Assembly: GCF_003952485.1 (NCBI RefSeq)
Contig: NZ_CP034447.1
Location: 6,090,501-6,154,500 of the forward strand
Direction of reading: 5' to 3'
Length of the DNA stretch: 64,000 bases
Source: Mesorhizobium sp. M1E.F.Ca.ET.045.02.1.1
Lineage (GTDB): Bacteria; Pseudomonadota; Alphaproteobacteria; Rhizobiales; Rhizobiaceae
In this document: positions 1 to 64,000 of the stretch, piece after piece
How the letters are laid out: each line of letters begins with the position of its first letter
How positions within the stretch are numbered: the first letter of the stretch is position 1
Translations under genes and position numbers: made by a program
The notes under the pieces: model-generated
Told to the model about the DNA's origin: nothing
Database searches by the model: none
What the model saw: only the letters and a program-made list of their open reading frames with translations

Positions 1-83
1 GCGCCGAAGGATTCGAACTCGCCGATGGCGCTGACGATCTCGGCGCCGTCGTCGCCGGTGATGATGGTGGCATAGCGTGGCAT
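1..83 (-). CDS. 5' end of an unidentified protein (cut by window edge)
   Basis: An open frame starts with ATG at 83 and reads off the left edge of the window. About 27 residues are visible, beginning MPRYATIITGDDGAEIV. The wobble positions are GC-rich, as in the real genes around it, which supports coding. No family can be named from so short a piece. The region to its right (84-562) contains only a palindromic repeat and promoter-like sequence, so this is probably the first gene of a leftward transcript. Confidence 0.5.
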   Translation of the reverse strand, partial: MPRYATIITGDDGAEIVSAIGEFESFG

Positions 84-118
84 GCAAGACTTCCGCAATT
101 CAACTGAAAGGTCGAGTT

Positions 119-335
119 CCCGCCCACCCCCACTGGCCTGCCGGCCATCTCCCCCGCAAAGGGGGAGATTGGATGTCGCGGCCGCTTTCGCCAATTGGCG
201 CAGCAGACAGTAAGAAGGGCCGGCGCGGGAGCTGCTGATCTCCCTCCTTGCGGGGGAGATGGCCGGTCCACCCTCCGCAGCTGCTGCGGAGGACGGGCAG
301 GCCAGAGGGGGGTACTGTCCCGCCAGCGCTCCAGG
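119..335. repeat. Composite palindromic repeat, family B (inverted pair)
   Basis: Two inverted copies of a rhizobial-type intergenic repeat. Each has a core reading ggccatctcccccgcaa...ggggagat, the left copy around 140-175 and the mirrored copy around 238-270, followed by the ccagagggggg tail near 302. Related copies occur at 16105, 19648, 20611, 29111, 44358 and 60681. Nothing else was recognised between 336 and 562. Confidence 0.7.
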
Positions 336-562
336 AATTTTGTGTGCGCTTGCAAAACAAGACCCGCCGGGCGGCGGGTCGTTGGCGCAAATCAGCACCA
401 TGGATAAAATCATAGCATTGCTGCCCTCACCGGGCAACGGCTTTTAGGTAAATATTCCTATTTTCTTTGAGAGCCTCTCCATGGCGCCGCACCACCGCAA
501 ACGCCCGGCCGTCGAAAAACGGCCTGACCGGGACAGGTCGCCGCAGGCGGGCATTTTTGTTT

Positions 563-587
563 GGAACCATGGGCGGTCCGAATGGTT
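563..587 (+). promoter_or_regulatory. Candidate EcfG (general stress sigma factor) promoter
   Basis: GGAAC at 563-567, a 16-base spacer and GGTT at 584-587. This matches the alphaproteobacterial EcfG consensus GGAAC-N16/17-CGTT except for one base of the -10 element. It lies 48 bases before the start of the small secreted protein at 635. Confidence 0.45.
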
Positions 588-634
588 GCGCCCCTAGTCG
601 CGACGCGACGACCTTCGCCAAGAAAGGAGAAATC

Positions 635-961
635 ATGTTTAGAACCATCCTTGCGGCCTCGGCGCTCACGATCGGTCTTGCCACGGCGGCGATGGCGCAG
701 AGTGCCGGCCATATGGGCTCGGGCAACGCAAACGATACGACCGGCATCGGCAGCGGCCAGACGGTTATTCCCAATCCCGACAACAACATCGACACGGGCA
801 CGACCGGCAGCATTTATGGCGGCCCGGCCTATGACGACGGCATGAATTCGAACGCCGACCGCAACTGCGCGCCTGGTCCGCAGGGCGCTCAGCCGGATGC
901 CAGCAACCTGTCGTCCGGAACCACCGCGCCCACCGTCAACGACAACCACTGCGGCAAGTAG
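635..961 (+). CDS. Small secreted protein of unknown function
   Basis: 108 residues. The start at 635 was chosen because AAAGGAG lies seven bases upstream and because it places a clean signal peptide at the N-terminus: basic MFR, a hydrophobic stretch rich in Ala/Leu/Gly, and an AMAQS cleavage site near residue 22. The mature part is rich in Gly, Asn, Asp, Ser and Thr and has two cysteines near residues 70 and 106 that could pair. No catalytic motif is visible. It is preceded by a candidate EcfG promoter and followed by a strong hairpin, so it is probably a single-gene, stress-induced envelope protein. Export is well supported; function is unknown. Confidence 0.75.
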   Translation: MFRTILAASALTIGLATAAMAQSAGHMGSGNANDTTGIGSGQTVIPNPDNNIDTGTTGSIYGGPAYDDGMNSNADRNCAPGPQGAQPDASNLSSGTTAPTVNDNHCGK

Positions 962-982
962 CCTTTGAATTTCGTTGCACTG

Positions 983-1010
983 AGGGCCGTGGAGTTCGCT
1001 CCGCGGCCCT
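983..1010 (+). terminator. Hairpin, probable terminator
   Basis: An 11-base-pair stem (one G-T pair) with a 6-base loop, 983-993 pairing with 1000-1010, lies 22 bases after the stop of the small secreted protein. The run that follows is only moderately T-rich (tgccttt), so termination is likely but not certain. Confidence 0.45.
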
Positions 1011-1039
1011 TGCCTTTGGCGGTCGCGGTCAGCTCGCTG

Positions 1040-1064
1040 GGAACCAGGAGACGCCCCGGCCGTT
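1040..1064 (+). promoter_or_regulatory. EcfG-type promoter, perfect consensus
   Basis: GGAAC at 1040-1044, a 16-base spacer and CGTT at 1061-1064, an exact match to the EcfG consensus. The start codon of the DUF883-like gene is at 1087, so the transcript leader would be only about 15 bases, just enough for its Shine-Dalgarno AAAGGGAG at 1073-1080. Confidence 0.65.
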
Positions 1065-1086
1065 GGATGAAAAAAGGGAGAAAACA

Positions 1087-1530
1087 ATGGCGGACAACGA
1101 CACAAGCACTCAGACAAGCGGCAACGGCAAGGGCACGGTGAGCACCCCGCGCAACAGAGGCGCGTCGCGCAGCGCGCGGTCCTCGGGTGCTTCCGAGGCG
1201 GCGATGAAGAAGCAGATCGCGGAGCTGAAGCGCGAGGTGAGCCGGCTCAACCGGATGCTCTCCGACCAGGCCGAGGAGACGGCTCACGGGTGGTATCAAA
1301 GCGCAGCCGACCGCGCCTCGAACCTCTACAGCAGCGCCACCGGCCGCGCCTCGCGCACGGCCAGGCAATTGCGCAGCCAGGCGCATAGCGTTTCCGAAAC
1401 GGTGCAGCAGAATCCCGGCACGATTTCCACCGCGGTCGCGATCGGCGGACTGTTCGGCGTGCTGATCGGGCTCGCCATCGCCAGAAATTCGCAGCCGGAG
1501 CCCGACTGGTTCCACCGCTGGCATCGCTAA
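1087..1530 (+). CDS. DUF883-like (ElaB/YqjD-type) membrane-anchored protein
   Basis: 147 residues. The start at 1087 has a good ribosome site, AAAGGGAG, and was preferred over an in-frame ATG 24 bases upstream that has none. The first 40 residues are low-complexity (Thr/Ser/Gly/Arg). Residues about 41-65 form a charged helix with a coiled-coil pattern, followed by an alanine-rich amphipathic helix. A Gly/Ala/Ile/Leu transmembrane segment lies at about 116-135, followed by a short basic tail. This layout matches the ElaB/YqjD/DUF883 group, small inner-membrane proteins linked in E. coli to stationary phase and ribosome association. A perfect EcfG promoter lies directly upstream, which supports a stress role. 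The family call is by architecture, not by a diagnostic motif. Confidence 0.7.
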   Translation: MADNDTSTQTSGNGKGTVSTPRNRGASRSARSSGASEAAMKKQIAELKREVSRLNRMLSDQAEETAHGWYQSAADRASNLYSSATGRASRTARQLRSQAHSVSETVQQNPGTISTAVAIGGLFGVLIGLAIARNSQPEPDWFHRWHR

Positions 1531-1534
1531 AGCG

Positions 1535-1640
1535 CGAGGCGGCCTTGCCGCCTCGTCGCTGCCTCATCAACCTTGGCAGGAAAGGCCAAGCGCGAAACGG
1601 TCTTGCCGTCTCGTCGCTGCTCGTAGACAGGAAGGCAGCG
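1535..1640. repeat. Tandem degenerate hairpin repeat after the DUF883-like gene
   Basis: The first unit has a perfect 9-base-pair stem with loop ctt (1535-1555). A second, diverged copy of the same unit (agcgcga..cggtcttgccg..tcgtcgctgc) follows at about 1589-1620. The first hairpin begins five bases after the stop at 1530 and may act as its terminator. Confidence 0.45.
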
Positions 1641-1752
1641 CCGCGAGCCCGGGCTTACTTCCTCGGGCAGTCCTGCCCCGTCTGGCTTGTAATGACTGGT
1701 CATCAGCCGGACCTTATGGAATCATCCCGCATTGGAATCGCGGAGAGCGGGC

Positions 1753-2022
1753 ATGGACAAACCTGCCATGGCATCCGTCTTTCGGATGCGGCATGTGCCA
1801 GCAAGCATTTCGGGCGTTCGCAGCCTGGGCCGGGGCCAGGCCGATCCGATCTTCCACTCGAGGCCGCTCGGCGAAGCCATCCGCTTCATCGCCGAGGCCG
1901 ACGGCCAGTATGATCTGAGCGCCGTCGCCATCTCCTACGGCGACCGCTCGACGCCGCCGCTTGGCAGCCGTGAGGCCAAGCAGCTCTGGACCGAATATGG
2001 CGAACGCCTGATGGAGGCTTAG
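1753..2022 (+). CDS. Hypothetical protein, 89 aa
   Basis: Starts at ATG 1753, preceded by GCGGAG. An in-frame TTG at 1732 would add seven residues. The protein is soluble, without signal peptide or membrane segment. The middle part (residues about 35-60) contains the phrases PLGEAIRFIAEADG and YDLSAVAISYGDRS, and the C-terminus is a charged helix. I recognise no family. It is a single gene between the DUF883-like gene and a lipoprotein gene, in a region of small stress-type genes. Confidence 0.55.
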   Translation: MDKPAMASVFRMRHVPASISGVRSLGRGQADPIFHSRPLGEAIRFIAEADGQYDLSAVAISYGDRSTPPLGSREAKQLWTEYGERLMEA

Positions 2023-2167
2023 ACCTCGCCGGCGGCCGGCCCGCGGCTGCTTTCAATGAGAAATCGTCGCAGTGGACCAGGTTATTTACTTGGAACTCAT
2101 CTGAACCGCCTTGTTCGCGTCATGGAATTTTGCTCGGTTCGGGCGCGATTTGATTTCAGGAGGACAG

Positions 2168-2524
2168 ATGCGTTTCGAAATGCGTTTTGGAGCGGTGCTT
2201 ATCGGCGCCTCACTTCTGGCCGGCTGCACCAGCGCCAAAGAAGGCCAATGGAACAGCGCGCAAGCGGCGATGCAGGGCAGCCCTGCGTTCAAGCGAGGAA
2301 TCATCGCCGACTGCACCAAGCAAATCGGATCGCGCCGTTTGGAGGACAGGCAGACCGTGGCGAAGCTGATGAAGGTCGGTATCGCCCGTGTTCCGGACGC
2401 CTTCTGCAATCGGTTCTTCAATGCGTGGGCGAGCGGCCGGCTTAGCTATCGCGACATTCAGGGCATCCATTCCCAGACGGCCGACAACAGCCGCTTCGTG
2501 CGCATCCTGCAAGGCAGGGAATAG
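2168..2524 (+). CDS. Small lipoprotein of unknown function
   Basis: 118 residues. AGGAGGA at 2159-2165 fixes the start at ATG 2168. The N-terminus is a type II signal peptide with lipobox LAGC, and the invariant cysteine near residue 19 would be lipidated. The mature part is mainly helical, with two further cysteines (near 53 and 78) in the phrases IADCTKQIG and DAFCNRFF. The residue at +2 is Thr, which gives no inner-membrane retention signal by the Lol Asp+2 rule, so outer-membrane sorting is likely. No catalytic residues are recognised. Confidence 0.7.
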   Translation: MRFEMRFGAVLIGASLLAGCTSAKEGQWNSAQAAMQGSPAFKRGIIADCTKQIGSRRLEDRQTVAKLMKVGIARVPDAFCNRFFNAWASGRLSYRDIQGIHSQTADNSRFVRILQGRE

Positions 2525-2665
2525 CGGGACCGCCCGGTCCTCGCTGTCATGCCGAAACGGCCCGCCTAGCTAATCGGGACCGAACACGCAGCGGCACCAA
2601 GCATCGCGCCGGATCGGAAACGCCGCTCGCGCGTTTTTGAGGCGAGGTCAATGGGAGGAAGCGCC

Positions 2666-2971
2666 ATGAACGTCGCCAATCTGCAACTCGAGGGCCTGCT
2701 GATGGCCGTCGCCGCAATCAACCATACTCTCGTGCGCAAGGGGGTGCTGACGGTCGAGGAGATCGACATCGCGCTGCGCAAGGCCGAGGCGGTGGAGACC
2801 GGGGAAGACCGGTCCGAAGGCATGTCGGCGTCGAGCCGCGACGCCGTCAACTTCCCGATCCGGCTGCTCGAACTCGCCAACCAGTGCCAGCCCGAGGCGG
2901 ACATGCCGTCCTTCTCGAAGCTGGCGCGCATGGTCGGCCAGATGAAGGAGCCGTACAACGACCAGATGTGA
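2666..2971 (+). CDS. Hypothetical protein, 101 aa
   Basis: The start at 2666 has GGAGGAA at 2654-2660. An in-frame ATG at 2651 overlaps that ribosome site and was rejected. The protein is soluble and helical. Residues about 8-50 (LLMAVAAINHTLVRKGVLTVEEIDIALRK in part) resemble a helical hairpin seen in small rhizobial proteins of unknown role. There is no signal peptide. It is followed by a single family-A repeat and the convergent DoxX gene. Confidence 0.65.
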   Translation: MNVANLQLEGLLMAVAAINHTLVRKGVLTVEEIDIALRKAEAVETGEDRSEGMSASSRDAVNFPIRLLELANQCQPEADMPSFSKLARMVGQMKEPYNDQM

Positions 2972-3007
2972 GGTCAAGGGAAGCGGTTTCGAGGCAAGTC
3001 GGCGCTG

Positions 3008-3057
3008 CCCCTCATCCGCCTTCGGCACCTTCTCCCCGTAAACGGGGAGAAGGGAAG
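3008..3057. repeat. Palindromic repeat, family A (single copy)
   Basis: cccctcatccg followed by ccttctccccg..cggggagaaggg. It is one arm of the repeat that elsewhere in the window occurs as inverted pairs (3561-3748, 26972-27153, 42108-42297, 55665-55852). It lies between two convergent genes and its inner hairpin may terminate either. Confidence 0.7.
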
Positions 3058-3058
3058 T

Positions 3059-3478
3059 TCACGCCCTGCTCGGCCAGCCCTGGCGCACCGCGAGCACGCT
3101 GCCCGCGCCGTGCGCTGCGGCGAAGAGCAGGCCGGCGGCGAACGGGAAATGCGACATGAAGGCGCCGAACTCGGCCTGGTTACCGGCCCAGTGCGACGGG
3201 CCGTGGAAGGCAAAGCCGAGGAAGACGACATAGACCGCGCCGATCAGCGCCAGCGGCGTCATGAAGGCGCCGGTGAGAAAAGCGATCACCAGCAGCGTTT
3301 CGAGGATCGCGGCGCACCAGGCCAGAAACAGCGGGAACGGGAAGCCGGCCGCGGCGATATAGCCGGCGGTCGCCCCCATATCCATGAATTTGAAGGCCAC
3401 CCCCATCGCGAACATGGCGGCGAAGATCAGGCGGGCGATGAGAATGGCGGCGGTCTGCCAGGTCGATTGCGTTTCCAC
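3059..3478 (-). CDS. DoxX-family membrane protein
   Basis: 139 residues starting at GTG 3478, which has GGAGG a few bases upstream. A longer frame from 3514 lacks a ribosome site. Four transmembrane helices are visible, at about 10-30, 45-65, 70-90 and 105-130. The first contains the family pattern LIARLIFAAMFAMGVAFKFMD and the second AWCAAILETLLVIAFLTG. DoxX/DoxD-like proteins are four-helix inner-membrane proteins connected with quinone or thiol redox chemistry, but most members have no proven function. It is a single gene flanked by family-A repeats. Confidence 0.8.
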   Translation of the reverse strand: METQSTWQTAAILIARLIFAAMFAMGVAFKFMDMGATAGYIAAAGFPFPLFLAWCAAILETLLVIAFLTGAFMTPLALIGAVYVVFLGFAFHGPSHWAGNQAEFGAFMSHFPFAAGLLFAAAHGAGSVLAVRQGWPSRA

Positions 3479-3560
3479 GTTTGTCCTCCGGTTGGAGCGG
3501 TCGATATGCTCCAAGGACGAACGAAGGGCGATGGTTCCGACAAGGGGTGGAAATTTTTCT

Positions 3561-3748
3561 CCTTCTCCCCTTGTGGGAGAAGGTGGATCGGCGCGAGCGC
3601 CGAGACGGATGAGGGGTGCCGGAAGAAGGCGACCTAAAAAGGCCTAGCAATTTTAAGCGCTTAGGTCTTCAAAGCCACACTCCGTCCAACACCCCTCATC
3701 CGTCCGAGCTTCGCTCGGACACCTTCTCCCGCAAGGGGAGAAGGGGCG
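3561..3748. repeat. Composite palindromic repeat, family A (inverted pair)
   Basis: The forward arm (ccttctccccttgtggg..gatgagggg) at 3561-3617 and the reverse arm (acccctcatccg..ccttctcccgcaaggggagaagg) at 3686-3748 enclose about 70 unrelated bases. The same inverted arrangement recurs four more times in the window, which suggests a small non-autonomous mobile unit rather than separate palindromes. Confidence 0.75.
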
Positions 3749-3754
3749 CCGGCC

Positions 3755-4510
3755 CTACCCCGCCTTCGCCTGCCGCGGATGGCTGATCGAGTCCCGCACG
3801 GTGCCGTAGGACGCGCCCCAGCGGTCGGTCATGTCGCAGCGTATGTCCCAGAGCTCGGGGAAGAAGCGGTGGCGGGCGCCGCCTTCGAGGATTTCCACCG
3901 GTCGGCCTTTGAGCGACTTCGCGCCGAGCCCGATCGAGCGGTGGATGAGATAAAGGTGGTTGGCGCGGAATTTCTGGAAGAGCTCGTCGAACTCAATCAG
4001 CGCCTCGGCAACGACGTAAGCGTCACCATGGTCGTAGTGGGCGTCGTAGATGTCCTCGACCGAGAGTCCACGGCCGTCGAGATAGGAGTGCTTGAAGGCC
4101 CGCCAGAGGTCCGGCGGCAGGCGCAGGATGAGCTTGAAGCCCGGCGACTCCTGGCCGCTGCCATTGCCGAGCTCGAGGCGTATCTGCTGATACTCTTTGG
4201 GCGACATGGTCTCCAGCAGGTCGAGCTGCGCCGTCATCATGCGCATCAGCCGGTGCACGCGGCCCATGAGCGTGACGATGCGATGCGTATCCTCTCTCTC
4301 CAGATAATCGAGGACGTCGACCAGCGTGTAGGCGATGAGCTTCATCCACAGCTCCTCGACCTGGTGCACGATCTGGAACTGCAACTCGTCGGCGTTGACC
4401 ATCTCGGCGAGCGGCTTCTGGCAGGTGAGCAGTTGGTCGCATTTGAGATAAACGCCGTAGTCGCGCATTTCGGGCGCCTCGATGCGGGCGTGATAGTCCG
4501 ATTTGTCCAT
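3755..4510 (-). CDS. Tryptophan 2,3-dioxygenase-like haem protein
   Basis: 251 residues, start ATG 4510 with GAGGAGGA upstream. It matches the helical tryptophan/indoleamine dioxygenase family. YLKCDQLLTCQ (residues 21-31) opens the fold, FQIVHQVEELWMKLI (45-59) contains the distal-pocket His49, SGQESPGF (118-125) is the substrate-side loop, and His185 in ANHLYLIHRSIG aligns with the proximal haem ligand. The usual glycine-rich GTGGS loop after that ligand is absent and replaced by a longer segment, so this is a divergent member. Known enzymes convert tryptophan to N-formylkynurenine in the cytoplasm. It is transcribed divergently from an Lrp/AsnC regulator across 142 bases, which suggests amino-acid-responsive control. 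The substrate could be another indole. Confidence 0.8.
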   Translation of the reverse strand: MDKSDYHARIEAPEMRDYGVYLKCDQLLTCQKPLAEMVNADELQFQIVHQVEELWMKLIAYTLVDVLDYLEREDTHRIVTLMGRVHRLMRMMTAQLDLLETMSPKEYQQIRLELGNGSGQESPGFKLILRLPPDLWRAFKHSYLDGRGLSVEDIYDAHYDHGDAYVVAEALIEFDELFQKFRANHLYLIHRSIGLGAKSLKGRPVEILEGGARHRFFPELWDIRCDMTDRWGASYGTVRDSISHPRQAKAG

Positions 4511-4652
4511 GGCTCATCCTCCTCGCACGGGCATGTTCGACGGATGCCCAAAGAATAGCGCTTTCGGCTTGAACATTGTTCCTTTCTGTTATCCAATTCG
4601 GCGAAATCGAAGGACAATTCATCGCCTTTTATAGAGTTTTGGAGAACGAAAT

Positions 4653-5120
4653 ATGCTGGACGCCGTCGACCGCAAAATCGTTGCCGCCCTCGAACGCGAC
4701 GCGCGCATCTCCTTCGGCGAACTAGCCGAAGAGGTTGGCCTGAGCAAGACGCCGTGCTGGAAACGGGTGAAGGCACTTGAGGATGCAGGCGCCATCCGCG
4801 GCTATTCCACCCGCATCGATCCGGCGGCGATCGGCTTCGGCATCGAGGCCTTCATCCAGGTGTCGATCGACTTTGAGGTCTCGGACGCCTTCGAGGCGGC
4901 CGTGAAGAAGCATCCGCTGATCCGCCGCTGCTACGCCACGACCGGCGAGGCCGACTATCTGTTGCAGATCGTCACCGTCGACATGAGGGCGCTGGACAGG
5001 ATGCTGCGCGAGGAACTCAGCCGGCTGCCCGGCGTGCGCCGCACCGTGACCTCGATGGCGATGCGCGAGATCAAGGGCGATATCTCGTTCGCCGACGCCG
5101 CGGCGCATGCGCTGACATAA
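4653..5120 (+). CDS. Lrp/AsnC-family transcriptional regulator
   Basis: 155 residues. Residues 1-60 are the winged helix-turn-helix (LDAVDRKIVAALERDARIS, then the recognition helix in LSKTPCWKRVKAL). Residues 65-145 are the AsnC ligand-binding (RAM) domain, with the pattern CYATTGEADYLLQIVTVD. The family binds amino acids and forms dimers and octamers on DNA. It is divergent from the tryptophan-dioxygenase-like gene, so the shared 142-base region probably carries its operator and the ligand may be tryptophan or a related compound (inference). Length is normal for the family. Confidence 0.9.
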   Translation: MLDAVDRKIVAALERDARISFGELAEEVGLSKTPCWKRVKALEDAGAIRGYSTRIDPAAIGFGIEAFIQVSIDFEVSDAFEAAVKKHPLIRRCYATTGEADYLLQIVTVDMRALDRMLREELSRLPGVRRTVTSMAMREIKGDISFADAAAHALT

Positions 5121-5173
5121 GTCACGGCGGCAAAGATCAAAGAGACGTCGGCGGGACAGAGCGCGAAGGAACG

Positions 5174-5359
5174 CTACGGTAGGTATTCGGAGGTCACCTC
5201 CGGGCCAGGCTGAAGATCCTCGTGACGAGTTCCGTCCCGCGCTACCTCTTCCTTTTCCGCATCGGCCTTGCGCTTCGGGCACTCCTCGAAATCATGGTCG
5301 CGGCCACCGCAATAGGAGCAGCATTTGGCAGGCTTATCGGGGTGGAGCATCGAGGCCAT
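5174..5359 (-). CDS. Small zinc-knuckle (CCHC) protein
   Basis: About 61 residues if started at ATG 5359. A frame from GTG 5482 would give 102 residues but its first part is poorly coding-like. Residues about 14-27 read CSYCGGRDHDFEEC, an exact C-x2-C-x4-H-x4-C zinc knuckle, followed by a charged tail rich in Lys, Glu and Asp. CCHC knuckles bind single-stranded nucleic acid in eukaryotic and retroviral proteins and are uncommon in bacteria. Wobble bases in this part are GC-rich, supporting coding. The gene follows the SPW membrane protein gene on the same strand and may be co-transcribed. The start is uncertain. Confidence 0.5.
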   Translation of the reverse strand: MASMLHPDKPAKCCSYCGGRDHDFEECPKRKADAEKEEVARDGTRHEDLQPGPEVTSEYLP

Positions 5360-5485
5360 TCCCAAGAATGCGCGAAAAGGTTTCCGGTTGCAGCAATGCG
5401 TGAAGCCGCCGCAACCACCCAATGCCCCACTGTCAAAATCAAAGGAGCTCGCCGCTTGCGCGGCGGGCTCCCGCTCAGTCACCGC

Positions 5486-5839
5486 TCACGCATGCGCGTG
5501 GGGATGACGGAAGTCCCAGACGGCATAGGCCGATGCCGCGATCACCAGCACGCCGAGAACGACATGCGTGGCCATCACATTCGTGTCGGCCGCAAAGCCC
5601 AGCAGCCAGGGCGACACGATCAGCCAGAGCCCGAGGGCCATATTTACCCATTCTTCCCATTCTGCGAACACCGAAAGCGTCGCGAGCGCCAGAGCGCCGA
5701 GCGCAACGCCGACAATCCAGGCGTTCCACGCGGGCACCATTACCGCGGTGAATCCGATGACCCAGGGTGAGATGAACAGGCAGATCGCAAGGACCAGAGT
5801 GATCCAGTCCATGCTCTTTCTCGCTTCCATCATTGCCAT
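5486..5839 (-). CDS. SPW-repeat membrane protein
   Basis: 117 residues with GGAGGTTGTC before ATG 5839. Four transmembrane helices are arranged as two similar halves, each containing the hallmark Ser-Pro-Trp: FISPWVIGF near residue 20 and IVSPWLLGF near residue 80. The C-terminus is short and histidine-rich (RHPHAHA). SPW proteins are inner-membrane proteins of unknown function, often next to stress or sugar-nucleotide genes. The downstream zinc-knuckle gene on the same strand could form a two-gene unit with it. Confidence 0.85.
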   Translation of the reverse strand: MAMMEARKSMDWITLVLAICLFISPWVIGFTAVMVPAWNAWIVGVALGALALATLSVFAEWEEWVNMALGLWLIVSPWLLGFAADTNVMATHVVLGVLVIAASAYAVWDFRHPHAHA

Positions 5840-5993
5840 GACAACCTCCATGGATGAAGCTTGACCAAAGCAACTCACTTCGCGTGGACATTGCACGCTC
5901 ACTCATTGATATAATTACGTTTTGTGAAGCTGCAAGGACGCGAGCCGGCAACCGCGGCTTGCGCCCTGCCCGGTGCCAGACGGCAAATACCTC

Positions 5994-7046
5994 TCAAACG
6001 CTGAAGTCGCCTTCGCCTTCCGCCCCCAGCTGCGGGACGACGATAGCCTCGAGCGGCGCCGTCAGCGACCATTTCAGCTCGCCGGGCGAGCGTTCGAGGC
6101 TGGAGGTTCCGCCAAGCGATTGCGGCGCCACGCGCTGCAGCACCACCGTGCCGAAGCCTTTTCGTGTGGACTCGTTCGTCTCGCTCTGTCCGCCGGGGTG
6201 GTTCAACGCCTCCTGCCAGACAAGGTGAAACCGGCGCCGGGCCTCCGGGCCGGTGTCGACCGTCCAGGTGATCTCGACATTGCCGCCCTCACCCGCCAGC
6301 GCGCCATATTTCGACGAATTGGTGCCGAGTTCGTGGAAGGCCATGCCGAGATTCTGCACGGCGTTCGACTGCAGCGTCAGCAGCGGGCCAGAGAGCGAGA
6401 TGCGCTCCTCATGGCCGAACGGCTTCAGATGCTCCTGGATGAGATCGAAGAGGCTCGCCCCCGCCCATTCCGAAGTGACCAGAAGATCGTGCGAGCGCGA
6501 CAGCGCCATGATGCGCGCACGGATCATCTCCTCGAACTCGCCGGGATCGGTCGAACGCTTGCTGGTTTCGCGGACCATCGACAGGATGACCGCGAACTGG
6601 TTCTTCACGCGATGGTTGACCTCACGCATCAGGAGCCGGATGCGGCGCTCGCTTTCCTTGGAGGCGGTGATATCGCGAGCTATCGTGGACGCGCCGACAA
6701 TCTGGCCGGAAAGGTTCCTGATCGGCGAAACCGTGATGGAAACAGCAATCAGCGAGCCGTCCTTGCGCTTTCGCGTCGTGTCGAGGCTCGCCACGCCCTC
6801 GCCCCTGCGGATGCGGCCGATAATGTCACTTTCCTCGTCCTGCAGGCGCTCGGGGATCAGCATCAGGATCGACTGGCCGATGACCTCCTCGGCTTTATAG
6901 CCGAACATGCGCTCGGCCGCGTGGTTCCAGTCGGTGATGATGCTGTTCAGATTCTTGCCAATGATGGCGTCGAATGAGGAATCGACAATGGCCGCCAGCC
7001 GCGCATCGGCGTTGCTGATTTGTGATGCCCTGCCCCCGGATTTCAC
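5994..7046 (-). CDS. PAS-domain HWE-family sensor histidine kinase
   Basis: 350 residues, GTG start. A PAS domain spans about 12-130 (FDAIIGKNLNSIITDWNHAA; then the PAC part SPIRNLSGQIVGASTIARDIT). The kinase begins with LLMREVNHRVKNQ, in which His145 is the likely phosphorylated residue. The ATP-binding domain shows AFHELGTNSSKYGAL (His-Glu and Asn box) and LVWQE, which together define the HWE family common in rhizobia and often linked to general stress or light signalling. No membrane segment is present, so it is a soluble cytoplasmic sensor. No response regulator gene is adjacent. HWE kinases can feed the PhyR-EcfG pathway, which fits the EcfG-type promoters nearby, but that link is inference. 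Confidence 0.88.
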   Translation of the reverse strand: MKSGGRASQISNADARLAAIVDSSFDAIIGKNLNSIITDWNHAAERMFGYKAEEVIGQSILMLIPERLQDEESDIIGRIRRGEGVASLDTTRKRKDGSLIAVSITVSPIRNLSGQIVGASTIARDITASKESERRIRLLMREVNHRVKNQFAVILSMVRETSKRSTDPGEFEEMIRARIMALSRSHDLLVTSEWAGASLFDLIQEHLKPFGHEERISLSGPLLTLQSNAVQNLGMAFHELGTNSSKYGALAGEGGNVEITWTVDTGPEARRRFHLVWQEALNHPGGQSETNESTRKGFGTVVLQRVAPQSLGGTSSLERSPGELKWSLTAPLEAIVVPQLGAEGEGDFSV

Positions 7047-7144
7047 TGTTCCCTGCCCCTGGATTGCGCCAAGGCGTTAGTTAGCGCACTTGCGGATCAA
7101 GACAACAACCCGCAAAAGATGAAAAGATGAGATGCCATCTTGCT

Positions 7145-7390
7145 CTAAGTCTCGGAGCGATCGGGGTTTTCGTCGCCTTTGGCGGTCGGCGACAGCACAC
7201 CGAAGTCCTGCGACTTGACGCCGGTCTCGGCGGTCAGGAAACCTTCCGCCGCGAGACCCCGGCGCAAAAGCTCGCGTACGGCAGCGGAACGGCTCGGCAT
7301 TCGTTTGTCGAAGCGCCAGTTCTCGACTGCCGCCAGTTCCTCCTCGGTCAACATGATCTGCAGCCGCTGCGGTCGCTCCAACTCAGCCAC
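7145..7390 (-). CDS. Ribbon-helix-helix-type small DNA-binding protein
   Basis: 81 residues. GTG 7390 was chosen because GGGAGG lies five bases upstream; a TTG 21 bases earlier is possible. Residues 8-45 follow the ribbon-helix-helix plan: a short strand (QRLQIML), a first helix (TEEELAAVENWRFDKR), and a second helix starting at MPSRSAAVRELLRRGL. The remaining 35 residues are a polar tail. Proteins of this kind bind DNA as dimers and often repress their own gene. A perfect 13-base palindrome lies 42 bases upstream of the start. No toxin gene is adjacent on the same strand. Confidence 0.6.
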   Translation of the reverse strand: MAELERPQRLQIMLTEEELAAVENWRFDKRMPSRSAAVRELLRRGLAAEGFLTAETGVKSQDFGVLSPTAKGDENPDRSET

Positions 7391-7432
7391 TTCAGCCTCC
7401 CAAGAGACCAATACCAGGAATGAGTATGTGTC

Positions 7433-7540
7433 TCACTATGAGTGAAAATGGGAAACAGCACGCAGAACGTCAAGGTTGCTCGATAGGCAAAAGGCGGATG
7501 ACCCTAACGATGCGGGTGATACCACGAAATCACATTCGTG
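7433..7540. promoter_or_regulatory. Palindromic sites in an AT-rich divergent intergenic region
   Basis: The 270-base region between the ribbon-helix-helix gene and the divergent gene at 7660 holds a perfect 13-base palindrome TCACTATGAGTGA (7433-7445) and an inverted repeat CACGAA-n5-TTCGTG (7524-7540). The stretch 7545-7595 is unusually AT-rich for this chromosome. These are plausible operators and promoters for one or both genes. The link to the ribbon-helix-helix protein is inferred from position. Confidence 0.35.
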
Positions 7541-7659
7541 ATACTATGCTAACTATTTGTTTTATTTATGAATTTTTACATTTTCCTATTGCTATTCGCC
7601 CGATACGGGCGCATGGTGCGAACAGAGGGACAAACCGTCCGCGAAAGGAGGGTTTTCCG

Positions 7660-7998
7660 ATGCAACGAGAATTTCCCGACCAGATGCGCGATGATGCCCA
7701 CCGCAAGGTCCAGGAGGCCCTGCAAGCGAACGGGATCGTCAATATCATCAGCTTGTCGGAAGAGATCAGGCTCCGGAACCTCGAAGAGAACTTCGCCCGC
7801 GAGGATATCGAAGATTTGGTCATGCAGGTGGCCCAGATCTACGGCGCGCCGATCGAGTTCGACGAGCAGGTTCTCACCGCGCTCGACCTCAATGACGCTT
7901 GGCCGGGCGACAGGCGCAACGATCTGGAAAAGGCACTCGACCAACGACGGCTGCCGGGTTCCCCGATCGATCTGCTTCATTTGGATCCGAAAGGCTGA
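7660..7998 (+). CDS. Hypothetical protein, 112 aa
   Basis: AAAGGAGG at 7645-7652 supports ATG 7660. The frame is open further upstream but through AT-rich non-coding sequence. The protein is acidic, mostly helical and without signal peptide or membrane segment. Recognisable phrases are VNIISLSEEIRLRNLEENFA and DLVMQVAQIYGAPIEFDEQ, the latter resembling small helical regulators, but no family can be assigned. It is divergent from the ribbon-helix-helix gene and convergent with the HD hydrolase gene. Confidence 0.6.
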   Translation: MQREFPDQMRDDAHRKVQEALQANGIVNIISLSEEIRLRNLEENFAREDIEDLVMQVAQIYGAPIEFDEQVLTALDLNDAWPGDRRNDLEKALDQRRLPGSPIDLLHLDPKG

Positions 7999-8037
7999 AT
8001 TGCACAAGCGCGTCGCCCGAATTCGCCGCGACGCGCT

Positions 8038-8448
8038 TTAGTGGCCGTTCAACTCGCCCAGCAAGCGCAGGCCCTCCTCGTACTTGGTCGGGGCGATGCC
8101 CGCCTGAAACGCCTGCCAGAGATTGTCCTTGAGGTCCGCCTTCTTGACGGGCAGCGACAGCGGGTTCGAGGCTGCGCGAAAGATGAAGGCCTGCTCGCTC
8201 TCGTCCATCCTTCTGGTCAGGGCATCGACCGCCACGACCACCCGCAATCCGAAGCCGGCCGCCTCCAGCCTGTTCAGCGACCAGCCTTCGCCTTTCTCGA
8301 TCACGTCGTGCAGGTAAGCGACGGTCTTCTCGTCGTGGGTTTCGACGGCGTCGGCAACGCGCCTTAGATGTTCGATATAGGGTCGGCCGGTCTTGTCCAG
8401 TTGGCCGCGATGGGCCTGCCTGGCGATCTTCGCTGCCCGGTGGAGCAT
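8038..8448 (-). CDS. Small HD-domain hydrolase (RelA/SpoT N-terminal type)
   Basis: 136 residues from ATG 8448, which has GAGGTGAAC upstream. It consists of a single HD domain with the metal-binding pattern of (p)ppGpp hydrolases: AHRGQLDKTGRPYIEHLRRVA (first two histidines), AYLHDVIEKG (the HD pair) and KADLKDN (last aspartate). There is no synthetase or ACT/TGS domain, so it resembles a small alarmone hydrolase or a general HD phosphohydrolase. A GGAAC-N16-TGTT element on its strand (8606 to 8582) could place it under EcfG control. The substrate is not shown. Confidence 0.75.
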   Translation of the reverse strand: MLHRAAKIARQAHRGQLDKTGRPYIEHLRRVADAVETHDEKTVAYLHDVIEKGEGWSLNRLEAAGFGLRVVVAVDALTRRMDESEQAFIFRAASNPLSLPVKKADLKDNLWQAFQAGIAPTKYEEGLRLLGELNGH

Positions 8449-8581
8449 GTTCACCTCGATCAACCTGTAAGCCCGCCTCGGCGGGGAGAGGGCCGAGACG
8501 GGCTGGATCGGGCTCTGGATACCCGGTCCGACAGCGCACATTTCGCGCGGATGCTGGGACTGCGCGCCATGGTGCAAGAGG

Positions 8582-8606
8582 AACATCAGCGACGCCTAAA
8601 TGTTCC
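8582..8606 (-). promoter_or_regulatory. Candidate EcfG promoter, minus strand
   Basis: On the minus strand GGAAC (8606-8602), a 16-base spacer and TGTT (8585-8582), one mismatch from the EcfG -10. It lies about 135 bases before the HD-hydrolase start and is back-to-back with the perfect EcfG promoter of the csbD-like gene. Confidence 0.35.
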
Positions 8607-8641
8607 CTTCCAAATCCCGATTCCGGCGTTCGGCAAAGGCA

Positions 8642-8666
8642 GGAACCTCCGTGCAGCGCCGCCGTT
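8642..8666 (+). promoter_or_regulatory. EcfG-type promoter, perfect consensus
   Basis: GGAAC (8642-8646), 16-base spacer, CGTT (8663-8666), an exact match to the EcfG consensus, 33 bases before the ATG of the CsbD-family gene. Confidence 0.65.
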
Positions 8667-8698
8667 AGCTCCTTGTGCAAAACGAAGGAGTTCGCGCC

Positions 8699-8902
8699 AT
8701 GGATTGGAACCGCGTCGAAGGAAACTGGAAGCAGGTCAAAGGCAAGGTCAAGGAACAGTGGGGCAAGCTCACCGACGACGACCTCGACCGCATCGCCGGC
8801 AAGCGCGACCAGCTCGAAGGCAAGATCCAGGAACGCTACGGCATCGAGAAGGACCGTATCCGTCGCGACATCGACGACTGGGCGAGGCGCCAAGGCTGGT
8901 AG
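8699..8902 (+). CDS. CsbD-family stress protein
   Basis: 67 residues with AAGGAG before ATG 8699. The whole protein is the CsbD fold: MDWNRVEGNWKQVKGKVKE at the N-terminus and the typical KLTDDDLDRIAGKRDQLEGK helix hairpin. CsbD-like proteins are small, charged and abundant under general stress; CsbD of Bacillus is in the sigma-B regulon, but the biochemical role is not known. The perfect EcfG promoter just upstream gives the equivalent regulation here. Confidence 0.92.
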   Translation: MDWNRVEGNWKQVKGKVKEQWGKLTDDDLDRIAGKRDQLEGKIQERYGIEKDRIRRDIDDWARRQGW

Positions 8903-8989
8903 TGTCCGCCGACCGGAAAGCAAGGGATTTTGATTTCCGGACAATGAGGCTATGTTAGCTGACTAAGTGATTCATGGCACGGTGAACCG

Positions 8990-9175
8990 ATGGCCAAGAA
9001 GAAATCGAGAACGGCCTTGTCCGTTTTCGCCACAGCCTCGCGATCAGAGGCCTCCGAAGCGATTTATTTTGCCCGCAAATGCGGCCTCACCCCTGACGAA
9101 GCCCTGCGGATAATGCGCGAGGCGCATGTGACGTCAGGGTTCAAGTCGCCAGACAACGGAAAACAGAAGCGCTGA
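8990..9175 (+). CDS. Small DUF3606-like protein
   Basis: 61 residues. The N-terminus is basic (MAKKKSRTAL) and the core EAIYFARKCGLTPDEALRIMREAH is the helix-turn-helix-like pattern of small rhizobial proteins grouped as DUF3606. The function of the group is unknown. It follows the csbD-like gene by 87 bases on the same strand; no clear promoter of its own was seen. Confidence 0.6.
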   Translation: MAKKKSRTALSVFATASRSEASEAIYFARKCGLTPDEALRIMREAHVTSGFKSPDNGKQKR

Positions 9176-9248
9176 GCCCGCAAGGGGGCCGATCGCGCCA
9201 CCGGCAGGACGTATCCGCCGGCTGGCGGCTACCTTGGCATTGCGGAAT

Positions 9249-9273
9249 GGAACTTCGGTCACTGCTGGCTGTT
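9249..9273 (+). promoter_or_regulatory. Candidate EcfG promoter
   Basis: GGAAC (9249-9253), 16-base spacer, TGTT (9270-9273), one mismatch in the -10. The start codon of the next membrane-protein gene is 24 bases further on. Confidence 0.4.
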
Positions 9274-9296
9274 CCACTTGAAAGGCGGGCATCAGC

Positions 9297-9599
9297 ATGA
9301 CCAGATCGTCGCGGCATCTGCTCAAGGGCATCGGCTATACAATCTCGACGGCAAGCGTGATCCTGCTGGCGACCGTCAGTTGGGAGAGCGCATCGAAAAG
9401 TCCGCTGTTGATTGCCTGCCTGCTCGGCGGCGCCGCCACGTCGATCGTCGGCATGTTTTGCCGCTGGCTTTCCTACGAGATCGAAAAGCGTGGGGACGAG
9501 CGCCAGGGCAGCGTGACCGAGAAAAGGCCAAGCCTCGGATCGCCGCCAAGCAGCGTCACCTCCGTCTCCGCCGCCGGAACCCCGAGACCAGCACCGTGA
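9297..9599 (+). CDS. Small two-helix membrane protein, unknown function
   Basis: 100 residues. Two transmembrane segments are visible, about residues 9-28 (IGYTISTASVILLATVSW) and 36-57 (PLLIACLLGGAATSIVGMFC), followed by a polar Ser/Pro-rich tail. No strong ribosome site precedes ATG 9297. A candidate EcfG promoter 24 bases upstream would leave only a very short leader. The tail may continue past the real end if the frame has drifted. No family is recognised. Confidence 0.5.
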   Translation: MTRSSRHLLKGIGYTISTASVILLATVSWESASKSPLLIACLLGGAATSIVGMFCRWLSYEIEKRGDERQGSVTEKRPSLGSPPSSVTSVSAAGTPRPAP

Positions 9600-9827
9600 T
9601 CAAGCTGCTGGCAACGATCATGTGGCAACCTCGCCGCCGACACGCGGTTTGGTATCGCGGTCGGGATGGTTCCGGACAGGCGGCAGGGGGTGGGCCAGCG
9701 CCGAGATCAAAAGAAGCCCCGGCCGAGAGGACCGGGGCTGCAATTTCGGGAGTAACACGAAGCTCGGGAAACTGTCCGGTAACTCGCGCGCCTGGCAAAA
9801 GTTCCGGGCCAGTCCGGTTGGCCGTCC

Positions 9828-10148
9828 TTACTTCGGGTTTTGCGGCGGCAATTCATCAGGCTCGATAATCGGCATCTGGCTGTTGTCGGCCGGCGGAACG
9901 GTGGTGTTCTTGTCGCCGGTGGGCGGCGGCTTCAGCACACCGCCGCATTTGTCGAGCGTTTCCGACAGTTCATTCGTGGCGGCCTGCGGCTTCTGCTGCG
10001 GCTCCTTGGTGTCGGGCTTGGCCTGGCAGTCCCCTAGTTGCTGCAAGTCGGGGATGAGCTGCTGGTCCATCGGCTGATCGGCCGTCTGGGCGACCGCCGG
10101 CAGCACCGACATCATAACGGCTGCCATGATGAGAAGAATTTTCTGCAT
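9828..10148 (-). CDS. Small secreted proline/glutamine-rich protein
   Basis: 106 residues with GAGGAGG before ATG 10148. A signal peptide is clear (MQKILLIMAAVMMSVLPAVAQ, cleavage after AVA near residue 20). The mature protein is polar, rich in Gln, Pro, Asp and Lys, with two cysteines (near 41 and 68). It follows the SDR gene on the same strand by only 18 bases, so the two are probably co-transcribed. No family is known to me. Confidence 0.7.
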   Translation of the reverse strand: MQKILLIMAAVMMSVLPAVAQTADQPMDQQLIPDLQQLGDCQAKPDTKEPQQKPQAATNELSETLDKCGGVLKPPPTGDKNTTVPPADNSQMPIIEPDELPPQNPK

Positions 10149-10166
10149 GGGATCCTCCTCATGGGT

Positions 10167-11162
10167 TCAGTAACCTCCAACGATCGGCAGGATCTCACCG
10201 GTGATGTAGCTTGAGCATTGCGGCGAAGCCAAGAATACATAGGCCGGCGCGATCTCCTCCGGCTGGGCGGGGCGCTTCATCGGCGTCTTGGCGCCAAACT
10301 GCGCGACGTCCCCGGCCTCCTTCTCCGACGGGTTGAGCGGCGTCCATACTGGACCAGGCGCCACCGCATTGACGCGGATGCCCTTGCCGATGAGATTACC
10401 GGAGAGCGCACGGGTGAAGGCGTGGATGCCGCCCTTGGTCATCGAATAATCGACCAGCTCCTTGGAGCCCTCGATGCCGGTGACGGAGCCGGTGTTGATG
10501 ATCGCCGAGCCCGGCTTCATGTGCGGCACGGCTTCCTGCGCCATGTGGAAATAGCCGTAGAGATTGGTCTTCAGCGTGGTGTCGAAATGCTCTTCGGTGA
10601 GATCGGCGAAGTCCGCCGAGTGAACCTGGAAGGCGGCGTTGTTGACCAGCAGGTCGAGCCCGCCGAGCTTCTTCACGGTCTCTTCGACGGCCTTGCGGCA
10701 GAAGGCGCGCCTGGCGACATCGCCGCGCAGCGTGATGCAGCGCCTGCCCTCGGCCTCGACCGCCGCTTTCGTCGCCTTGGCATCGCGGTCCTCGCTGAGA
10801 TAGACGATGGCGACATCGGCGCCTTCGCGCGCGAACAGCACCGCGACCGCGCGACCGATGCCGGAATCGCCGCCGGTGATCAGTGCAACTTTGCCGCCTA
10901 GCTTATTCGAGCCTAGCCAGAACGGCGCATCGTAGAGCGGTGCCGGCTCGATCGCCCATTCCTCGCCGGGCTTCGGGTGATGCTGCTTCGGGAAAGGTGG
11001 CACCGGATATTTTCGCGCGCCGGCCTGCATCGCACGCGAGGATTTGGATTTGCCGTTCGACCTGACGCGGTCCTTGGCATCGACCTTGCGCTGCACATCG
11101 CGCTGCTTGCGCACAGCTTGCCCGGTGTCGGATTGGGTCGGCGTGGCTGATCTCGTCGGCAT
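10167..11162 (-). CDS. SDR-family oxidoreductase with basic N-terminal extension
   Basis: 331 residues, ATG 11162 with CGGAG upstream. The first 75 residues are Lys/Arg/Pro/His-rich and precede the Rossmann domain, as in the YhdF/YdaD-type general-stress dehydrogenases. The nucleotide-binding loop is ITGGDSGIGRAVA (about 90-102), then NNAA, and the active site is INTGSVTG with YSMTKGG, giving Ser, Tyr and Lys all intact. The C-terminus YITGEILPIVGGY is typical. It probably reduces or oxidises a small carbonyl or alcohol compound with NAD(P)(H); the substrate is unknown. A secreted-protein gene follows after 18 bases. Confidence 0.9.
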   Translation of the reverse strand: MPTRSATPTQSDTGQAVRKQRDVQRKVDAKDRVRSNGKSKSSRAMQAGARKYPVPPFPKQHHPKPGEEWAIEPAPLYDAPFWLGSNKLGGKVALITGGDSGIGRAVAVLFAREGADVAIVYLSEDRDAKATKAAVEAEGRRCITLRGDVARRAFCRKAVEETVKKLGGLDLLVNNAAFQVHSADFADLTEEHFDTTLKTNLYGYFHMAQEAVPHMKPGSAIINTGSVTGIEGSKELVDYSMTKGGIHAFTRALSGNLIGKGIRVNAVAPGPVWTPLNPSEKEAGDVAQFGAKTPMKRPAQPEEIAPAYVFLASPQCSSYITGEILPIVGGY

Positions 11163-11471
11163 CGCTTTCTCCGTCGCTTTGGAAGAACAACGCATGCGGG
11201 GAGAAAAAGTTGGCCCTGTCGGATGTCGACCCTTAGGAGCGGACCGTCGCGGCCGGCGTCAATCGGGATGCTCCCGCCCTTTTCGCGAGTGGAGCGGAGA
11301 CGTCTTCGTTAAAGGATGGCCGGCCTCATCAAAATGGATGGCGACAGCGGGCAGCGGCTGTAGTGATATCTCGCTGAACTCCCGGGCAGGACGTCGGAGC
11401 ACTCCGGTTCCTGTTGCTCCGGTGCAGGGCCGGTCAGCTCCGCGGGTTTCGGTGACGACGAGGAGAATTAG
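11163..11471. other. Intergenic stretch without a recognised gene
   Basis: Between the SDR start and the next small frame. It contains the promoter region of the leftward SDR gene. I saw no perfect EcfG element, no strong palindrome and no convincing coding frame. Confidence 0.3.
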
Positions 11472-11750
11472 ATGCGCTCTCCTGCCGAAAAGAACAAAAG
11501 GACGCTTCGCCCATTGCCGGTTGAGGACGAGCGCCAGCTACGGCTTGAGAAAACGCTCAGGCTCAGGTGCCTGAGAGCCTACGCCTCCTCGCTCTCGTTT
11601 GCTCCCGATGCTCAGTTTCACGATGAAATCGACTGCTCGGCGCTGTTCGCCGACTGGAACCGAGGTGGCCAGGCGCATTGCCAGTCGTATCCCCAGGTTC
11701 TACCGCCTCGCGCGTCCTTTGGACGCGCAAAGGACCCTGTAACCGTTTGA
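11472..11750 (+). CDS. Possible small protein, 92 aa
   Basis: The only support is a good ribosome site (GAGGAG seven bases before ATG 11472) and an open frame of 92 codons. The first 40 residues are highly charged (Arg, Lys, Glu), the rest is mixed and has no recognisable domain, and codon use is only partly like that of the neighbours. It could be a real short gene, or the start of a gene whose rest is lost. Low confidence. Confidence 0.3.
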   Translation: MRSPAEKNKRTLRPLPVEDERQLRLEKTLRLRCLRAYASSLSFAPDAQFHDEIDCSALFADWNRGGQAHCQSYPQVLPPRASFGRAKDPVTV

Positions 11751-12008
11751 TCCTGTGCATGATCCTTCCCGAGTATCCGATCTTTCGCGATCGTGCGTGG
11801 AGCAGGATGCAAGCGTCAATATGAACGCAGCCTCCGCTAGCGTTGCGGCCCGGGCCTGCGGATAGAGTCGAGACAGGATGGCAGGCCGGGCCTTTGCCCC
11901 CGACCGCTTCGGCACGGTTCATCAGCGCATACGTCAAAGTTAAATGCGGACGATCGCCGCAGATGCTAGTCGATCACTGTTTGGGGTCACTCTTAGGAGG
12001 AGAGTACC

Positions 12009-12378
12009 GTGGACATTGGAAATCTGATCGGCAAGCTATCAAGGACATTTCGGCGCCAGCGTGCCGCCCCAACCACTCCTCTCAGGCTGACCATGCTTCG
12101 CTCGCCGACGTGCCGTTAAGGCTACGGCCGCGCCCGCCCCACCGTCGGGCTCCGCCCATTCGGCCAGCGAGCAACATGTAGCTCGCATTTACAGCCCGCC
12201 CTTGGCCGATCGAATGCAACCGGTCGGCGGCATCTTCGTTTATGGCGATCCCAATCCTGATGGTGGCAACATGAAATCCATTTGGGCGAACAATCCTCTC
12301 TTCATTGCGGCGGCGGTGTTGACTGCGGCGCCCTTCGTCGGCCTCGCCTGGCGCACACGCGAATGGATCGGGTGGTGA
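12009..12378 (+). pseudogene. Small membrane protein gene apparently broken by two frameshifts
   Basis: TTAGGAGG at 11993-12000 followed by GTG 12009 starts a frame (MDIGNLIGKL..) that runs into a stop at 12117. Two other frames carry the continuation. Adding one base near 12037 gives IKDISAPACRPN with GC-rich wobble positions. Adding another near 12117 leads into KATAAPAPPSGSAHS and on to 12378 without a stop. The restored product would be about 122 residues with one C-terminal transmembrane helix (NPLFIAAAVLTAAPFVGLAW). Either the gene is degraded or the assembly has two single-base errors. The last 35 codons (ATG 12271) could also be read as a separate mini-protein. The DUF982 gene starts seven bases later. 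Confidence 0.4.
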
Positions 12379-12384
12379 CGGGCC

Positions 12385-12687
12385 ATGAGCCGATTTTTGC
12401 CGCTTACCATCCGCTTCGTCAGCGGCGGCACGATGGTGGTTTCCTCGATCGCCGGCGCAAAAAAGGCGCTTGGCGGAGAATGGAAGGACAAGAAGGCGCC
12501 GGACTACCTCGCGGCGGCGCGGCTGGTCGACGACGCCATGGCAGGCATCTGCCGCCCGGCTGTTGCCTTCGCCGCCTTCAAGAAGGCTGCCGCCCAGCAA
12601 GGCCTCCTGAGGTCGGCCGACCCTAGCGCGGCGCTCTCGATGCTCGACGCGCTATGGTCACGCGACGGCAAGAGCCCGCCGGACTGA
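12385..12687 (+). CDS. DUF982-family protein
   Basis: 100 residues. The family pattern is visible: a first strand (LTIRFVSGGTMVVSSIAGAK), the tryptophan in LGGEWKDKKAPDY, then an alanine-rich helix DAMAGICRPAVAFAAFKKAA. DUF982 proteins are short, occur in many copies in rhizobia and have no known function. The gene follows directly after the broken membrane-protein frame and may have been in one transcript with it. Confidence 0.8.
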   Translation: MSRFLPLTIRFVSGGTMVVSSIAGAKKALGGEWKDKKAPDYLAAARLVDDAMAGICRPAVAFAAFKKAAAQQGLLRSADPSAALSMLDALWSRDGKSPPD

Positions 12688-12757
12688 CGCGCTCACCTTC
12701 CAGTGGCCGCAGCAACCATACCCGACCTGAGCCGTTCCGACACCGGGAAGGTAAAAC

Positions 12758-13669
12758 ATGTTCGAAGGGTTTGAAATCGCCGAGGTCGACACGGACGGAG
12801 CACGGATTTTCATTCGCCGCGCCGGCAGCGGACCGGCGCTGCTCCTGCTGCATGGCTTCCCCGAAACGCATCTGATGTGGCGCGACGTGGCGCCGAAGCT
12901 CGCCGACCGGTTCAGCGTCGTCTGCGCCGACCTGCGCGGCTACGGGAGAAGCTCCTGCCCGCCATCCGATCCGGTCCATGCGCCTTACGCCAAGCGCGCC
13001 ATGGCCGCCGACGTCGCGGCGCTGATGACGAAGCTCGGCTTTGCCCGCTTCATGGTTGCCGGCCACGATCGCGGCGGGCGTGTGGCTTATCGCCTGGCGC
13101 TGGACTGCCCCGATCGTATCGAAAAGCTAGCCGTGCTCGACATCATACCCACCGCCGATGCCTGGGACCGGGCCGACGCCCGGCTGGCGCTCGGCTATTG
13201 GCCCTGGTCGCTGCTGGCGCAACCGGAGCCGCTGCCGGAGACGATCATGGCGGCGGCCGCGGATGCGATCGTCGACAATGCGCTGGGCGGCTGGGGCTCC
13301 TCGCCTGACGTGTTCCCGGCTGCCGTGAGGCAGGCTTACGTCAAGGCCTTGCACGATCCGATGCATATCCATGCCATCTGTGAGGAATATCGGGCGGCGG
13401 CGACGCTCGACCGCGAGCATGATCATGCCGACCGGTCGGTCGCCCGGCGCATTGCTTGCCCGGTCCTGACGCTCTGGAGCGAGCATGGCGCGCTCGCCGA
13501 GTGGTATGCAGCCGAAGGCGGCCCGCTGGAGCTGTGGCGGCGCTGGGCCCATGATGTGCAGGGCGGCGCAATGCCCGGCGGTCATTTCTTTCCCGAGGAA
13601 CTGCCTGACGAGACAGCCGCCATGCTCAGCGATTTTCTGCTGCCGCCTAAAGCCCGTAGACCAGGGTGA
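12758..13669 (+). CDS. Alpha/beta hydrolase resembling (fluoro/halo)acetate dehalogenase
   Basis: 303 residues. It shows the haloacetate-dehalogenase signature: oxyanion HGFPETHLMW (32-41), DLRGYGRSS (58-66) and GHDRGGRVAYRLALD (102-116) with nucleophile Asp104 and carboxylate-binding Arg105 and Arg108. His276 in GGHFFPEELPDET is the catalytic base. Halide-stabilising Trp150 and Tyr211 are present, but the position of His149 in characterised fluoroacetate dehalogenases is Pro149 here. The family hydrolyses haloacetates to glycolate; the changed pocket residue suggests a preference other than fluoride, or an epoxide-hydrolase-like role. A single gene, overlapping the end of a convergent small gene by 23 bases. 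Confidence 0.82.
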   Translation: MFEGFEIAEVDTDGARIFIRRAGSGPALLLLHGFPETHLMWRDVAPKLADRFSVVCADLRGYGRSSCPPSDPVHAPYAKRAMAADVAALMTKLGFARFMVAGHDRGGRVAYRLALDCPDRIEKLAVLDIIPTADAWDRADARLALGYWPWSLLAQPEPLPETIMAAAADAIVDNALGGWGSSPDVFPAAVRQAYVKALHDPMHIHAICEEYRAAATLDREHDHADRSVARRIACPVLTLWSEHGALAEWYAAEGGPLELWRRWAHDVQGGAMPGGHFFPEELPDETAAMLSDFLLPPKARRPG

Positions 13670-13880
13670 GATAAATCGCCGGCGCGGCGATCAGGCAGAG
13701 CGCCATGGCGATAACCACGGCGTTGCCAAGCCGCACGGCGCGCCTGGCAATGTCGGCGGCGTCTTCATCGTCCTGGATGAGGTCGAGGATCGAGGTGTCG
13801 GCGAGCACGGAGAAATGATTGTCGTTTGCGGGGCGGCTTTCAGCGTTCCGCAGCGCGGGCTTGGCAGAAATAAGGGGCAA
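13647..13880 (-). CDS. Small membrane protein, about 77 aa
   Basis: The C-terminal 30 residues form one clear transmembrane helix (NAVVIAMALCLIAAPAIYLT). Before it is an acidic stretch ILDLIQDDEDAADIARRAV. No ATG is available before the helix; TTG 13880 gives 77 residues and GTG codons further in are alternatives, so the start is uncertain. It converges with the dehalogenase-like gene and overlaps its end by 23 bases. The pattern NDNHFS..LDLIQDDED suggests a small rhizobial membrane-protein family, but I cannot name it. Confidence 0.5.
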   Translation of the reverse strand: MPLISAKPALRNAESRPANDNHFSVLADTSILDLIQDDEDAADIARRAVRLGNAVVIAMALCLIAAPAIYLTLVYGL

Positions 13881-13954
13881 AACGTCGTCTCACTTTCGAA
13901 ACCGGCAACGCGGCTTCCTTGTTACGATGATTCTTGTTGGGTTCCGACGGTATC

Positions 13955-13990
13955 GGGTGCCCGCCGTTTGCGCGGAAACGGCGGGCACCC
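13955..13990. repeat. Perfect 15-bp stem hairpin
   Basis: gggtgcccgccgttt pairs exactly with aaacggcgggcaccc around the 6-base loop gcgcgg. It lies in the 430-base gap between two divergent genes. No T-run follows on the plus strand, so a simple terminator is unlikely; a regulatory RNA structure or a repeat remnant is possible. Confidence 0.55.
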
Positions 13991-14212
13991 AAAAGCCGAC
14001 GACGGAGGGGGGTCCATCGACGACCGCCCAATAACTCGAAACGCATGCTTTGGTTGCTCTGCCGGGCCTAATGCTCGGGCTCCTCGGACCTCGGTCGTAG
14101 GAACTGCTCGGACCATGGCCTGCAAGCAGCGAGCGGGCGGCTCGCTGCTCATTCCCATTTCCGACCGGCGGGTCGACGATCGCCGCCGCGCTATTCACAA
14201 AATATTTCGCGC

Positions 14213-14237
14213 GGAACGGCCGCCGCGGGCGCCGGTT
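14213..14237 (+). promoter_or_regulatory. Candidate EcfG promoter
   Basis: GGAAC (14213-14217), 16-base spacer, GGTT (14234-14237), identical in form to the element at 563. It is 73 bases before the KGG-repeat stress gene. Confidence 0.5.
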
Positions 14238-14309
14238 CTTCCTATTCAAGGAAGTCAAACCTCCCTTGAATTCACACCAAGACCATCCGGGACAAGATGG
14301 AGTTCAGAT

Positions 14310-14513
14310 ATGCCCAATCGAGGTGGACGCCACGAACAGCATGTGAAGGCCGGCCAGCAGAGCCATAAGAACCGCGACCAGGATCGGCGTCGCGGCAGCG
14401 GGCAGCAGCAAGCTGAAAACCGCAACATGGGTCAGCACAGAGGCGGCAGCGGCAGTTTTGCCGAAGACCGCGAACGGGCTTCCGAAGCAGGCCGCACGGG
14501 CGGCCAGTCCTAA
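14310..14513 (+). CDS. KGG-repeat stress protein (YciG-like)
   Basis: 67 residues, very hydrophilic and rich in Gly, Gln, Arg and Asn. The C-terminal unit GGSGSFAEDRERASEAGRTGGQ is the hallmark of the KGG/YciG and plant-LEA-like stress family, in which SFA(E/N)DRERA-EAGRKGG repeats occur. Such proteins are disordered and accumulate under desiccation or stationary-phase stress. The next gene encodes a YciF-like DUF892 protein, the same pairing as yciG-yciF of enterobacteria. A candidate EcfG promoter lies upstream. Confidence 0.75.
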   Translation: MPNRGGRHEQHVKAGQQSHKNRDQDRRRGSGQQQAENRNMGQHRGGSGSFAEDRERASEAGRTGGQS

Positions 14514-14526
14514 ATCTCGAACCGGT

Positions 14527-14555
14527 GCCCGCTGACGCGGGCGCTTTCCCTTTTT
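14527..14555 (+). terminator. Hairpin and T-run between the KGG and DUF892 genes
   Basis: Six G/C pairs (gcccgc/gcgggc, 14527-14542) with a 4-base loop, then gctttcccttttt. It looks like a rho-independent terminator or partial attenuator, and would let the KGG gene be expressed above the downstream gene. Confidence 0.45.
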
Positions 14556-14593
14556 CAAAATCGACGTGTCATTCAAATCGATGGAGCGCAACA

Positions 14594-15109
14594 ATGGCGA
14601 AGAAATCCGGGGCGGCGAACGGCCTTGAAAGCCTTTTCGTAGACGGCCTGAAAGACATATATTACGCGGAAAAGAAAATCCTGAAGACATTGCCCAAGCT
14701 TGCAAAGGCGGCACAGTCCGAGGAACTGAGCGCGGCGTTCGAGAAGCATCGCCTGGAGACGGAAGGCCAGGTCGACCGTCTCGAACAGGTCTTCGAACTC
14801 ATCGGCAAGGCCGCCAGGGGCAAGACCTGCCCGGCGATCGACGGCATTCTCGAAGAAGGCGCGGAGATTCTCGAGGAGTATGAGGAGGAACCTGCCCTCG
14901 ATGCCGGCCTTGTCGGCGCCGCCCAGGCGGTCGAGCACTATGAGATAGCGCGCTACGGCACGCTGATTGCCTGGGCGGAGCAACTCGGCCTGGCCGACGC
15001 GTTGCCGCTGCTGCGTGAGACGCTCAAGGAAGAAGCCGCTACCGACGAGGCGTTGACCAAGCTCGGCGAAAGCGGCGCCAACGAACGGGCCTTGCGGGCG
15101 GCCGCCTGA
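14594..15109 (+). CDS. DUF892 / YciF-like ferritin-fold protein
   Basis: 171 residues from ATG 14594. The family opening LESLFVDGLKDIYYAEKKIL is followed by long helices with carboxylates and histidines placed as in rubrerythrin/ferritin folds: EKHRLETEGQVDRLEQVFE and VEHYEIARYGTLIAWAE. YciF-type proteins form ferritin-like dimers and are induced by osmotic and general stress; their metal chemistry is not established. It is next to a KGG-repeat gene, as in enterobacteria, so the pair probably acts in the same stress response. Length is normal. Confidence 0.88.
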   Translation: MAKKSGAANGLESLFVDGLKDIYYAEKKILKTLPKLAKAAQSEELSAAFEKHRLETEGQVDRLEQVFELIGKAARGKTCPAIDGILEEGAEILEEYEEEPALDAGLVGAAQAVEHYEIARYGTLIAWAEQLGLADALPLLRETLKEEAATDEALTKLGESGANERALRAAA

Positions 15110-15237
15110 CGTGGCTGTCATTCGCATGCCAAGGACCTGATGCGGTCGTGCGGTCTTGGCTCGCAGTCGGGACCGCATGCTGGCGCCGATCCGTGCCGGG
15201 GCGAGGGACATAGCCGCATCAGCCATTCTCTCCCTGA

Positions 15238-16061
<824 letters not shown>

Positions 16062-16104
16062 GTTCGGCCCGACGTCGAATGAGAGGTGAGTCACTGAGCG
16101 GATG

Positions 16105-16137
16105 TAATCTCCCCCCTTGATGAGGGGAGATCGGCAC
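16105..16137. repeat. Partial family-B palindromic repeat
   Basis: aatctccccccttg..gaggggagatcgg, the inner hairpin of the family-B repeat without its tail, between two convergent genes. It may serve as a bidirectional terminator. Confidence 0.5.
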
Positions 16138-16143
16138 GCGCCC

Positions 16144-16668
16144 TCAGCCACCGTAAAGACCGATCTCGTCTGGCTGGATGGAAGCAGATTTCCCCTCGCC
16201 TTGCTTGCCAGCTTCCCTCTCCAGCGCAGCGTCCAACCTGTCGCCGTCGCTGCTTTGCGGATCGGCGATTGAATTGACCAGCGTATCGAGCGAAACGCCA
16301 AGCTGATCCAGGCCAAGCTGCCTTTCGATCTCTGCGATCGCGGACGGGGATTGCCGCTTCAGCGCCTCGACCGCGTTCTTGACGGCCGTGCCATAGGAGA
16401 TCACGGATTCGTAGTCGCCCTGGTCGAGGCCGAACTCCTTGCCCGCGCGCTCCATCAGCCGGACCTTTGTCGCCGTGACGTTGAGGCCGTCCAGGCTGAA
16501 CATGGATTGGGAAATTTCGGCCATGAGCGGCGCGCCGGAGCCGAGATCGGCGGGGGTGCGATTGATGTTCGCGACGAGACCGTCTCCTGCCGATCCGGCC
16601 GCCGACGCCGGGCGTTGCTGCTGCAGGATCGAAAGGGCGGCGTTATTCAGCGTGGGGAGTGAAGACAT
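16144..16668 (-). CDS. Hypothetical protein, 174 aa
   Basis: Starts at ATG 16668. The first 45 residues are low-complexity; the rest is helical with regular charged positions (TATKVRLMERAGKEFGLDQ, then AVKNAVEALKRQ). There is no signal peptide, membrane segment or known motif. The SSLPTLNNAALSILQQQR opening resembles flagellar or surface-protein N-termini in which a short helix mediates assembly, but that is only a resemblance. A single gene. Confidence 0.6.
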   Translation of the reverse strand: MSSLPTLNNAALSILQQQRPASAAGSAGDGLVANINRTPADLGSGAPLMAEISQSMFSLDGLNVTATKVRLMERAGKEFGLDQGDYESVISYGTAVKNAVEALKRQSPSAIAEIERQLGLDQLGVSLDTLVNSIADPQSSDGDRLDAALEREAGKQGEGKSASIQPDEIGLYGG

Positions 16669-16790
16669 TGCTGGCCTCGACGGTACCCGTCCGTCATGGA
16701 ATGGGTGCCGGATATTCGAGCCAAGACATCATGCCTTGAGCAAAGCAAAGGTCGGTTCGGCAAGGCCGTAGCCCAATAATCCTAAGAATT

Positions 16791-16903
16791 TCCTAGAGCG
16801 GTTCAGCGTTTTGATGGGATCGATGAACCGTTCCAAGTGTTTGTTTCATGCGATTCAGGACGGAAAACCGTTGCGGGCTTTTCCTGGAATTGCCTCAGTT
16901 TCC
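16791..16903. repeat. Rhizobial intergenic repeat, family C
   Basis: tagagcggttcagcgtt..gaaccgttc hairpin, then a diverged gcgattcaggacggaaaacc and the conserved end cttttcctggaattgc. A second copy lies at 32612-32737. The same phrases are common between genes of Mesorhizobium and Rhizobium. Confidence 0.6.
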
Positions 16904-16990
16904 TGGCGCGCGGCAGGCCGGCAGGCAGCGCCCCTCCGCTGCCCGCCGGGCGGTCCCCCGCCGGGAGATTGCGGCTTTCAACGCCGATCG

Positions 16991-17350
16991 TCAGTCGTCG
17001 CCGCCGCTGTCATGACTGCCGCTGTCCCCGCCCCCATCGTGGCCACCGCTGTCGCCGCCGCCGTCATGGCTGTCGCTGTCCCCGCCGTCGTGATCGCCGC
17101 CCTGGTGATCGCCATCCTCGTCCTGGTCGCCGTCATGCGAGCCCGTCCCGACGCCGTCGCCCTCATGATCGGCCTCGTCATTCTCGGCGACGGCGTGGTC
17201 ACCGTCATCGCCGGCGGCGGCGCCCTGGTCGTCGTCATCCTCAGCCACGGTCACCTGGCCGCCATGGTCCGAACCCGCGAAGGATGGCTGCGTTGCAAAG
17301 ATGCCGAGCAGGCCGATTGCGGTTGCCGCCAGCGTTGGAAGGGTCTTCAT
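16991..17350 (-). CDS. Secreted, highly acidic Asp/Gly/His-repeat protein
   Basis: 119 residues with a signal peptide (MKTLPTLAATAIGLLGIFA, then SFAGS, cleavage near 25). The mature 94 residues are almost only Asp, Gly, His, Ser and Glu, with short repeats of the type HDGGDS, SHDGGGDSG and GGHDGGGDSG towards the C-terminus. Such a composition suits binding of calcium or transition metals in the periplasm. No fold is predicted and no family is named. A single gene, followed on the left by repeat C. Confidence 0.65.
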   Translation of the reverse strand: MKTLPTLAATAIGLLGIFATQPSFAGSDHGGQVTVAEDDDDQGAAAGDDGDHAVAENDEADHEGDGVGTGSHDGDQDEDGDHQGGDHDGGDSDSHDGGGDSGGHDGGGDSGSHDSGGDD

Positions 17351-17439
17351 CTCGTCGCTCCGATCCGATTGTCGGTGCGGATCATTGCCTTGCCGGATTA
17401 CGGCGCGCTTAAACGAGCGGTTTCAATTTTAGCGTTTGC

Positions 17440-19560
17440 TTATTTTATGCCGCCCACTCGGGCATGCGGTCTTTCAAACGGCGCCGCGCCACCGGCCGCC
17501 CGCGCCACGATCGCCTCGAGCGGCTCGGGCCTGTGCAGGAAATAGCCCTGGCCATAGGCGACCCCCATGCCCATGAGGATCTCCAACGCGCTCTTTTCCT
17601 CGATCTTCTCGGCCACCACGGCGCTGCCCATGCTTCTGGCAATGCCGGCGATCGCCGAGACGATCTCGCGGTCGAAGCGGCTTTCGGCGATGTGCTCGAC
17701 GAAGGAGCCGTCGATCTTGATGACGTCGATGGGGAAGCGCCTCAGATATTCGAAGGAGCTCATGCCGGCGCCGAAATCGTCGAGGCTGACGCGGCAGCGG
17801 CGCAACCTGGCCTTGCGCACGAATTCTTCCGCCGCGTCGAAATTGGTGACGGCGGCGGTCTCGGTGATCTCGAAGCCGATGCCGGATGGCGGCGCGCCGC
17901 TCCCGGCGATCGCGGCATCGACGAAGTCCCAGAGCTGCGGATCGGAGAGCGTCTGCGCCGACAGGTTGAAGCCGAGCGAGATGGCGCCGGAGCGCATCGC
18001 CTTGCCGTGGCGCGCCAGTGCCGCGCGGATGATCCAGCGGTCGAGCCGGGCGGCAAGGCCGAAGCGTTCGGCCACCGGCATGAACTCACCCGGCGGGATC
18101 AGCTTGCCATTGCGGCCTTCGAGCCGCGCCAGCACCTCGACATGGCGGTTCTCTTCCCAGGGCCTGCCCAGGCGATGGATCTCCTGGCCGAACAGCTTCA
18201 GCCGGCCGTCCTCCATGGCGTCGACCAGGTCGGCGGCGAGCCGCGCGGCGTTGAGGCCGCCCGAGCCGGAGGCCGTCTCGGCCGAGAACACCGCAAAGCG
18301 GTCGCGCCCGCCGGCCTTGGCGGCGTAGCAGGCGTCGTCGGCGCAGGCGAGCGCGTCTGCGACGGTGATGTTGCGGTCATACACGAAGGCGATACCGATG
18401 CTGGCAGCGAGCCGACGCGAGGTGACGGCCGGGCCGAGATCGGCGTCGCGCACGGCGGCGAGCACCGCACGCGCGAGCCGCTCGGCGCAGGCGTCGTCGC
18501 AATTCGGCACCAGCAGCGCGAACTCGTCGCCGCCGAGGCGCGCGGCGTGCGCCGAGGGCGGCAGGCTGGCGACGATGCCTGCCGCGACACTCTTCAGCGC
18601 GAGGTCGCCGGCGGCGTGGCCGGCATAGTCGTTGAGCGCCTTGAAGTAGTCGAGGTCGACATAGAACACGGCAAGCGGCAGCCGGTCTGCCGCGCCGATG
18701 TTTTCGGCCAGCAGGCGGTCGAAGGCCGAGCGGTTCAACAATCCGGTCAACGCATCGTGGCGCGCCGCATAGGCAAGCTCCTCGGCGCGCTTCTTTTCGT
18801 CGGTGATGTCGCGCACGGTGCCGAGGATCTGGCCGGCCGAGCCGACGCCGGCGATGAAGCGCACCAGCGACTCGACATGACGGATCTCGCCGTCGCGTCT
18901 GATGATGCGATATTGCGTGGCGGTGACGCTCTCCGAGCCCGGCGGCGGCAGGTGCGCGCGCTCGGTGGCCTCCTTGTCGTCCGGGTGGAGATAGGTGTGC
19001 CAGAGGCCGGCCGTCACCTCGTCGGTATCGCTGACAAGACCGAAGATCTCCCTGGTGCGCGCGTCCCAATAACTCTTGTTGGTGCCGATATCGTAATGCC
19101 AGATGCCGGTGCCGCTGGCGGCGAGCGCAAGGCGGAAACGCACATTGATCTGCTCGAGCGCGGCTTCGGCCTCTTTCTGCCTGGTGATGTCGGTCTGCAC
19201 GCCCATCAGGCGCAGCGGCTTGCCTTCGGCCTCGCGCTCGACGATGCCGCCGCGGTCGAGCACCCAGACCCAGTGGCCGTCCTTGTGCTTCAGGCGCAGT
19301 TCTGTATCGATGGAATCGACGAGGCCGGCGATGTGGCGGTCGCCGCTCGCCAGCGCCCGTTCGCGGTCGTCGGGATGGGTGAGCTTCAGCCAGAGATCGG
19401 ACGTGTTGGCGAGCTCGCCCTCGGCATAGCCCAGCATCCTCCACCAGGTCGGCGAATAGTAGCAATCGCCGGTCGCGAGGTTCCAGTCCCACAGGCCGAG
19501 TTGGGCGCGGTCGAGCGCCAGCGCCCAGAATTCACCCTTACGTTTCTCGTCGTCCGCCAT
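17440..19560 (-). CDS. PAS-PAS-GGDEF-EAL cyclic-di-GMP signalling protein
   Basis: 706 residues. Two PAS/PAC units lie at about 15-130 and 135-255, with PAC phrases DITRQKEAEAAL and VRDITDEKKRAEE. The GGDEF domain (about 265-425) has RLGGDEFALLVPN intact, but no RxxD inhibitory site before it. The EAL domain (about 435-690) has EVLARLE in place of EAL, while FEITET, LDDFGAG, VIKIDGSFV and AEKIEE keep the metal- and substrate-binding residues. It could therefore both make and degrade c-di-GMP; which activity dominates cannot be read. No membrane segment is seen, so it is a cytoplasmic sensor responding to a PAS ligand. Confidence 0.92.
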   Translation of the reverse strand: MADDEKRKGEFWALALDRAQLGLWDWNLATGDCYYSPTWWRMLGYAEGELANTSDLWLKLTHPDDRERALASGDRHIAGLVDSIDTELRLKHKDGHWVWVLDRGGIVEREAEGKPLRLMGVQTDITRQKEAEAALEQINVRFRLALAASGTGIWHYDIGTNKSYWDARTREIFGLVSDTDEVTAGLWHTYLHPDDKEATERAHLPPPGSESVTATQYRIIRRDGEIRHVESLVRFIAGVGSAGQILGTVRDITDEKKRAEELAYAARHDALTGLLNRSAFDRLLAENIGAADRLPLAVFYVDLDYFKALNDYAGHAAGDLALKSVAAGIVASLPPSAHAARLGGDEFALLVPNCDDACAERLARAVLAAVRDADLGPAVTSRRLAASIGIAFVYDRNITVADALACADDACYAAKAGGRDRFAVFSAETASGSGGLNAARLAADLVDAMEDGRLKLFGQEIHRLGRPWEENRHVEVLARLEGRNGKLIPPGEFMPVAERFGLAARLDRWIIRAALARHGKAMRSGAISLGFNLSAQTLSDPQLWDFVDAAIAGSGAPPSGIGFEITETAAVTNFDAAEEFVRKARLRRCRVSLDDFGAGMSSFEYLRRFPIDVIKIDGSFVEHIAESRFDREIVSAIAGIARSMGSAVVAEKIEEKSALEILMGMGVAYGQGYFLHRPEPLEAIVARAAGGAAPFERPHARVGGIK

Positions 19561-19647
19561 GCCCTGGTTTTGCCTCTCCCCCTTCGGGCATCCTGCATGA
19601 AAGCAGAGAAGAAATGGTTACTAGGGGGCGGTTCCCTTGCGTAGGTC

Positions 19648-19712
19648 GCACTCCGTCCCACCCTCCTCTGTCCTGCCGGACATCTCCCCCTCAAGGGGGG
19701 AGATTGGCAGCG
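19648..19712. repeat. Palindromic repeat, family B
   Basis: cctctgtcctgccgg..acatctccccctcaaggggggagattgg. It lies directly at the left border of the IS481 remnant. Confidence 0.65.
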
Positions 19713-19744
19713 TCGCCCACAGTGCTTCTCCCGTAACGTCGGCG

Positions 19745-20441
19745 ATGGTTTGGCGAGAGACTGGACTCATGGACGAGCGGCTTCGTTTTGTTGCGGAATG
19801 AGCGGACGTTCGAGGAGAATGGCCTGCCGGATCGGTTCAGAAGCGACAACGGCTCGCCATTTGCGTCGGTCGGCCTCACCGGGCTGACGCCGCTTAGCGT
19901 GCGTTTCATCAAGCTCGGCATCGTGCTGGAGCGCATCCAGCCGGGCAAGCCGCAGCAGAACGGCTGCCATGAGCGCTTCCACCTGACCATGCTGCCGCTG
20001 GCCAAGGCGCCGGAGGCCGACAGGGCGGCGCAGGCTCGGGCCTTCGAGGCTTTCCGGCGCGAGTACAATGAGGAGCGCCCGCACGAGGCGCTGGGCATGG
20101 ACACGCCGGCACAGCATTACCGCCCCTCGACCCGCGCCATGCCGAAGACGATACCGGAGCCGGACTATCCGGCCGAAGCTGCGGTGCGCAGCGTGCGCCA
20201 AAACGGCGAGATCAAGTGGAACGGCGACTTCATCTACGTCTCAAAGACATTGGCGGGTGAAGCGGTTGCCGCAACCGAGACCGAGAACGGGCAATGGGCG
20301 CTCCACTTCTATACCCATCCGCTCGGCTTCATCGACGGCAGACACAAGAAACTGGTCCGCCGCAGTGCCCTTCAACCCGACCAGACGGCACTGCGGCGGA
20401 CAGCAACTCAGGGGGAAAACTGTAACCTATGTATCCGGTTC
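19745..20441 (+). pseudogene. IS481-family transposase remnant
   Basis: Two fragments of one gene. Codons from 19745 give 18 residues typical of the N-terminus, ending at TGA 19799. From 19788 another frame gives the C-terminal catalytic half with second Asp (RSDNG) and Glu (NGCHERFH), then PHEALGMDTPAQHYRPS and IKWNGDFIYVSKTLAGE, which are characteristic of this transposase family. An internal deletion of several hundred bases plus a frame change explains the junction. The second frame has no stop before the element's right end. Confidence 0.65.
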
Positions 20442-20470
20442 AAAGTGTTACCCATCTATCGGCTGGACAC
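19745..20470 (+). mobile_element. Internally deleted IS481-family element
   Basis: The left part keeps the transposase N-terminus (ATG 19745, MVWRETGLMDERLRFVA). It is joined in another frame, near 19796, to the second half of the catalytic core (RSDNGSPFAS, then QQNGCHERFH). The right part ends in a gtgttaccc..ggctggaca sequence near 20447-20470 of the kind found at the ends of these elements. The first catalytic Asp lies in the deleted part, so the element cannot move by itself. Exact ends are uncertain. Confidence 0.6.
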
Positions 20471-20479
20471 TCGGCGAAG

Positions 20480-20655
20480 CCGAGACGGAGAGGGGGACAG
20501 CGCCCTGCGAAGCCCCCTCTCCGGCCGCTTTGCGGCCACCTCTCCCCCGCTTTCAGCGGAGGCGAGGAATCCAAGCCCAAAGATGCCGGCGGAACAGCGC
20601 CCCTTCTGCCCTGCCGGGCATCTCCTCACGGGGGGAGATCGGCAGCTTCACCGCC
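20480..20655. repeat. Intergenic repeat block next to the IS481 remnant
   Basis: 20480-20575 carries ccctctccggccgctttgcggccacctctccccc, a palindromic repeat of another type. 20611-20655 carries a family-B arm (ctgccctgccgggcatctcc..ggggggagatcgg). No gene is visible here. Confidence 0.5.
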
Positions 20656-20664
20656 TGGCGTTTC

Positions 20665-20889
20665 TTACTGACTCGGCGCAATCGCGTGTTCGCACGACAC
20701 TTTCGGGTTCATGTCGGCGAAGGTGCCGGTCGGGTTGCTCTTCCAGGCCCAGACATGCAGTTCGTAGAACTCGCCGAGACCGTAGCGGTTGGGCGCGCTG
20801 TTGAAGTTGAACAGCTGGCCATCGAGCGATGCCGGACCCTTCGAGGTGATGTATTCGACCGCCACCAGCTTCAGCGTGCCGTCGGCCAT
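20665..20889 (-). pseudogene. C-terminal fragment of an unknown protein
   Basis: About 74 codons reading GTLKLVAVEYITSKG, then NRYGLGEFYELHVWAWKSNP and FADMNPKVSCEHA, well-formed and with GC-rich wobble positions. This looks like the C-terminal end of a conserved small protein whose N-terminus is missing. The frame is preceded in phase by a TAG and by the N-terminal fragment of a different gene (20893-21015). The ATG at 20889 has no ribosome site of its own. It is most likely a leftover of a deletion. Confidence 0.5.
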
Positions 20890-20892
20890 CGG

Positions 20893-21015
20893 CTAGACGC
20901 CCGACTGGTCGTTCAAGATGCCGATCTTGACCTTGCCGTCTGAGATTTCGCCAGCCGCCGCCGGCATTGCAGATGCCGCAATGAGCGCGGCCGAGACGAG
21001 ATAGGGTGCTCTCAC
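20893..21015 (-). pseudogene. N-terminal fragment of an ABC-transporter substrate-binding protein
   Basis: GTG 21015 with GGAAGGA upstream opens a signal peptide (PYLVSAALIAASAMPAAAG) followed by EISDGKVKIGILNDQSGV, the standard start of periplasmic binding proteins of the branched-chain amino-acid/urea type (type 1 fold). The frame stops at TAG 20893-20895 after 40 codons, exactly where the fragment of the other protein begins. About 90 percent of the gene is missing and no permease genes are nearby. Confidence 0.6.
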
Positions 21016-21250
21016 TGGTGGTCCTTCCCTCGTGGCCAACCACGTCAAACACGGCGGGCCTCGCAATGGTTCAACAGTTTCGTCCGGATTTTTGGATTTT
21101 GGGCTCGATCCCGCCTGCCACTCCTCTTCTCGCGAGACCGCACCACCGCGTGCCTTGGGTGCACGGGCGCGGAGCCTCGCATCACACTTCGTAGGCCGAG
21201 AATGCTATTTTCGTAGCAAGGCGTATGGGCAGGTAGGACGCTCGAGCCGT

Positions 21251-21934
21251 TCACCACGGCAGCTTCATGCCATCGCGGAAGAAGCCGCCCGTCGGACCGT
21301 CGTCCGGCAGGGTCGCGGCCCATACGATGCCGGCCGCCCCTGGCGCGACTGGGCGGCTGCCGGGCCCGCCCATGTCGGTCTCCATCCAGTCCGGGCTGAT
21401 GGCGTTGACCAGGACGCCCGCGTCGCGCAGCTCGGCCGCGAGAATTCGGGTGAGCGCACTGAGCGTCGCCCTGCCGGTCGAATAGGCCGGCGAGCCAGCC
21501 TCGGGCGAAACGATGACCAGCCGGCCATGACCGGAGGCGCTGAGCAGCGGCGCGAAGGCGAACGCCACCCGCCAGGCGCCGACGACATAGCTCTCGAAGG
21601 CCTTGCTGCCCACCGTCCGGTGGGGATTCAGCGCTCGCGCGGACAACTCGTAGTGGATGGCGGCGTTGTTGACGAGCACGTCGAGCCGACCGAATCGGCG
21701 CTCCACCTCGGCTGCAGCAAGGGCTGGCCCATCGGGCGCGGCGACATCCAGCGCGATGGCCTCGACATTGCCGCCGGGTTTCTTCGCCGCCGCCTCGCCC
21801 TTGGCGAGGTCGCGCGCGCCGATGAGCACGGTGAAGCCAAGTCCGGCGAGCTGCCGGCCGGTCTCCAGGGCAATGCCGCGATTGGCGCCGGTGACGAGCG
21901 CCACCTTGCCGGAATGATTTGCTGTGCTGGTCAT
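21251..21934 (-). CDS. SDR-family protein with altered active site
   Basis: 227 residues, ATG 21934. It has the classical SDR fold: ALVTGANRGIALETGRQLA (12-30), NNAA and GRLVIVSPEAGS. The end, TLPDDGPTGGFFRDG, is typical of carbonyl-reductase-like SDRs. Three key sites differ from the family pattern: the third glycine of TGxxxGIG is Ala, the lysine of YxxxK is Arg (YSTGR), and CPGW/SPGW is SPDW. It may be inactive or have an unusual activity. The gene is intact and well coding-like. It follows the cyclase-ferredoxin gene on the same strand by 82 bases. Confidence 0.8.
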   Translation of the reverse strand: MTSTANHSGKVALVTGANRGIALETGRQLAGLGFTVLIGARDLAKGEAAAKKPGGNVEAIALDVAAPDGPALAAAEVERRFGRLDVLVNNAAIHYELSARALNPHRTVGSKAFESYVVGAWRVAFAFAPLLSASGHGRLVIVSPEAGSPAYSTGRATLSALTRILAAELRDAGVLVNAISPDWMETDMGGPGSRPVAPGAAGIVWAATLPDDGPTGGFFRDGMKLPW

Positions 21935-22016
21935 TGCTCCCGCTGGTCAAAATCTGACACTTGGTCGGACCGACAACAGACTCGCGGGAGTTTTTTGGAC
22001 GATCCGGTCGGCACGT

Positions 22017-23390
22017 TCAATCGAGACCGACCCAGATGTAGCCATCCTCCTCGCGGCACGGAATGAGACGCAACGGAGCCCGGTTCTTCGAAATATCGCC
22101 GAGGACCTCCATGCCGGCCGAAGTTCCATCCTCGTTGAGCGCCTCGCACCACTTTACGATTTCGCCTGTATCCAGATCGAATCCGGAGTGATGCCAGCGA
22201 CACACCAGCGTGCCATCCTCGTCTACAGTGCTCGCCTGTCGTGCGTGGCCGTTGGTCCGCGAGGTGCTTTCGAAGAACGGCAATTTCAGATGCGGGCAGG
22301 CATTGTTAAAGGCATGGACGCGCCCGCCCCTGCGCAAAATCACGACGTAAAGCGCTTGGAACTCGATGACTTTGTAGTCGCCGTCCTTCAGTTCGCCCGT
22401 CGCGACCGTCCGGTGCCACGTCTTGCCGCCCAGTTGCATAGTCTCGCGCGCGCCTTTTTCGTTCAACCGGCGCTCGGCTTCAACCTTCAGCTTCCTTATC
22501 TCGTACAGCGTAATTCGGTCGGAGGTACCGCGCAAACGCACCCGAATGAAATCGGATATTTCAACCTCGTCCTTGACCCGTTCATAGAGCGTCTCCGAAA
22601 TCAGGAGGCGGGTTCCGGCCTCCTTGTTGGCTGTTTCGACGCGGCTCGCCACATTGACCGCATCGCCGATAGCCGTCAGGCGCTCGTTTCCGGGTGATCC
22701 GACCGAACCGATCACCGCTTCGCCCAGATGCAAACCGACGCGAATATCGAAGTCGATGCCGTACATCGAGGCAAAAAACGGCTTCAGCCGATCGACCGTG
22801 GCAAGGGTCTGTAGGGCCGCATTGACCGCGCGCACCGGCGCATCGTCTTGGCCGTTCACGCCAAATATCGCCATAAGCCCGTCGCCGACGAACTTGTCGA
22901 TGTAGCCGTTGTTGAGCTCGATGACTTCGGCGACCTGAGTGAAATAGCGATTGAGCAGATACATGACATCGTAAGGCGTCAGCGTTTCGGAGAAGTGGGT
23001 GAATCCGGCTACGTCGCTGAAGAAAATGACGACCGACTTCAGCTCGCCCGCACTGGTGGACCTGTGCGGCAGCAGCTGACTGGTCATTCGCAGGTCGGTC
23101 TCGTCGAGTACGAGCCTGCGGAAGGTGATGTCGGAGGCAGGTCTGAGCTGGCATGCCAGGCGTACGTTGTTGCCAAGCCCCAGCCGCTCTACGAGCGTGC
23201 GCTCCAGCGCTGTGCGCTCCGGGCAGCCGTCTGCACCGTCGAGAATCCAGATCCGGCAGGTTGAGCATTTGGCCTTACCGCCACAAGCGCAGGCGATCGG
23301 GACATCTGCCCGGCGAGCGGCTTCAAGGACAGATTCCCCGAGCGCCGATTTGATCGATATGTCGTCGGGCAGCGATAGCAACGTAGGCAT
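22017..23390 (-). CDS. Three-domain redox protein: 2Fe-2S ferredoxin, class III nucleotide cyclase, Rieske
   Basis: 457 residues. Residues 1-95 are a plant/adrenodoxin-type ferredoxin domain with Cys36-x5-Cys42-x2-Cys45 and Cys80. Residues 115-300 are a class III cyclase: metal-binding Asp126 (FFSDVAGFT) and Asp170 (FVGDG), purine-site Lys166 and Thr239, and transition-state Asn246 and Arg250 (GDAVNVASR), all intact, which points to ATP as substrate. Residues 320-457 are a Rieske domain with Cys365-Pro-His367 and Cys397-x2-His400. The cyclase could thus be gated at both ends by iron-sulfur clusters. There is no membrane segment, so it is cytoplasmic. Ferredoxin-cyclase fusions are known in rhizobia; I do not know the Rieske addition as a described arrangement. 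Confidence 0.9.
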   Translation of the reverse strand: MPTLLSLPDDISIKSALGESVLEAARRADVPIACACGGKAKCSTCRIWILDGADGCPERTALERTLVERLGLGNNVRLACQLRPASDITFRRLVLDETDLRMTSQLLPHRSTSAGELKSVVIFFSDVAGFTHFSETLTPYDVMYLLNRYFTQVAEVIELNNGYIDKFVGDGLMAIFGVNGQDDAPVRAVNAALQTLATVDRLKPFFASMYGIDFDIRVGLHLGEAVIGSVGSPGNERLTAIGDAVNVASRVETANKEAGTRLLISETLYERVKDEVEISDFIRVRLRGTSDRITLYEIRKLKVEAERRLNEKGARETMQLGGKTWHRTVATGELKDGDYKVIEFQALYVVILRRGGRVHAFNNACPHLKLPFFESTSRTNGHARQASTVDEDGTLVCRWHHSGFDLDTGEIVKWCEALNEDGTSAGMEVLGDISKNRAPLRLIPCREEDGYIWVGLD

Positions 23391-23579
23391 CGGAACCGAT
23401 CTTCCTGTACGAGTGGCGCCAAACGCTGGTAGTCAATAAAAGGTCTATCAGCCGGACACCGTTTCAGCCTCGTTCGGACGACATTAGCCCAGCAATGGCT
23501 TGGATGCCATCGTCGAGTCCGATAGTCCGCCCCGGGTCGGTCGAAAGTCGCGCTCCGCATCGGGTACCAAGTGTCCGGC

Positions 23580-24176
23580 CTACTTCTTCTGCGGGTGGAT
23601 CGTCTCGCCGCGCTTCAGCATGTCGACGAAGCTTGCGATCTTCTTCTTGCGCCCGGCCTCGGTCTTCATGTTGTGGGTGCGGAAGGCGAGCGCGAAGCGG
23701 TTCTGGGCGGAGAGCTTTGCCAGCATTTCCTTCGCTTTCGGCTCAGCGTCGATCGCCGCCTGCAGGTCGGGCGGGATCGTCATCTCCTTGGACCCGCCAT
23801 AGGCGCGGTCCCAGCGCCCGTCGGCCTTGGCCGCCTCGACCTCGCGCAGGCCATGCTTCGTCATGCGGCCCTGCTCGGTCAGGCGCGCGACATTGTCGAT
23901 GTTGATCCTGCTCCAGATGCTCTTTTTGCCACGCGGCGTGTAGCGCTGCAGAAAGCTCTTCTCGTCGAGCGACTTGCGCACCGCGTCGATCCAGCCGAAG
24001 CAGAGCACAACGTCGATCGCCTCCTTTGGCGTGATCGAGGGAAGACCCGAACCTACCTTATGGATCTTGATCCAGACCTCGCTTTCGCCGGCGTGGTTTT
24101 GGCCGAGCCAGGCATAGAAACTCTCCGCGTCGGGGAACTCGCGGATCTTCTCCGGATCGACCTTGATCGGGGCCAT
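23580..24176 (-). CDS. YdeI/OmpD-associated-family protein
   Basis: 198 residues. Two adjacent ATGs (24179 and 24176) follow GAGG; the second has the better spacing. The family pattern is clear: FPDAESFYAWLGQNHA, then EVWIKIHKVGSG, EAIDVVLCFGWIDAVRKSLDE, FLQRYTPRGKKSIWS and a basic C-terminal helix bundle. Members are linked in different bacteria to resistance to bacteriocins or polymyxin and to heavy metals; no enzyme activity is established. A single gene. Confidence 0.88.
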   Translation of the reverse strand: MAPIKVDPEKIREFPDAESFYAWLGQNHAGESEVWIKIHKVGSGLPSITPKEAIDVVLCFGWIDAVRKSLDEKSFLQRYTPRGKKSIWSRINIDNVARLTEQGRMTKHGLREVEAAKADGRWDRAYGGSKEMTIPPDLQAAIDAEPKAKEMLAKLSAQNRFALAFRTHNMKTEAGRKKKIASFVDMLKRGETIHPQKK

Positions 24177-24362
24177 CATCACCTCGTCTGCTTGTCTCGA
24201 CCGACAGTTTGAACGATTCCGCCGCTGCTGTAGCGATGGTTGGTGCCAGTTTCTGTCAGCAGATCCGAGGATGCCATCGGCCTTTCCGATGACACTATCG
24301 GTTTCTTCCGTTTCCGCGTCGAGCATCCGCCTGCCACATCACTATCCATGCAAAGGAAAGGC

Positions 24363-25091
24363 ATGGACATGGACAATCGAAAAATCCTGATCGTCGGCGG
24401 CAGTTCTGGCATGGGATTGGCGCTGGCCAGGCGCTGCCTCGACGAAGGCGCCAGCGTCATCATCGCCGGGCGCGGCGAAGCGAAGCTGAGCAAGGCCCGC
24501 GATCAACTCGGCCGCCCGGCCACTTTGGAGGCGGCGGCGGTCGACATCAGCCGCGAGGACGAGGTCGCGGCGCTGTTCGCGCGCATCGGCAGGCTCGACC
24601 ATATCGTCAGCACGGCCGCCGCGATCGAAGGCGCCTACCGGCTGTTGCCCGAGATCGAGCTTTCAGCCGCGCAAAAGATGGTGGAAAGCAAGGTCTACGG
24701 GCCGCTGCTGCTTGCCAAGCATGGCGCGCCAAAACTGTCGCCGGGCGGCTCGCTCACCTTCGTCTCCGGCATCGCCGCCAACCGGCCGGCGGCGCGCGGC
24801 GCGGTCGTCGCGGCCGTCAACGCAGCGCTCGAAGGGCTGGTGCGGGCCCTGGCCGTCGAGCTTGCGCCGATCCGCGTCAATGCCGTCTCGCCCGGCTGGG
24901 TCGACACGCCGATCTGGGAGTTCGTCGCCGGCGAGAAAAAGGACGAGACGCTCGCAGCTATGGCCAAGCGCCTGCCGGCCGGGCGGGTCGGGCGGGCGGA
25001 AGACATTGCGGACGCGCTTCGCTTCCTGATGGGCAATGGTTTCACGACGGGAACGACCCTGCATGTGGAGGGCGGCCACCGGCTGATCTGA
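24363..25091 (+). CDS. SDR-family oxidoreductase without the catalytic tyrosine motif
   Basis: 242 residues with AAAGGAAA before ATG 24363. The coenzyme-binding motif VGGSSGMGLALARRC and the later SPGWVDTPIWE are present. In the active-site region the usual YxxxK is replaced by RGAVVAAVNAALEGL. This is the mark of a known SDR subgroup that lacks the standard tyrosine; its reaction is undefined. The C-terminus GTTLHVEGGHRLI is normal. It converges with the LysR gene and overlaps it by 50 bases. The two may be functionally linked. Confidence 0.82.
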   Translation: MDMDNRKILIVGGSSGMGLALARRCLDEGASVIIAGRGEAKLSKARDQLGRPATLEAAAVDISREDEVAALFARIGRLDHIVSTAAAIEGAYRLLPEIELSAAQKMVESKVYGPLLLAKHGAPKLSPGGSLTFVSGIAANRPAARGAVVAAVNAALEGLVRALAVELAPIRVNAVSPGWVDTPIWEFVAGEKKDETLAAMAKRLPAGRVGRAEDIADALRFLMGNGFTTGTTLHVEGGHRLI

Positions 25092-25983
25092 CCGGCGCAA
25101 AGCCCTCATCCATCGCCGCGAGCAGCGCCTTGAGCGTCGGCGGCTGGACGCGCCGGCGGCGCCAGATCATGACGAGGCCCGCGGAACGGACCGGGCCGGG
25201 CCAGGCGACCTCCGCCACCCCGCCGCGATCGAGCACGGCCGCGACCGCCAGGCGCGGCACGATGCCGAAGCCGGCGCCGGCTGCCACCAGCCCGGCGATG
25301 GCGTCGATGCTGCCGACCTCGGCCGCGAGCCTCGGCCCGCCGAGGCCCGCCTCGGTGAAAGCTCTGTCGACCATGGCGCGGTAGACGCATCCGGTTTCGG
25401 TGGCGACGAAGCGTTTTTCGGCAAGCTCCGCCAGATCGACCTCCGTCCTGTTCTCGCCCGGCGGCGCGATCAGCACCAGCGGCTCGGCCGCGACGACGCG
25501 TCTGGCGAAGCGCTCGTCCGATTCGCTCGCGCCAGAACGGTCGAAGCAGAAGGCGACATCGATCTCGCCGTCGCCGAGCCTGCGCAGCAACTCGCCGCTG
25601 CCGGCGATCTTCAGCTTGATGTCGATGTCGGGATGAACGGCATGGAAGTCGGCCAGCCAGCCGGCAAGCCTTGCGGAGGCAATCGTCTCCAGCGCGCCGA
25701 TCGCAAGCCGGCCGGCCGTCGCGCTCCTGGTGGCATCGATGACGGCGCGCGCGTCGTCGGCGAGCGACAGCAATTCCTCGGCATAGGGTTTCAACGCCTC
25801 GCCGGCCGGTGTCAGCTCCAGCCCTCGCCGAGAGCGCATGAAGAGGCTGGCGCCAAGCTCGGCCTCCAGCGCCTGGATCTGGTCGCTGACGCTCGACTGC
25901 GCGAGATTGACCTCCACCGCGGCGCGGGTGACGTTGCGCGTGCGCGCAACCGCGAGAAATGTCTTCAGCAACCTTGGATGCAT
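25042..25983 (-). CDS. LysR-family transcriptional regulator
   Basis: 313 residues. The N-terminal winged HTH (1-60) reads LLKTFLAVARTRNVTRAAVEV, then LAQSSVSDQIQALEAELG. The effector domain covers 90-295 (RLAIGALETIASARLAGWL; and GAGFGIVPRL). It regulates an unknown target; the convergent SDR gene at 24363 overlaps its 3' end by 50 bases and is a plausible but unproven target. The last 20 residues are a Pro/Gly-rich tail that may be non-conserved. Confidence 0.9.
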   Translation of the reverse strand: MHPRLLKTFLAVARTRNVTRAAVEVNLAQSSVSDQIQALEAELGASLFMRSRRGLELTPAGEALKPYAEELLSLADDARAVIDATRSATAGRLAIGALETIASARLAGWLADFHAVHPDIDIKLKIAGSGELLRRLGDGEIDVAFCFDRSGASESDERFARRVVAAEPLVLIAPPGENRTEVDLAELAEKRFVATETGCVYRAMVDRAFTEAGLGGPRLAAEVGSIDAIAGLVAAGAGFGIVPRLAVAAVLDRGGVAEVAWPGPVRSAGLVMIWRRRRVQPPTLKALLAAMDEGFAPVRSAGGRPPHAGSFPS

Positions 25984-25996
25984 CGGGCGGGCGGCG

Positions 25997-26899
25997 CTAC
26001 TGCAGCTGCGGCTTCTTGAGGAAGGAGTTGCGGTCTGCGGATTTTACCCTGAGCCAGGTCTCGCGGCCGTCGCGCACCACGCGCAACGGGATCTCGGCGC
26101 CTGCCGGGTTCTGCCAGAGCTTGCGATAGAAGTCGGCGAGACCGTCGACCTCACCGTCGCGCACGTCGGAAATGATGTCGCCCTGACGCAGGCCTGCCTT
26201 TGCCGCTGGACCGCCTTCGGCGACGCTCATCACCACCACCATGCCGTTCGACTCGGCCGAGAAAGCGCCGAGCCACGGGCGCGGTGGCCGGGCCAACTGG
26301 CCACGCTTCACCAAGTCGTCGAGGATCGGCGTCAGAAGGTCGATCGGCACGATCATGTTGATGTCGGCGACCTCGCCGGCGCGGCTCATCTGCAGGCGCA
26401 GCGAGCCGACGCCGAGCAGCTTGCCGTCGCGGTCGAACAGCGCGGCGCCGCCCCAGGACGGGTGCGCCGGCGCGGTGAAGATCGCCTCGTCGATGAGATA
26501 TTCCCAGTAGCCGGCGAATTCCTGCTTGGTGACGATGTGGGCATCGACCTGCTGGCCGATGCCGTCGGCAAGCGTCACCGCGTCGCCGATATTGGCCTTC
26601 CTGGCGTTGCCGAAGGCGACCGCCGGCAGGTTGAGCGGCGACAGCGCCTGCACCAGGCCGAAGCCGGTCTCCTGATCGTAGGCCAGCGCATGCGCGGCGA
26701 CCACGCGGCCGTCCTGGTCGGTGAGCCACACCTCGTCGGCCTCGGTGATCAGATAGCCGATGGTGAGCACCAGCCCGTTGTCGCGGATCACCACGCCGCT
26801 GCCCTCGCGGCGTGTGCCCAGCGCATTGGCGGTGAAGGCGTCGTCCGGAACCGTGGCGCGCACGGACACGACGGAGCGCGAGACTTTTTCGATGGTCAT
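25997..26899 (-). CDS. HtrA/DegP-like protein with lost catalytic triad, plus PDZ domain
   Basis: 300 residues. It follows the trypsin-like fold of HtrA proteases: GSGVVIRDNGLVLT (33-46) and the LLGVGSLRLQ strand after the active-site loop, and then a PDZ domain from about 200 (GPAAKAGLRQGDIIS). Each triad position is altered: TNNHV is TIGYLI (His to Tyr), TDLAV is TGFGL (Asp to Gly), and GNSGG is PSWGG (Ser to Trp). There is no signal peptide, so it is probably cytoplasmic. It may be a chaperone or scaffold rather than a protease. A single gene, 13 bases after the LysR start. Confidence 0.8.
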   Translation of the reverse strand: MTIEKVSRSVVSVRATVPDDAFTANALGTRREGSGVVIRDNGLVLTIGYLITEADEVWLTDQDGRVVAAHALAYDQETGFGLVQALSPLNLPAVAFGNARKANIGDAVTLADGIGQQVDAHIVTKQEFAGYWEYLIDEAIFTAPAHPSWGGAALFDRDGKLLGVGSLRLQMSRAGEVADINMIVPIDLLTPILDDLVKRGQLARPPRPWLGAFSAESNGMVVVMSVAEGGPAAKAGLRQGDIISDVRDGEVDGLADFYRKLWQNPAGAEIPLRVVRDGRETWLRVKSADRNSFLKKPQLQ

Positions 26900-26971
26900 C
26901 GGTCGATCCTGGATTGCGGGTCTTTTTCTATAGGTATGGCCAATGCGGCGTGGTGCAAGGGCTGACGCCAT

Positions 26972-27153
26972 TCCCTTCTCCCCTTGTGGGAGAAGGTGGC
27001 CGAGCGAAGCTCGGTCGGATGAGGGGTGCTGGACGGAGCGCGCCTTCGGCCGTTTGCTCCCCGCGTCCTAATCTCCCTCGTATCATTTCTTCCAACACCC
27101 CTCATCCGTCTCGGCGCTGCGCGCCGATCCACCTTCTCCCACAAGGGGAGAAG
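26972..27153. repeat. Composite palindromic repeat, family A (inverted pair)
   Basis: Forward arm at 26972-27034 (ccttctccccttgtggg..gatgaggggtgctggacgg) and reverse arm at 27091-27153, with 56 bases between. It fills most of the gap between the HtrA-like gene and the yghU-like gene; the rest (27154-27282) is the promoter region of the latter. Confidence 0.75.
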
Positions 27154-27282
27154 GGGAAAAATCCTGGCCCAGTCATTAGTTCAACGAAAATTGAACTTTT
27201 TTCTTTGACGCGCGCGGAACCGCACCTAAATCTTGCGTCAACCAACTCGCATCCGCCCCCCGAACCCACAAGGCCCCCCACG

Positions 27283-28152
27283 ATGAACCAGTACACCCCG
27301 CCGAAAGTCTGGACCTGGAACAAGCCGAATGGCGGCGCCTTCGCCTCGATCAACCGGCCGGTCGCCGGGCCGACGCATGAGAAGGAACTGCCGGTCGGCA
27401 AGCATCCGCTGCAGCTCTATTCGCTGGCCACCCCCAACGGCCAGAAGGTCACGATCATGCTGGAGGAGCTTCTGGCGCTCGGCCACACGGGTGCCGAATA
27501 CGACGCCTGGCTGATCCGCATCAACGAAGGCGATCAGTTTGGCTCAGGCTTCGTCGGGGTGAACCCGAACTCCAAGATCCCGGCGCTGCTGGACCGCAGC
27601 GAGCCGAAGCCGGTACGCGTGTTCGAATCCGGCTCGATCCTCACTTATCTGGCCGAAAAGTTCGGCGAATTCCTGCCTACCGAGCGTGCCGCCCGCGCCG
27701 AAACCTTCTCGTGGCTGTTCTGGCAGATGGGCTCGGCGCCCTATCTCGGCGGCGGTTTCGGCCATTTCTACGCCTATGCGCCGGAAAAGATCGAATACGC
27801 CATCGACCGCTTCGCCATGGAGACCAAGCGGCAGATGGACGTGCTCGACCGCAGGCTGGCGGAAAGCGAATACCTTGCCGGCCCCGACTACACCATCGCC
27901 GACATGGCGGTCTGGCCCTGGTATGGCGGGCTGGCCAAGGGCCGCAGCTACAACGATGCCGCGCAGTTCCTCGCCGTGCACGAATACGAGCACGTGCAGC
28001 GCTGGGCCGACGCAATCGACGCCCGGCCGGCGGTGAAGCGCGGCCGCATGGTCAATCGCATCTCCGGCGACCCGGCCTACCAGCTCCACGAGCGCCACGA
28101 CGCCAGCGACTTCGAAACGAAGACGCAGGATAAGTTGGTGGCGGCGGAGTGA
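27283..28152 (+). CDS. yghU: YghU-type glutathione-dependent disulfide-bond oxidoreductase
   Basis: 289 residues, ATG 27283. It is of the Nu-class GST group. The N-terminal thioredoxin-like half starts YTPPKVWTWNKPNGGAFASINRPVAG, and its glutathione site shows PNGQKVTIMLEELLALG, NPNSKIPALLD and ESGSILTYLAEKFG. The C-terminal helical half has GGGFGHFYAYAPEKIEYAIDRF. E. coli YghU binds two glutathione molecules and reduces disulfides. The very high similarity to the family along the full length makes the assignment firm; the physiological substrate is not known. Confidence 0.92.
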   Translation: MNQYTPPKVWTWNKPNGGAFASINRPVAGPTHEKELPVGKHPLQLYSLATPNGQKVTIMLEELLALGHTGAEYDAWLIRINEGDQFGSGFVGVNPNSKIPALLDRSEPKPVRVFESGSILTYLAEKFGEFLPTERAARAETFSWLFWQMGSAPYLGGGFGHFYAYAPEKIEYAIDRFAMETKRQMDVLDRRLAESEYLAGPDYTIADMAVWPWYGGLAKGRSYNDAAQFLAVHEYEHVQRWADAIDARPAVKRGRMVNRISGDPAYQLHERHDASDFETKTQDKLVAAE

Positions 28153-28163
28153 GTATCTCCTAC

Positions 28164-28265
28164 CCTCCCCCTGGTGGGGAGGGTCGCTGCGAAGCAGCGG
28201 GGCGGGGGGCTGGCGCCGACCCCCACCCGGACCTTCGGTCCGACCTCCCCACAAGGGGGAGGTAG
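28164..28265. repeat. Palindromic repeat, family E
   Basis: Mirror arms ccctccccctggtggggagggtcg and acctccccacaagggggaggtag, with gcgaagcagcgg and ggaccttcggtccga hairpins between. It lies between two convergent genes and may terminate both. Confidence 0.6.
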
Positions 28266-28274
28266 AGCGCCCCG

Positions 28275-28820
28275 CTACCTCCCATACGTATACGTCACGC
28301 TCGCCTCGCCGAGCGCGGAGCTTTTCGCCGCGACCGAGACCATATCCGGCGACGGATTTTCCGGCGTGCGCAGCTTCGCCTCGCCCAGCGCGTAGAGCGT
28401 GAAGACATAATGATGCGCGCCGCTGCCGGGCGGCGGACATGGGCCGAAATAGCCGGCGCGGCCGACACCGCCCGTGCCGGACACGGTGCCCTTGGGCAGG
28501 CGCTTGCCGCCCTTGGAACCCGCGCCTTCGGCCAGGCCCTTGGCGCTTGCCGGGATGTTCCAGGCGAGCCAGTGCCAGAACCCCTTGCCGCCATTGGCGT
28601 CGGGATCGAACATGGTGAGAGCGTAGCTTTTGGTGCCGGCCGGCGGATTCTTCCACGCAAGCGCGATCGAAACGCTCTTGCCGCCGCAGCCGGCCTTGTC
28701 GCCGAGATATTTTGCGTCCCATTTGCCGTTGGAGACCGACGGGCTGGAGATCTCGAAGGCCGATGCCTGGGTGGCGAAAGCAGTGAGCGCAAGCAAGGTT
28801 AAGCCAAGGCGTAAGGTCAT
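28275..28820 (-). CDS. YbhB/YbcL-type PEBP-family protein, secreted
   Basis: 181 residues with a signal peptide (LGLTLLALTAFATQASAFE, cleavage after ASA near 21). The phosphatidylethanolamine-binding-protein core is recognised by SVSIALAWKNPPAGTKSYAL, MFDPDANG, WHWLAWNIP and YFGPCPPPGSGAHHYVF. Bacterial members form small periplasmic dimers; their ligands and role are mostly undefined. A single gene. Confidence 0.9.
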   Translation of the reverse strand: MTLRLGLTLLALTAFATQASAFEISSPSVSNGKWDAKYLGDKAGCGGKSVSIALAWKNPPAGTKSYALTMFDPDANGGKGFWHWLAWNIPASAKGLAEGAGSKGGKRLPKGTVSGTGGVGRAGYFGPCPPPGSGAHHYVFTLYALGEAKLRTPENPSPDMVSVAAKSSALGEASVTYTYGR

Positions 28821-28923
28821 GCTTTCCTCCCCTTTTGGCCGAGATGTGATGAGTTTGGCCGAGACGTGATGAGTTTAGCGGAAAAGCGGCCCAAAAAAAG
28901 GGCAGCGCCAACGTCTCAAGAAC

Positions 28924-28958
28924 GAAAAAAAGCCCCGCCGGTGGAGGCCGTCGGGGCT
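28924..28958 (-). terminator. Rho-independent terminator (minus strand)
   Basis: Read on the minus strand, agccccg (28958-28952) pairs with cggggct (28937-28931) around a 14-base GC-rich loop and is followed by TTTTTTTCG. This is a strong intrinsic terminator for leftward transcripts, for example that of the aminotransferase gene ending at 29269. Confidence 0.7.
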
Positions 28959-29110
28959 CTTTCGTTCGGGCCGCGAAGGTGGGACTTCGCGGCCTGTCGA
29001 TCCAGGGGGTGTTGGATCGGCCGCGACCCTAGCCGAAGAATCGGCCGCGCCGACAATCACGCCTGCGCACCACCGATCACGCCTGCGCGAGAAGGAGGTG
29101 ATGGTTGGCT

Positions 29111-29272
29111 GCCGATCTCCCCCCTCGAGGGGGAGATGGCCGGCAGGCCAGAGGGGGTCGTCTCACATCGAGCGCCAACCTCCTCACCTTTGCGGAAAGG
29201 CGTCGGCGCTCGATGCGCGGCGACCCCCTCTGTCGCCTCCGGCGACATCTCCCCCTCAAGGGGGGAGATTAA
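29111..29272. repeat. Composite palindromic repeat, family B (inverted pair)
   Basis: Left arm gatctcccccctcgagggggagatggccgg..ccagaggggg, right arm accccctctgtcgcctccgg..acatctccccctcaaggggggagatt. Between the arms gagcgccaacc and ggcgtcggcgctc form another inverted repeat. The right arm overlaps the last codons of the aminotransferase gene. Confidence 0.7.
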
Positions 29273-30495
29273 CCTCTCAACAGTTTCGCCAACCTTGGCA
29301 CGCCCTCGCCCACCGCGCGGTCATCGGCAAGCGTGAACGACATGCGCAGCGTGTTGCGGCCGGTGCCGTCGGCGAAGAACGCGTTGCCCGGCACGAAGGC
29401 GACGCGCGCCTCCTTCACCGAACGCGCCAGCAGCTCGGTGGCGTCGCCGCCTTCCGGCAGCGTCAGCCAGACGAACATGCCGCCGTCCGGCCGGTTCCAG
29501 GAAATGCCATTCGGCATGTTGGCTTCGAGCGCGCCGAGCAGCGCGTCGCGGCGCCGGCGATAGGCGCCGATCAGCTTTTCCACCTGGCCTTCGAAAATGG
29601 TCTCGGCGACGCGGTGCATCACCATCTGGTTGATGGAGGGGCTGTGCAGGTCGGAAGCCTGCTTCATCAGCACCAGCTTTTCCACCACATGGCGCGGCGC
29701 GCAGACCCAGCCGACACGCATGCCGGGCGACAGGATCTTCGAGAAGGAACCGCAATAGAGCGTGCGGGCGTTATCGATGCCGCCGGAGCGTGCGCAGTCC
29801 AGCGCCAGGATCGGCGACACGGCCTCGCCGTCATAGCGCAGCGCGCGGTAGGCGGCGTCCTCGATGACGGCGATGTCGAGCTCGCCGGCAAGGTCGAGCA
29901 CCGCCTCGCGCTGCTTGGCATCAAGCGTGTTGCCGGTCGGGTTGGCGAAGTCAGGCACCAGATAGGCGAATTTCACCTTGCCGCCCCCTTTCGAAAAGGC
30001 AGAAGGGGCGGCGGCTGCCGCGCGATAGGCCTCCGGCGTCATGTTGCCGCCGGCCGTGTTGAGCCTGTCGTAGCGCGGCTCATAGGCGTTGAAGGCCTGC
30101 AGCGCGCCGAGATAGGTCGGCCAGGTGACCAAAGCCGTGTCGCCCGGCGACAGGAACAGCTTGCCGAGATAATCGAGCGCCTGCTGAGAACCGGACGTGA
30201 TGAAGATGTTGCCCTCGTCGCACGCCACGCCGAGGCTGCCCATATGGCCGGCCAGCCATTTGCGCAGCGGCAGAAAACCTTCGCTGACCTGGTACTGCAG
30301 CGCAGCGCCCGCTTCCGCCCCGCCGAGCACGGCCTGATAGGCGTCGCCGATGGCTTCGGCAGGAAACAGCGAAGGATCCGGGATGCCACCGGCAAACGAG
30401 ATGATGTCGGGCTGGTCGAGCAGCTTCAACAGCTCGCGGATTTCCGAGGCCTTCATGCGCGAGGAGCGCGAGGCCAGAAGGTTCAACAGGGTCAA
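29269..30495 (-). CDS. PLP-dependent aminotransferase (2-aminoadipate/MocR-like fold I)
   Basis: 408 residues. TTG 30495 has GGGAGG six bases upstream. It is a fold-type I aminotransferase with the family marks IISFAGGIPDPSLFP (31-45), GSQQALDYLGKLFL, PDFANPTGNT, the PLP lysine in YCGSFSKILSPGMRVGW, and PDGGMFVWLTLP. This fits the group of 2-aminoadipate/valine-pyruvate type transaminases (LysN/AvtA-like). There is no DNA-binding domain, so it is an enzyme and not a MocR regulator. A 21-base palindrome lies 33 bases before the start, and an intrinsic terminator lies downstream. Confidence 0.88.
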   Translation of the reverse strand: MTLLNLLASRSSRMKASEIRELLKLLDQPDIISFAGGIPDPSLFPAEAIGDAYQAVLGGAEAGAALQYQVSEGFLPLRKWLAGHMGSLGVACDEGNIFITSGSQQALDYLGKLFLSPGDTALVTWPTYLGALQAFNAYEPRYDRLNTAGGNMTPEAYRAAAAAPSAFSKGGGKVKFAYLVPDFANPTGNTLDAKQREAVLDLAGELDIAVIEDAAYRALRYDGEAVSPILALDCARSGGIDNARTLYCGSFSKILSPGMRVGWVCAPRHVVEKLVLMKQASDLHSPSINQMVMHRVAETIFEGQVEKLIGAYRRRRDALLGALEANMPNGISWNRPDGGMFVWLTLPEGGDATELLARSVKEARVAFVPGNAFFADGTGRNTLRMSFTLADDRAVGEGVPRLAKLLRG

Positions 30496-30527
30496 GGCGC
30501 ACCTCCCGGGGGGCGAATTTTTGTATT

Positions 30528-30548
30528 TAGGTCAACCAAGCTGACCTA
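30528..30548. promoter_or_regulatory. 21-bp palindromic operator candidate before the aminotransferase gene
   Basis: TAGGTCA-accaagc-TGACCTA, two perfect 7-base arms with a 7-base spacer, 33 bases before the TTG start. On the minus strand the arm also contains TTGACC followed by an AT-rich stretch, which could be a -35/-10 pair, so a bound regulator could block transcription. The regulator is not identified. Confidence 0.45.
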
Positions 30549-30791
30549 TTATCAGCCTTTGCTTTCGGCGTGAATAGCCAAAACGGCCACGACGCATCGT
30601 CCAGGCGACATTGTTGTCACGCATGTCGTCTTCCCAAAACCGCCGGGACACTTTGGGCGACATGCGCTGGGCCTGCATATTTTCGTCAACGCTAATGGAA
30701 AAATGTTGCGGGCTAAGCGAACTCGGCGCAGCATGAAACCCAGAAGCCGGCAGCCTGAGAGAAAATCAATCCGGCCGATTGGGGGGTACGC

Positions 30792-31532
30792 ATGACGCTC
30801 GAGATTATCGGGGCCGGATTCGGCCGCACCGGCACGTGGTCCACTTTCGCCGCGCTGAACAGGCTTGGCTTTCCGAGCTACCACATGCAGGAAGTCATCA
30901 TAAACAAGGCCAACAAGGGCCATCTCGACTTCTGGCGCAAGGTGGTTAACAGCCCGCCCGGAAGCCAGCACGATTGGAACCGCGTCTTCGCCAATTACCG
31001 GGCGACCGTCGACAATCCGGGCTGCTGCGTATGGAAGGAATTGATGGCCGCCTACCCTCGCGCCAAGGTGCTTTTGACGCTGCATCCGCGCGGCGCCGAA
31101 GCCTGGTACGAAAGCACCATCGACACGATCTACTTCACCGAGAATGTCTGGCAGGTCAGGGTGCTGGAATGGCTGACGCCGTTCGGCCGCAAGTTCGGCG
31201 ACATGTCGCGGAAGCTGGTCTGGGGCCGCGCTTTGAAAGGCGTGATGAACGACCGCGACAAGGCGGTGGCGCGCTACAACGCCTATATCGACGAGGTGAA
31301 GGCGGCGGTGTCGCCGGAAAGGCTCCTGGTCTTCAAGGTCACCGACGGCTGGGGCCCGCTCTGCGATTTCCTCGGCGTCCCGCTTCCGAACGAGCCCTTC
31401 CCCAACTTCAACGACCGCGCCAGCGTAAAGAAGATCATCCGCGACATGATCATAGGTTCCTATGTGATGCTGGCCGGCGTCGCGGCGCTGATCGCGCTGG
31501 CGGTCGGCGGGCTCTGGTGGTGGCTGGGGTAA
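30792..31532 (+). CDS. Sulfotransferase-family protein with C-terminal membrane anchor
   Basis: 246 residues. The PAPS-binding P-loop equivalent is IIGAGFGRTGTWSTFAALN (5-23). The later pattern is YPRAKVLLTLHPRGAEAWYESTI and ERLLVFKVTDGWGPLCDFLGVPLPNEPFP, as in the sulfotransfer_4 group. A single transmembrane helix ends the protein (VMLAGVAALIALAVGGLWWW). The enzyme probably faces the cytoplasm. The substrate is not known; rhizobial relatives modify polysaccharides or lipids. Upstream the aminotransferase gene is divergent, across a 296-base region. Confidence 0.8.
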   Translation: MTLEIIGAGFGRTGTWSTFAALNRLGFPSYHMQEVIINKANKGHLDFWRKVVNSPPGSQHDWNRVFANYRATVDNPGCCVWKELMAAYPRAKVLLTLHPRGAEAWYESTIDTIYFTENVWQVRVLEWLTPFGRKFGDMSRKLVWGRALKGVMNDRDKAVARYNAYIDEVKAAVSPERLLVFKVTDGWGPLCDFLGVPLPNEPFPNFNDRASVKKIIRDMIIGSYVMLAGVAALIALAVGGLWWWLG

Positions 31533-31783
31533 GCGGAGAACGCCGGATCGGCGGTGGGCGCAGCAGGGTGCCTCTCAGCGTCCAGTGCCAACAGCGGGAT
31601 TGTCGTTATATTAGAATAGGCGCATATTATCGTAAGCCGAAGCCATGCTCCGGTTGAACCGCCCGTTGGCTGTGATTGCCCGGGCGGTCCAAAGACCAGG
31701 TCAAATGTCAGGAAAAAGAAGGCAAGTCCGGGCCGCCCAGGTGATCGGGCAGCCCGAGACAGTGATATTTGGAGGAGATTCCC

Positions 31784-32098
31784 ATGAAGGTTACCATATT
31801 GGCGAACTACGAACCCAATGCCGCCAAAGGGCTGATGCAGGGATCGAACCGGGAAGCTGCGGTCCAGGCGCTTTTCGAAAGCGTCGGCGGCAAGATGAAC
31901 AGTCTAGTGTTTACACGCGGCCTCTATGACGTCGTCGTCAATGGCGAGGTGCCGGATCAGGTTGCGGGGATGGGCATGACGCTTGCGGTGCGGGCAAGCG
32001 GTTCGGTGCGAGACCTCGTCGTCCTCGAGGAGCTCGACATGAAGGCGGTGATCGCGGCCGCCAACAAGGCTGCCGGCGTCTACAAGCCCGCCGGCTGA
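31784..32098 (+). CDS. GYD-domain protein
   Basis: 104 residues with GGAGGAG before ATG 31784. The GYD signature is seen around residues 33-50 (SVGGKMNSLVFTRGLYDVVV), followed by GMTLAVRASGSVRDLVVLEELD. The fold is a ferredoxin-like dimer of about 95 residues. Function of the family is unknown. It is followed by another dimeric alpha-beta barrel protein at 32267; the two could be co-transcribed although 168 bases apart. Confidence 0.85.
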   Translation: MKVTILANYEPNAAKGLMQGSNREAAVQALFESVGGKMNSLVFTRGLYDVVVNGEVPDQVAGMGMTLAVRASGSVRDLVVLEELDMKAVIAAANKAAGVYKPAG

Positions 32099-32266
32099 CC
32101 CGTCTGACGAGGCAGCATGGGGCGGATCGAACGTACCCGTGCTGCCGGTTCGCACATGACAGCATCCGGCAACCGAGGATGCGCCCGCACGGTGGATGCC
32201 GCCCAGGAAACATGCAGCGCTCCTTGGCTAGAACAGGATTGCTGCTCAAACCGATCGGAGGAAGCC

Positions 32267-32563
32267 ATGACCGCCTACAATGTAGTCCGCTTTCGCACCA
32301 AGCCAGGCCAGGAAAAGGCCTTCGTCGACGCGCATCAGAAGATCTCGCTGGACGCCAACGGCTTTCGCAAGGGCGCCCTGATCAAGACCGGCGAACGCAC
32401 ATTCTGCTTTGTCGGCGAATGGAGCGACATGGACAGCCTCGCCGCGGCGCGCCCGATGATGATCGGCATTCTCGACACGTTCCGCGATATGCTTGAGGAT
32501 CTCGGCGGCGATCTCGGCGTGACGGACCCGGTGTCCGGGACGGTCGTTGCGGAAATAGGCTGA
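32267..32563 (+). CDS. Antibiotic-biosynthesis-monooxygenase-like dimeric alpha/beta barrel protein
   Basis: 98 residues; the ribosome site CGGAGGAAG is seven bases before ATG 32267. The protein begins with a strand YNVVRFRTKPGQEKAFVDAH and continues with a helix, as in ABM-type small monooxygenases; then ALIKTGERTFCFVGEWSD is the second half. Proteins of this fold have very different roles and no substrate can be read. It sits next to the GYD gene, which has the same general fold. Confidence 0.6.
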   Translation: MTAYNVVRFRTKPGQEKAFVDAHQKISLDANGFRKGALIKTGERTFCFVGEWSDMDSLAAARPMMIGILDTFRDMLEDLGGDLGVTDPVSGTVVAEIG

Positions 32564-32611
32564 CGAAGCCGCCAATTGGCGATGACCGGGCCGCGAGGCG
32601 CGCCCGGCTCC

Positions 32612-32737
32612 TCAGAGCGGTTCGGGGCAGAATCGCCGAGCCGCTCTAACCATTTGTTTTTACGCAATTCCGGACGGACGGCTACGGCGAAGTCGCCGAG
32701 CCCGACCGTTGCACACTTTTCCTGGAATTGCTCTCAG
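32612..32737. repeat. Rhizobial intergenic repeat, family C
   Basis: gagcggttcgg..gccgctctaa stem, then cgcaattccggacgg and cacacttttcctggaattgctc. It is a better-preserved copy of the element at 16791 and touches the end of the DUF1127 gene. Confidence 0.65.
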
Positions 32738-32889
32738 AACGGCAGCCGGATCTCGTTGTCCTGAACGGAATCAGGCCAGCCGATGTCCTTGCGGATTTCC
32801 GGCGGCAGGCCGTTCAGTTCGCGCGTCGTCCTGCGGCGCTCGCTCGCCTGCGCAAAGGCGGCGCGGATGCGGCTAAAGCTCTTAAACAT
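32734..32889 (-). CDS. DUF1127-family small protein
   Basis: 51 residues from ATG 32889, with GTGGAGG upstream. The family pattern is ERRRTTRELNGLPPEIRKDIGWP: an Arg-rich helix, then LxxLPxEIRKDIGL/W. DUF1127 proteins (YjiS-like) are small, basic and occur in several copies in rhizobia; some take part in RNA turnover and phosphate/stress adaptation in Agrobacterium. Longer in-frame extensions have no ribosome site. Confidence 0.8.
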   Translation of the reverse strand: MFKSFSRIRAAFAQASERRRTTRELNGLPPEIRKDIGWPDSVQDNEIRLPF

Positions 32890-33167
32890 CGGGACCTCCA
32901 CAAGGCAGCGGCAGAAAGATCGGCCGTTCACCGAGCGCCGCTTTTGAGGTGCGTCTGTAACCAGTCGATTGCGCACGAACGGTGAAATGCTTCACGAAGC
33001 CCAAGCGGCCTGAAACATATGCATGCGAACTAATTGGGGGATCGCAGAGGTACGAGCGCCATGCCCACCCCGGGCTGCGTCACCCCCGATATCGGATGCT
33101 TCATCGGCTGATGCGTAAGCTCACGCCCGTGATAGGATATTTTATCGCGCCATGCTAATTCAGTCAG

Positions 33168-33497
33168 ATGTTTCTTCTGAGCTTATACTTTGTGGCAGTC
33201 GCCGCCCCGTATGCTGCTGAGCGCCTATTCTTCGCGAGAAGATTTGGGCTCTTTGCGGTTCTATTTTGGCTGCTCATCTTTCAATCCGGCGTTTTATTCG
33301 CCGGTGAAATCATCCTCGAAAATCACTTAGACCAATCAGCGCCCAGTTGGGTTAATTCCGTTGGCCTTGCGATTGGAACATTCGCCTACCTGACGATTGG
33401 CTTGACGCCAATCACTGCCGTCATAGCTGCATTGGGGTTCGGGACAGTGATCGCAGCCAAGTGGTTCTTGGGAAAGCTTGGGGAAGATTCAGACTGA
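33168..33497 (+). CDS. Small integral membrane protein with lower GC content
   Basis: 109 residues with three transmembrane segments: about 1-16, 28-46 (LFAVLFWLLIFQSGVLFAG) and 66-100 (one or two). The codons are clearly poorer in G and C at the third position than those of the neighbours (tttt, atta, ttc/ttg mixtures), and the ribosome site is weak. Either it is a recently acquired gene or a non-standard small gene. No family is recognised. Confidence 0.5.
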   Translation: MFLLSLYFVAVAAPYAAERLFFARRFGLFAVLFWLLIFQSGVLFAGEIILENHLDQSAPSWVNSVGLAIGTFAYLTIGLTPITAVIAALGFGTVIAAKWFLGKLGEDSD

Positions 33498-33528
33498 TCC
33501 ATTCGCCGCCCCGACACCTCGCCGCCGC

Positions 33529-34842
33529 TCAACGCGCCGCCCAATTGCCTTTCAGCCCGGTCGGCCCGGCCTCCCTGACGATGACCTCGCGGTGCGGATA
33601 GGGGATGCCTATGCCGTTCTCCTTGAACGTATCCCACAGCGCCAGCAGCACCTTGCCGCGCACATTGGTCAGCCCCTGCTGCGGATCGCGGATCCAGAAG
33701 CGCAGGACGAAGTTGAGCGAGGAATCGCCGAACCCCGTCAGCCAGCAGACCGGCCGCCGGTCGGCTTCGACCCGGCCGACGCTGATCGCGGCCGCTATCG
33801 CCAGTTCGCTGACCTTATGCGGGTCGGCGTCGTAGGAGACGCCAAAGTCCACGTCGAGCCGCACGAGATTGTCGCTGAACGACCAGTTGATGACCCTTCG
33901 AGTGATGAAGTCTTCGTTCGGGATGAGATATTCGCGGCCGTCGCGCGTGACCACCGAGACGAAGCGCGCCCGCAATTCACGTATCCAGCCGAATGTGCCT
34001 TCAAGCGAAATGGTGTCGCCCGGCTTGATCGACTTGTCGAGCAGGATGATGATGCCGGAGACGAAGTTCGAAACGACCTTCTGCAGCCCGAAGGCGAGAC
34101 CGACGCCGATCGCGCCGGAGAAAACCGTCAGCGCCGTCAGGTCGACGCCGACGGCGGAAAGGGCGACAGCGCCGGCAACCAGCACCAGGCCGATCTTCGC
34201 CACCTTTCCGACAAGGACGCGGATTGAGGGTGTCAGTTCCTCGGAGATGCGGACACGCTCATCGACATAGTTGCCGATGACCACCGCAAGCCAGACCGTG
34301 GCGACCAGCAGCAGCGCCGCCTTGAGCAGCACGAGGACCGAAAGGCGGATGGCGCCCATGGGGATGGCGAGGCTGTCCAGCACCGCCGCGGTCTCGTCAC
34401 TGACGCCCAGGATGACAAGCGCCGCATAGATCCAGATCAGCCAGCCGAGCAGGCGGGCGACGAGGCGGTTGTGGACGACGCGCGACAGCACCGACGCGAC
34501 AAGCCACGCAAGCGACAGCGAAAGCGCGACATGGACGAGGTAGGTGTGGCTTGGCCACACGAAAGGGCGCATGAAGTTGAGCGCGGCGACCAGGAAGAGC
34601 GCGAAAAGAATCCAGTCGGTGCGCCGCAACAGGGCGATCACGACCCTCAGCAGTCCGGGGTGACCCTTGATCTGGCGTGCCCGGTCCTCAACGAACGGCT
34701 CGACGCGTCGCCCGGCGAGCCTGGCCGCGAGAAACAGGGCCAGGATAATAGCGAGCTGATAGAGGAGCCACGGCGTGGCGGCATAGTCGAACCATCCGCT
34801 GGACCAGGCCAGCGCTCGAGTGATGGCGTCGCGAACATCCAT
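33529..34842 (-). CDS. MscS-family mechanosensitive channel protein
   Basis: 437 residues from ATG 34842 (a GTG seven codons upstream is also possible). There are several N-terminal transmembrane helices from about 20 to 250. The pore helix and beta domain signature is GVDLTALTVFSGAIGVGLAFGLQKVVSNFVSG (in part), then IIILLDKSIKPGDTISLEG, and IPNEDFITRRVINWSFSDN. MscS channels release solutes on hypo-osmotic shock. The size, larger than E. coli MscS (286), is typical of the MscM/YnaI-like group. A single gene. Confidence 0.92.
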   Translation of the reverse strand: MDVRDAITRALAWSSGWFDYAATPWLLYQLAIILALFLAARLAGRRVEPFVEDRARQIKGHPGLLRVVIALLRRTDWILFALFLVAALNFMRPFVWPSHTYLVHVALSLSLAWLVASVLSRVVHNRLVARLLGWLIWIYAALVILGVSDETAAVLDSLAIPMGAIRLSVLVLLKAALLLVATVWLAVVIGNYVDERVRISEELTPSIRVLVGKVAKIGLVLVAGAVALSAVGVDLTALTVFSGAIGVGLAFGLQKVVSNFVSGIIILLDKSIKPGDTISLEGTFGWIRELRARFVSVVTRDGREYLIPNEDFITRRVINWSFSDNLVRLDVDFGVSYDADPHKVSELAIAAAISVGRVEADRRPVCWLTGFGDSSLNFVLRFWIRDPQQGLTNVRGKVLLALWDTFKENGIGIPYPHREVIVREAGPTGLKGNWAAR

Positions 34843-34935
34843 TGCCACACGCCCATCATGCACGGGCTAACAACCCAGAGTCCGCCTTCGTCCCAAGGCC
34901 CGTTTCAGGACCGCGGCCGGCAGCTATGCGCCGGC

Positions 34936-35106
34936 CTAGCTGGCACGTCGCCGTTTGTCCGGCGAACCCTTGCGTTGATCCTCGTCGTCAATCTCGCTCA
35001 TCGCCTGTTCCCAAAAGCGCAAGTCGGCGCCCTCGGGCTTTCCTTCTTTTTCCCAAAGCTCATAGGCGCGCTGGCGGATGCGTTCTTCCCTGGTCTGTTC
35101 AGCCAT
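34936..35106 (-). CDS. DUF2934-family small protein
   Basis: 56 residues. GGGAGGAATCC stands before ATG 35106. The pattern IRQRAYELWEKEGKPEGADLRFWEQA is the complete DUF2934 motif. These proteins are common in alphaproteobacteria and their function is unknown; several are near stress genes. The C-terminus is basic. Confidence 0.85.
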   Translation of the reverse strand: MAEQTREERIRQRAYELWEKEGKPEGADLRFWEQAMSEIDDEDQRKGSPDKRRRAS

Positions 35107-35211
35107 GGATTCCTCCCGATCTCTGTTTCACCAGAAGGAACGTCGGCGCCAGCGAAACGATCCATGCGAAGGCTCTGCAGTGGCCAATTTTCTCGGCGCA
35201 GCGTCCGCCCC

Positions 35212-36429
35212 TCACCCGATCATCGCGCCATCCCTGGCAATCGCCCTGCCCCCACGATAGACCGTGCGTTCTCTCGGCACAGCGACCACCGCCTCCGGCA
35301 CATGCTCGGCCTTCAGCGCGACGAAATCGGCCTTGGCGCCGACCGCGATGCCGTAGCCCTCCAGCCCCAGCGCTTTCGCGCCGGCATGGCTCGCCACATC
35401 CCAAGCCGCCTCCAGTTCGCGGTCCTCGTAGAAGCCGGAGCGGTAGCCGATCATGTTGGCGCGGTTGAGCATGTCGCCATCGCCATAGGGCCACCAGGAA
35501 TCGCGGATGTTGTCGGAACCGGCAAAGACCGTGACGCCCGCCTTGCGCAATGCCGCCACCGGCGGGAAAGCATGGTTGCCGGGAGCGTTGCTCATGATGG
35601 CGACGCCTGAGGCGGCGAGCATCTCGCCGGCCCTGGCCAAGGTGTCGGCGGAAATGTCGCCCAGCGCGTAGGCGTGGCTGACGCCGACTTTTCCCTGCAT
35701 GCCCAGCGCGGTGGTCCGCGCGGCGATCTCCTCGATCTCGAACAGGCCGAGCGTGCCTGCGTCATGCAGATGGATATCGACGCCGACGCCGCGCTTTTCG
35801 GCAAGGCCGAAGACCACGTCGAGATGGCCCTTCACGTCACGGTCGAAGCTCGCCGGGTCGAGCCCGCCGACGAGATCGCAGCCGAGTTTCAGCGCCTCGT
35901 CCAGTAGCTCGGCCGTGCCGGGCGAGGACAGGATGCCGCTCTGCGGAAAGGCGACGAGCTGGATGCCGATCAGCTCGCGATAGTGTTCGCGCACGGCGAG
36001 AATCGTCTCGACATGTTTCAGCCCGACCACGCCGTCGACCATCACGTGACTGCGCATCGCAAGGCTGCCATGGCCGATGCAAAGCTCGAGCTGGTTTTTC
36101 GCGCGCTCTTCCATCGGCGCGGCCTGGGCGAGGTTTTGCATCTGGAAGGCGACGCGCTCGCGCACGTCGAAGCCGGTGGTGCAGGGAATATGCGGGCGCC
36201 AGGCATCGCCATAGAAGGACGTGTCGAGGTGGATGTGGCCCTCGACGAAACCCGGCAGCACGAGTTTTCCGGCAAGGTCGATGGCGCCTGGCGGCGGGGT
36301 TGCCGCTTTGGCGGCGGGGGTGATGGCGCGGAAACGGCCCTCGGTGACGGTGAGGTCGGCCAGCGAGTCGTCGGCGAGCCTGGCGTTGAGAAACTGGTGC
36401 AAGATGCGATCCGTTCGAGGTGAATGCAT
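35212..36429 (-). CDS. Cytosine-deaminase-like amidohydrolase
   Basis: 405 residues from ATG 36429. It is a TIM-barrel amidohydrolase: the metal site is VEGHIHLD (62-69), then QLVAFPQSGI, DIHLHDAG (a second His pair), VSHAYALGD and the final Asp in FAGSDNIRDSWWPYG. This is the group of cytosine deaminase CodA and its relatives that deaminate or hydrolyse pyrimidine or triazine rings; all metal ligands are intact. Neighbouring genes give no substrate clue, so cytosine is only one option. Confidence 0.85.
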   Translation of the reverse strand: MHSPRTDRILHQFLNARLADDSLADLTVTEGRFRAITPAAKAATPPPGAIDLAGKLVLPGFVEGHIHLDTSFYGDAWRPHIPCTTGFDVRERVAFQMQNLAQAAPMEERAKNQLELCIGHGSLAMRSHVMVDGVVGLKHVETILAVREHYRELIGIQLVAFPQSGILSSPGTAELLDEALKLGCDLVGGLDPASFDRDVKGHLDVVFGLAEKRGVGVDIHLHDAGTLGLFEIEEIAARTTALGMQGKVGVSHAYALGDISADTLARAGEMLAASGVAIMSNAPGNHAFPPVAALRKAGVTVFAGSDNIRDSWWPYGDGDMLNRANMIGYRSGFYEDRELEAAWDVASHAGAKALGLEGYGIAVGAKADFVALKAEHVPEAVVAVPRERTVYRGGRAIARDGAMIG

Positions 36430-36778
36430 CACTCGTCGCCGCTCGGGAAGCGGAGGTCAATGCGGAAGGGGATAGAAAGTGTTTCGTCGAAGCCGCCGAA
36501 TTCCTCGCTTGTGGGCAGATTGCGCGCCCGATCGCCTTCGCAACCGCCGCCGTTAACCTTAATCTCACATGCCGGTGGGGAAGTCCGTGCTCCCTGCCTA
36601 TTCCGCTTTCGCGGAAGTTTCCGCGCGAAAAAAATGTGCCATAGTACAGTCTGCGGTATGAGGCCGCCGTGGTCGACGCGGACGCCCAAGCACATCCCCA
36701 ACAATGTCGCCCCCAACGGCCGCGTCGACCATGAACTGAACGGCGATCTGACCCGGGTCGCCGTTTTGTTCTGGGCAA
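36430..36778. other. Intergenic stretch, no gene recognised
   Basis: About 350 bases upstream of the cytosine-deaminase-like gene. It has a short hairpin (ttccgc-tttc-gcggaa near 36600) and an A-run. I see no convincing coding frame on either strand. Confidence 0.3.
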
Positions 36779-37234
36779 TCAGGCTTGCGTCCTGGCGTAT
36801 TCCGCGACCAGCTCCTCATATTCCTCGAAGGCCGGCAGGGCCGCATAACTGTGCACGGCGAGCGTCGTCGCCCAAGGCAATTTCTCGCTGGTCCAGGTTT
36901 CGATGAAGGGCGTGAACCAGGCAGGGTCATCGAGCATGGTCGGGCGCAGATTGACGAACCAGTCGAGCCCTTCCGGCCGGGTAAACATCCAGCTCATGCA
37001 GTAGCCGCAGAAATAATGTTTCGAGGCGCCGTGCAGGCCGCCGATCACCGGCTCGCCCTTGGTGATCTCGAAGCCTTGCGCGGGAATGGCGGCGCTCAGC
37101 GAATAGGCGCTGGACGACATGCGCTGGCAGCCGGTGCAGTGGCAGGCCATGGTGAGCAAAGGTTTCGCCGAAATCTTCAGGCGCACGCGGCCGCAGCGGC
37201 AGCCTCCTTCAGCGGGCAGGGAAAGGGTTGGCAC
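36779..37234 (-). CDS. GFA-family (glutathione-dependent formaldehyde-activating-like) zinc protein
   Basis: 151 residues from GTG 37234, with AGGAG upstream. The zinc-binding pattern of the family is complete: GGCRCGRVRLKI (10-21), ACHCTGCQRMSSSAYSLSA (30-48) and FCGYCMSWMFTR. The best-known member is glutathione-dependent formaldehyde-activating enzyme, but most relatives of this size are of unknown substrate. A single gene flanked by intergenic repeats. Confidence 0.88.
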   Translation of the reverse strand: MPTLSLPAEGGCRCGRVRLKISAKPLLTMACHCTGCQRMSSSAYSLSAAIPAQGFEITKGEPVIGGLHGASKHYFCGYCMSWMFTRPEGLDWFVNLRPTMLDDPAWFTPFIETWTSEKLPWATTLAVHSYAALPAFEEYEELVAEYARTQA

Positions 37235-37394
37235 GGTGGGGCTCCTTGGGTTGGTTTCCCCCTTCTCCCCTTGTGGGAGAAGGTGTCGCCGAAGGCGACG
37301 GATGAGGGATGCTGGACGGAGTGAGGCGATGGAGATCCTGGCGCCTCAACAGCAGGCGCCTCGTTTCTTCCAACACCCCTTGCATGTTGGGACA

Positions 37395-38523
<1,129 letters not shown>

Positions 38524-38603
38524 CAACAAACACAGATGCTCATCCGTCTCAGCGCTATCGCGCCGATCCACCTTCTCCCACAAGGGGAGAAGCAGAAGAG
38601 CGC

Positions 38604-39155
38604 TCAGCTTTCCACCAACGCAGCCGTCGTCGTCATCCGCGCGCCCTGCTCGGCAAAGGCGTCGTTGTGCCGCGCGATGATGTCGGGCGCTTTCTCCTCT
38701 TGCGAATCCAGCGTCGAATGCGCGTCGGAGACCACGGTGACGCCGAGCCCCTCGGCAAAAGCACCCTTGACGGTGGCAGCGACGCAGAAATCGGTCTGGG
38801 CGCCGATGAGCACGACGTCCTTAGCACCCTGCCCTGCCACCCATTCGGCAAGCGCCGCGTTGGAGAAAGCATTGCCGACCGTCTTGCCGAAGGTCGGCTC
38901 GTCGGCGGCCTGGCCGAGTTGCGGCCACACCGGCCAGCCGGAAGCGCCCGGAGCCAGCGGATCGCCCGCCGGCCCGTCATGGCGGACGAAAGCCACCTTG
39001 CGGCCGGAGCGGCGCGCCCAGTCGATCAGTTTTCGAGCGCGCTCGGCGATCGTGTCCGCGTCGTGAATCGGCGGATCGAAGCGGCCGTCGAACATGCCGG
39101 TCTGAAGGTCGATGACGATGAGCGGAGCGGCGGCGGAGGGAGCGGTGTTCGGCAT
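38604..39155 (-). CDS. Isochorismatase-family cysteine hydrolase
   Basis: 183 residues, ATG 39155. The family triad is visible: Asp16 in IVIDLQTGMFDG, Lys in FGKTVGNAFSNAAL, and Cys in IGAQTDFCVAATVKGA. Also present is the cis-peptide region VLIGAQTD. These enzymes hydrolyse amides or enol ethers (nicotinamide, carbamoyl compounds, isochorismate); no evidence favours one substrate. The gene lies just right of the repeat with the IS110 insertion. Confidence 0.9.
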   Translation of the reverse strand: MPNTAPSAAAPLIVIDLQTGMFDGRFDPPIHDADTIAERARKLIDWARRSGRKVAFVRHDGPAGDPLAPGASGWPVWPQLGQAADEPTFGKTVGNAFSNAALAEWVAGQGAKDVVLIGAQTDFCVAATVKGAFAEGLGVTVVSDAHSTLDSQEEKAPDIIARHNDAFAEQGARMTTTAALVES

Positions 39156-39309
39156 GGCGCGAGGATAGCGTGGGTGGAGGATGGGTCAAGGATGGGGCAG
39201 CGCCGCAGGTACCATTGTCGAGTCGAGGCGAACAATCCCCAGTTGAAAAGTGATAACATTACAACTACTTTAAGCCGAGTGATTGGGCGGAATGTCTGGG
39301 GAAATAACA

Positions 39310-39837
39310 ATGAATCAACAATGCAGCGTATTCCTGATCGGGGCAGACGCCGGCGAGGACGAGCAGGCGTTGTTCACGCTGCAAGATGTGGGAATCAAGT
39401 GCCGGCTCACCTGTAGCTATCGGAACAAGGTCATCGAGGCGGAAGAAGACGACTATTTCGAAGCGTTGTGCCAAATCCGCAAGCAGCTCGAAGTCGAAGG
39501 GATACTGCCCTTTTGTTACGGCGCGAGCTGCAACGTTTTCCCTGAGGGGACCGTGACCGAGATGAGTCGTGGATTGGTGGTCTGCAAGGTGAAAACAGGG
39601 GAACACCCTAACAAGAGCAATTTAGTCAATATATTTGACCAGGGCTATGATGTGGTTCCCGTGTTCGTCCACATGCAGCAGAAGTTTTGGGATACATGGC
39701 TCGCCTCCCTGCCCCGATCGCAAGGCTCAGAGATGACGACCACAAAGGTCGGCGCTGCGCCCTCACTCTGGCGATTACTAACACTTGGCTTCGCTAAAGT
39801 GTTGAAATCGCTATCTCCCCCACCAAAGGAAAGATAG
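39310..39837 (+). CDS. Hypothetical protein of foreign-looking composition, 175 aa
   Basis: Start ATG 39310 without strong ribosome site. Codons use more A and T at third positions than the surrounding genes. The protein is soluble and has seven cysteines, mostly in the N-terminal 80 residues (NQQCSVFLIG, GIKCRLTCSYRN, EALCQIRKQL, LPFCYGASCNVFPEG). Those phrases do not form a known zinc motif. The C-terminus is hydrophobic-basic. It may have been acquired by transfer; no family is recognised. Confidence 0.6.
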   Translation: MNQQCSVFLIGADAGEDEQALFTLQDVGIKCRLTCSYRNKVIEAEEDDYFEALCQIRKQLEVEGILPFCYGASCNVFPEGTVTEMSRGLVVCKVKTGEHPNKSNLVNIFDQGYDVVPVFVHMQQKFWDTWLASLPRSQGSEMTTTKVGAAPSLWRLLTLGFAKVLKSLSPPPKER

Positions 39838-39847
39838 CACCGCCACC

Positions 39848-40756
39848 CTACGACATCAGCGGCATCGGGCCCTTCAGCGCCTCGGCCAAGGCGTCGCGGA
39901 ACACTGCGATCGGCCGCGCGAGCCTTCCGGCCGGCGGGCGGTGGAGCAGCCAGCAGCGCACCTGCGGGCGGAAGCCGGGGCAGTTGACCACCTCGACCAC
40001 GTCGCGCCACGGGCTGCCCGACAGCGCGCCGGGGGTTACGACGCCGATGCCGTGGCCGCGCGCCACCAGCGACATACGCAAGTCGGCCCCCTGCGCCTCG
40101 ACGCCGACATGGAAGGGCAGCCGCGCCAGCTCGAAGCGGTGGCGGATGAAGGCGCGAAAACCGCAGCCGGTCTCGTTCAGCACCCAGGGGTAGCGCGCAA
40201 GATCGGTGAGCTCGGCCGGCTTCGGCACGCCGAGGCTTGGCGAGGCCACCAAAAGCACCGACTGCACGCCGAGATCGTCGCCGACCAACTCGGGCGGCGG
40301 CGCGACGCCGTCGGCAAGGCAGACGGCGACCGCGTCGATCTCGCTGTGCAGCACCTGCTCGACCAGGCGCGGCGACAGGCTGGAGGTGATCTTGAGCGTC
40401 AGTTGCGGGAAGGCGGCGCGCAAGCTGTCGAGCGGCTCGGACAGCGCGCTGGTCGAGAGATAGGGCATGATGCCGAGGCGGAACTCGCCCCTCACCTCGC
40501 CGGCTGGCGAGACGCTGGCCTTCAAATCCTCCAGCGAGCGCAGCACACGGCGGCCATGCTCATAGGCCTCGCGGCCCGAAGCGGTCGGCTTCAGCGGCTT
40601 CGACTGGCGGTCGAGCAAGGGCGTGGCCAGCCGCTCCTCCAGGCTCTGGATGCGGCGCGTGACACCTGGCTGGGTGAGATTGAGCCTGGCCGAGGCGGCG
40701 ACGATGGAGCCGGTCTCGATGACGGCGACGAAGGCTTCGAGGTCATGGATGTTCAT
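39848..40756 (-). CDS. LysR-family transcriptional regulator
   Basis: 302 residues. The HTH at 1-60 reads LEAFVAVIETGSIVAASARLNLTQPGVTRRIQSLE in two overlapping parts, and the effector domain starts with GEFRLGIMPYLSTSAL. It is divergent from the MFS transporter gene across 98 bases and therefore probably controls that gene, responding to the transported compound or its product (inference from the usual LysR arrangement). Confidence 0.9.
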   Translation of the reverse strand: MNIHDLEAFVAVIETGSIVAASARLNLTQPGVTRRIQSLEERLATPLLDRQSKPLKPTASGREAYEHGRRVLRSLEDLKASVSPAGEVRGEFRLGIMPYLSTSALSEPLDSLRAAFPQLTLKITSSLSPRLVEQVLHSEIDAVAVCLADGVAPPPELVGDDLGVQSVLLVASPSLGVPKPAELTDLARYPWVLNETGCGFRAFIRHRFELARLPFHVGVEAQGADLRMSLVARGHGIGVVTPGALSGSPWRDVVEVVNCPGFRPQVRCWLLHRPPAGRLARPIAVFRDALAEALKGPMPLMS

Positions 40757-40854
40757 GCGTAACTCGCATAATCATTATCGTGTTAATTCAATTGTAGCAT
40801 TATGCTCGATCGCAATAAAGTCCTCGGCAGATATGCGAGCCACGAGGATTTTTC

Positions 40855-42096
40855 ATGCACGGAACCAACAATGCCGAAGTCGCGGCGGCCGAGTTCGCCG
40901 AGCGACCCCGAGCCGGCGAGAGCACCGGGGCCATCACCCGATCGCAGACGCTGCTGTTTGCCGCTTCGGTCGGCATCATCGTCACCAACCTCTTCGCGCC
41001 GCAGACGCTGGTCGGGCTGATCGGCCCGTCGCTGGGGGCCGCTGCGTCCGAGAGCGGGCTGGTCTCGATGGCCACCCTGCTCGGCTATGCCGCCGGGCTG
41101 TTCTTCCTGGTGCCGCTGTCGGACCTCGTCGAGAACCGCGTGCTGGTGCTGCGCATGCTTTGCGTCGCCGCAGTTGCGGCGGCCGTCGCGGCGTTCGCGC
41201 CCTCTGCCGCTTCGCTGCTCCTCCTGCTCTTCATCCTCGGCGCCGCCTGCTCCTGCATCCAGGTGCTGGTGCCGGTCGCGGCCTCGATGGCGCCGCCCGG
41301 ACAGGACGGGCGCGTCATCGGCGATGTGATGAGCGGCCTGATGATCGGCATTTTGCTCTCGCGTCCGCTCGCCAGCCTTGTCGCAGACGCCTTCGGTTGG
41401 CGCGCCTTTTATGGCATCAGCGCCGGCGCGCTGGCGCTGCTCGCCATGCTGCTCGGGCTCGCTCTGCCCCGGCGGCGGCCGCTGGCAAATGCGAGCTACG
41501 CGGCGCTGCTCGCATCGCTGTTTGAGCTGTTGCGCGAGGAGCCGGTGCTGCGCCGTCGTGCGCTGACGGCGAGCCTTGTGATGGCGGCCTTCAGTGTATT
41601 CTGGACGGCGGTGGCGCTACGCCTTGCAGCACCGCCCTTCGATCTCGGCCAGCGCGGCATCGCGCTGTTCGCGCTGGCCGGTGCCGGCGGCGCGGCGGTG
41701 ACGCCGCTCTTCGGCCGCGCCGGTGACCGCGGCTTCACGCGACCGGCGACGATTGCCTGCCATCTCGGCCTGATCGCGGCGCTCGGCCTTGCGGCGTGGG
41801 CGGGCGCGGCCGAAGCCGGCGGCACATGGGTGCCACTCATCTTGATGGGCGCAAGCGCCGTGCTGCTCGACATCGGCGTCACCGGCGACCAGACGCTCGG
41901 CCGCCGCGCCATCAACCTTTTGCAGCCCAAGGCGCGCGGAAGACTCAACGGGCTCTTCGTCGGCATCTTTTTCATCGGAGGGGCCATCGGTTCGCTGCTG
42001 GCGGGAATCGCCTGGGCATGGGGCGGATGGAATGCGGTCTGCGCGGCGGGGGCGGTATTTGGGGTTGTGGCGCTGGTGGTGGATTGGGTGAAATGA
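40855..42096 (+). CDS. MFS transporter
   Basis: 413 residues with twelve hydrophobic segments. Motif A-like sequence is VPLSDLVENRVLVLRML after the second helix, and GRAGDRGFTRPATI is its counterpart after the eighth. The arrangement is that of drug/sugar-acid proton antiporters of the MFS_1 family. The divergent LysR gene is likely its regulator. The compound transported is not known. Confidence 0.88.
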   Translation: MHGTNNAEVAAAEFAERPRAGESTGAITRSQTLLFAASVGIIVTNLFAPQTLVGLIGPSLGAAASESGLVSMATLLGYAAGLFFLVPLSDLVENRVLVLRMLCVAAVAAAVAAFAPSAASLLLLLFILGAACSCIQVLVPVAASMAPPGQDGRVIGDVMSGLMIGILLSRPLASLVADAFGWRAFYGISAGALALLAMLLGLALPRRRPLANASYAALLASLFELLREEPVLRRRALTASLVMAAFSVFWTAVALRLAAPPFDLGQRGIALFALAGAGGAAVTPLFGRAGDRGFTRPATIACHLGLIAALGLAAWAGAAEAGGTWVPLILMGASAVLLDIGVTGDQTLGRRAINLLQPKARGRLNGLFVGIFFIGGAIGSLLAGIAWAWGGWNAVCAAGAVFGVVALVVDWVK

Positions 42097-42107
42097 GGTG
42101 GCGCCGC

Positions 42108-42297
42108 CCTCACCTTCTCCCCTCGTGGGAGCAGGTGTCGCTGAAGGCGACGGATGAGGGTTCCAGAAGGAATGAGATGCAGAAATATTGAGCGATTTCA
42201 GAGCTTTACCTTTCAGCGCAGCGCTCCGTCCAACACCCCTCATCCGTCTCGGCGCTTCGCGCCGATCCACCTTCTCCCACAAGGGGAGAAGGTGAGG
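42108..42297. repeat. Composite palindromic repeat, family A (inverted pair)
   Basis: Forward arm at 42108-42165 (caccttctcccctcgtggg..gatgaggg), reverse arm at 42228-42297 (gtccaacacccctcatccg..ccaccttctcccacaaggggagaagg). It lies between two convergent genes. Confidence 0.75.
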
Positions 42298-42299
42298 CG

Positions 42300-44324
42300 C
42301 TAGCCTATCCCGCCCGTCACCACATACGCCCCCGCCGCGCGCCCATCCGGCAGGCGCACGATGGCGGTGACGATCGAGCCGTAGGAGCCGCGCCAGACGC
42401 TGTGGAAGCCCTGATGCGTCGAGGCCGGCACGACGACCCTGCCGGTATAGCGGTTGCCGCTCGCCTGCATATGGACCGACTCGCCGTTGAGATGGACCTT
42501 GACGACGGCGACATCCGGTCCTGCCTCGCTTGCATCGATCTCCAGCGTGATCGCGATCTCGTCGGTGTCGCCGGCGCGGGTCGTCTCGGCAGTCAGCATT
42601 ATCGTAAGCGGCACATCGCCAGCCGGACCCGGCGCGTCCCGGCCCTCCACAAACACATCGCCCGCCAACGGCGGCGTGCGCGGCGGGACGGTGCGGCGCT
42701 TCGTGGCGCGCTCGTAGTCGCCGGCGAAGCGCAGCAGCGCCGCGTCGTCATAGGCCTTGCCGGCAAAGGTCAGCCCGACCGGCATGCCGATATCGGCCAT
42801 GGTGCCCATCGGCACCGTCACTGTCGGGATGCCGAGATGGCGCCAGACGAGATTGCCGTTGGCGACCCAGGTGCCGTTGCGCCAGGCGAGCGCGGCGGAG
42901 GTCTCGTTGACGTCGGCGTCGGCGGGCCCAACATCGGCGGCGGCCGGCAGCACCACAGCGTCGAGCCCGTTTGTGTCCAGCCAGTCCTCGAAATCGACGC
43001 GGCGCGTTGCCTCCAGCCCCTTCAGCCCCGCCTCGATGGTGGGAATTTTTTCGAGCGGCGTCACACCTCGCCTGGCGCGCTCGACATACTCCGCCAGATC
43101 GAAGCCGTCGTCGCCGTAGCGGTCGGGCAGCGCGCCCGGCGGCTGCGGGAAGATCTTTGGGCCGTCGACCGCGGCGAGATCGGGAAGGACCGGATCGGCA
43201 TTGGCGCGCAAAAAGTCGTCCCAGGACCAGATGGAGAGATCCCAGATCTCGCGCTCGGCAAACGCCGCCGGCACCAACCCGCGATCGACCATGGAGCGCG
43301 CGCCCGGCCGGTCGCGCTCGTAATTCGAGACGACGGGAAGATCGACCTCGACCACTTCCGCGCCGAGCGCCTCCAGGTCGCGCGCCGCCTGTCGCCAGAG
43401 TTTTAGCACCGAGGCGCGGGTCTCGATCGGCCGGTCGGCGCCTTCGTCCCTGCCGATATACATTTTCGGCACGCCGAGCCGCTTGCCCTTGAGCACGCCT
43501 TGCAACGCCAGCCGCTTGTAGCTTGCCGGCCTGAATTCGGACGCCTTCGGGATCGGCACTGAGCGCTGTACCCGCCAGAAGTCGCCGCGCGTCTCTTCGT
43601 CGTCGGCGACGATGACGTCGAGCAGTTCGAGCATGTCGGGCATGCTGCGCGTATGCGGCACCACTACGTCCATTGTCGGCACCAGGGGCCAGTTGCCGCG
43701 CACCGAGATCACGCCGCGCGAGGGCGTGTAGGCGACGAGCGCGTTGTTGGAGGCCGGCGCGCGGCCGGACGACCAGGTCTCCTCACCGAGCCCGAAGGCG
43801 GCGAAGCTCGCCGCTGTCGCCGTGCCCGAGCCGTTGGACGAGCCGGAGGCGAAGGCGGCGGTGAGGTAGTCCGCATTGTATGGGCTCTCGGCGCGGCCAT
43901 AGACGCCGCGCTGCATGCCGCCATTGGCCATCGGCGGCATGTTGGTGAGGCCGACGAGCACGGAGCCCGCGGCGCGCAGCCTGGCGATGGTGAAGGCGTC
44001 GTCGGTGGCGACTAGATGCTCGAAGGCCGGCGAGCCGGCGGCAACCGTCAGGCCCTTCGCCTTGTAGCTGTCCTTGGCGGTGTAAGGGATGCCGTCGAGC
44101 GGTCCGAGGGTCTTGCCCTGGCGCCAGCGCCGGTCGGAAGCCTCCGCCTCCTCGAACATCTGTGGATTGAGGATGGGCACGGCGTTGAGCGCGATGCCGT
44201 GCCGGTCGTAATGGGCGATGCGCCTGAGATACGCGCCGACCAGTTCGACGCTGGTGACGGTGCCTTCCTCCAGTGCACGGCGCAGATCGGCGATCGAGGC
44301 TTCGACGAGGTGGAGGGTGGGCAT
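42300..44324 (-). CDS. Amidase-signature-family enzyme with C-terminal extension
   Basis: 674 residues, compared with about 450-500 for usual amidases. The amidase core covers 1 to about 500: Lys84 in IPYTAKDSYKAKG, the Ser162/163 region in ASGSSNGSGTATAAS, and Ser186 in ETWSSGRAPAS as probable nucleophile, forming the Ser-cisSer-Lys triad. The extra 150-170 residues at the end are beta-rich (TRAGDTDEIAITLEIDAS; KVHLNGESVHMQASGNRYTG) and look like a separate domain. The substrate is an unknown amide. A single gene, no signal peptide. Confidence 0.85.
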   Translation of the reverse strand: MPTLHLVEASIADLRRALEEGTVTSVELVGAYLRRIAHYDRHGIALNAVPILNPQMFEEAEASDRRWRQGKTLGPLDGIPYTAKDSYKAKGLTVAAGSPAFEHLVATDDAFTIARLRAAGSVLVGLTNMPPMANGGMQRGVYGRAESPYNADYLTAAFASGSSNGSGTATAASFAAFGLGEETWSSGRAPASNNALVAYTPSRGVISVRGNWPLVPTMDVVVPHTRSMPDMLELLDVIVADDEETRGDFWRVQRSVPIPKASEFRPASYKRLALQGVLKGKRLGVPKMYIGRDEGADRPIETRASVLKLWRQAARDLEALGAEVVEVDLPVVSNYERDRPGARSMVDRGLVPAAFAEREIWDLSIWSWDDFLRANADPVLPDLAAVDGPKIFPQPPGALPDRYGDDGFDLAEYVERARRGVTPLEKIPTIEAGLKGLEATRRVDFEDWLDTNGLDAVVLPAAADVGPADADVNETSAALAWRNGTWVANGNLVWRHLGIPTVTVPMGTMADIGMPVGLTFAGKAYDDAALLRFAGDYERATKRRTVPPRTPPLAGDVFVEGRDAPGPAGDVPLTIMLTAETTRAGDTDEIAITLEIDASEAGPDVAVVKVHLNGESVHMQASGNRYTGRVVVPASTHQGFHSVWRGSYGSIVTAIVRLPDGRAAGAYVVTGGIG

Positions 44325-44357
44325 GATTGCGGGCGAATTCCTTTGCAGAGGCTGCGT

Positions 44358-44420
44358 TCCGTCACACCCCCCTCTGCCCTGCCGGGCATCTCCCCCGCAA
44401 GGGGGGAGATTGGCTGGCGC
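44358..44420. repeat. Palindromic repeat, family B
   Basis: acccccctctgccctgccggg..catctcccccgcaaggggggagattgg. It is followed by about 130 bases in which I see no gene. Confidence 0.65.
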
Positions 44421-44552
44421 GCTGGCTTCGCCAATCGCCGGCGTTGCAGGAATGGTGGCGCCGCCAACGCTGATGATCCCGTTGCGGGGCCCATTTGAGG
44501 GAGATTACGCGCTCAGCCGCTCTTACCAGTTGTCAATTGCAGGCATCTCAGC

Positions 44553-46766
44553 TCACAGCGTTTTGCTATCGAACTGACCGTTTTCCTTCATGAGCTCGAT
44601 ATAGGTCTTGGCCTGGGCGTTGCCGTGCTCGGCCGCCTTGAGGAACCACTTGGTTGCTTCCAGGTAGTTCGGCTTGCCGTCAATCCCCCGAAAGTAGAGC
44701 GTACCAAGGCTGAACTCGGCATCGACATTGCCAGCCTGGGCTGCCTCAAGCCACCAGGTCTCGGCGGCCTTGTCGTCCCTGGCGACGCCTACGCCGTTTG
44801 CATATGCGTAAGCCAGGCTGAGCTTCGAATTTAGATTTCCCTGCCGTGCGGCCTTGAGCCACCACGCAATTGCATTCGCCTTGCTCTCCGAGACACCGGT
44901 ACCCGTGGAATAGGCGTTCCCGACTGCTTCCTCGGCCATCGCGTTGCCCTGCTCAGCAGCCTTACTCAACCAAGCGAGTGCCTGGGCGTCGTCCTGTTTG
45001 ACGCCCTGTCCCAATCCATACATCGTGCCGATATTGTATTGCGCGACGGCATGCCCGTTGACCGCAGCTTTCATCCACCACTGGAAGGCCAATCCGCCAT
45101 CCAGGGCAAATCCGCGACCTTCATGGTACAGAATGCCAAGCTGGTACTGGGCGTCGGCATTGCCTCCGTCGGCGGCCATTTGCGTCCATTTGGCGGCCAA
45201 CCCGTCGTCCTGCTCGATTCCTTCGCCGAGCAAATAGGCCCGGCCAAGATTATAGCCGGCTTCGGCATTTCCTGCCTCGGCACCCTTGCGCCACCAGATC
45301 GCGGCTTGAGCGTAGTCCTGCGGAACACCGGCGCCGACGGCATACATCCCGCCGAGCGCGGATTGCGCTCGGGGGGTGCCTTGATCCGCTGCCTTGTTCA
45401 TCCAGTAGAATGCCTGGGCGTCGTCCCTGGCAACGCCATTTCCCGTGCGATACGCGTTTGCGAGACTGTACTGTGCCACCGCAACGCCGCTGGCCGCGGC
45501 CTTCGTCCACCATTTGACCGCCAACCGGTCGTCCCGAGCAACGCCGAGGCCTTGGTGGTACAGAATGCCGAGTTGACCTTGAGCGTCCGCGTTGCCTGCG
45601 TCCGCGGCTTTGAGCCACCAGACTGCACCATCCCGGCTGCTCTGGGCAACGCCCCTGCCCTTCAAGTACGCATTCCCCAGCGACAACTGTGCTTCGGCGT
45701 TGCCTTGCTCCGAAGCTTTGCGCCACCAGGCAACGGCTTGAACATCATCCTGCCGCACGCCCATACCAAGCCAGTACATCGTACCCAGGCTTGATTGTGC
45801 TAAGGGGTCACTCTTGTTGGCCGCCCTGCTCGTCCAAAGGAATGCCTGGGCATCATCCTTGCCGACGCCCTTTCCAGTGGCATACGCGGTGCCGACATTG
45901 TATTGCGCCTGCGCGACACCATCGGCAGCGGCCTTCATCCACCATTGAAATGCAAGGCTGTCGTTCTGTGTCAGGCCTTCACCCAGATGGTAGAGAACGC
46001 CGAGCATGTACTGGCCGTCGGCGTTTCCCAGATCCGCAGCCTTGCGCGCCCAGGTGGCGGCAAGCTGGCTGTTCTTGTCGACACCGAGGCCGAACTTGTA
46101 GGCCTTACTGAGAACATAGGCGGCCTCCGCATGCCCGTTGTCGGCCGCCCTGCGACTCCATGTCGCTCCAATTTTGTCGTCTTTCTTGACGCCAAGGCCA
46201 TAAAAGTAAGCTTGGCCAAGACTGTACGCGGCCTCGACACTTCCCGCATCAGCAGCCTTGCGCCACCAGTAGAGTGCCTGCTCGTCACTCTTGCTCAGCC
46301 CGTGGCCCTGTGAGTAGAGGACCGCGAGCTGATACTGACCATTTGCGTTGCCTTTATCCGCCGCCTTTCGCGCCAAGCTGGCGGCGAGCTGGTCCTCCCT
46401 CGCGACACCGCGCCCAAGAGAGTAAGCTTGGCTAAGGGCGGCTTCGGCCTCCGCATTTCCACCGTCCGCGGACTTACGCCACCAGAAGACTGCCCTCTCG
46501 TCGTTCTGTGCGGTTCCTTGGCCGCGCCAATACATCGTGCCGAGATAGCCCTGCGAATCCCGGTTGCCCATGTTCGCCAGTAACGACAACTGATGGAACT
46601 CTTCGTCATAGTCCTTGGCTAGGGCGGCAGCTTGCATTTTTCTTATGGCCGACCATTGTACGTAGTAGTTTCGCGCCGGCCAAAACAGCACGAAGGCTGT
46701 CAGCGATATCAGGATGATTGGAAAGAGTCTTCGGCGACGCCGCGCAGGCGGGCTGAAAACAGTCAT
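44553..46766 (-). CDS. Sel1-repeat protein with N-terminal membrane anchor
   Basis: 737 residues from ATG 46766. An Arg-rich start (PARRRRRLFP) is followed by one transmembrane helix at about 14-31, so the repeats lie in the periplasm. From residue 50 on there are about 18 Sel1-like repeats of 36 residues each (pattern AQYxLGxxYxxGxGVxxDxxxAxxWWxKAA). Repeats 6-17 are arranged as three similar blocks of four repeats, which suggests expansion by duplication. Sel1 proteins act as scaffolds for protein complexes; in rhizobia some regulate exopolysaccharide (ExoR-like). The next gene upstream on the same strand encodes a WD40 scaffold. Confidence 0.9.
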   Translation of the reverse strand: MTVFSPPARRRRRLFPIILISLTAFVLFWPARNYYVQWSAIRKMQAAALAKDYDEEFHQLSLLANMGNRDSQGYLGTMYWRGQGTAQNDERAVFWWRKSADGGNAEAEAALSQAYSLGRGVAREDQLAASLARKAADKGNANGQYQLAVLYSQGHGLSKSDEQALYWWRKAADAGSVEAAYSLGQAYFYGLGVKKDDKIGATWSRRAADNGHAEAAYVLSKAYKFGLGVDKNSQLAATWARKAADLGNADGQYMLGVLYHLGEGLTQNDSLAFQWWMKAAADGVAQAQYNVGTAYATGKGVGKDDAQAFLWTSRAANKSDPLAQSSLGTMYWLGMGVRQDDVQAVAWWRKASEQGNAEAQLSLGNAYLKGRGVAQSSRDGAVWWLKAADAGNADAQGQLGILYHQGLGVARDDRLAVKWWTKAAASGVAVAQYSLANAYRTGNGVARDDAQAFYWMNKAADQGTPRAQSALGGMYAVGAGVPQDYAQAAIWWRKGAEAGNAEAGYNLGRAYLLGEGIEQDDGLAAKWTQMAADGGNADAQYQLGILYHEGRGFALDGGLAFQWWMKAAVNGHAVAQYNIGTMYGLGQGVKQDDAQALAWLSKAAEQGNAMAEEAVGNAYSTGTGVSESKANAIAWWLKAARQGNLNSKLSLAYAYANGVGVARDDKAAETWWLEAAQAGNVDAEFSLGTLYFRGIDGKPNYLEATKWFLKAAEHGNAQAKTYIELMKENGQFDSKTL

Positions 46767-46882
46767 ATCCGCTTCAAGCGGCCGGTCGTTATTGCTCACT
46801 GCCCCAACCCATTGCAACCCACAAGTAATCACTAGCGCAAGCCGCGCCGTTCTGGAATATCCCCGGTTGTGGACGTCTCTTT

Positions 46883-48460
46883 TTATTCCGGCGCCCCCGC
46901 GAACAGCACCACCCCATCCCCGCCCGCCGCCGGCCAGTCGCGGATGGTGCGGTCGATGCCGCCGGTGAGCAGCGTGCCGTCGGCGGCGAAGGCGACCGCG
47001 TAGATCGGGCCGGTGCCGGGCTCGAACTCGGCGATCTCGGCGCCGGTATCCATGTTCCATAGCCTGGCCGTGCCATCGAGCGAGCCGGAGGCCAGCCGTT
47101 TGCCGTCGGCCGATAGCGCCAGCGCATAGACGGTTTCGGAATGGCCGTCGAAACGGCGCACCTCCTTGAAACCGTCGAGATCCCAGAGCTTGATCGTGCA
47201 GTCGCCGCTGCCGGTCACCGCATGATGGCCGTCGGCAGTGAAGACGGCGCCATAGGCGCCGCGGTCATGACCATGCCAGCTACGCAGTTCTCTGCCGGCG
47301 ACGATGTCCCAGAGCTTCAGTTCGCCATCGATACTGGCGGTGAGCGCGCGGGTGCCGTCGGGGGAGACGGCGACGGCGCTGACCGGCCAGAAGTGCCCGG
47401 CCATCACATGCAGCGCGGAGCCCTTCTCGATATCCCAGACGATGACCTTGCCCATGGTGTTATGCCCGCTGACCGCACGTTTGCCGTCCGAGGTGATCGC
47501 CAGCTTGTTGACACCGCCGTTCAGGCCTGACGAAAAAACGTGCAGCACCGCGCCGTCGGAAAGCTGACGCAGCACGATCTCGCCGTCGTCGCCGGCGGTC
47601 AGCGCGGTTTTGCCGTCCGGCATGAAGAGCGCCGTGCGCGCCATGTCCTTGTGGGCTCCGAGGTCGCGGATCAGCCTTTTGCCGTCGATGTCCCAGAGCT
47701 TGATCATGCGGTCGGTGCTGGCGCTCATGATCTCGTGCCCATCGGCCGAGACCGCCAGCCAGACGACGGCGTCGCGATGGCCTTCGGGCGCGGTCGGCCG
47801 GGCCGGAGGCGTCGGCGGAGGCGGAGCGACCGTTTCGGGTGGCGTAGGAGGAGCCAGCGCTGTCCGCTGGGCGGGCTCCGTGGGCGCCGGGGAAGCCTGC
47901 TGCGTCGACGGCTGGGCTGGCGGAGCGCGCGCCAGGTCGGGCGGCACCTCGGTCAGGGGCGTCGGCCGGGCAGGCGCCGCAACAGGCTCGGCGGGCGGCC
48001 TCGCCACCGATTCCTGAGCAGGGGTAGCCGGCTGTGGAGCCTGAGCCGGCACAGGCTCCGCGGGCTGCGCGGGGACGACGGCGACCTCCTTGGGCTCGGT
48101 CGGTGCGGCCGCTTCGCCGTCGGACGACCGCCACGGGCCGGGCTGGTCGGCGACGATTACGAGCAGGGCAAGCACCGGCACGGCAAGCGCGATGCGGCGC
48201 AGCGTGGGACGTCCGGCGGGCGCCACCTCGGCGTCACGGCCGAAGAGAGGCGCGGAAGGATCATGCCTTGCCGCCGCCGGCAGCAGGCCCGCGAGGAACA
48301 AAAACCCGGCAAGGACCGAGAGCACGCCTGCCGCGCCCAAGATCCCGGCGCGCGTCGTGGCTGGCGGCTCGCCGCCCAGCGCCAGATAGAGCTTGGCGAA
48401 GCAGGCGAAGCCGACGACGAGCATCGCCAGCGCCAGCAGCCTGTCGGTCGAACTTTTCAT
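46883..48460 (-). CDS. Membrane-anchored WD40-repeat protein
   Basis: 525 residues from ATG 48460. There are three hydrophobic segments near the N-terminus (about 8-27, 41-64 and 88-106), then a Pro/Ala/Glu-rich linker of roughly 110 residues, then seven WD40 blades from about 230 to the end (GHRDAVVWLAVSADG; DRMIKLWDIDG; DGELKLWDIVAGRELRSW; DCTIKLWDLDG; DGTARLWNMDTG). Seven blades make a closed propeller, probably in the periplasm. It is 116 bases upstream of the Sel1 gene on the same strand; a joint complex is plausible. The IS91-type element is inserted just before it, possibly changing its promoter. Confidence 0.9.
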   Translation of the reverse strand: MKSSTDRLLALAMLVVGFACFAKLYLALGGEPPATTRAGILGAAGVLSVLAGFLFLAGLLPAAARHDPSAPLFGRDAEVAPAGRPTLRRIALAVPVLALLVIVADQPGPWRSSDGEAAAPTEPKEVAVVPAQPAEPVPAQAPQPATPAQESVARPPAEPVAAPARPTPLTEVPPDLARAPPAQPSTQQASPAPTEPAQRTALAPPTPPETVAPPPPTPPARPTAPEGHRDAVVWLAVSADGHEIMSASTDRMIKLWDIDGKRLIRDLGAHKDMARTALFMPDGKTALTAGDDGEIVLRQLSDGAVLHVFSSGLNGGVNKLAITSDGKRAVSGHNTMGKVIVWDIEKGSALHVMAGHFWPVSAVAVSPDGTRALTASIDGELKLWDIVAGRELRSWHGHDRGAYGAVFTADGHHAVTGSGDCTIKLWDLDGFKEVRRFDGHSETVYALALSADGKRLASGSLDGTARLWNMDTGAEIAEFEPGTGPIYAVAFAADGTLLTGGIDRTIRDWPAAGGDGVVLFAGAPE

Positions 48461-48653
48461 CAGCGCCCCCCGCGGCCGCCCGTCCGATGACCGAAGCGGC
48501 TTCAACATCCTAGAGCGTCGGACGTTCAGGTTGAATCGTGAAGGATTGAACGAAGCCGCTAACGCGGCATTTGGCGGATCGGTTTGCGGGTGACGCTTCT
48601 GTTTTGAAGGATTGTGGCTGTTGAAGCGCAATCTCGAGAACAGGAGCAATGAG

Positions 48654-49514
48654 ATGGTCGAGTTGAGCCCTCTTCGCCGGCGCATGATCGAGGACATGAC
48701 GATCCGCAATTTGTCGCCGGCCACCCAGCGATCCTACGTGCATGCGGTGGCGAAGTTTTCGCGCTACTTTGGCCGCTCCCCTGACCGGCTTGGCCTTGAG
48801 GACGTGCGCGCCTTCCAGGTGCATCTGGTTTCAACGGGGATTTCGTGGCCGGCGCTGAACCAGACGGTGTGCGCACTGCGGTTCTTCTACGGCGTGACGT
48901 TGGGCCATGCCGAGATCCCGGAGCGCATTGTCTACGCCCGCTTACCACGCACGCTGCCAGTGGTGTTGAGCGCCGACGAGGTGGTCAGGTTCCTGGAAGC
49001 GGTCCCGAGCCTGAAGACGCGCACGGCCCTGACCACAGCCTACGCTGCTGGACTTCGCGCCTCGGAGACCGTCGGCCTAAAGGTCGGCGACATCGACAGC
49101 GGTCGCGGCGTCATCCGGATCGAGCATGGCAAGGGCGGCAAGGACCGCACCGTGATGCTGTCGGCGCAGCTTCTGCGCATCCTGCGGATCTACTGGCGGC
49201 TGGCGAAGCCGCAGGACTGGCTGTTTCCCGGGCGCGGCGCCGATCGCCCTATCGATGTGCAGGTGCTGTATTCCGCCTGTCGCTCGGCGCGTGCGGCCGC
49301 CGGCATCGACAAGCGGGTGACGGTCCACACGCTCAGGCACTCTTTCGCCACGCATCTTCTGGAGAACGGCACCGACATCCGTATCATCCAGGTTCTCCTC
49401 GGCCACAACAACCTGTCGAGCACGGCGCGCTACACCAGGGTCTCGAACGGCCTAATCCGGCGCACGACGAGCCCGCTCGACCGGCTGAACGTCGAGGTCG
49501 TGCCGCCGGGTTGA
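48654..49514 (+). CDS. Tyrosine recombinase (site-specific integrase) of the IS91-type element
   Basis: 286 residues from ATG 48654 with AGGAG upstream. The N-terminal SAM-like core-binding domain (1-100) has NLSPATQRSYVHAVAKFSRYF. The catalytic domain has the full set: Arg in AAGLRASETVGL, Lys in GKGGKDRTVML, HTLRHSFATHLLE, LLGHNNLSSTARYTRV with the nucleophilic Tyr. In this class of elements the recombinase is thought to help resolve or excise the element. It is 13 bases before the transposase gene. Confidence 0.9.
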   Translation: MVELSPLRRRMIEDMTIRNLSPATQRSYVHAVAKFSRYFGRSPDRLGLEDVRAFQVHLVSTGISWPALNQTVCALRFFYGVTLGHAEIPERIVYARLPRTLPVVLSADEVVRFLEAVPSLKTRTALTTAYAAGLRASETVGLKVGDIDSGRGVIRIEHGKGGKDRTVMLSAQLLRILRIYWRLAKPQDWLFPGRGADRPIDVQVLYSACRSARAAAGIDKRVTVHTLRHSFATHLLENGTDIRIIQVLLGHNNLSSTARYTRVSNGLIRRTTSPLDRLNVEVVPPG

Positions 49515-49527
49515 TCCGGTCCCGCCC

Positions 49528-50715
49528 ATGCCGGCGAGACTGGAGGTGGCGGATATCTTCCGCCGCCATGGCGAGGCGTATCGGCAGGCCCATGACGGCC
49601 ATCTCGGGCGCGTCGAGCGCCGCACGATGAGCGCGATCGAGCTATGCCGGACCGCCGAACTGGGCGGTCATGTCGAGGGCTGCCGCTCCTGCGGGTCGAT
49701 TCGCGTGGCCTACAATTCCTGCCGCAACCGGCATTGCCCCAAGTGCCAGAGCCAGGCCTGCCGGGACTGGCTCGCCGCGCGGCAGGACGAGCTGCTGCCG
49801 GTGCCCTACTTCCATGTGGTGTTCACGCTGCCGGCCGAGGTCGCCGCGATCGCCTTCCACAACAAGACGGCGCTCTACACGATCCTGTTCAAGGCGGCGG
49901 CCGAGACGCTGCGCACGATCGCCGCCGATCCCAGACATCTGGGCGCCGAGATCGGCCTCATCGCAGTGCTGCACAGCTGGGGCCAGACTCTCACCTACCA
50001 TCCCCATCTGCATTGCATCGTGCCGGGCGGCGGCGTCTCGCCCGACGGCGCACGCTGGATCTCGTGCAGGCCGGGATTCTTTTTACCCGTGCGCGTGCTG
50101 TCGCGCCTGTTTCGCCGCCGCTTCCTGGAGGAACTGCGAGTGGCCCATGATGCGGGCCGGCTGGGCTTCTTCGGCGATCTCGCCCACCTGGCAAAGCCCG
50201 ATGCCTTCGCCCGTTTGCTCGCCGAAGTCCGTCACCTCGAATGGGTCGTCTACGCCAAGCCGCCCTTCGGCGGCCCGCAACAGGTACTGGCTTATCTCGG
50301 CCGCTACACCCATCGCGTCGCCATCGCCAATTCCCGGCTGGTCAGCATGGCCGACGATCGCGTCGCGTTCCGCTGGCGGGATTATCGTCATGGCGGCAGG
50401 ACGAAGGTCATGACGCTCGATGCCGATGAGTTCATCCGCCGCTTCCTCCTGCACACGCTGCCCGACGGCTTCCACCGCATCCGTCATTACGGCTTCCTCG
50501 CCAACGGTCATCGCGCCGCCAAGCTCGGCCTGTGCCGCCGACTGCTGGCCAGCCAACAGCAGAACAATCTCGAACCGAGTGCCGAAAGCGCCGCTGTCGC
50601 CGCCGGGCGCCTGGCGTTGACGCATCGCTGCCCATGCTGCGGAGGGGCGATGGTCACGCTCGCCACCTGGCGATGCGGGCAGGCGCCGACCCCCTTCTGG
50701 AATGACACCTCATGA
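49528..50715 (+). CDS. IS91-family transposase (HUH nuclease)
   Basis: 395 residues. The N-terminal zinc-binding domain has CRSCGSIRVAYNSCRNRHCPKCQ. The catalytic part has the HUH motif in YHPHLHCIVPGGGVSPDG and the downstream tyrosine region YLGRYTHRVAIANSRL, as in IS91/IS801 rolling-circle transposases. A C-terminal Cys-pair (CPCCGGAM) follows. The gene is intact. It moves DNA by single-strand transfer and can carry neighbouring sequence with it. Confidence 0.92.
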   Translation: MPARLEVADIFRRHGEAYRQAHDGHLGRVERRTMSAIELCRTAELGGHVEGCRSCGSIRVAYNSCRNRHCPKCQSQACRDWLAARQDELLPVPYFHVVFTLPAEVAAIAFHNKTALYTILFKAAAETLRTIAADPRHLGAEIGLIAVLHSWGQTLTYHPHLHCIVPGGGVSPDGARWISCRPGFFLPVRVLSRLFRRRFLEELRVAHDAGRLGFFGDLAHLAKPDAFARLLAEVRHLEWVVYAKPPFGGPQQVLAYLGRYTHRVAIANSRLVSMADDRVAFRWRDYRHGGRTKVMTLDADEFIRRFLLHTLPDGFHRIRHYGFLANGHRAAKLGLCRRLLASQQQNNLEPSAESAAVAAGRLALTHRCPCCGGAMVTLATWRCGQAPTPFWNDTS

Positions 50716-51009
50716 TCACGCCGAGTGCGTCCACATCGTCTGGTTCGGCACCCGTCGCCTTGCGCGCCGGCACCCAGACCTTTGCCCCATCGCACAAAGC
50801 CGCAAGCAGCCAGACCAGCGGTAGAGGCCACTGCTACCTGTCTGACGGTTCACGCCATCACGGTTTTGCCTTCCGCCATGCTCTCCATCGCCGTGGTCGA
50901 ACCGCGAACGCCGTTCATCGGCCTGGCAAAGACAATCCCCACCGCTCCGCAGGGCTACAATCCCCATAGCGCCAGACCGACCCGCGGCTCCGTTCAATCC
51001 GGCTTGCAA

Positions 51010-51057
51010 TGAGGTCCGACGTCGTGCCAAGCGGCTCCGTCGAGCCAACGGACCTCA
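51010..51057. repeat. Inverted repeat in the right part of the IS91-type element
   Basis: tgaggtccg (51010-51018) and cggacctca (51049-51057) form a 9-base stem, with a smaller ggctc/gagcc hairpin inside. IS91-type elements have GC-rich hairpins near their ends. The rest of 50716-51121 carries no recognisable gene. Confidence 0.4.
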
Positions 51058-51085
51058 CAGAAGCCTCCAGATTCCACTGATGTTG

Positions 51086-52090
51086 GGTTTGTGATTCACT
51101 TCCTTATGGAGGTGATTTGCCATGCCCAAGCCTTATTCGCTCGATTTGCGTGAACGCGTTGTACGGTTTGTCGAGGCTGGCCATTCGCGGCGTGCGGCGG
51201 CGGCACATTTTGGGGTGTCGGTTTCGTTCGTCGTGATCCTGATGAGGAACTATCGAAAGACCGAGAGCCTGGCGCCCAAAGCCAGCGGGGGTCGCCGCCA
51301 TTCCAAGCTCGACCCGCATCGTGCGTTCCTGCTTGGTTGTGTGGCCGAGAAGGACGACATCACCATGCCGGAGCTTGCCGCCGAGTTGGTTACTGCTGCA
51401 GGCGTCCAGGTCGCTCCCGCCTCGATCTCACGTTGGCTCATCAGGAACGGCTACCGCTTCAAAAAAAACGCTGCTGGCCAGCGAGCAAGATCGACCCGAC
51501 ATCAGCAAGGCGCGCCAGGAGTGGCGGGCCAAACGCCAGCCGCGGATGCGGCTTGAGCCACATCGGCTGGTGTTTATTGACGAGACCGGAACCACGACGA
51601 AGATGACGCGCCCGCGCGGTCGCTGCCTGAAGGGTCGGCGGTTGCGCTCAAAGGCACCGTTCGGACATTGGAAGACGCAGACCTTCATCGCCGGGCTGCG
51701 CTGCCATGGGCTCACCGCCCCTTTCGTCGTCGACACGCCAATGAACCGCCGCATCTTCGAGACCTACGTCGAAACGCAGCTCGCTCCGACGCTGGCAAAG
51801 GGCGATGTCGTCATCCTCGACAATCTCGCTGCCCACAAGAGTCCGGCCGCCGAGGCAGCCATCCGGGCCAGAGGCGCATGGCTGCTCTTCCTGCCGCCCT
51901 ACAGCCCCGATCTCAACCCGATCGAAATGGCCTTCGCCAAGCTCAAGGCGCATCTGCGCGCAAGGGCCATCAGAACCATCGACGCCCTGTGGCAGGCCAT
52001 CGGCGATATCTGCAATCTCTTCTCTCCAACAGAATGCAGAAACTACTTCACTGCCGCAGGCTATGGACTCACATGAAAGTCCGCCGCTCT
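51086..52090 (+). mobile_element. IS630-family insertion sequence
   Basis: The element includes a two-frame transposase. The terminal regions gtttgtgattcac (left, near 51089) and the reverse complement of the right end (catgtgagtcc, near 52075) are similar and probably form imperfect terminal repeats. The exact ends and the TA target duplication could not be fixed. Confidence 0.6.
51122..52076 (+). CDS. IS630-family transposase, two frames joined at an A8 run
   Basis: The first frame (51122 on) encodes the HTH part: [27 protein letters not shown], then a second HTH-like domain up to NGYRFKK. At AAAAAAAA (51461-51468) reading must move by one base to reach the second frame ([12 protein letters not shown] and on), which ends at 52076 and has the DDE residues: [19 protein letters not shown] and [14 protein letters not shown]. 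Joint length is about 317 residues. Slippage at such A-runs is a known way to express IS630 transposases, so the gene may be functional; a simple mutation is the alternative. Confidence 0.8.
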
Positions 52091-52381
52091 AGCCGAGCTT
52101 CTTGCCAAGGCTAAGTGTGAGGCATCACACGAGATAAGATAAATATGCCTTGGCGAGGCCTGTCTTTTCCATCCAGCTTGCGGCCGTTGTTCGGATTACC
52201 CGGACTGCGAACCAATATCCCGGTGCTTGGTGCGCGCGGTTCTTTGTCTTTCGCATGGTGACCGGCCAACCTGTGAGCAGAAAGCCACATTTCCAAAGAA
52301 TAGACTGGACTACCAGCCGGCTTGGTTGACAAGAATGCCCCCTATGACATTATCCGGCGGGGATTTTCAGGAGAGCTTGGC
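52077..52381. other. Intergenic stretch before the two mini-peptide genes
   Basis: No gene recognised on either strand. It probably holds the promoter of the RiPP-like peptide gene at 52382, whose ribosome site AGGAG is at 52369-52373. Confidence 0.3.
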
Positions 52382-52468
52382 ATGAAGAAGATTTACGAGA
52401 GGCCTTCCCTGGTGAAAAAGGGCCGGCTTTCGTCGGTTGTAGCGCAGTCGCTTTCCACGCCGACTTAA
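52382..52468 (+). CDS. Putative RiPP precursor peptide 1 (28 aa)
   Basis: 28 residues with AGGAG upstream. It begins MKKIYERPSLVKKGRLSSV and ends AQSLSTPT. The leader-like part has Tyr-x2-Pro-x-Leu-x3-Gly, the pattern of lasso-peptide leaders (Y-x2-P-x-L-x3-G), and aligns position by position with the second peptide at 52577, while the last eight residues differ. It is therefore likely a ribosomally made precursor with a variable core. No maturation enzymes (transglutaminase-like B, cyclase C) are in the window. Too short for ordinary gene finders. Confidence 0.55.
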   Translation: MKKIYERPSLVKKGRLSSVVAQSLSTPT

Positions 52469-52576
52469 CCACTGCAGGTACGGAAGAGCCTGATCGGCTC
52501 GTGCTAGGGTGTTCTGGCACGGCGCGTTGATGCCTGCCGGTGAATTTGCATTCAGGATAATTGGAGGATTTAGACA

Positions 52577-52663
52577 GTGAAGAAGACATACGAGAAGCCG
52601 ACCGTCGTCCGCAAGGGCAAGCTTTCGGCAGTCACGGCGCTGAACGCCCCCTCTCGAGGCTGA
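52577..52663 (+). CDS. Putative RiPP precursor peptide 2 (28 aa)
   Basis: 28 residues, GTG 52577 with TGGAGG ten bases upstream. It begins MKKTYEKPTVVRKGKLSAVTA and ends LNAPSRG. Compared with peptide 1 the first 19 residues are conserved or similar and the length is identical. Thr at the position before the presumed core agrees with the lasso rule of Thr at -2. The two genes are 108 bases apart, each with its own ribosome site, and look like a tandem duplication. The modifying enzymes would have to be elsewhere in the genome. Confidence 0.6.
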   Translation: MKKTYEKPTVVRKGKLSAVTALNAPSRG

Positions 52664-52673
52664 TCGAATTCGC

Positions 52674-52705
52674 ACCGCGGCGCAGTTGAACCGCGGCGCA
52701 GTTGA
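52674..52705. repeat. 16-bp tandem duplication after peptide gene 2
   Basis: accgcggcgcagttga occurs twice without spacer, directly after the stop of the second peptide gene. Confidence 0.7.
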
Positions 52706-52838
52706 GGAGCGGCATCGTTCTCGATGTCGCTCCTTTGTGCTTGTCAGGGCTGTGGAGCCGATCCTCGCCAGAAGGGCAAGACTACGGCAATTCCGCATAA
52801 GGCCCGTCAGTGGCAGATAAACTGGGCGAAGACCGGCC

Positions 52839-54017
52839 TCACCGCGCCAGCACCAGTTCATCCAGCACAGCCTGCCAGTAGTGCTTCGTGGAGATGCGCA
52901 CGCGCGTCACCGCCTTCAGCATCGGCGCGTAATGGACCGGCGTCAGCGCCGAAAGCACGATCTCGTCGCTGGCGACGAGATCGTCGCCGAGCCAGCTTTC
53001 GACCAGCGCCACCTCGCCTTCCGAGGCCAGCCATGCGGCGGCGAGCATCGCCGAATGGAAGCCGAAGGGCGTGGCACGGCCGAACTCCGCCGGATGGCCG
53101 CTGCTGGTGTAGGTCACATGGCCGCCAGAGAGATTGCCGTTGAGATACCCCTCGCTGTCCTTGACATATTGGCTCGTCAGGGCGTTGAGGTTGCGCCAGT
53201 CGAGCCCGCCATGGCCGGAAGGGACTTTCTGGAAGGGCAGCGCGGTGACGTCGTCGAAGCCGACCGTCTCGAGCGCCGCCTTGGCGGCGATCGCGCCCGG
53301 CCGCAAAAGGCCTAGATCGGCCGGATAGGGCGAGAGCGCGAGGCGCCGGTCAAGACCCGAGCCCGCAATCGCAAGCGTGTCGGCCTCGGCGGGAAGATCG
53401 ATATGGAAGCTGCCGGGCGCGATCGGCCTGGTCTCCAGCAGCCTGCCCTTGCCCAGCAGCGAAAGCGTTGCCTCGGCCTCCGCGATGCCGCGCACGAAGC
53501 GCGCTGGCGAGAGGCCGACCATCGCGGGCAGATCCTCTCCCACCAGGCCGGCGGGTGAGCCTGGCAATCCGCTGAGCCTCAGCGACTGGTTCTCGTTGCC
53601 GGTGCTGACGCGCCAGCCTTTCGGCACGGAGACGCAGAAGCGGTAGGTTCCAGGCTTGCGCAGGACCGCGCGGCGCTTCTTTGTCGACATGACGAAATTG
53701 GCAAAGCCGCCATTGTTGGTGCGCACCGCTGCGAGGAAGGCGCCCTTCTCGTCATAGGCCCGCACCACGATGCCGCCTATCGGGCGGTCGGCCTTTCCGA
53801 ATTTCCCGTCGCCGTCGACATCCATGAAGACGAAGGAGGAATAGTTGAGCGTTCCGCGACCGCCGCTCCAGTTGGTGCGGGGCGCATAATCGCGCGCGGG
53901 ATCGGCGCTGCCGCGCGCCTTGCGGCGCGTGCGATGGAGATGCCGGGCGAGAATGATGAGAGCGATCGCGCCGGCGAGGAAGAGGGCCGAGACGAGAAGG
54001 ATGAGGGTATTAGCCAT
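52839..54017 (-). CDS. Membrane-anchored protein with SdrD-B-like domain
   Basis: 392 residues from ATG 54017. One N-terminal transmembrane helix (LILLVSALFLAGAIALIILA) is followed by a basic stretch. Residues about 60-145 contain FVFMDVDGDGKFGKADRPIGGIVV, which is the calcium-binding B-type (SdrD_B/Cna) beta-sandwich start, ending with TYRFCVSVPKGW. The C-terminal 200 residues are of unknown type (GGLDWRNLNALTSQYVKDSEGY; TPFGFHSAMLAAAWLAS). SdrD-B domains act as rigid surface stalks in Gram-positive bacteria, so a carbohydrate- or surface-related role outside the cytoplasm is likely. Confidence 0.7.
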   Translation of the reverse strand: MANTLILLVSALFLAGAIALIILARHLHRTRRKARGSADPARDYAPRTNWSGGRGTLNYSSFVFMDVDGDGKFGKADRPIGGIVVRAYDEKGAFLAAVRTNNGGFANFVMSTKKRRAVLRKPGTYRFCVSVPKGWRVSTGNENQSLRLSGLPGSPAGLVGEDLPAMVGLSPARFVRGIAEAEATLSLLGKGRLLETRPIAPGSFHIDLPAEADTLAIAGSGLDRRLALSPYPADLGLLRPGAIAAKAALETVGFDDVTALPFQKVPSGHGGLDWRNLNALTSQYVKDSEGYLNGNLSGGHVTYTSSGHPAEFGRATPFGFHSAMLAAAWLASEGEVALVESWLGDDLVASDEIVLSALTPVHYAPMLKAVTRVRISTKHYWQAVLDELVLAR

Positions 54018-54182
54018 GGCGGGCGAGCGATGGCTGGACAAAAATATTCAAGATGAAAAGCATAAAGTCTGCCCCCCCTTTTTATGACTTGCAAAACTAG
54101 CGTGGGACGTCGATGCCGCACAACCACCACTGATTAAACGCTAAGCGCAGGCCTTGAAATGCTGGAGGGACAGCGCCGACTT

Positions 54183-54210
54183 GCCCTTCTCCCCTTGTGG
54201 GAGAAGGTCA
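54183..54210. repeat. Short family-A repeat remnant
   Basis: cccttctccccttgtgggagaaggt only, the central hairpin of the family-A repeat, at the 3' end of the exonuclease gene, where it may act as terminator. Confidence 0.6.
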
Positions 54211-54984
54211 GGTAGCCACCTCCACCCACACCGGCGCGTGATCGCTGGCGTTGTCCTGTCCACGCACCCCGCGATCGATGCCGGCCCCTCTCAGCTTGCG
54301 CACCAGTTTCTTCGACAACAGGACGTGGTCGAGTCTCAGCCCCGCGTCGCGCGGCCAGCGGTTCCGGCGGTAGTCCCAGAAAGTGTAGAGCTTCTCCTCC
54401 TTCGGGAAGACTTTTCGCAGCGCATCCGTCCAGCCCTGCTCGATGAGCGCGGCGAAGGCGGCGCGGCTTTCAGGCTGCACCAGCGCGTTGTCGTCATAGG
54501 AGCGGGTTTGGTAGATGTCGCGCGGCTCGGGCACGATGTTGTAGTCGCCGGCGAGCACCACCGGCAGGCCGGTGTCGAGAAGCTCGCTGGCATGGGCCGC
54601 GAAGCGCTCGTGCCAGGCGAGCTTGTAGGCGAATTTCGGCCCCGGTTGCGGATTGCCGTTCGGCGCATAGAGGCAGGCAATGACGATGCCGTCGACCGCC
54701 GCCTCGATGTAGCGCGCCTGCCGGTCGCCATCGTCGCCGGGCAGCGCGTCGCGCGTCAGCACCGGCTCGGCGCCGCGCGCGAGAATGGCGACGCCGTTCC
54801 AGGTAGGCTCGCCCTTCCACACCGCGCCGTAGCCGGCGTTCGCCAGCCGGGTCAACGGAAACTGCGTGTCGCGCGCCTTGAGCTCCTGCAGGCAGACGAC
54901 ATCGGGTTTGGCGACGGCCAGCCAGGCGAGAAGGTTTTCCAGCCGGCTGTTGATGTTGTTAATGTTGAAGGTGGCGAGTTTCAT
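54208..54984 (-). CDS. xthA: Exodeoxyribonuclease III
   Basis: 258 residues. It matches the exonuclease III/AP-endonuclease family: KLATFNINNINSRLENLLAWL (start), VCLQELKA with the metal-binding Glu, WNGVAILARG, LAGDYNIVPEPRDIY (Asp and Asn), LRLDHVLLS and the final SDHAPVW with the catalytic Asp-His. It removes nucleotides from 3' ends and cuts at abasic sites in base excision repair. In this window it lies downstream of ligD, ku and the BRCT/TPR gene on the same strand, though an unrelated hydrolase gene is between them. Confidence 0.93.
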   Translation of the reverse strand: MKLATFNINNINSRLENLLAWLAVAKPDVVCLQELKARDTQFPLTRLANAGYGAVWKGEPTWNGVAILARGAEPVLTRDALPGDDGDRQARYIEAAVDGIVIACLYAPNGNPQPGPKFAYKLAWHERFAAHASELLDTGLPVVLAGDYNIVPEPRDIYQTRSYDDNALVQPESRAAFAALIEQGWTDALRKVFPKEEKLYTFWDYRRNRWPRDAGLRLDHVLLSKKLVRKLRGAGIDRGVRGQDNASDHAPVWVEVAT

Positions 54985-55007
54985 TCAAGTCAGACTCGTC
55001 GGCGCAA

Positions 55008-55643
55008 TCAGCCCGCGATCCAGGCCCTCACCGTCTCCGCCACCGTCTTCAGATGATCTGCCGTCGAAAACCCCGACACCGCCTTGCGGGGTTTCAGGTC
55101 GTGGTCGCCGTCCTCCAGCCAGACCACCTGAATAGCCTCGGACAGGCCGTAGGTCGCGACCTCGTCCTTCGTGCCGAACTCGTCGCGCGTGCCCTGGAAG
55201 ATCAGTGTCGGGGTCTTCAAGTCAGCGAGGTGTTTTGTCCGGAGTTGCTCCGGCTTGCCGGGCGGATGGAAGGGATAGCCGAGGCAGACCAGGCCGGCGA
55301 TCTCGCCCTTGGCGAACATCTCGTCGGCGACCATGGAGGCGACGCGCCCGCCCATCGACTTGCCGCCGATGATGAGCTTGCCGGTCACGCCCTTGGCGCG
55401 CAGATCGGCGATCGCCTTGATGTATTCGGGATTCACCGTCTCGGCGCGCGGCGGCGGCTTGCGGTGGCCGTAGCGGCGCGCCGCCATGTAGTGGAACTCG
55501 AAGCGCGCGACGCGAAAGCCGGCGGTGGCAAGCGCCTTGGCAGTGGCGGCCATCGAGGCGGAATCCATCGGCGCGCCGGCGCCGTGGGCGAGCAGGATGG
55601 TGACGGGGGCGGATTCGGGGCCGTCGAAGAGGAAGTAGGTCAT
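55008..55643 (-). CDS. Alpha/beta-hydrolase of the KANL3/Tex30 type
   Basis: 211 residues. LLAHGAGAPMDSASM (18-32) provides the oxyanion loop, GGKSMGGRVASMVAD (about 93-107) the nucleophile elbow with Ser, the Asp is in FQGTRDEFG and the His in EDGDHDLKPRK. This is the small dienelactone-hydrolase-like group found in many bacteria, substrate unknown. It is between the exonuclease III gene and the BRCT/TPR gene on the same strand. Confidence 0.85.
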   Translation of the reverse strand: MTYFLFDGPESAPVTILLAHGAGAPMDSASMAATAKALATAGFRVARFEFHYMAARRYGHRKPPPRAETVNPEYIKAIADLRAKGVTGKLIIGGKSMGGRVASMVADEMFAKGEIAGLVCLGYPFHPPGKPEQLRTKHLADLKTPTLIFQGTRDEFGTKDEVATYGLSEAIQVVWLEDGDHDLKPRKAVSGFSTADHLKTVAETVRAWIAG

Positions 55644-55664
55644 GGCGTCTCCGGCGTGGGCGAC

Positions 55665-55852
55665 CCCTTCTCCCCTTGTGGGAGAAGGTGGCCGAGCGAA
55701 GCTCGGTCGGATGAGGGGTGCTCCAGCTTGGCGGACACGCCCATCGATTTCCCGGCAAACGACAAGATCACCAGCGTCTCATTCCTTCCAACACCCCTCA
55801 TCCGTCTCGGCGCTGCGCGCCGATCCACCTTCCCCCACAAGGGGAGGAGGAG
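55665..55852. repeat. Composite palindromic repeat, family A (inverted pair)
   Basis: Forward arm 55665-55725, reverse arm 55785-55852, separated by 59 bases. It fills the gap between the hydrolase gene and the TPR gene. Confidence 0.75.
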
Positions 55853-55858
55853 AGGCGC

Positions 55859-56970
55859 TCACCCCGCCGTGCGCGCCATGTGCAGGTCCACGAACTGTAT
55901 CCCCTTCTGCGCCAGCCTTGCCCATTCTGACCCCGCATCGAGCTCGAGATAGCGCACCCACAACCGGCGGGCCTCATTCAGATTTCCGGCGTCGAATTCC
56001 AGCCGCGCAAGGTTGAACACCGGATCGGCATAGGCCTTGTCGAGCGCGATCGCTTTTTGCAAATGCCTTCTCGCCGACGCCACCTTGCCCTCGTCGCTCA
56101 TCAGCCCGGCAAGATTGAACCAGGCTTCGACAAAGCCCGGATCGAGTTTTATCGCACGGGCGTAGTCGTGCGCGGCGTCGGCCACACGGCCGGCGCCGCG
56201 CAGGCAGTTGGCGCGGTTGAAGGCGGCGATGGCATCCTTGGGATCGATCGCCAGGCAGCGCTGGTAGAGCGCGGCCGCGTCGTCGTGGCGCCCCCCTCTT
56301 CCGCGGCTTCGGCCTCGGCGAACAACTCCTCAATCGTGTCGTCTTCCGGTGAGCCGAGATCGAACAGGAGCTGGCCGTCGAGTTCGCTCATCCCATCGTC
56401 GAGATAGATCGCATCCGGCCTGCCATGCTGCGAGCCAAGGTTGAGCGACTTGGCGGTGAGCGAGGCAACCGGGCCGGAGCGGTGGACGGAGCGCGCGATC
56501 GCGCCCCAGGTGGCGCCGCTGGCGATCAGCCCCGCATATTTGCGGGCCAGGATCAGGTCGCGGAAGGAGTAAGGCTCGGCATCATGCTCGAAGGCGTCGA
56601 ACAGCGACAGCATGTCGAGATCGTCGCCGGTAAGCCGCGACTGGTCGATGAGAGATTGCCTGGAAAGCGAGGACGCCTCCGGCGCTTTCATCAGCCCGAG
56701 CAGGCGCAGAAACCCGTTCTCGCTGATGAGCGCACGCCCGGCGCCGCGCTCGGCTTTCGCGCGACGCTCGATCTCGGCGTCGTCGGCCTTCGTCGGCTTG
56801 ACGAGAAGCGCGCGGCCGAACACGACATGCGTGGTGCGGCGCGTGACGCCGCGCCTCAGCTCGGCATGTCGGCGCTCGACCTCGCGCGCGCCGAGCCTGA
56901 GCGGAAAGGCTACAAACGCGCCAACGACGCCGAAGACGGCGCCGGGAACGATCGCCGGCCCTCCAGTCAC
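55859..56970 (-). CDS. BRCT-like / HTH / TPR protein coupled to Ku; contains a frameshift
   Basis: The GTG start at 56970 overlaps the Ku stop (GTGA). Residues 1-95 resemble a BRCT domain (RRTTHVVFGRALL; then GRALISENGFLRLLGL, like the end of the NAD-ligase BRCT). Residues about 135-165 form an HTH (SFRDLILARKYAGLIASGATWGAIARSVH). After the acidic AEAEAAEEG the frame is broken at a run of six G (minus strand; 56291-56296). One more G restores RHDDAAALYQRCLAIDPKDA and three TPR units to the end at 55859, about 370 residues in all. As it stands translation would end early. A sequencing error or a phase-variable G-run are both possible. The coupling to Ku suggests a role in end joining. Confidence 0.7.
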
Positions 56971-57878
56971 TTCTTGCTCTTGCCGACGGCCTTCAACAGG
57001 TTCGCCTTCAGCGGATTCTCAGGCGCGCCGCCACCGGCGGCCGCCTTCCTGGCGGGCTTGGCCGGCGCCTCTTCGGCCTTGCTCTTCGACTTGGCCGGCG
57101 GCTTCGCCTGCTGCGACAGGCTCGCCTTCAGCGCATCCATCAGGTTGATGACATTGCCGCGCTCCGGTGCCGCCGCGATGATCGGCTTGTGGCCTTTCAG
57201 CTTCTCGCGGATCATCGCCATCAGCGCCACTTCGTAGCGATCCTCATAGTTCTTCGGATCGAAGTGGGTTTCCTTCTGCTTGATCAGCGCCTGGGCAAGC
57301 TCCAGCATTTCCGGGTCCGGCTTACCCGCCGGGATGTTGCCGAAATATTCAGCCGTGCCGCGCACTTCGTTGGGGTTCCTCAAGGTGCAGACGAACATGC
57401 CGTTCTCGCGCGCGCCGATCGTCACGACACGCTCACGGCTGGAGAGAACGAGGCGCGCAATCGCCAGCTTGCCGGATTTGCGCATGGCTTCCCGCAGCAC
57501 GGCGAAGGTTTCCTCCGCCATGGCGCCGTCGGGTGCCAGATAATAGGGCGAGTCCTGGTAAATGACATCGACCTCGTCCTCGTCGACGAAGGCCTCGATG
57601 TTCATCGTGTGGTTGGATTCGATCCTCACCGCGTCGAGGTCGGCATCATCGATGATGATGTACTGCTTGTCCTCGTATTCGTAGCCTCTTACCAGATCCG
57701 AGCGTTCGACCAGGCCGAGCTCGGGGTCGACCGGCTTCATGTTGATGCGGTTGTGGGTCTTCTTGTGCAACTGGTTGAACGAGATGCGCTCGCTCGCGCT
57801 GGTGGCCGGATAGAGCCGAACCGGACAGCTGACGAGGCTGAGCTTGAGATAACCTTTCCAACTTGCCCTGGGCGCCAT
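56967..57878 (-). CDS. ku: Ku protein of bacterial non-homologous end joining
   Basis: 303 residues. The Ku core is complete from the start (MAPRASWKGYLKLSLVSCPVRLYPA) through INMKPVDPELGLVERSDLVRGYEYE, YYLAPDG and LVLSSRERVVTIGARENGM. The C-terminus is Lys/Ala-rich (KSKSKAEEAPAKPARKAA), the DNA-binding or LigD-recruiting tail. It forms a homodimer ring on DNA ends and recruits LigD. The ligD gene is 263 bases upstream on the same strand; the BRCT/TPR gene follows with a 4-base overlap. Confidence 0.95.
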   Translation of the reverse strand: MAPRASWKGYLKLSLVSCPVRLYPATSASERISFNQLHKKTHNRINMKPVDPELGLVERSDLVRGYEYEDKQYIIIDDADLDAVRIESNHTMNIEAFVDEDEVDVIYQDSPYYLAPDGAMAEETFAVLREAMRKSGKLAIARLVLSSRERVVTIGARENGMFVCTLRNPNEVRGTAEYFGNIPAGKPDPEMLELAQALIKQKETHFDPKNYEDRYEVALMAMIREKLKGHKPIIAAAPERGNVINLMDALKASLSQQAKPPAKSKSKAEEAPAKPARKAAAGGGAPENPLKANLLKAVGKSKK

Positions 57879-58096
57879 GATGAACTCCTACGCGGCCATG
57901 CACTGACGGTTAATTGCAGCGCTTCGTCCGAAGGACGAATGAGGCTGCGGAAATCCTACACCGACCCCTGATGGTACATGCAAATTGCTGACGAAGTGTT
58001 TTTGGGGCGGATTGGGCCGGAGGATAGTTCAAATTGTAGGAAGCGTCGATGGAGAGGGATTGAGACGCTGGCGATTGGCCGAAAGCCTTGATGCTT

Positions 58097-58152
58097 CGTC
58101 ATTCTAGGGCGAAGCAAGGAGCGAAGCGACGCGCGCAGACCCTAGAATGACG
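58097..58152. repeat. Inverted repeat spanning the ligD stop codon
   Basis: cgtcattctaggg (58097-58109) and ccctagaatgacg (58140-58152) are perfect 13-base arms. The ligD stop codon (58142-58144) is inside the right arm, so a palindromic repeat appears to have supplied the end of the gene. It may also act as a terminator. Confidence 0.65.
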
Positions 58153-60640
58153 AAAAACGGGAAGGCAAATCCCTCGCAGCCTCATCGATCTCCGCCCAGG
58201 GATCGCCCGACGTCTCCAAGAGCCCTGGCAGCGAGGCGTAGTTCAGATCCTCCGGCGCGTCGATCGTCTCCAGGTCCGTCCAACTCACCGGGGTCGAGGC
58301 CGGCAAATTGGTGCGGGCGCGCAGCGAATAGGGCGCCGCGGAGGTGTGGCCGCGGGCGTTGCGGTGGAAATCGATAAAGATGCGGCGCCTGCGGTTTTCC
58401 TTGCCCATCGTCGTGGTGAAGGTGTCAGGCGCGGTCGCGGCGAGAAAGGTGGAAATGGCGCTCGAGGCCTGGTGCAGTTTCTTCCAATTCTGCTTCTCCG
58501 TCACCGGCACGGTGATGTGGATGCCCTTGCCTCCGGAGGTCTTCGCGAACGGCACCAGGCCGAGGCTTTCCAGCCCACCCTTGATGTGGACGGCAGCCTC
58601 GACCACCTCGCGCCAGGAAATCCCCTCGCCCGGGTCGAGGTCGAAGACGATCTGATCCGGCTTGTCGAGCCTGGTGCGGTGCGCGCCCCAGGTGTGGAAC
58701 TCGACAACGCCGAACTGCGCCAGCGCAAGGTAGCCCTTGGCGTCCTCGACCGAGAGATAGGTCTTGGTCTCGCCTTCCGAATTGGTGGACTCGAACACCG
58801 CTACCGATGGCGGCATGCCGGTGAAGGCGTGGCGCTGGAAGAAGCAGTCCTGTGGCTTGCCGGTCGGGCAGCGCACCAGCGACACCGGGCGGCCGATGAT
58901 GTGCGGCAGCATGAAATCGCCGACCAGCGCGTAGTAGACGGCGATGTCGAGCTTGGTCGGCCCGGTCTTGCCGAAAAGCCGCCGCTCCGGATTGGTGACC
59001 CAAATGGCGGCAAGGTCGGATTCCGCGATCAGCCGCTTGCGCTTGACCGGCACCGGCGTGGTCAGGCCGCCGACATCGCGCAACCCGCGAAAGACGCCGT
59101 GGCGCAAGGCATTGTCGGCGGTGCGGTTGGCGTAGTGGATGCGGGCCGAGAGCAGCGGCTTGACCCAGTGCATCTCGCGCATGATCTCGCGCGGCACGCC
59201 TTCGGGCGGCGTGGCGCCGGCCGTCAGCCGCTCCAGCCTGGCGAGCAGGTCCGTCGCCATGTCGCGGTCGAAGCCGGTGCCGACCTTGCCGCGATAATGC
59301 AATTCGCCATCCTCGAACTCGGCCATGCCGAGCGCCGCCAGCCCCTCCGCCCGGTCGGAGACAGTGTAGCCGGCGATGACGAAATCGCCTGTCTTTTGCG
59401 CCTTGATCTTGGTCCAGCTCTTGGTGCGGCCGCTCTGGTAGATGGCGTCGGCGCGTTTGGAGATGACGCCTTCCAACCCCAGTTCCGTCGCCTGTTCGTA
59501 TAGACCTCGCCCGTCGCCTTCGACATGGTCGCTGTACTGGATGGCGGAATTGGCGGCCTGACCGGCGAGCAGTTCGGCAAGCAATGCCTTACGCTTCTGC
59601 AGCGGCACCTTGCGCAGATCCCAGCCGTCGAGGTGGAGAAGATCGAAGGCGTAAAAATGCAGCTTCGAGCCGGCGCCCTCGGCCAGCGCGTCCTGGAGCA
59701 GCGCGAAGCGCGAGATGCCCTTCTCGTCGAGAACCATGATCTCGCCATCGATGATCGCCCGGCTGACCGGCAGGCGCGAGAAGGCCTGCGGGAGATTGCC
59801 ATAGCGCTTCGTCCAGTCGATGCCGCCGCGAGTGATCAGCCGCACCTCGCCATCGATGACATGCGCCATGGTGCGGTAGCCGTCGAACTTGATCTCGTGC
59901 AGCCAGAGCTCGCGGGTTTTCTGTGCGGGGTGTTCGCTGCCCGGCGGCTCCGTCACCTGGGTAGCGAGCTGCGGCTCGATGCGGGTCGGCGGGTCGCCCT
60001 TGACGGCGCCAGGCAGCGTGCCCGGCTTCAATGAGCCGGCTCTCGGCGGCAGGCGCTGCGGCTTCTTCCGCGGCGCCGCCAGCTCTTCAATGCGGCGGCC
60101 GGACTTCACGCTTTCCGGCCGCGCCTCCAGAATGTCCAGCTTGGTGTCGGAGGCGAGGTCGCGCTCCTTGAACAAGAGCCAGTTCTTCTTGTTCTCGTCC
60201 TCGCCGGGCTTGGGCTTCAGCCTGGTCAGCATCCAGCCGCCATTGAGCTTCTGGCCGGCCAGCCGGAACTTGAAGGCGCCGGTCCTGAGGCTCTTTTCGA
60301 CATCCTCCATCGGCGCCCAGGTGCCGGTGTCCCAGACGATCATCGGCCCGCCGCCATATTCGCCTTCGGGGATGACGCCCTCGAAGTCGATATATTCGAT
60401 GGGGTGGTCCTCGGTCTCGACGGCGAGGCGCTTGTCGGCCGGGTTGAGCGAAGGCCCGCGCGGCACCGCCCAGCTTTTGAGCACGCCGCCGACTTCGAGG
60501 CGCAGGTCGTAATGGTCGGCGGTGGCGTGGTGCTTGTGGACGACGAAGCGGTTGCCGCCCTCGCCGATCAGTCCGCCAGTGGGCTCCGGCGTGCGGCTGA
60601 ACTCTCGCTTGGCGCGGTAGGATTTGAGCTTGGAGGGCAT
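58142..60640 (-). CDS. ligD: DNA ligase D (phosphoesterase-ligase-polymerase)
   Basis: 832 residues in three domains. 1-170 is the 3'-phosphoesterase (FVVHKHHATADHYDLRLEVGG, metal histidines). About 220-520 is the ATP-dependent ligase with adenylated Lys251 (LHEIKFDGYRTMAHV), DGEIMVLDEKG and EGVISKRADA. About 545-830 is the primase-like polymerase with the metal Asp pair in VFDLDPGEGISW. The order is the common one in rhizobia. It processes and seals double-strand breaks together with Ku in stationary phase or after desiccation. It is 263 bases upstream of ku on the same strand. Confidence 0.95.
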   Translation of the reverse strand: MPSKLKSYRAKREFSRTPEPTGGLIGEGGNRFVVHKHHATADHYDLRLEVGGVLKSWAVPRGPSLNPADKRLAVETEDHPIEYIDFEGVIPEGEYGGGPMIVWDTGTWAPMEDVEKSLRTGAFKFRLAGQKLNGGWMLTRLKPKPGEDENKKNWLLFKERDLASDTKLDILEARPESVKSGRRIEELAAPRKKPQRLPPRAGSLKPGTLPGAVKGDPPTRIEPQLATQVTEPPGSEHPAQKTRELWLHEIKFDGYRTMAHVIDGEVRLITRGGIDWTKRYGNLPQAFSRLPVSRAIIDGEIMVLDEKGISRFALLQDALAEGAGSKLHFYAFDLLHLDGWDLRKVPLQKRKALLAELLAGQAANSAIQYSDHVEGDGRGLYEQATELGLEGVISKRADAIYQSGRTKSWTKIKAQKTGDFVIAGYTVSDRAEGLAALGMAEFEDGELHYRGKVGTGFDRDMATDLLARLERLTAGATPPEGVPREIMREMHWVKPLLSARIHYANRTADNALRHGVFRGLRDVGGLTTPVPVKRKRLIAESDLAAIWVTNPERRLFGKTGPTKLDIAVYYALVGDFMLPHIIGRPVSLVRCPTGKPQDCFFQRHAFTGMPPSVAVFESTNSEGETKTYLSVEDAKGYLALAQFGVVEFHTWGAHRTRLDKPDQIVFDLDPGEGISWREVVEAAVHIKGGLESLGLVPFAKTSGGKGIHITVPVTEKQNWKKLHQASSAISTFLAATAPDTFTTTMGKENRRRRIFIDFHRNARGHTSAAPYSLRARTNLPASTPVSWTDLETIDAPEDLNYASLPGLLETSGDPWAEIDEAARDLPSRFSSF

Positions 60641-60680
60641 GGGTTAGGCGCCAAGGCGCAGAGCAGACAATGGCAAAGGC

Positions 60681-60866
60681 CGCGTTCCGTCACACCCCCC
60701 TCTGTCCTGCCGGACATCTCCCCCGCAAGGGGGGAGATCAGATGTCGCGTTGGCCTTCGCCAATCTCCAGTGTTGAACGAAGGGCGCCGCCGGCGAAACT
60801 GCCAATCTCCCCCCTTGCGGGGGAGATGTCCGGCAGGACAGAGGGGGGTGCTGTCCCGCCAGCATT
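60681..60866. repeat. Composite palindromic repeat, family B (inverted pair)
   Basis: Left arm ccgtcacacccccctctgtcc..catctcccccgcaaggggggagat, right arm ccaatctccccccttgcgggggagatgtccggcagg..gaggggggtgctg. It is the clearest inverted pair of family B in the window and fills the gap upstream of ligD. Confidence 0.8.
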
Positions 60867-60906
60867 TCGGATTTTCCGGCGCAGTGCGAGACGACGGCAG
60901 CCACGC

Positions 60907-61131
60907 TCAATCGTCGGCGGCCGGCGTCAATTCCAGCTCGGCGGGCGTCAACCCCTGCCTGAGCTGGTCAAGCCGGAACTCGTCGACCCAATAGGCCTCG
61001 CCATCGACCAGCACGCGCGCGCTGTAGGTGCCGCCGGAAAAGCTCTGCGCGGTGACATGGACCTTGTGGCGGTCGAGCGCCTTCTTCACCGCGGCGCGGC
61101 GGGAATTTTCTCTGGCGACGGGACTGGCCAT
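60907..61131 (-). CDS. Hypothetical protein, 74 aa
   Basis: ATG 61131. The first half is basic and helical (RRAAVKKALDRHKVHV), the second half has beta-like phrases (YSARVLVDGEAYWVDEFRLDQLRQGL). No known family; soluble. It lies between the groEL and ligD genes on the same strand, with a repeat on its left. Confidence 0.55.
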   Translation of the reverse strand: MASPVARENSRRAAVKKALDRHKVHVTAQSFSGGTYSARVLVDGEAYWVDEFRLDQLRQGLTPAELELTPAADD

Positions 61132-61306
61132 GGCCTCACTCTGAACATGCTGCCGCGTGAAGGGCGGCGGATATAAGGATGGCGGAGAGCGGCGGGGGAG
61201 TCAATTTTGGCGCAACGGCGGCGATCGTTCCGGCAAGGTCGTGATTGCGAAAGCCCCTGAGCTTCGCCACCCACGGCCTAAGCCGGGGGATGGCGAAGTG
61301 GCTGGC

Positions 61307-63012
<1,706 letters not shown>

Positions 63013-63139
63013 GCCGAAACCCGGAATTTTTCGGCGCCTGTCTTAATTTCAACGCACTGTAATCATGGGCTTATTCAGGATGGTGGGAGGACAAGCAGCG
63101 GCTGCCGCGCTGCCAGGCGAACTTGTGCAGTGCAGCATC

Positions 63140-63165
63140 GGAACACTTCGCCTTGTCAGCCCGTT
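63140..63165 (+). promoter_or_regulatory. EcfG-type promoter with 17-base spacer
   Basis: GGAAC (63140-63144), 17 bases, CGTT (63162-63165). Both elements are perfect and the spacing is in the accepted range. It lies 97 bases before the GNAT gene. The rest of 62936-63261 contains no gene. Confidence 0.45.
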
Positions 63166-63261
63166 CGAGTGATCCGGCGGCCGGCCTTGCCAGGCATTCG
63201 CGCAGGGCCGCAGAAGGTGGGCCGCGCCGCCGCCTTGCGCCGGCAAGCGAAGGAGATTGCA

Positions 63262-63759
63262 ATGGTGCAGATCAGGGCGATGGCAAAGAACGACCTGGCA
63301 GAGGTATCGCGGTTGCTCGGAGGGTCCTGGCGGCGGACCTATTCGCCGATCATGGGTGAAGAAAACACCGCTCGGCTTTCCGACGAGAAGCACGCGCCGG
63401 AGAAATTGGCCGAGGAGCTCGCCGACCACGACAAGATGTCGTTCGTCGCGGAGCGGACCGATGGCTCGATCGCGGGCTATGCGATGGCGGCGATGGATGA
63501 GAAAGGCGACGTCATGCTCGACCGGCTGCATATCGAACCGCAGGAGTTCGGCACCGGCCTTGCCGTCGATCTTCTGCATGCCGTGCTCGCCGCCCATGCC
63601 GGCATTCCCAGCATCGCGCTGGAGGTGATCGAGGGTAACGACCGGGCGATCGCCTTCTACCGCAAGCATGGCTTCGAGGTGGTCGAGCACCGGCCGGCGG
63701 CGCATGGGGTCGGCGGCCACGCCTCGCTGATCATGCGTCGGCTGCTGCCGATGGCCTGA
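63262..63759 (+). CDS. GNAT-family N-acetyltransferase
   Basis: 165 residues from ATG 63262, AAGGAG at 63249-63254. The GNAT fold is seen in IRAMAKNDLAEVSRLLGG (strand/helix 1), SFVAERTDGSIAGYAMAAM, LDRLHIEPQEFGTGLAVDLLHAV (motif A with the CoA loop) and ALEVIEGNDRAIAFYRKHGFEVVEH (motif B). The acceptor is unknown. A possible EcfG promoter lies upstream. Confidence 0.88.
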   Translation: MVQIRAMAKNDLAEVSRLLGGSWRRTYSPIMGEENTARLSDEKHAPEKLAEELADHDKMSFVAERTDGSIAGYAMAAMDEKGDVMLDRLHIEPQEFGTGLAVDLLHAVLAAHAGIPSIALEVIEGNDRAIAFYRKHGFEVVEHRPAAHGVGGHASLIMRRLLPMA

Positions 63760-63883
63760 GCCAACAAGGCGGTCCAGGTGGTTCCGTCAGGGTTCCGAGG
63801 GAGTGGAGTCGGCCGGAACCACCCGCCCGCCTTGCGTCCTTCCCAAGACGGACCGACCATACGATCCCGCTCTCCGGTTTCCC

Positions 63884-63897
63884 TTGACATGGATCAA
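63884..63897. promoter_or_regulatory. FNR/FixK-type box
   Basis: TTGAC-atgg-ATCAA, one base from the FNR/FixK/Anr consensus TTGAT-N4-ATCAA. It is centred about 33 bases before the TATAAT at 63924, a position suited to activation of that promoter. Confidence 0.45.
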
Positions 63898-63900
63898 GCG

Positions 63901-63929
63901 CTGGACGTGCTCGGTGCCGACCCTATAAT
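63901..63929 (+). promoter_or_regulatory. Housekeeping-type promoter
   Basis: CTGGAC (63901-63906), a 17-base spacer and TATAAT (63924-63929). It stands 34 bases before the start of the aldo/keto reductase gene. Its -35 is weak, in keeping with an activator site just upstream. Confidence 0.5.
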
Positions 63930-63963
63930 TTAGCCGGGTTGCAAATTCGGCCGGAGCAAGACG

Positions 63964-64000
63964 ATGAGCCTGGGCAAGCAGAAACTCGGCAACCAGGGGC
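63964..64000 (+). CDS. Start of an aldo/keto reductase gene (cut by window edge)
   Basis: GGAGCAAGACG precedes ATG 63964. The 12 residues visible, MSLGKQKLGNQG, match the usual opening of aldo/keto reductases (KLGNQGL followed by the first barrel strand). The rest lies outside the window. The upstream FNR/FixK-like box suggests oxygen-responsive expression. Confidence 0.55.
   Translation, partial: MSLGKQKLGNQG

Follow-up and report, generated by a model that had tools for sequence, protein, structure and literature searches.

Can one soluble polypeptide convert the redox state of its own iron-sulfur clusters into a cyclic nucleotide signal? This question is raised by a gene in a 64,000-nucleotide stretch of the genome of Mesorhizobium sp. 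M1E.F.Ca.ET.045.02.1.1 (the window), for which a sequence-only reading had claimed a 457-residue protein joining a 2Fe-2S ferredoxin (Fer2) domain, a class III nucleotide cyclase and a Rieske domain, and had proposed that it turns redox state or oxygen level directly into cAMP. We consider the odds slightly better than even (roughly 55%) that the protein works as a soluble class III cyclase homodimer, controlled by the redox state of two [2Fe-2S] clusters of its own. In this reading we infer that the clusters are bound, that the protein is a dimer, that the product is cAMP, that redox state gates the activity in a given direction, and that the two clusters exchange electrons.

Domains and residues of the window protein

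The minus-strand open frame begins with an ATG at 23390, its stop codon ends at 22017, and its translation has 457 aa (Table 1). Three Pfam matches, all above the curated cut-offs, bear out the proposed domain order: Fer2 at residues 10-84 (E 2.5e-8), Guanylate_cyc (PF00211) at residues 116-296 (E 1.4e-21, 77.4 bits against a cut-off of 21.9), and Rieske at residues 325-414 (E 5.6e-11). All 14 residues that the sequence-only reading had named as cluster ligands or catalytic residues stand at those positions in the translation and in the alignment. A simple hydropathy count gave no hydrophobic membrane segment for the window protein or for the other 58 rows of the family alignment described below.

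Table 1. Positions in the window of the cyclase gene, its parts and its upstream region
Feature	Position	Strand	Evidence
Fer2-class III cyclase-Rieske CDS, 457 aa, predicted soluble	22017..23390	-	open frame, Pfam, 58 further full-length relatives, hydropathy
Adrenodoxin/Isc-type [2Fe-2S] domain, residues 10-84, predicted ligands C36, C42, C45, C80	23139..23363	-	Pfam Fer2, fdx_isc below cut-off, PDB 1i7h
Ferredoxin-cyclase linker, residues 85-115, with R91, R92, D96, D99	23046..23138	-	conservation
Class III cyclase catalytic domain, residues 116-296; D126, K166, D170, T239, N246, R250	22503..23045	-	Pfam Guanylate_cyc, Foldseek, conservation
Rieske domain, residues 322-457; predicted ligands C365, H367, C397, H400	22020..22427	-	
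Conserved upstream region, putative own promoter region	23391..23530	-	alignment of 200 bases upstream, window gene and L041-L049

The ligand spacing of the Fer2 part is C-x5-C-x2-C-x34-C, the part matches ferredoxin 1i7h in the PDB, and its best NCBIfam model is fdx_isc (TIGR02007; E 9e-11), at 41.9 bits against a cut-off of 132.1. By sequence, the domain is thus a relative of Isc ferredoxin and not IscFdx itself; it shares the ligand pattern of Isc ferredoxin and adrenodoxin but sits within a signalling protein.

Class III cyclases use two metal-binding Asp and a transition-state Asn/Arg, and in adenylate cyclases a pair of Lys and Asp/Thr selects the substrate, the Lys recognising adenine in canonical enzymes. 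The window protein has the Asp pair (D126, D170), the transition-state residues (N246, R250) and, as substrate-selecting pair, K166 and T239; because of this K/T pair it is most likely an adenylate cyclase.

The full-length AlphaFold2 model had a pTM of 0.51 and low confidence over residues 95-112, and therefore domain contacts were not read from it. All 50 listed Foldseek matches of the full model were cyclases, the best ones class III, so the Rieske part was folded alone. Modelled in this way, the C-terminal domain is predicted to have a Rieske fold, that of a dioxygenase-type Rieske ferredoxin. The Rieske ferredoxins of naphthalene, toluene, biphenyl, nitrotoluene and carbazole dioxygenases have the same fold type as this model, but the window domain is fused to a cyclase, and its loop between the ligand pairs (29 residues; 17 in the family member L093) is longer than theirs.

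Residue conservation and selection

Conservation was read from 59 full-length rows, namely 58 loci and the window protein (P0001). The peptide patterns KCSTCR[VI]W and AFNNACPH had found 62 loci, from which we dropped L050 (frame breaks off in the Rieske part), L088 and L096 (contig end), and L102 (a Rieske-like match alone in a 142-aa frame). Since these patterns contain C42, C45, C365 and H367, the sample was to some extent selected for these four residues; the remaining ligands (C36, C80, C397, H400) and the catalytic residues lie outside the patterns.

Twelve positions were identical in all 59 rows: C42, C45 and C80 of the ferredoxin, D126, D170, T239, N246 and R250 of the cyclase, and the Rieske ligand pairs CxH (C365, H367) and CxxH (C397, H400). 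C36 was kept in 58 of 59 rows, with Arg in L058, a metagenome bin. Residue 166 (window 22893-22895) varied: Lys in 40 rows, Asn in 13, Ser in 2, Leu in 2, Arg in 1 and Asp in 1. The claim that all catalytic residues are present therefore stands for the window protein and fails for the family, in which 19 of 59 rows, Ensifer and Rhizobium among them, have lost Lys166 while T239 is kept throughout. Because of this replacement, some family members may not use ATP or may not be fully active.

Compared with eight close orthologues, dN/dS was 0.12-0.19 for the whole gene, 0.08-0.14 for the cyclase part and 0.17-0.38 for the Rieske part, and at the sequence level all three parts of the window protein are under purifying selection. 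These data bear on whether the protein could be an electron carrier or shuttle with the cyclase domain as a degraded scaffold, which might be suggested by the 19 of 59 rows with another residue in place of Lys166. In dioxygenase systems, Fer2 and Rieske domains indeed pass electrons to each other. However, the five invariant catalytic residues and the low dN/dS of the cyclase part argue against a degraded scaffold, Pfam matched neither an oxygenase nor a reductase domain in the protein, and the neighbour comparison turned up no common partner gene; we regard the shuttle as highly improbable.

Distribution of the triple-domain family

The 58 other full-length proteins have the same domain order and are 37-98% identical to the window protein, the closest named relative being L041 of Mesorhizobium (98%). 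In a relatives search of 101 genomes, the window genome included, near-full-length matches occurred in 14: the window genome, genomes of the same genus (four at 93-95% identity, eight at 57-59%), and a single genome from a different family at 52%. In the remaining 17 of the 31 matching genomes the match was confined to the first 308 residues. Two Rhizobium plasmids also carry full-length copies. Named holders are Mesorhizobium, Rhizobium, Ensifer/Sinorhizobium, Phyllobacterium, Stappia, Hongsoonwoonella, Ruegeria, Leisingera, Afifellaceae and Rhodobacteraceae; further holders are some gammaproteobacterial bins, one Gemmatimonadetes bin and two Bacteriovoracales records, where bins may be misassigned.

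Wider samples, in which up to four candidates per genome were scored so that counts are lower bounds, gave matches at E <= 1e-100 in at least 6 of 397 genomes of the order, all six with the Rieske part (the window genome and L104-L108). In the class sample at least 49 of 385 genomes matched, and in the phylum sample at least 25 of 398; among these matches, only the window genome and G705 in the class, and the window genome and G100 in the phylum, extended into the Rieske part.

Judged from these sequences, the family is conserved and not a one-off, and it is patchy and uncommon; it would be either old or moved between lineages. A chance or assembly fusion was rejected on the basis of the 14 of 101 genomes, the two plasmids and the 58 of 62 loci with full-length genes. 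In Mesorhizobium loti UFLA 01-765 the frame of L050 (around 8001-9370) ends within the Rieske part, as a pseudogene or an assembly error. No second such protein was found in the window genome, where the gene itself was the one match at E <= 1e-30, and a motif look at 8 of the 20 cyclase loci of this genome found Fer2- and Rieske-like motifs only in the window gene.

Relatives with other layouts

The Fer2-cyclase core also occurs in three further layouts. The first is a group of membrane Fer2-cyclases (24 rows, 518-642 aa) with 2-7 hydrophobic stretches each by a simple hydropathy count, all N-terminal to Fer2 in the seven rows with positions given. Fer2 lies directly before the cyclase in 5 of 5 members scanned with Pfam, the four Fer2 Cys are present in 24 of 24 rows, and histidines recur in the five members inspected. 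Over the Fer2-cyclase part, these proteins were 33-39% identical to the window protein in the 101-genome search.

Previous studies, as far as the excerpted texts go, reported that CyaC of S. meliloti is redox-regulated (PMC10463352) and described a group, cluster 1 of the eLife 2016 study, in which a cytochrome b-like six-transmembrane (6TM) anchor is followed by a ferredoxin and a class IIIb cyclase (PMC4821796). The 24 membrane relatives fit both descriptions. Ferredoxin-cyclase fusions were, as the sequence-only reading had stated, already known. Like the CyaC type (6TM diheme anchor, Fer2, cyclase), the window protein has Fer2 directly before a class III cyclase, a likeness drawn through the sequences of the membrane relatives and the excerpted published description of CyaC. 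Unlike this type, it has by hydropathy no membrane anchor with four heme-ligating histidines, and unlike the membrane Fer2-cyclases it has another linker and a C-terminal Rieske domain. Since CyaC-type kin join a [2Fe-2S] domain to the same catalytic domain and CyaC is described as redox-responsive in the excerpt, the proposed conversion of redox state into a cyclic nucleotide is plausible.

The second layout comprises nine Rieske-less soluble Fer2-cyclases of 302-333 aa, except L118 (396 aa, start uncertain); one of them is on a Hymenobacter plasmid. Eight have no hydrophobic stretch and L118 has one. These proteins (for example L125 of Hymenobacter volaticus and L119-L124) have the same Fer2-linker-cyclase core as the window protein but differ in lacking a Rieske motif, and the four that were scanned gave no Rieske match in Pfam. 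We know of no characterised member. The third layout is a 503-aa form with two CDGSH matches followed by Fer2, cyclase and Rieske (L110:1273-2781 and L130:1279-2787, both on the plus strand). Of ten genomes in one alphaproteobacterial family, two, which belong to the same genus, have this form. With two CDGSH, one Fer2 and one Rieske domain, a single signalling chain would hold up to four Fe-S sites; both proteins have Asn in place of Lys166.

The linker between ferredoxin and cyclase separates the soluble from the membrane proteins. R91, R92, D96 and D99 are present in 59 of 59 triple proteins, and R92, D96 and D99 also in both CDGSH and all nine Rieske-less soluble rows, against 4, 0 and 1 of the 24 membrane rows, respectively. 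Therefore, we presume that the coupling of ferredoxin and cyclase differs between the two sides. An extra cysteine, C56 (window 23223-23225), lies between C45 and C80 in 57/59 triple, 2/2 CDGSH, 5/9 Rieske-less soluble and 0/24 membrane proteins.

A tree of 71 sequences of the Fer2-cyclase core (36 triple proteins out of the 59, 2 CDGSH, 9 Rieske-less and 24 membrane proteins; membrane-type L027, with a doubtful frame, and partial L038 left out) was rooted with the membrane group as chosen outgroup. The 24 membrane proteins form one side of a 100/100 branch. The Rieske-bearing rows (36 and 2 CDGSH) cluster at 98/98 with one exception, the Rieske-less L109 (Fer2 and cyclase), which falls inside, beside L093 (97/88). 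Several branches are long, including L093 and L109, and the composition of L099, L100, L110 and L130 is odd. The presence and absence of the Rieske domain takes two changes on it, one gain and one loss or two gains; probably the soluble proteins gained a dioxygenase-type Rieske ferredoxin once.

Since L109, which has no Rieske domain, lies inside the clade, this domain is not needed in every member. L109 and the other eight Rieske-less proteins would suit a protein in which only the ferredoxin domain regulates, while the Rieske domain has a structural role, helps dimerisation or offers a docking site to a partner. The four Rieske ligands are, however, kept in all 59 rows although the identity of the Rieske part drops to 22-29% in the two most distant ones, which fits a cluster in use, and we find regulation by the ferredoxin alone distinctly unlikely.

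Gene surroundings

Neighbours were compared at the window and at 40 of the 62 loci, with genes called by codon score (poor in the A+T-rich L099 and L100; one of the 41 loci gave no call for the cyclase gene itself) and with clusters defined as at least three loci. On the same strand, the window gene has an OmdA/YdeI-domain protein gene upstream and a short-chain dehydrogenase gene downstream, and these two stay near the cyclase only in the window, L042 and L047, which share a block in place. Other clusters were generic kinds at scattered distances, such as an ABC ATPase (11 loci), the LysR type, a response regulator and dehydrogenases. Two Afifellaceae bins, L053 and L101, have ribosomal protein/RimM-like genes 7-8 kb upstream and further neighbours in common; in L082 such genes lie 8 kb away on the other side. 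Across distant lineages, none of the neighbours kept its position in the 41 loci, and no operon or partner gene was found in this comparison. Sensor and output are therefore likely in one chain. The cyclase gene would be a unit of its own.

Ten neighbour genes, taken from the adjoining genes of 22 loci, were scanned with Pfam; nine matched nine different kinds and one had no match. In Ruegeria marisrubri, the cyclase gene is followed after about 80-90 bases by the gene of an Fe-S assembly protein (PF01883, L057:9463-9822).

This last gene matters for the main rival to reversible redox control, a sensor of the presence or integrity of the clusters (oxygen, nitric oxide, oxidants, iron or Fe-S supply), in which cluster loss changes cyclase activity. 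Two [2Fe-2S] domains of different ligation would be a plausible damage gauge, the retention of C56 in the triple proteins and its absence from the membrane relatives would agree with it, and so would the Ruegeria neighbour. However, that gene is the only one among the ten that points to Fe-S supply, and Fer2 and Rieske domains are normally stable electron carriers. We therefore hold a sensor of cluster loss to be rather unlikely.

About 140 bases upstream of the gene are kept in 10 close Mesorhizobium-type loci, and this region (Table 1) is, from its sequence, probably the gene's own promoter region. No FixK/FNR-like box was found near the gene, and two one-mismatch matches elsewhere in the window were at chance level; an oxygen-regulated promoter was set aside accordingly. 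Rfam gave no match at 20000-26000.

Proposed mechanism and significance

Returning to reversible redox control, we propose that the N-terminal adrenodoxin-type cluster would be the main switch, tied to the catalytic domain by the short conserved linker, as is presumed by analogy for the [2Fe-2S] domain that CyaC-type membrane cyclases have in this position. As electron input or second sensor, the Rieske domain at the C-terminus would replace the diheme membrane anchor of CyaC, and with a Rieske domain in place of this anchor the input would be cytosolic redox state or oxygen and not the quinone pool. If CyaC is a guide, the oxidised form may be the more active; this direction is borrowed from one described relative with a different input module. 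The product, as judged from the K/T pair, would most likely be cAMP.

Further, we tentatively suggest, as a somewhat doubtful extension, that these proteins form a separate class of soluble cyclic-nucleotide sensors with several Fe-S clusters of different kinds in one chain (Fer2 and Rieske, with two CDGSH in addition in two relatives). Clusters of different potential might pass electrons along within the chain, or might give a redox reading in graded steps, and in this way set cAMP output with no partner protein involved.

Bacterial cyclases that read light or quinone redox state are known. If the proposal is true, a soluble chain with two different Fe-S clusters would read cytosolic redox state or oxygen directly, and, as a small protein for which no partner gene was found, it would be a simple system for how the redox state of a cluster moves a class III cyclase. 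It could also be an engineering part, the redox-controlled counterpart of light-activated cyclases. Oxygen and redox change sharply in rhizobial nodules, and the protein is a candidate for a specific input into rhizobial cAMP signalling.

In open-licence papers, no description was found of a Fer2-cyclase-Rieske protein or of the form with CDGSH added, which agrees with the sequence-only reading, which knew of no described cyclase with iron-sulfur clusters of two types at both ends, and the words "ferredoxin" and "Rieske" do not occur in the excerpts of PMC1183210 and PMC13259868. While ferredoxin-cyclase fusions and redox-regulated cyclases are already known, the soluble form with Rieske and the form that also has CDGSH motifs are, within these papers, apparently new.

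Genome context

The window genome, a single 7.35-Mb contig, contains 20 cyclase loci as well as 15 loci with cNMP-binding domains, and cyclic nucleotide signalling is therefore well developed in it. About 2.5 kb from the cyclase gene, the window encodes a PAS-GGDEF-EAL protein, a c-di-GMP enzyme (17440-19560, minus strand), and an integrase core domain (rve_3) at 19788-20804 on the plus strand marks an insertion sequence remnant or copy. On three Rhizobium and Sinorhizobium plasmids (L126, L127 and L128, around 900-4790), there is a one-base overlap between the membrane Fer2-cyclase gene and the gene of an FkbM methyltransferase, and glycosyltransferase and polysaccharide deacetylase genes lie close by, which hints at a link between the membrane Fer2-cyclase and surface polysaccharide.
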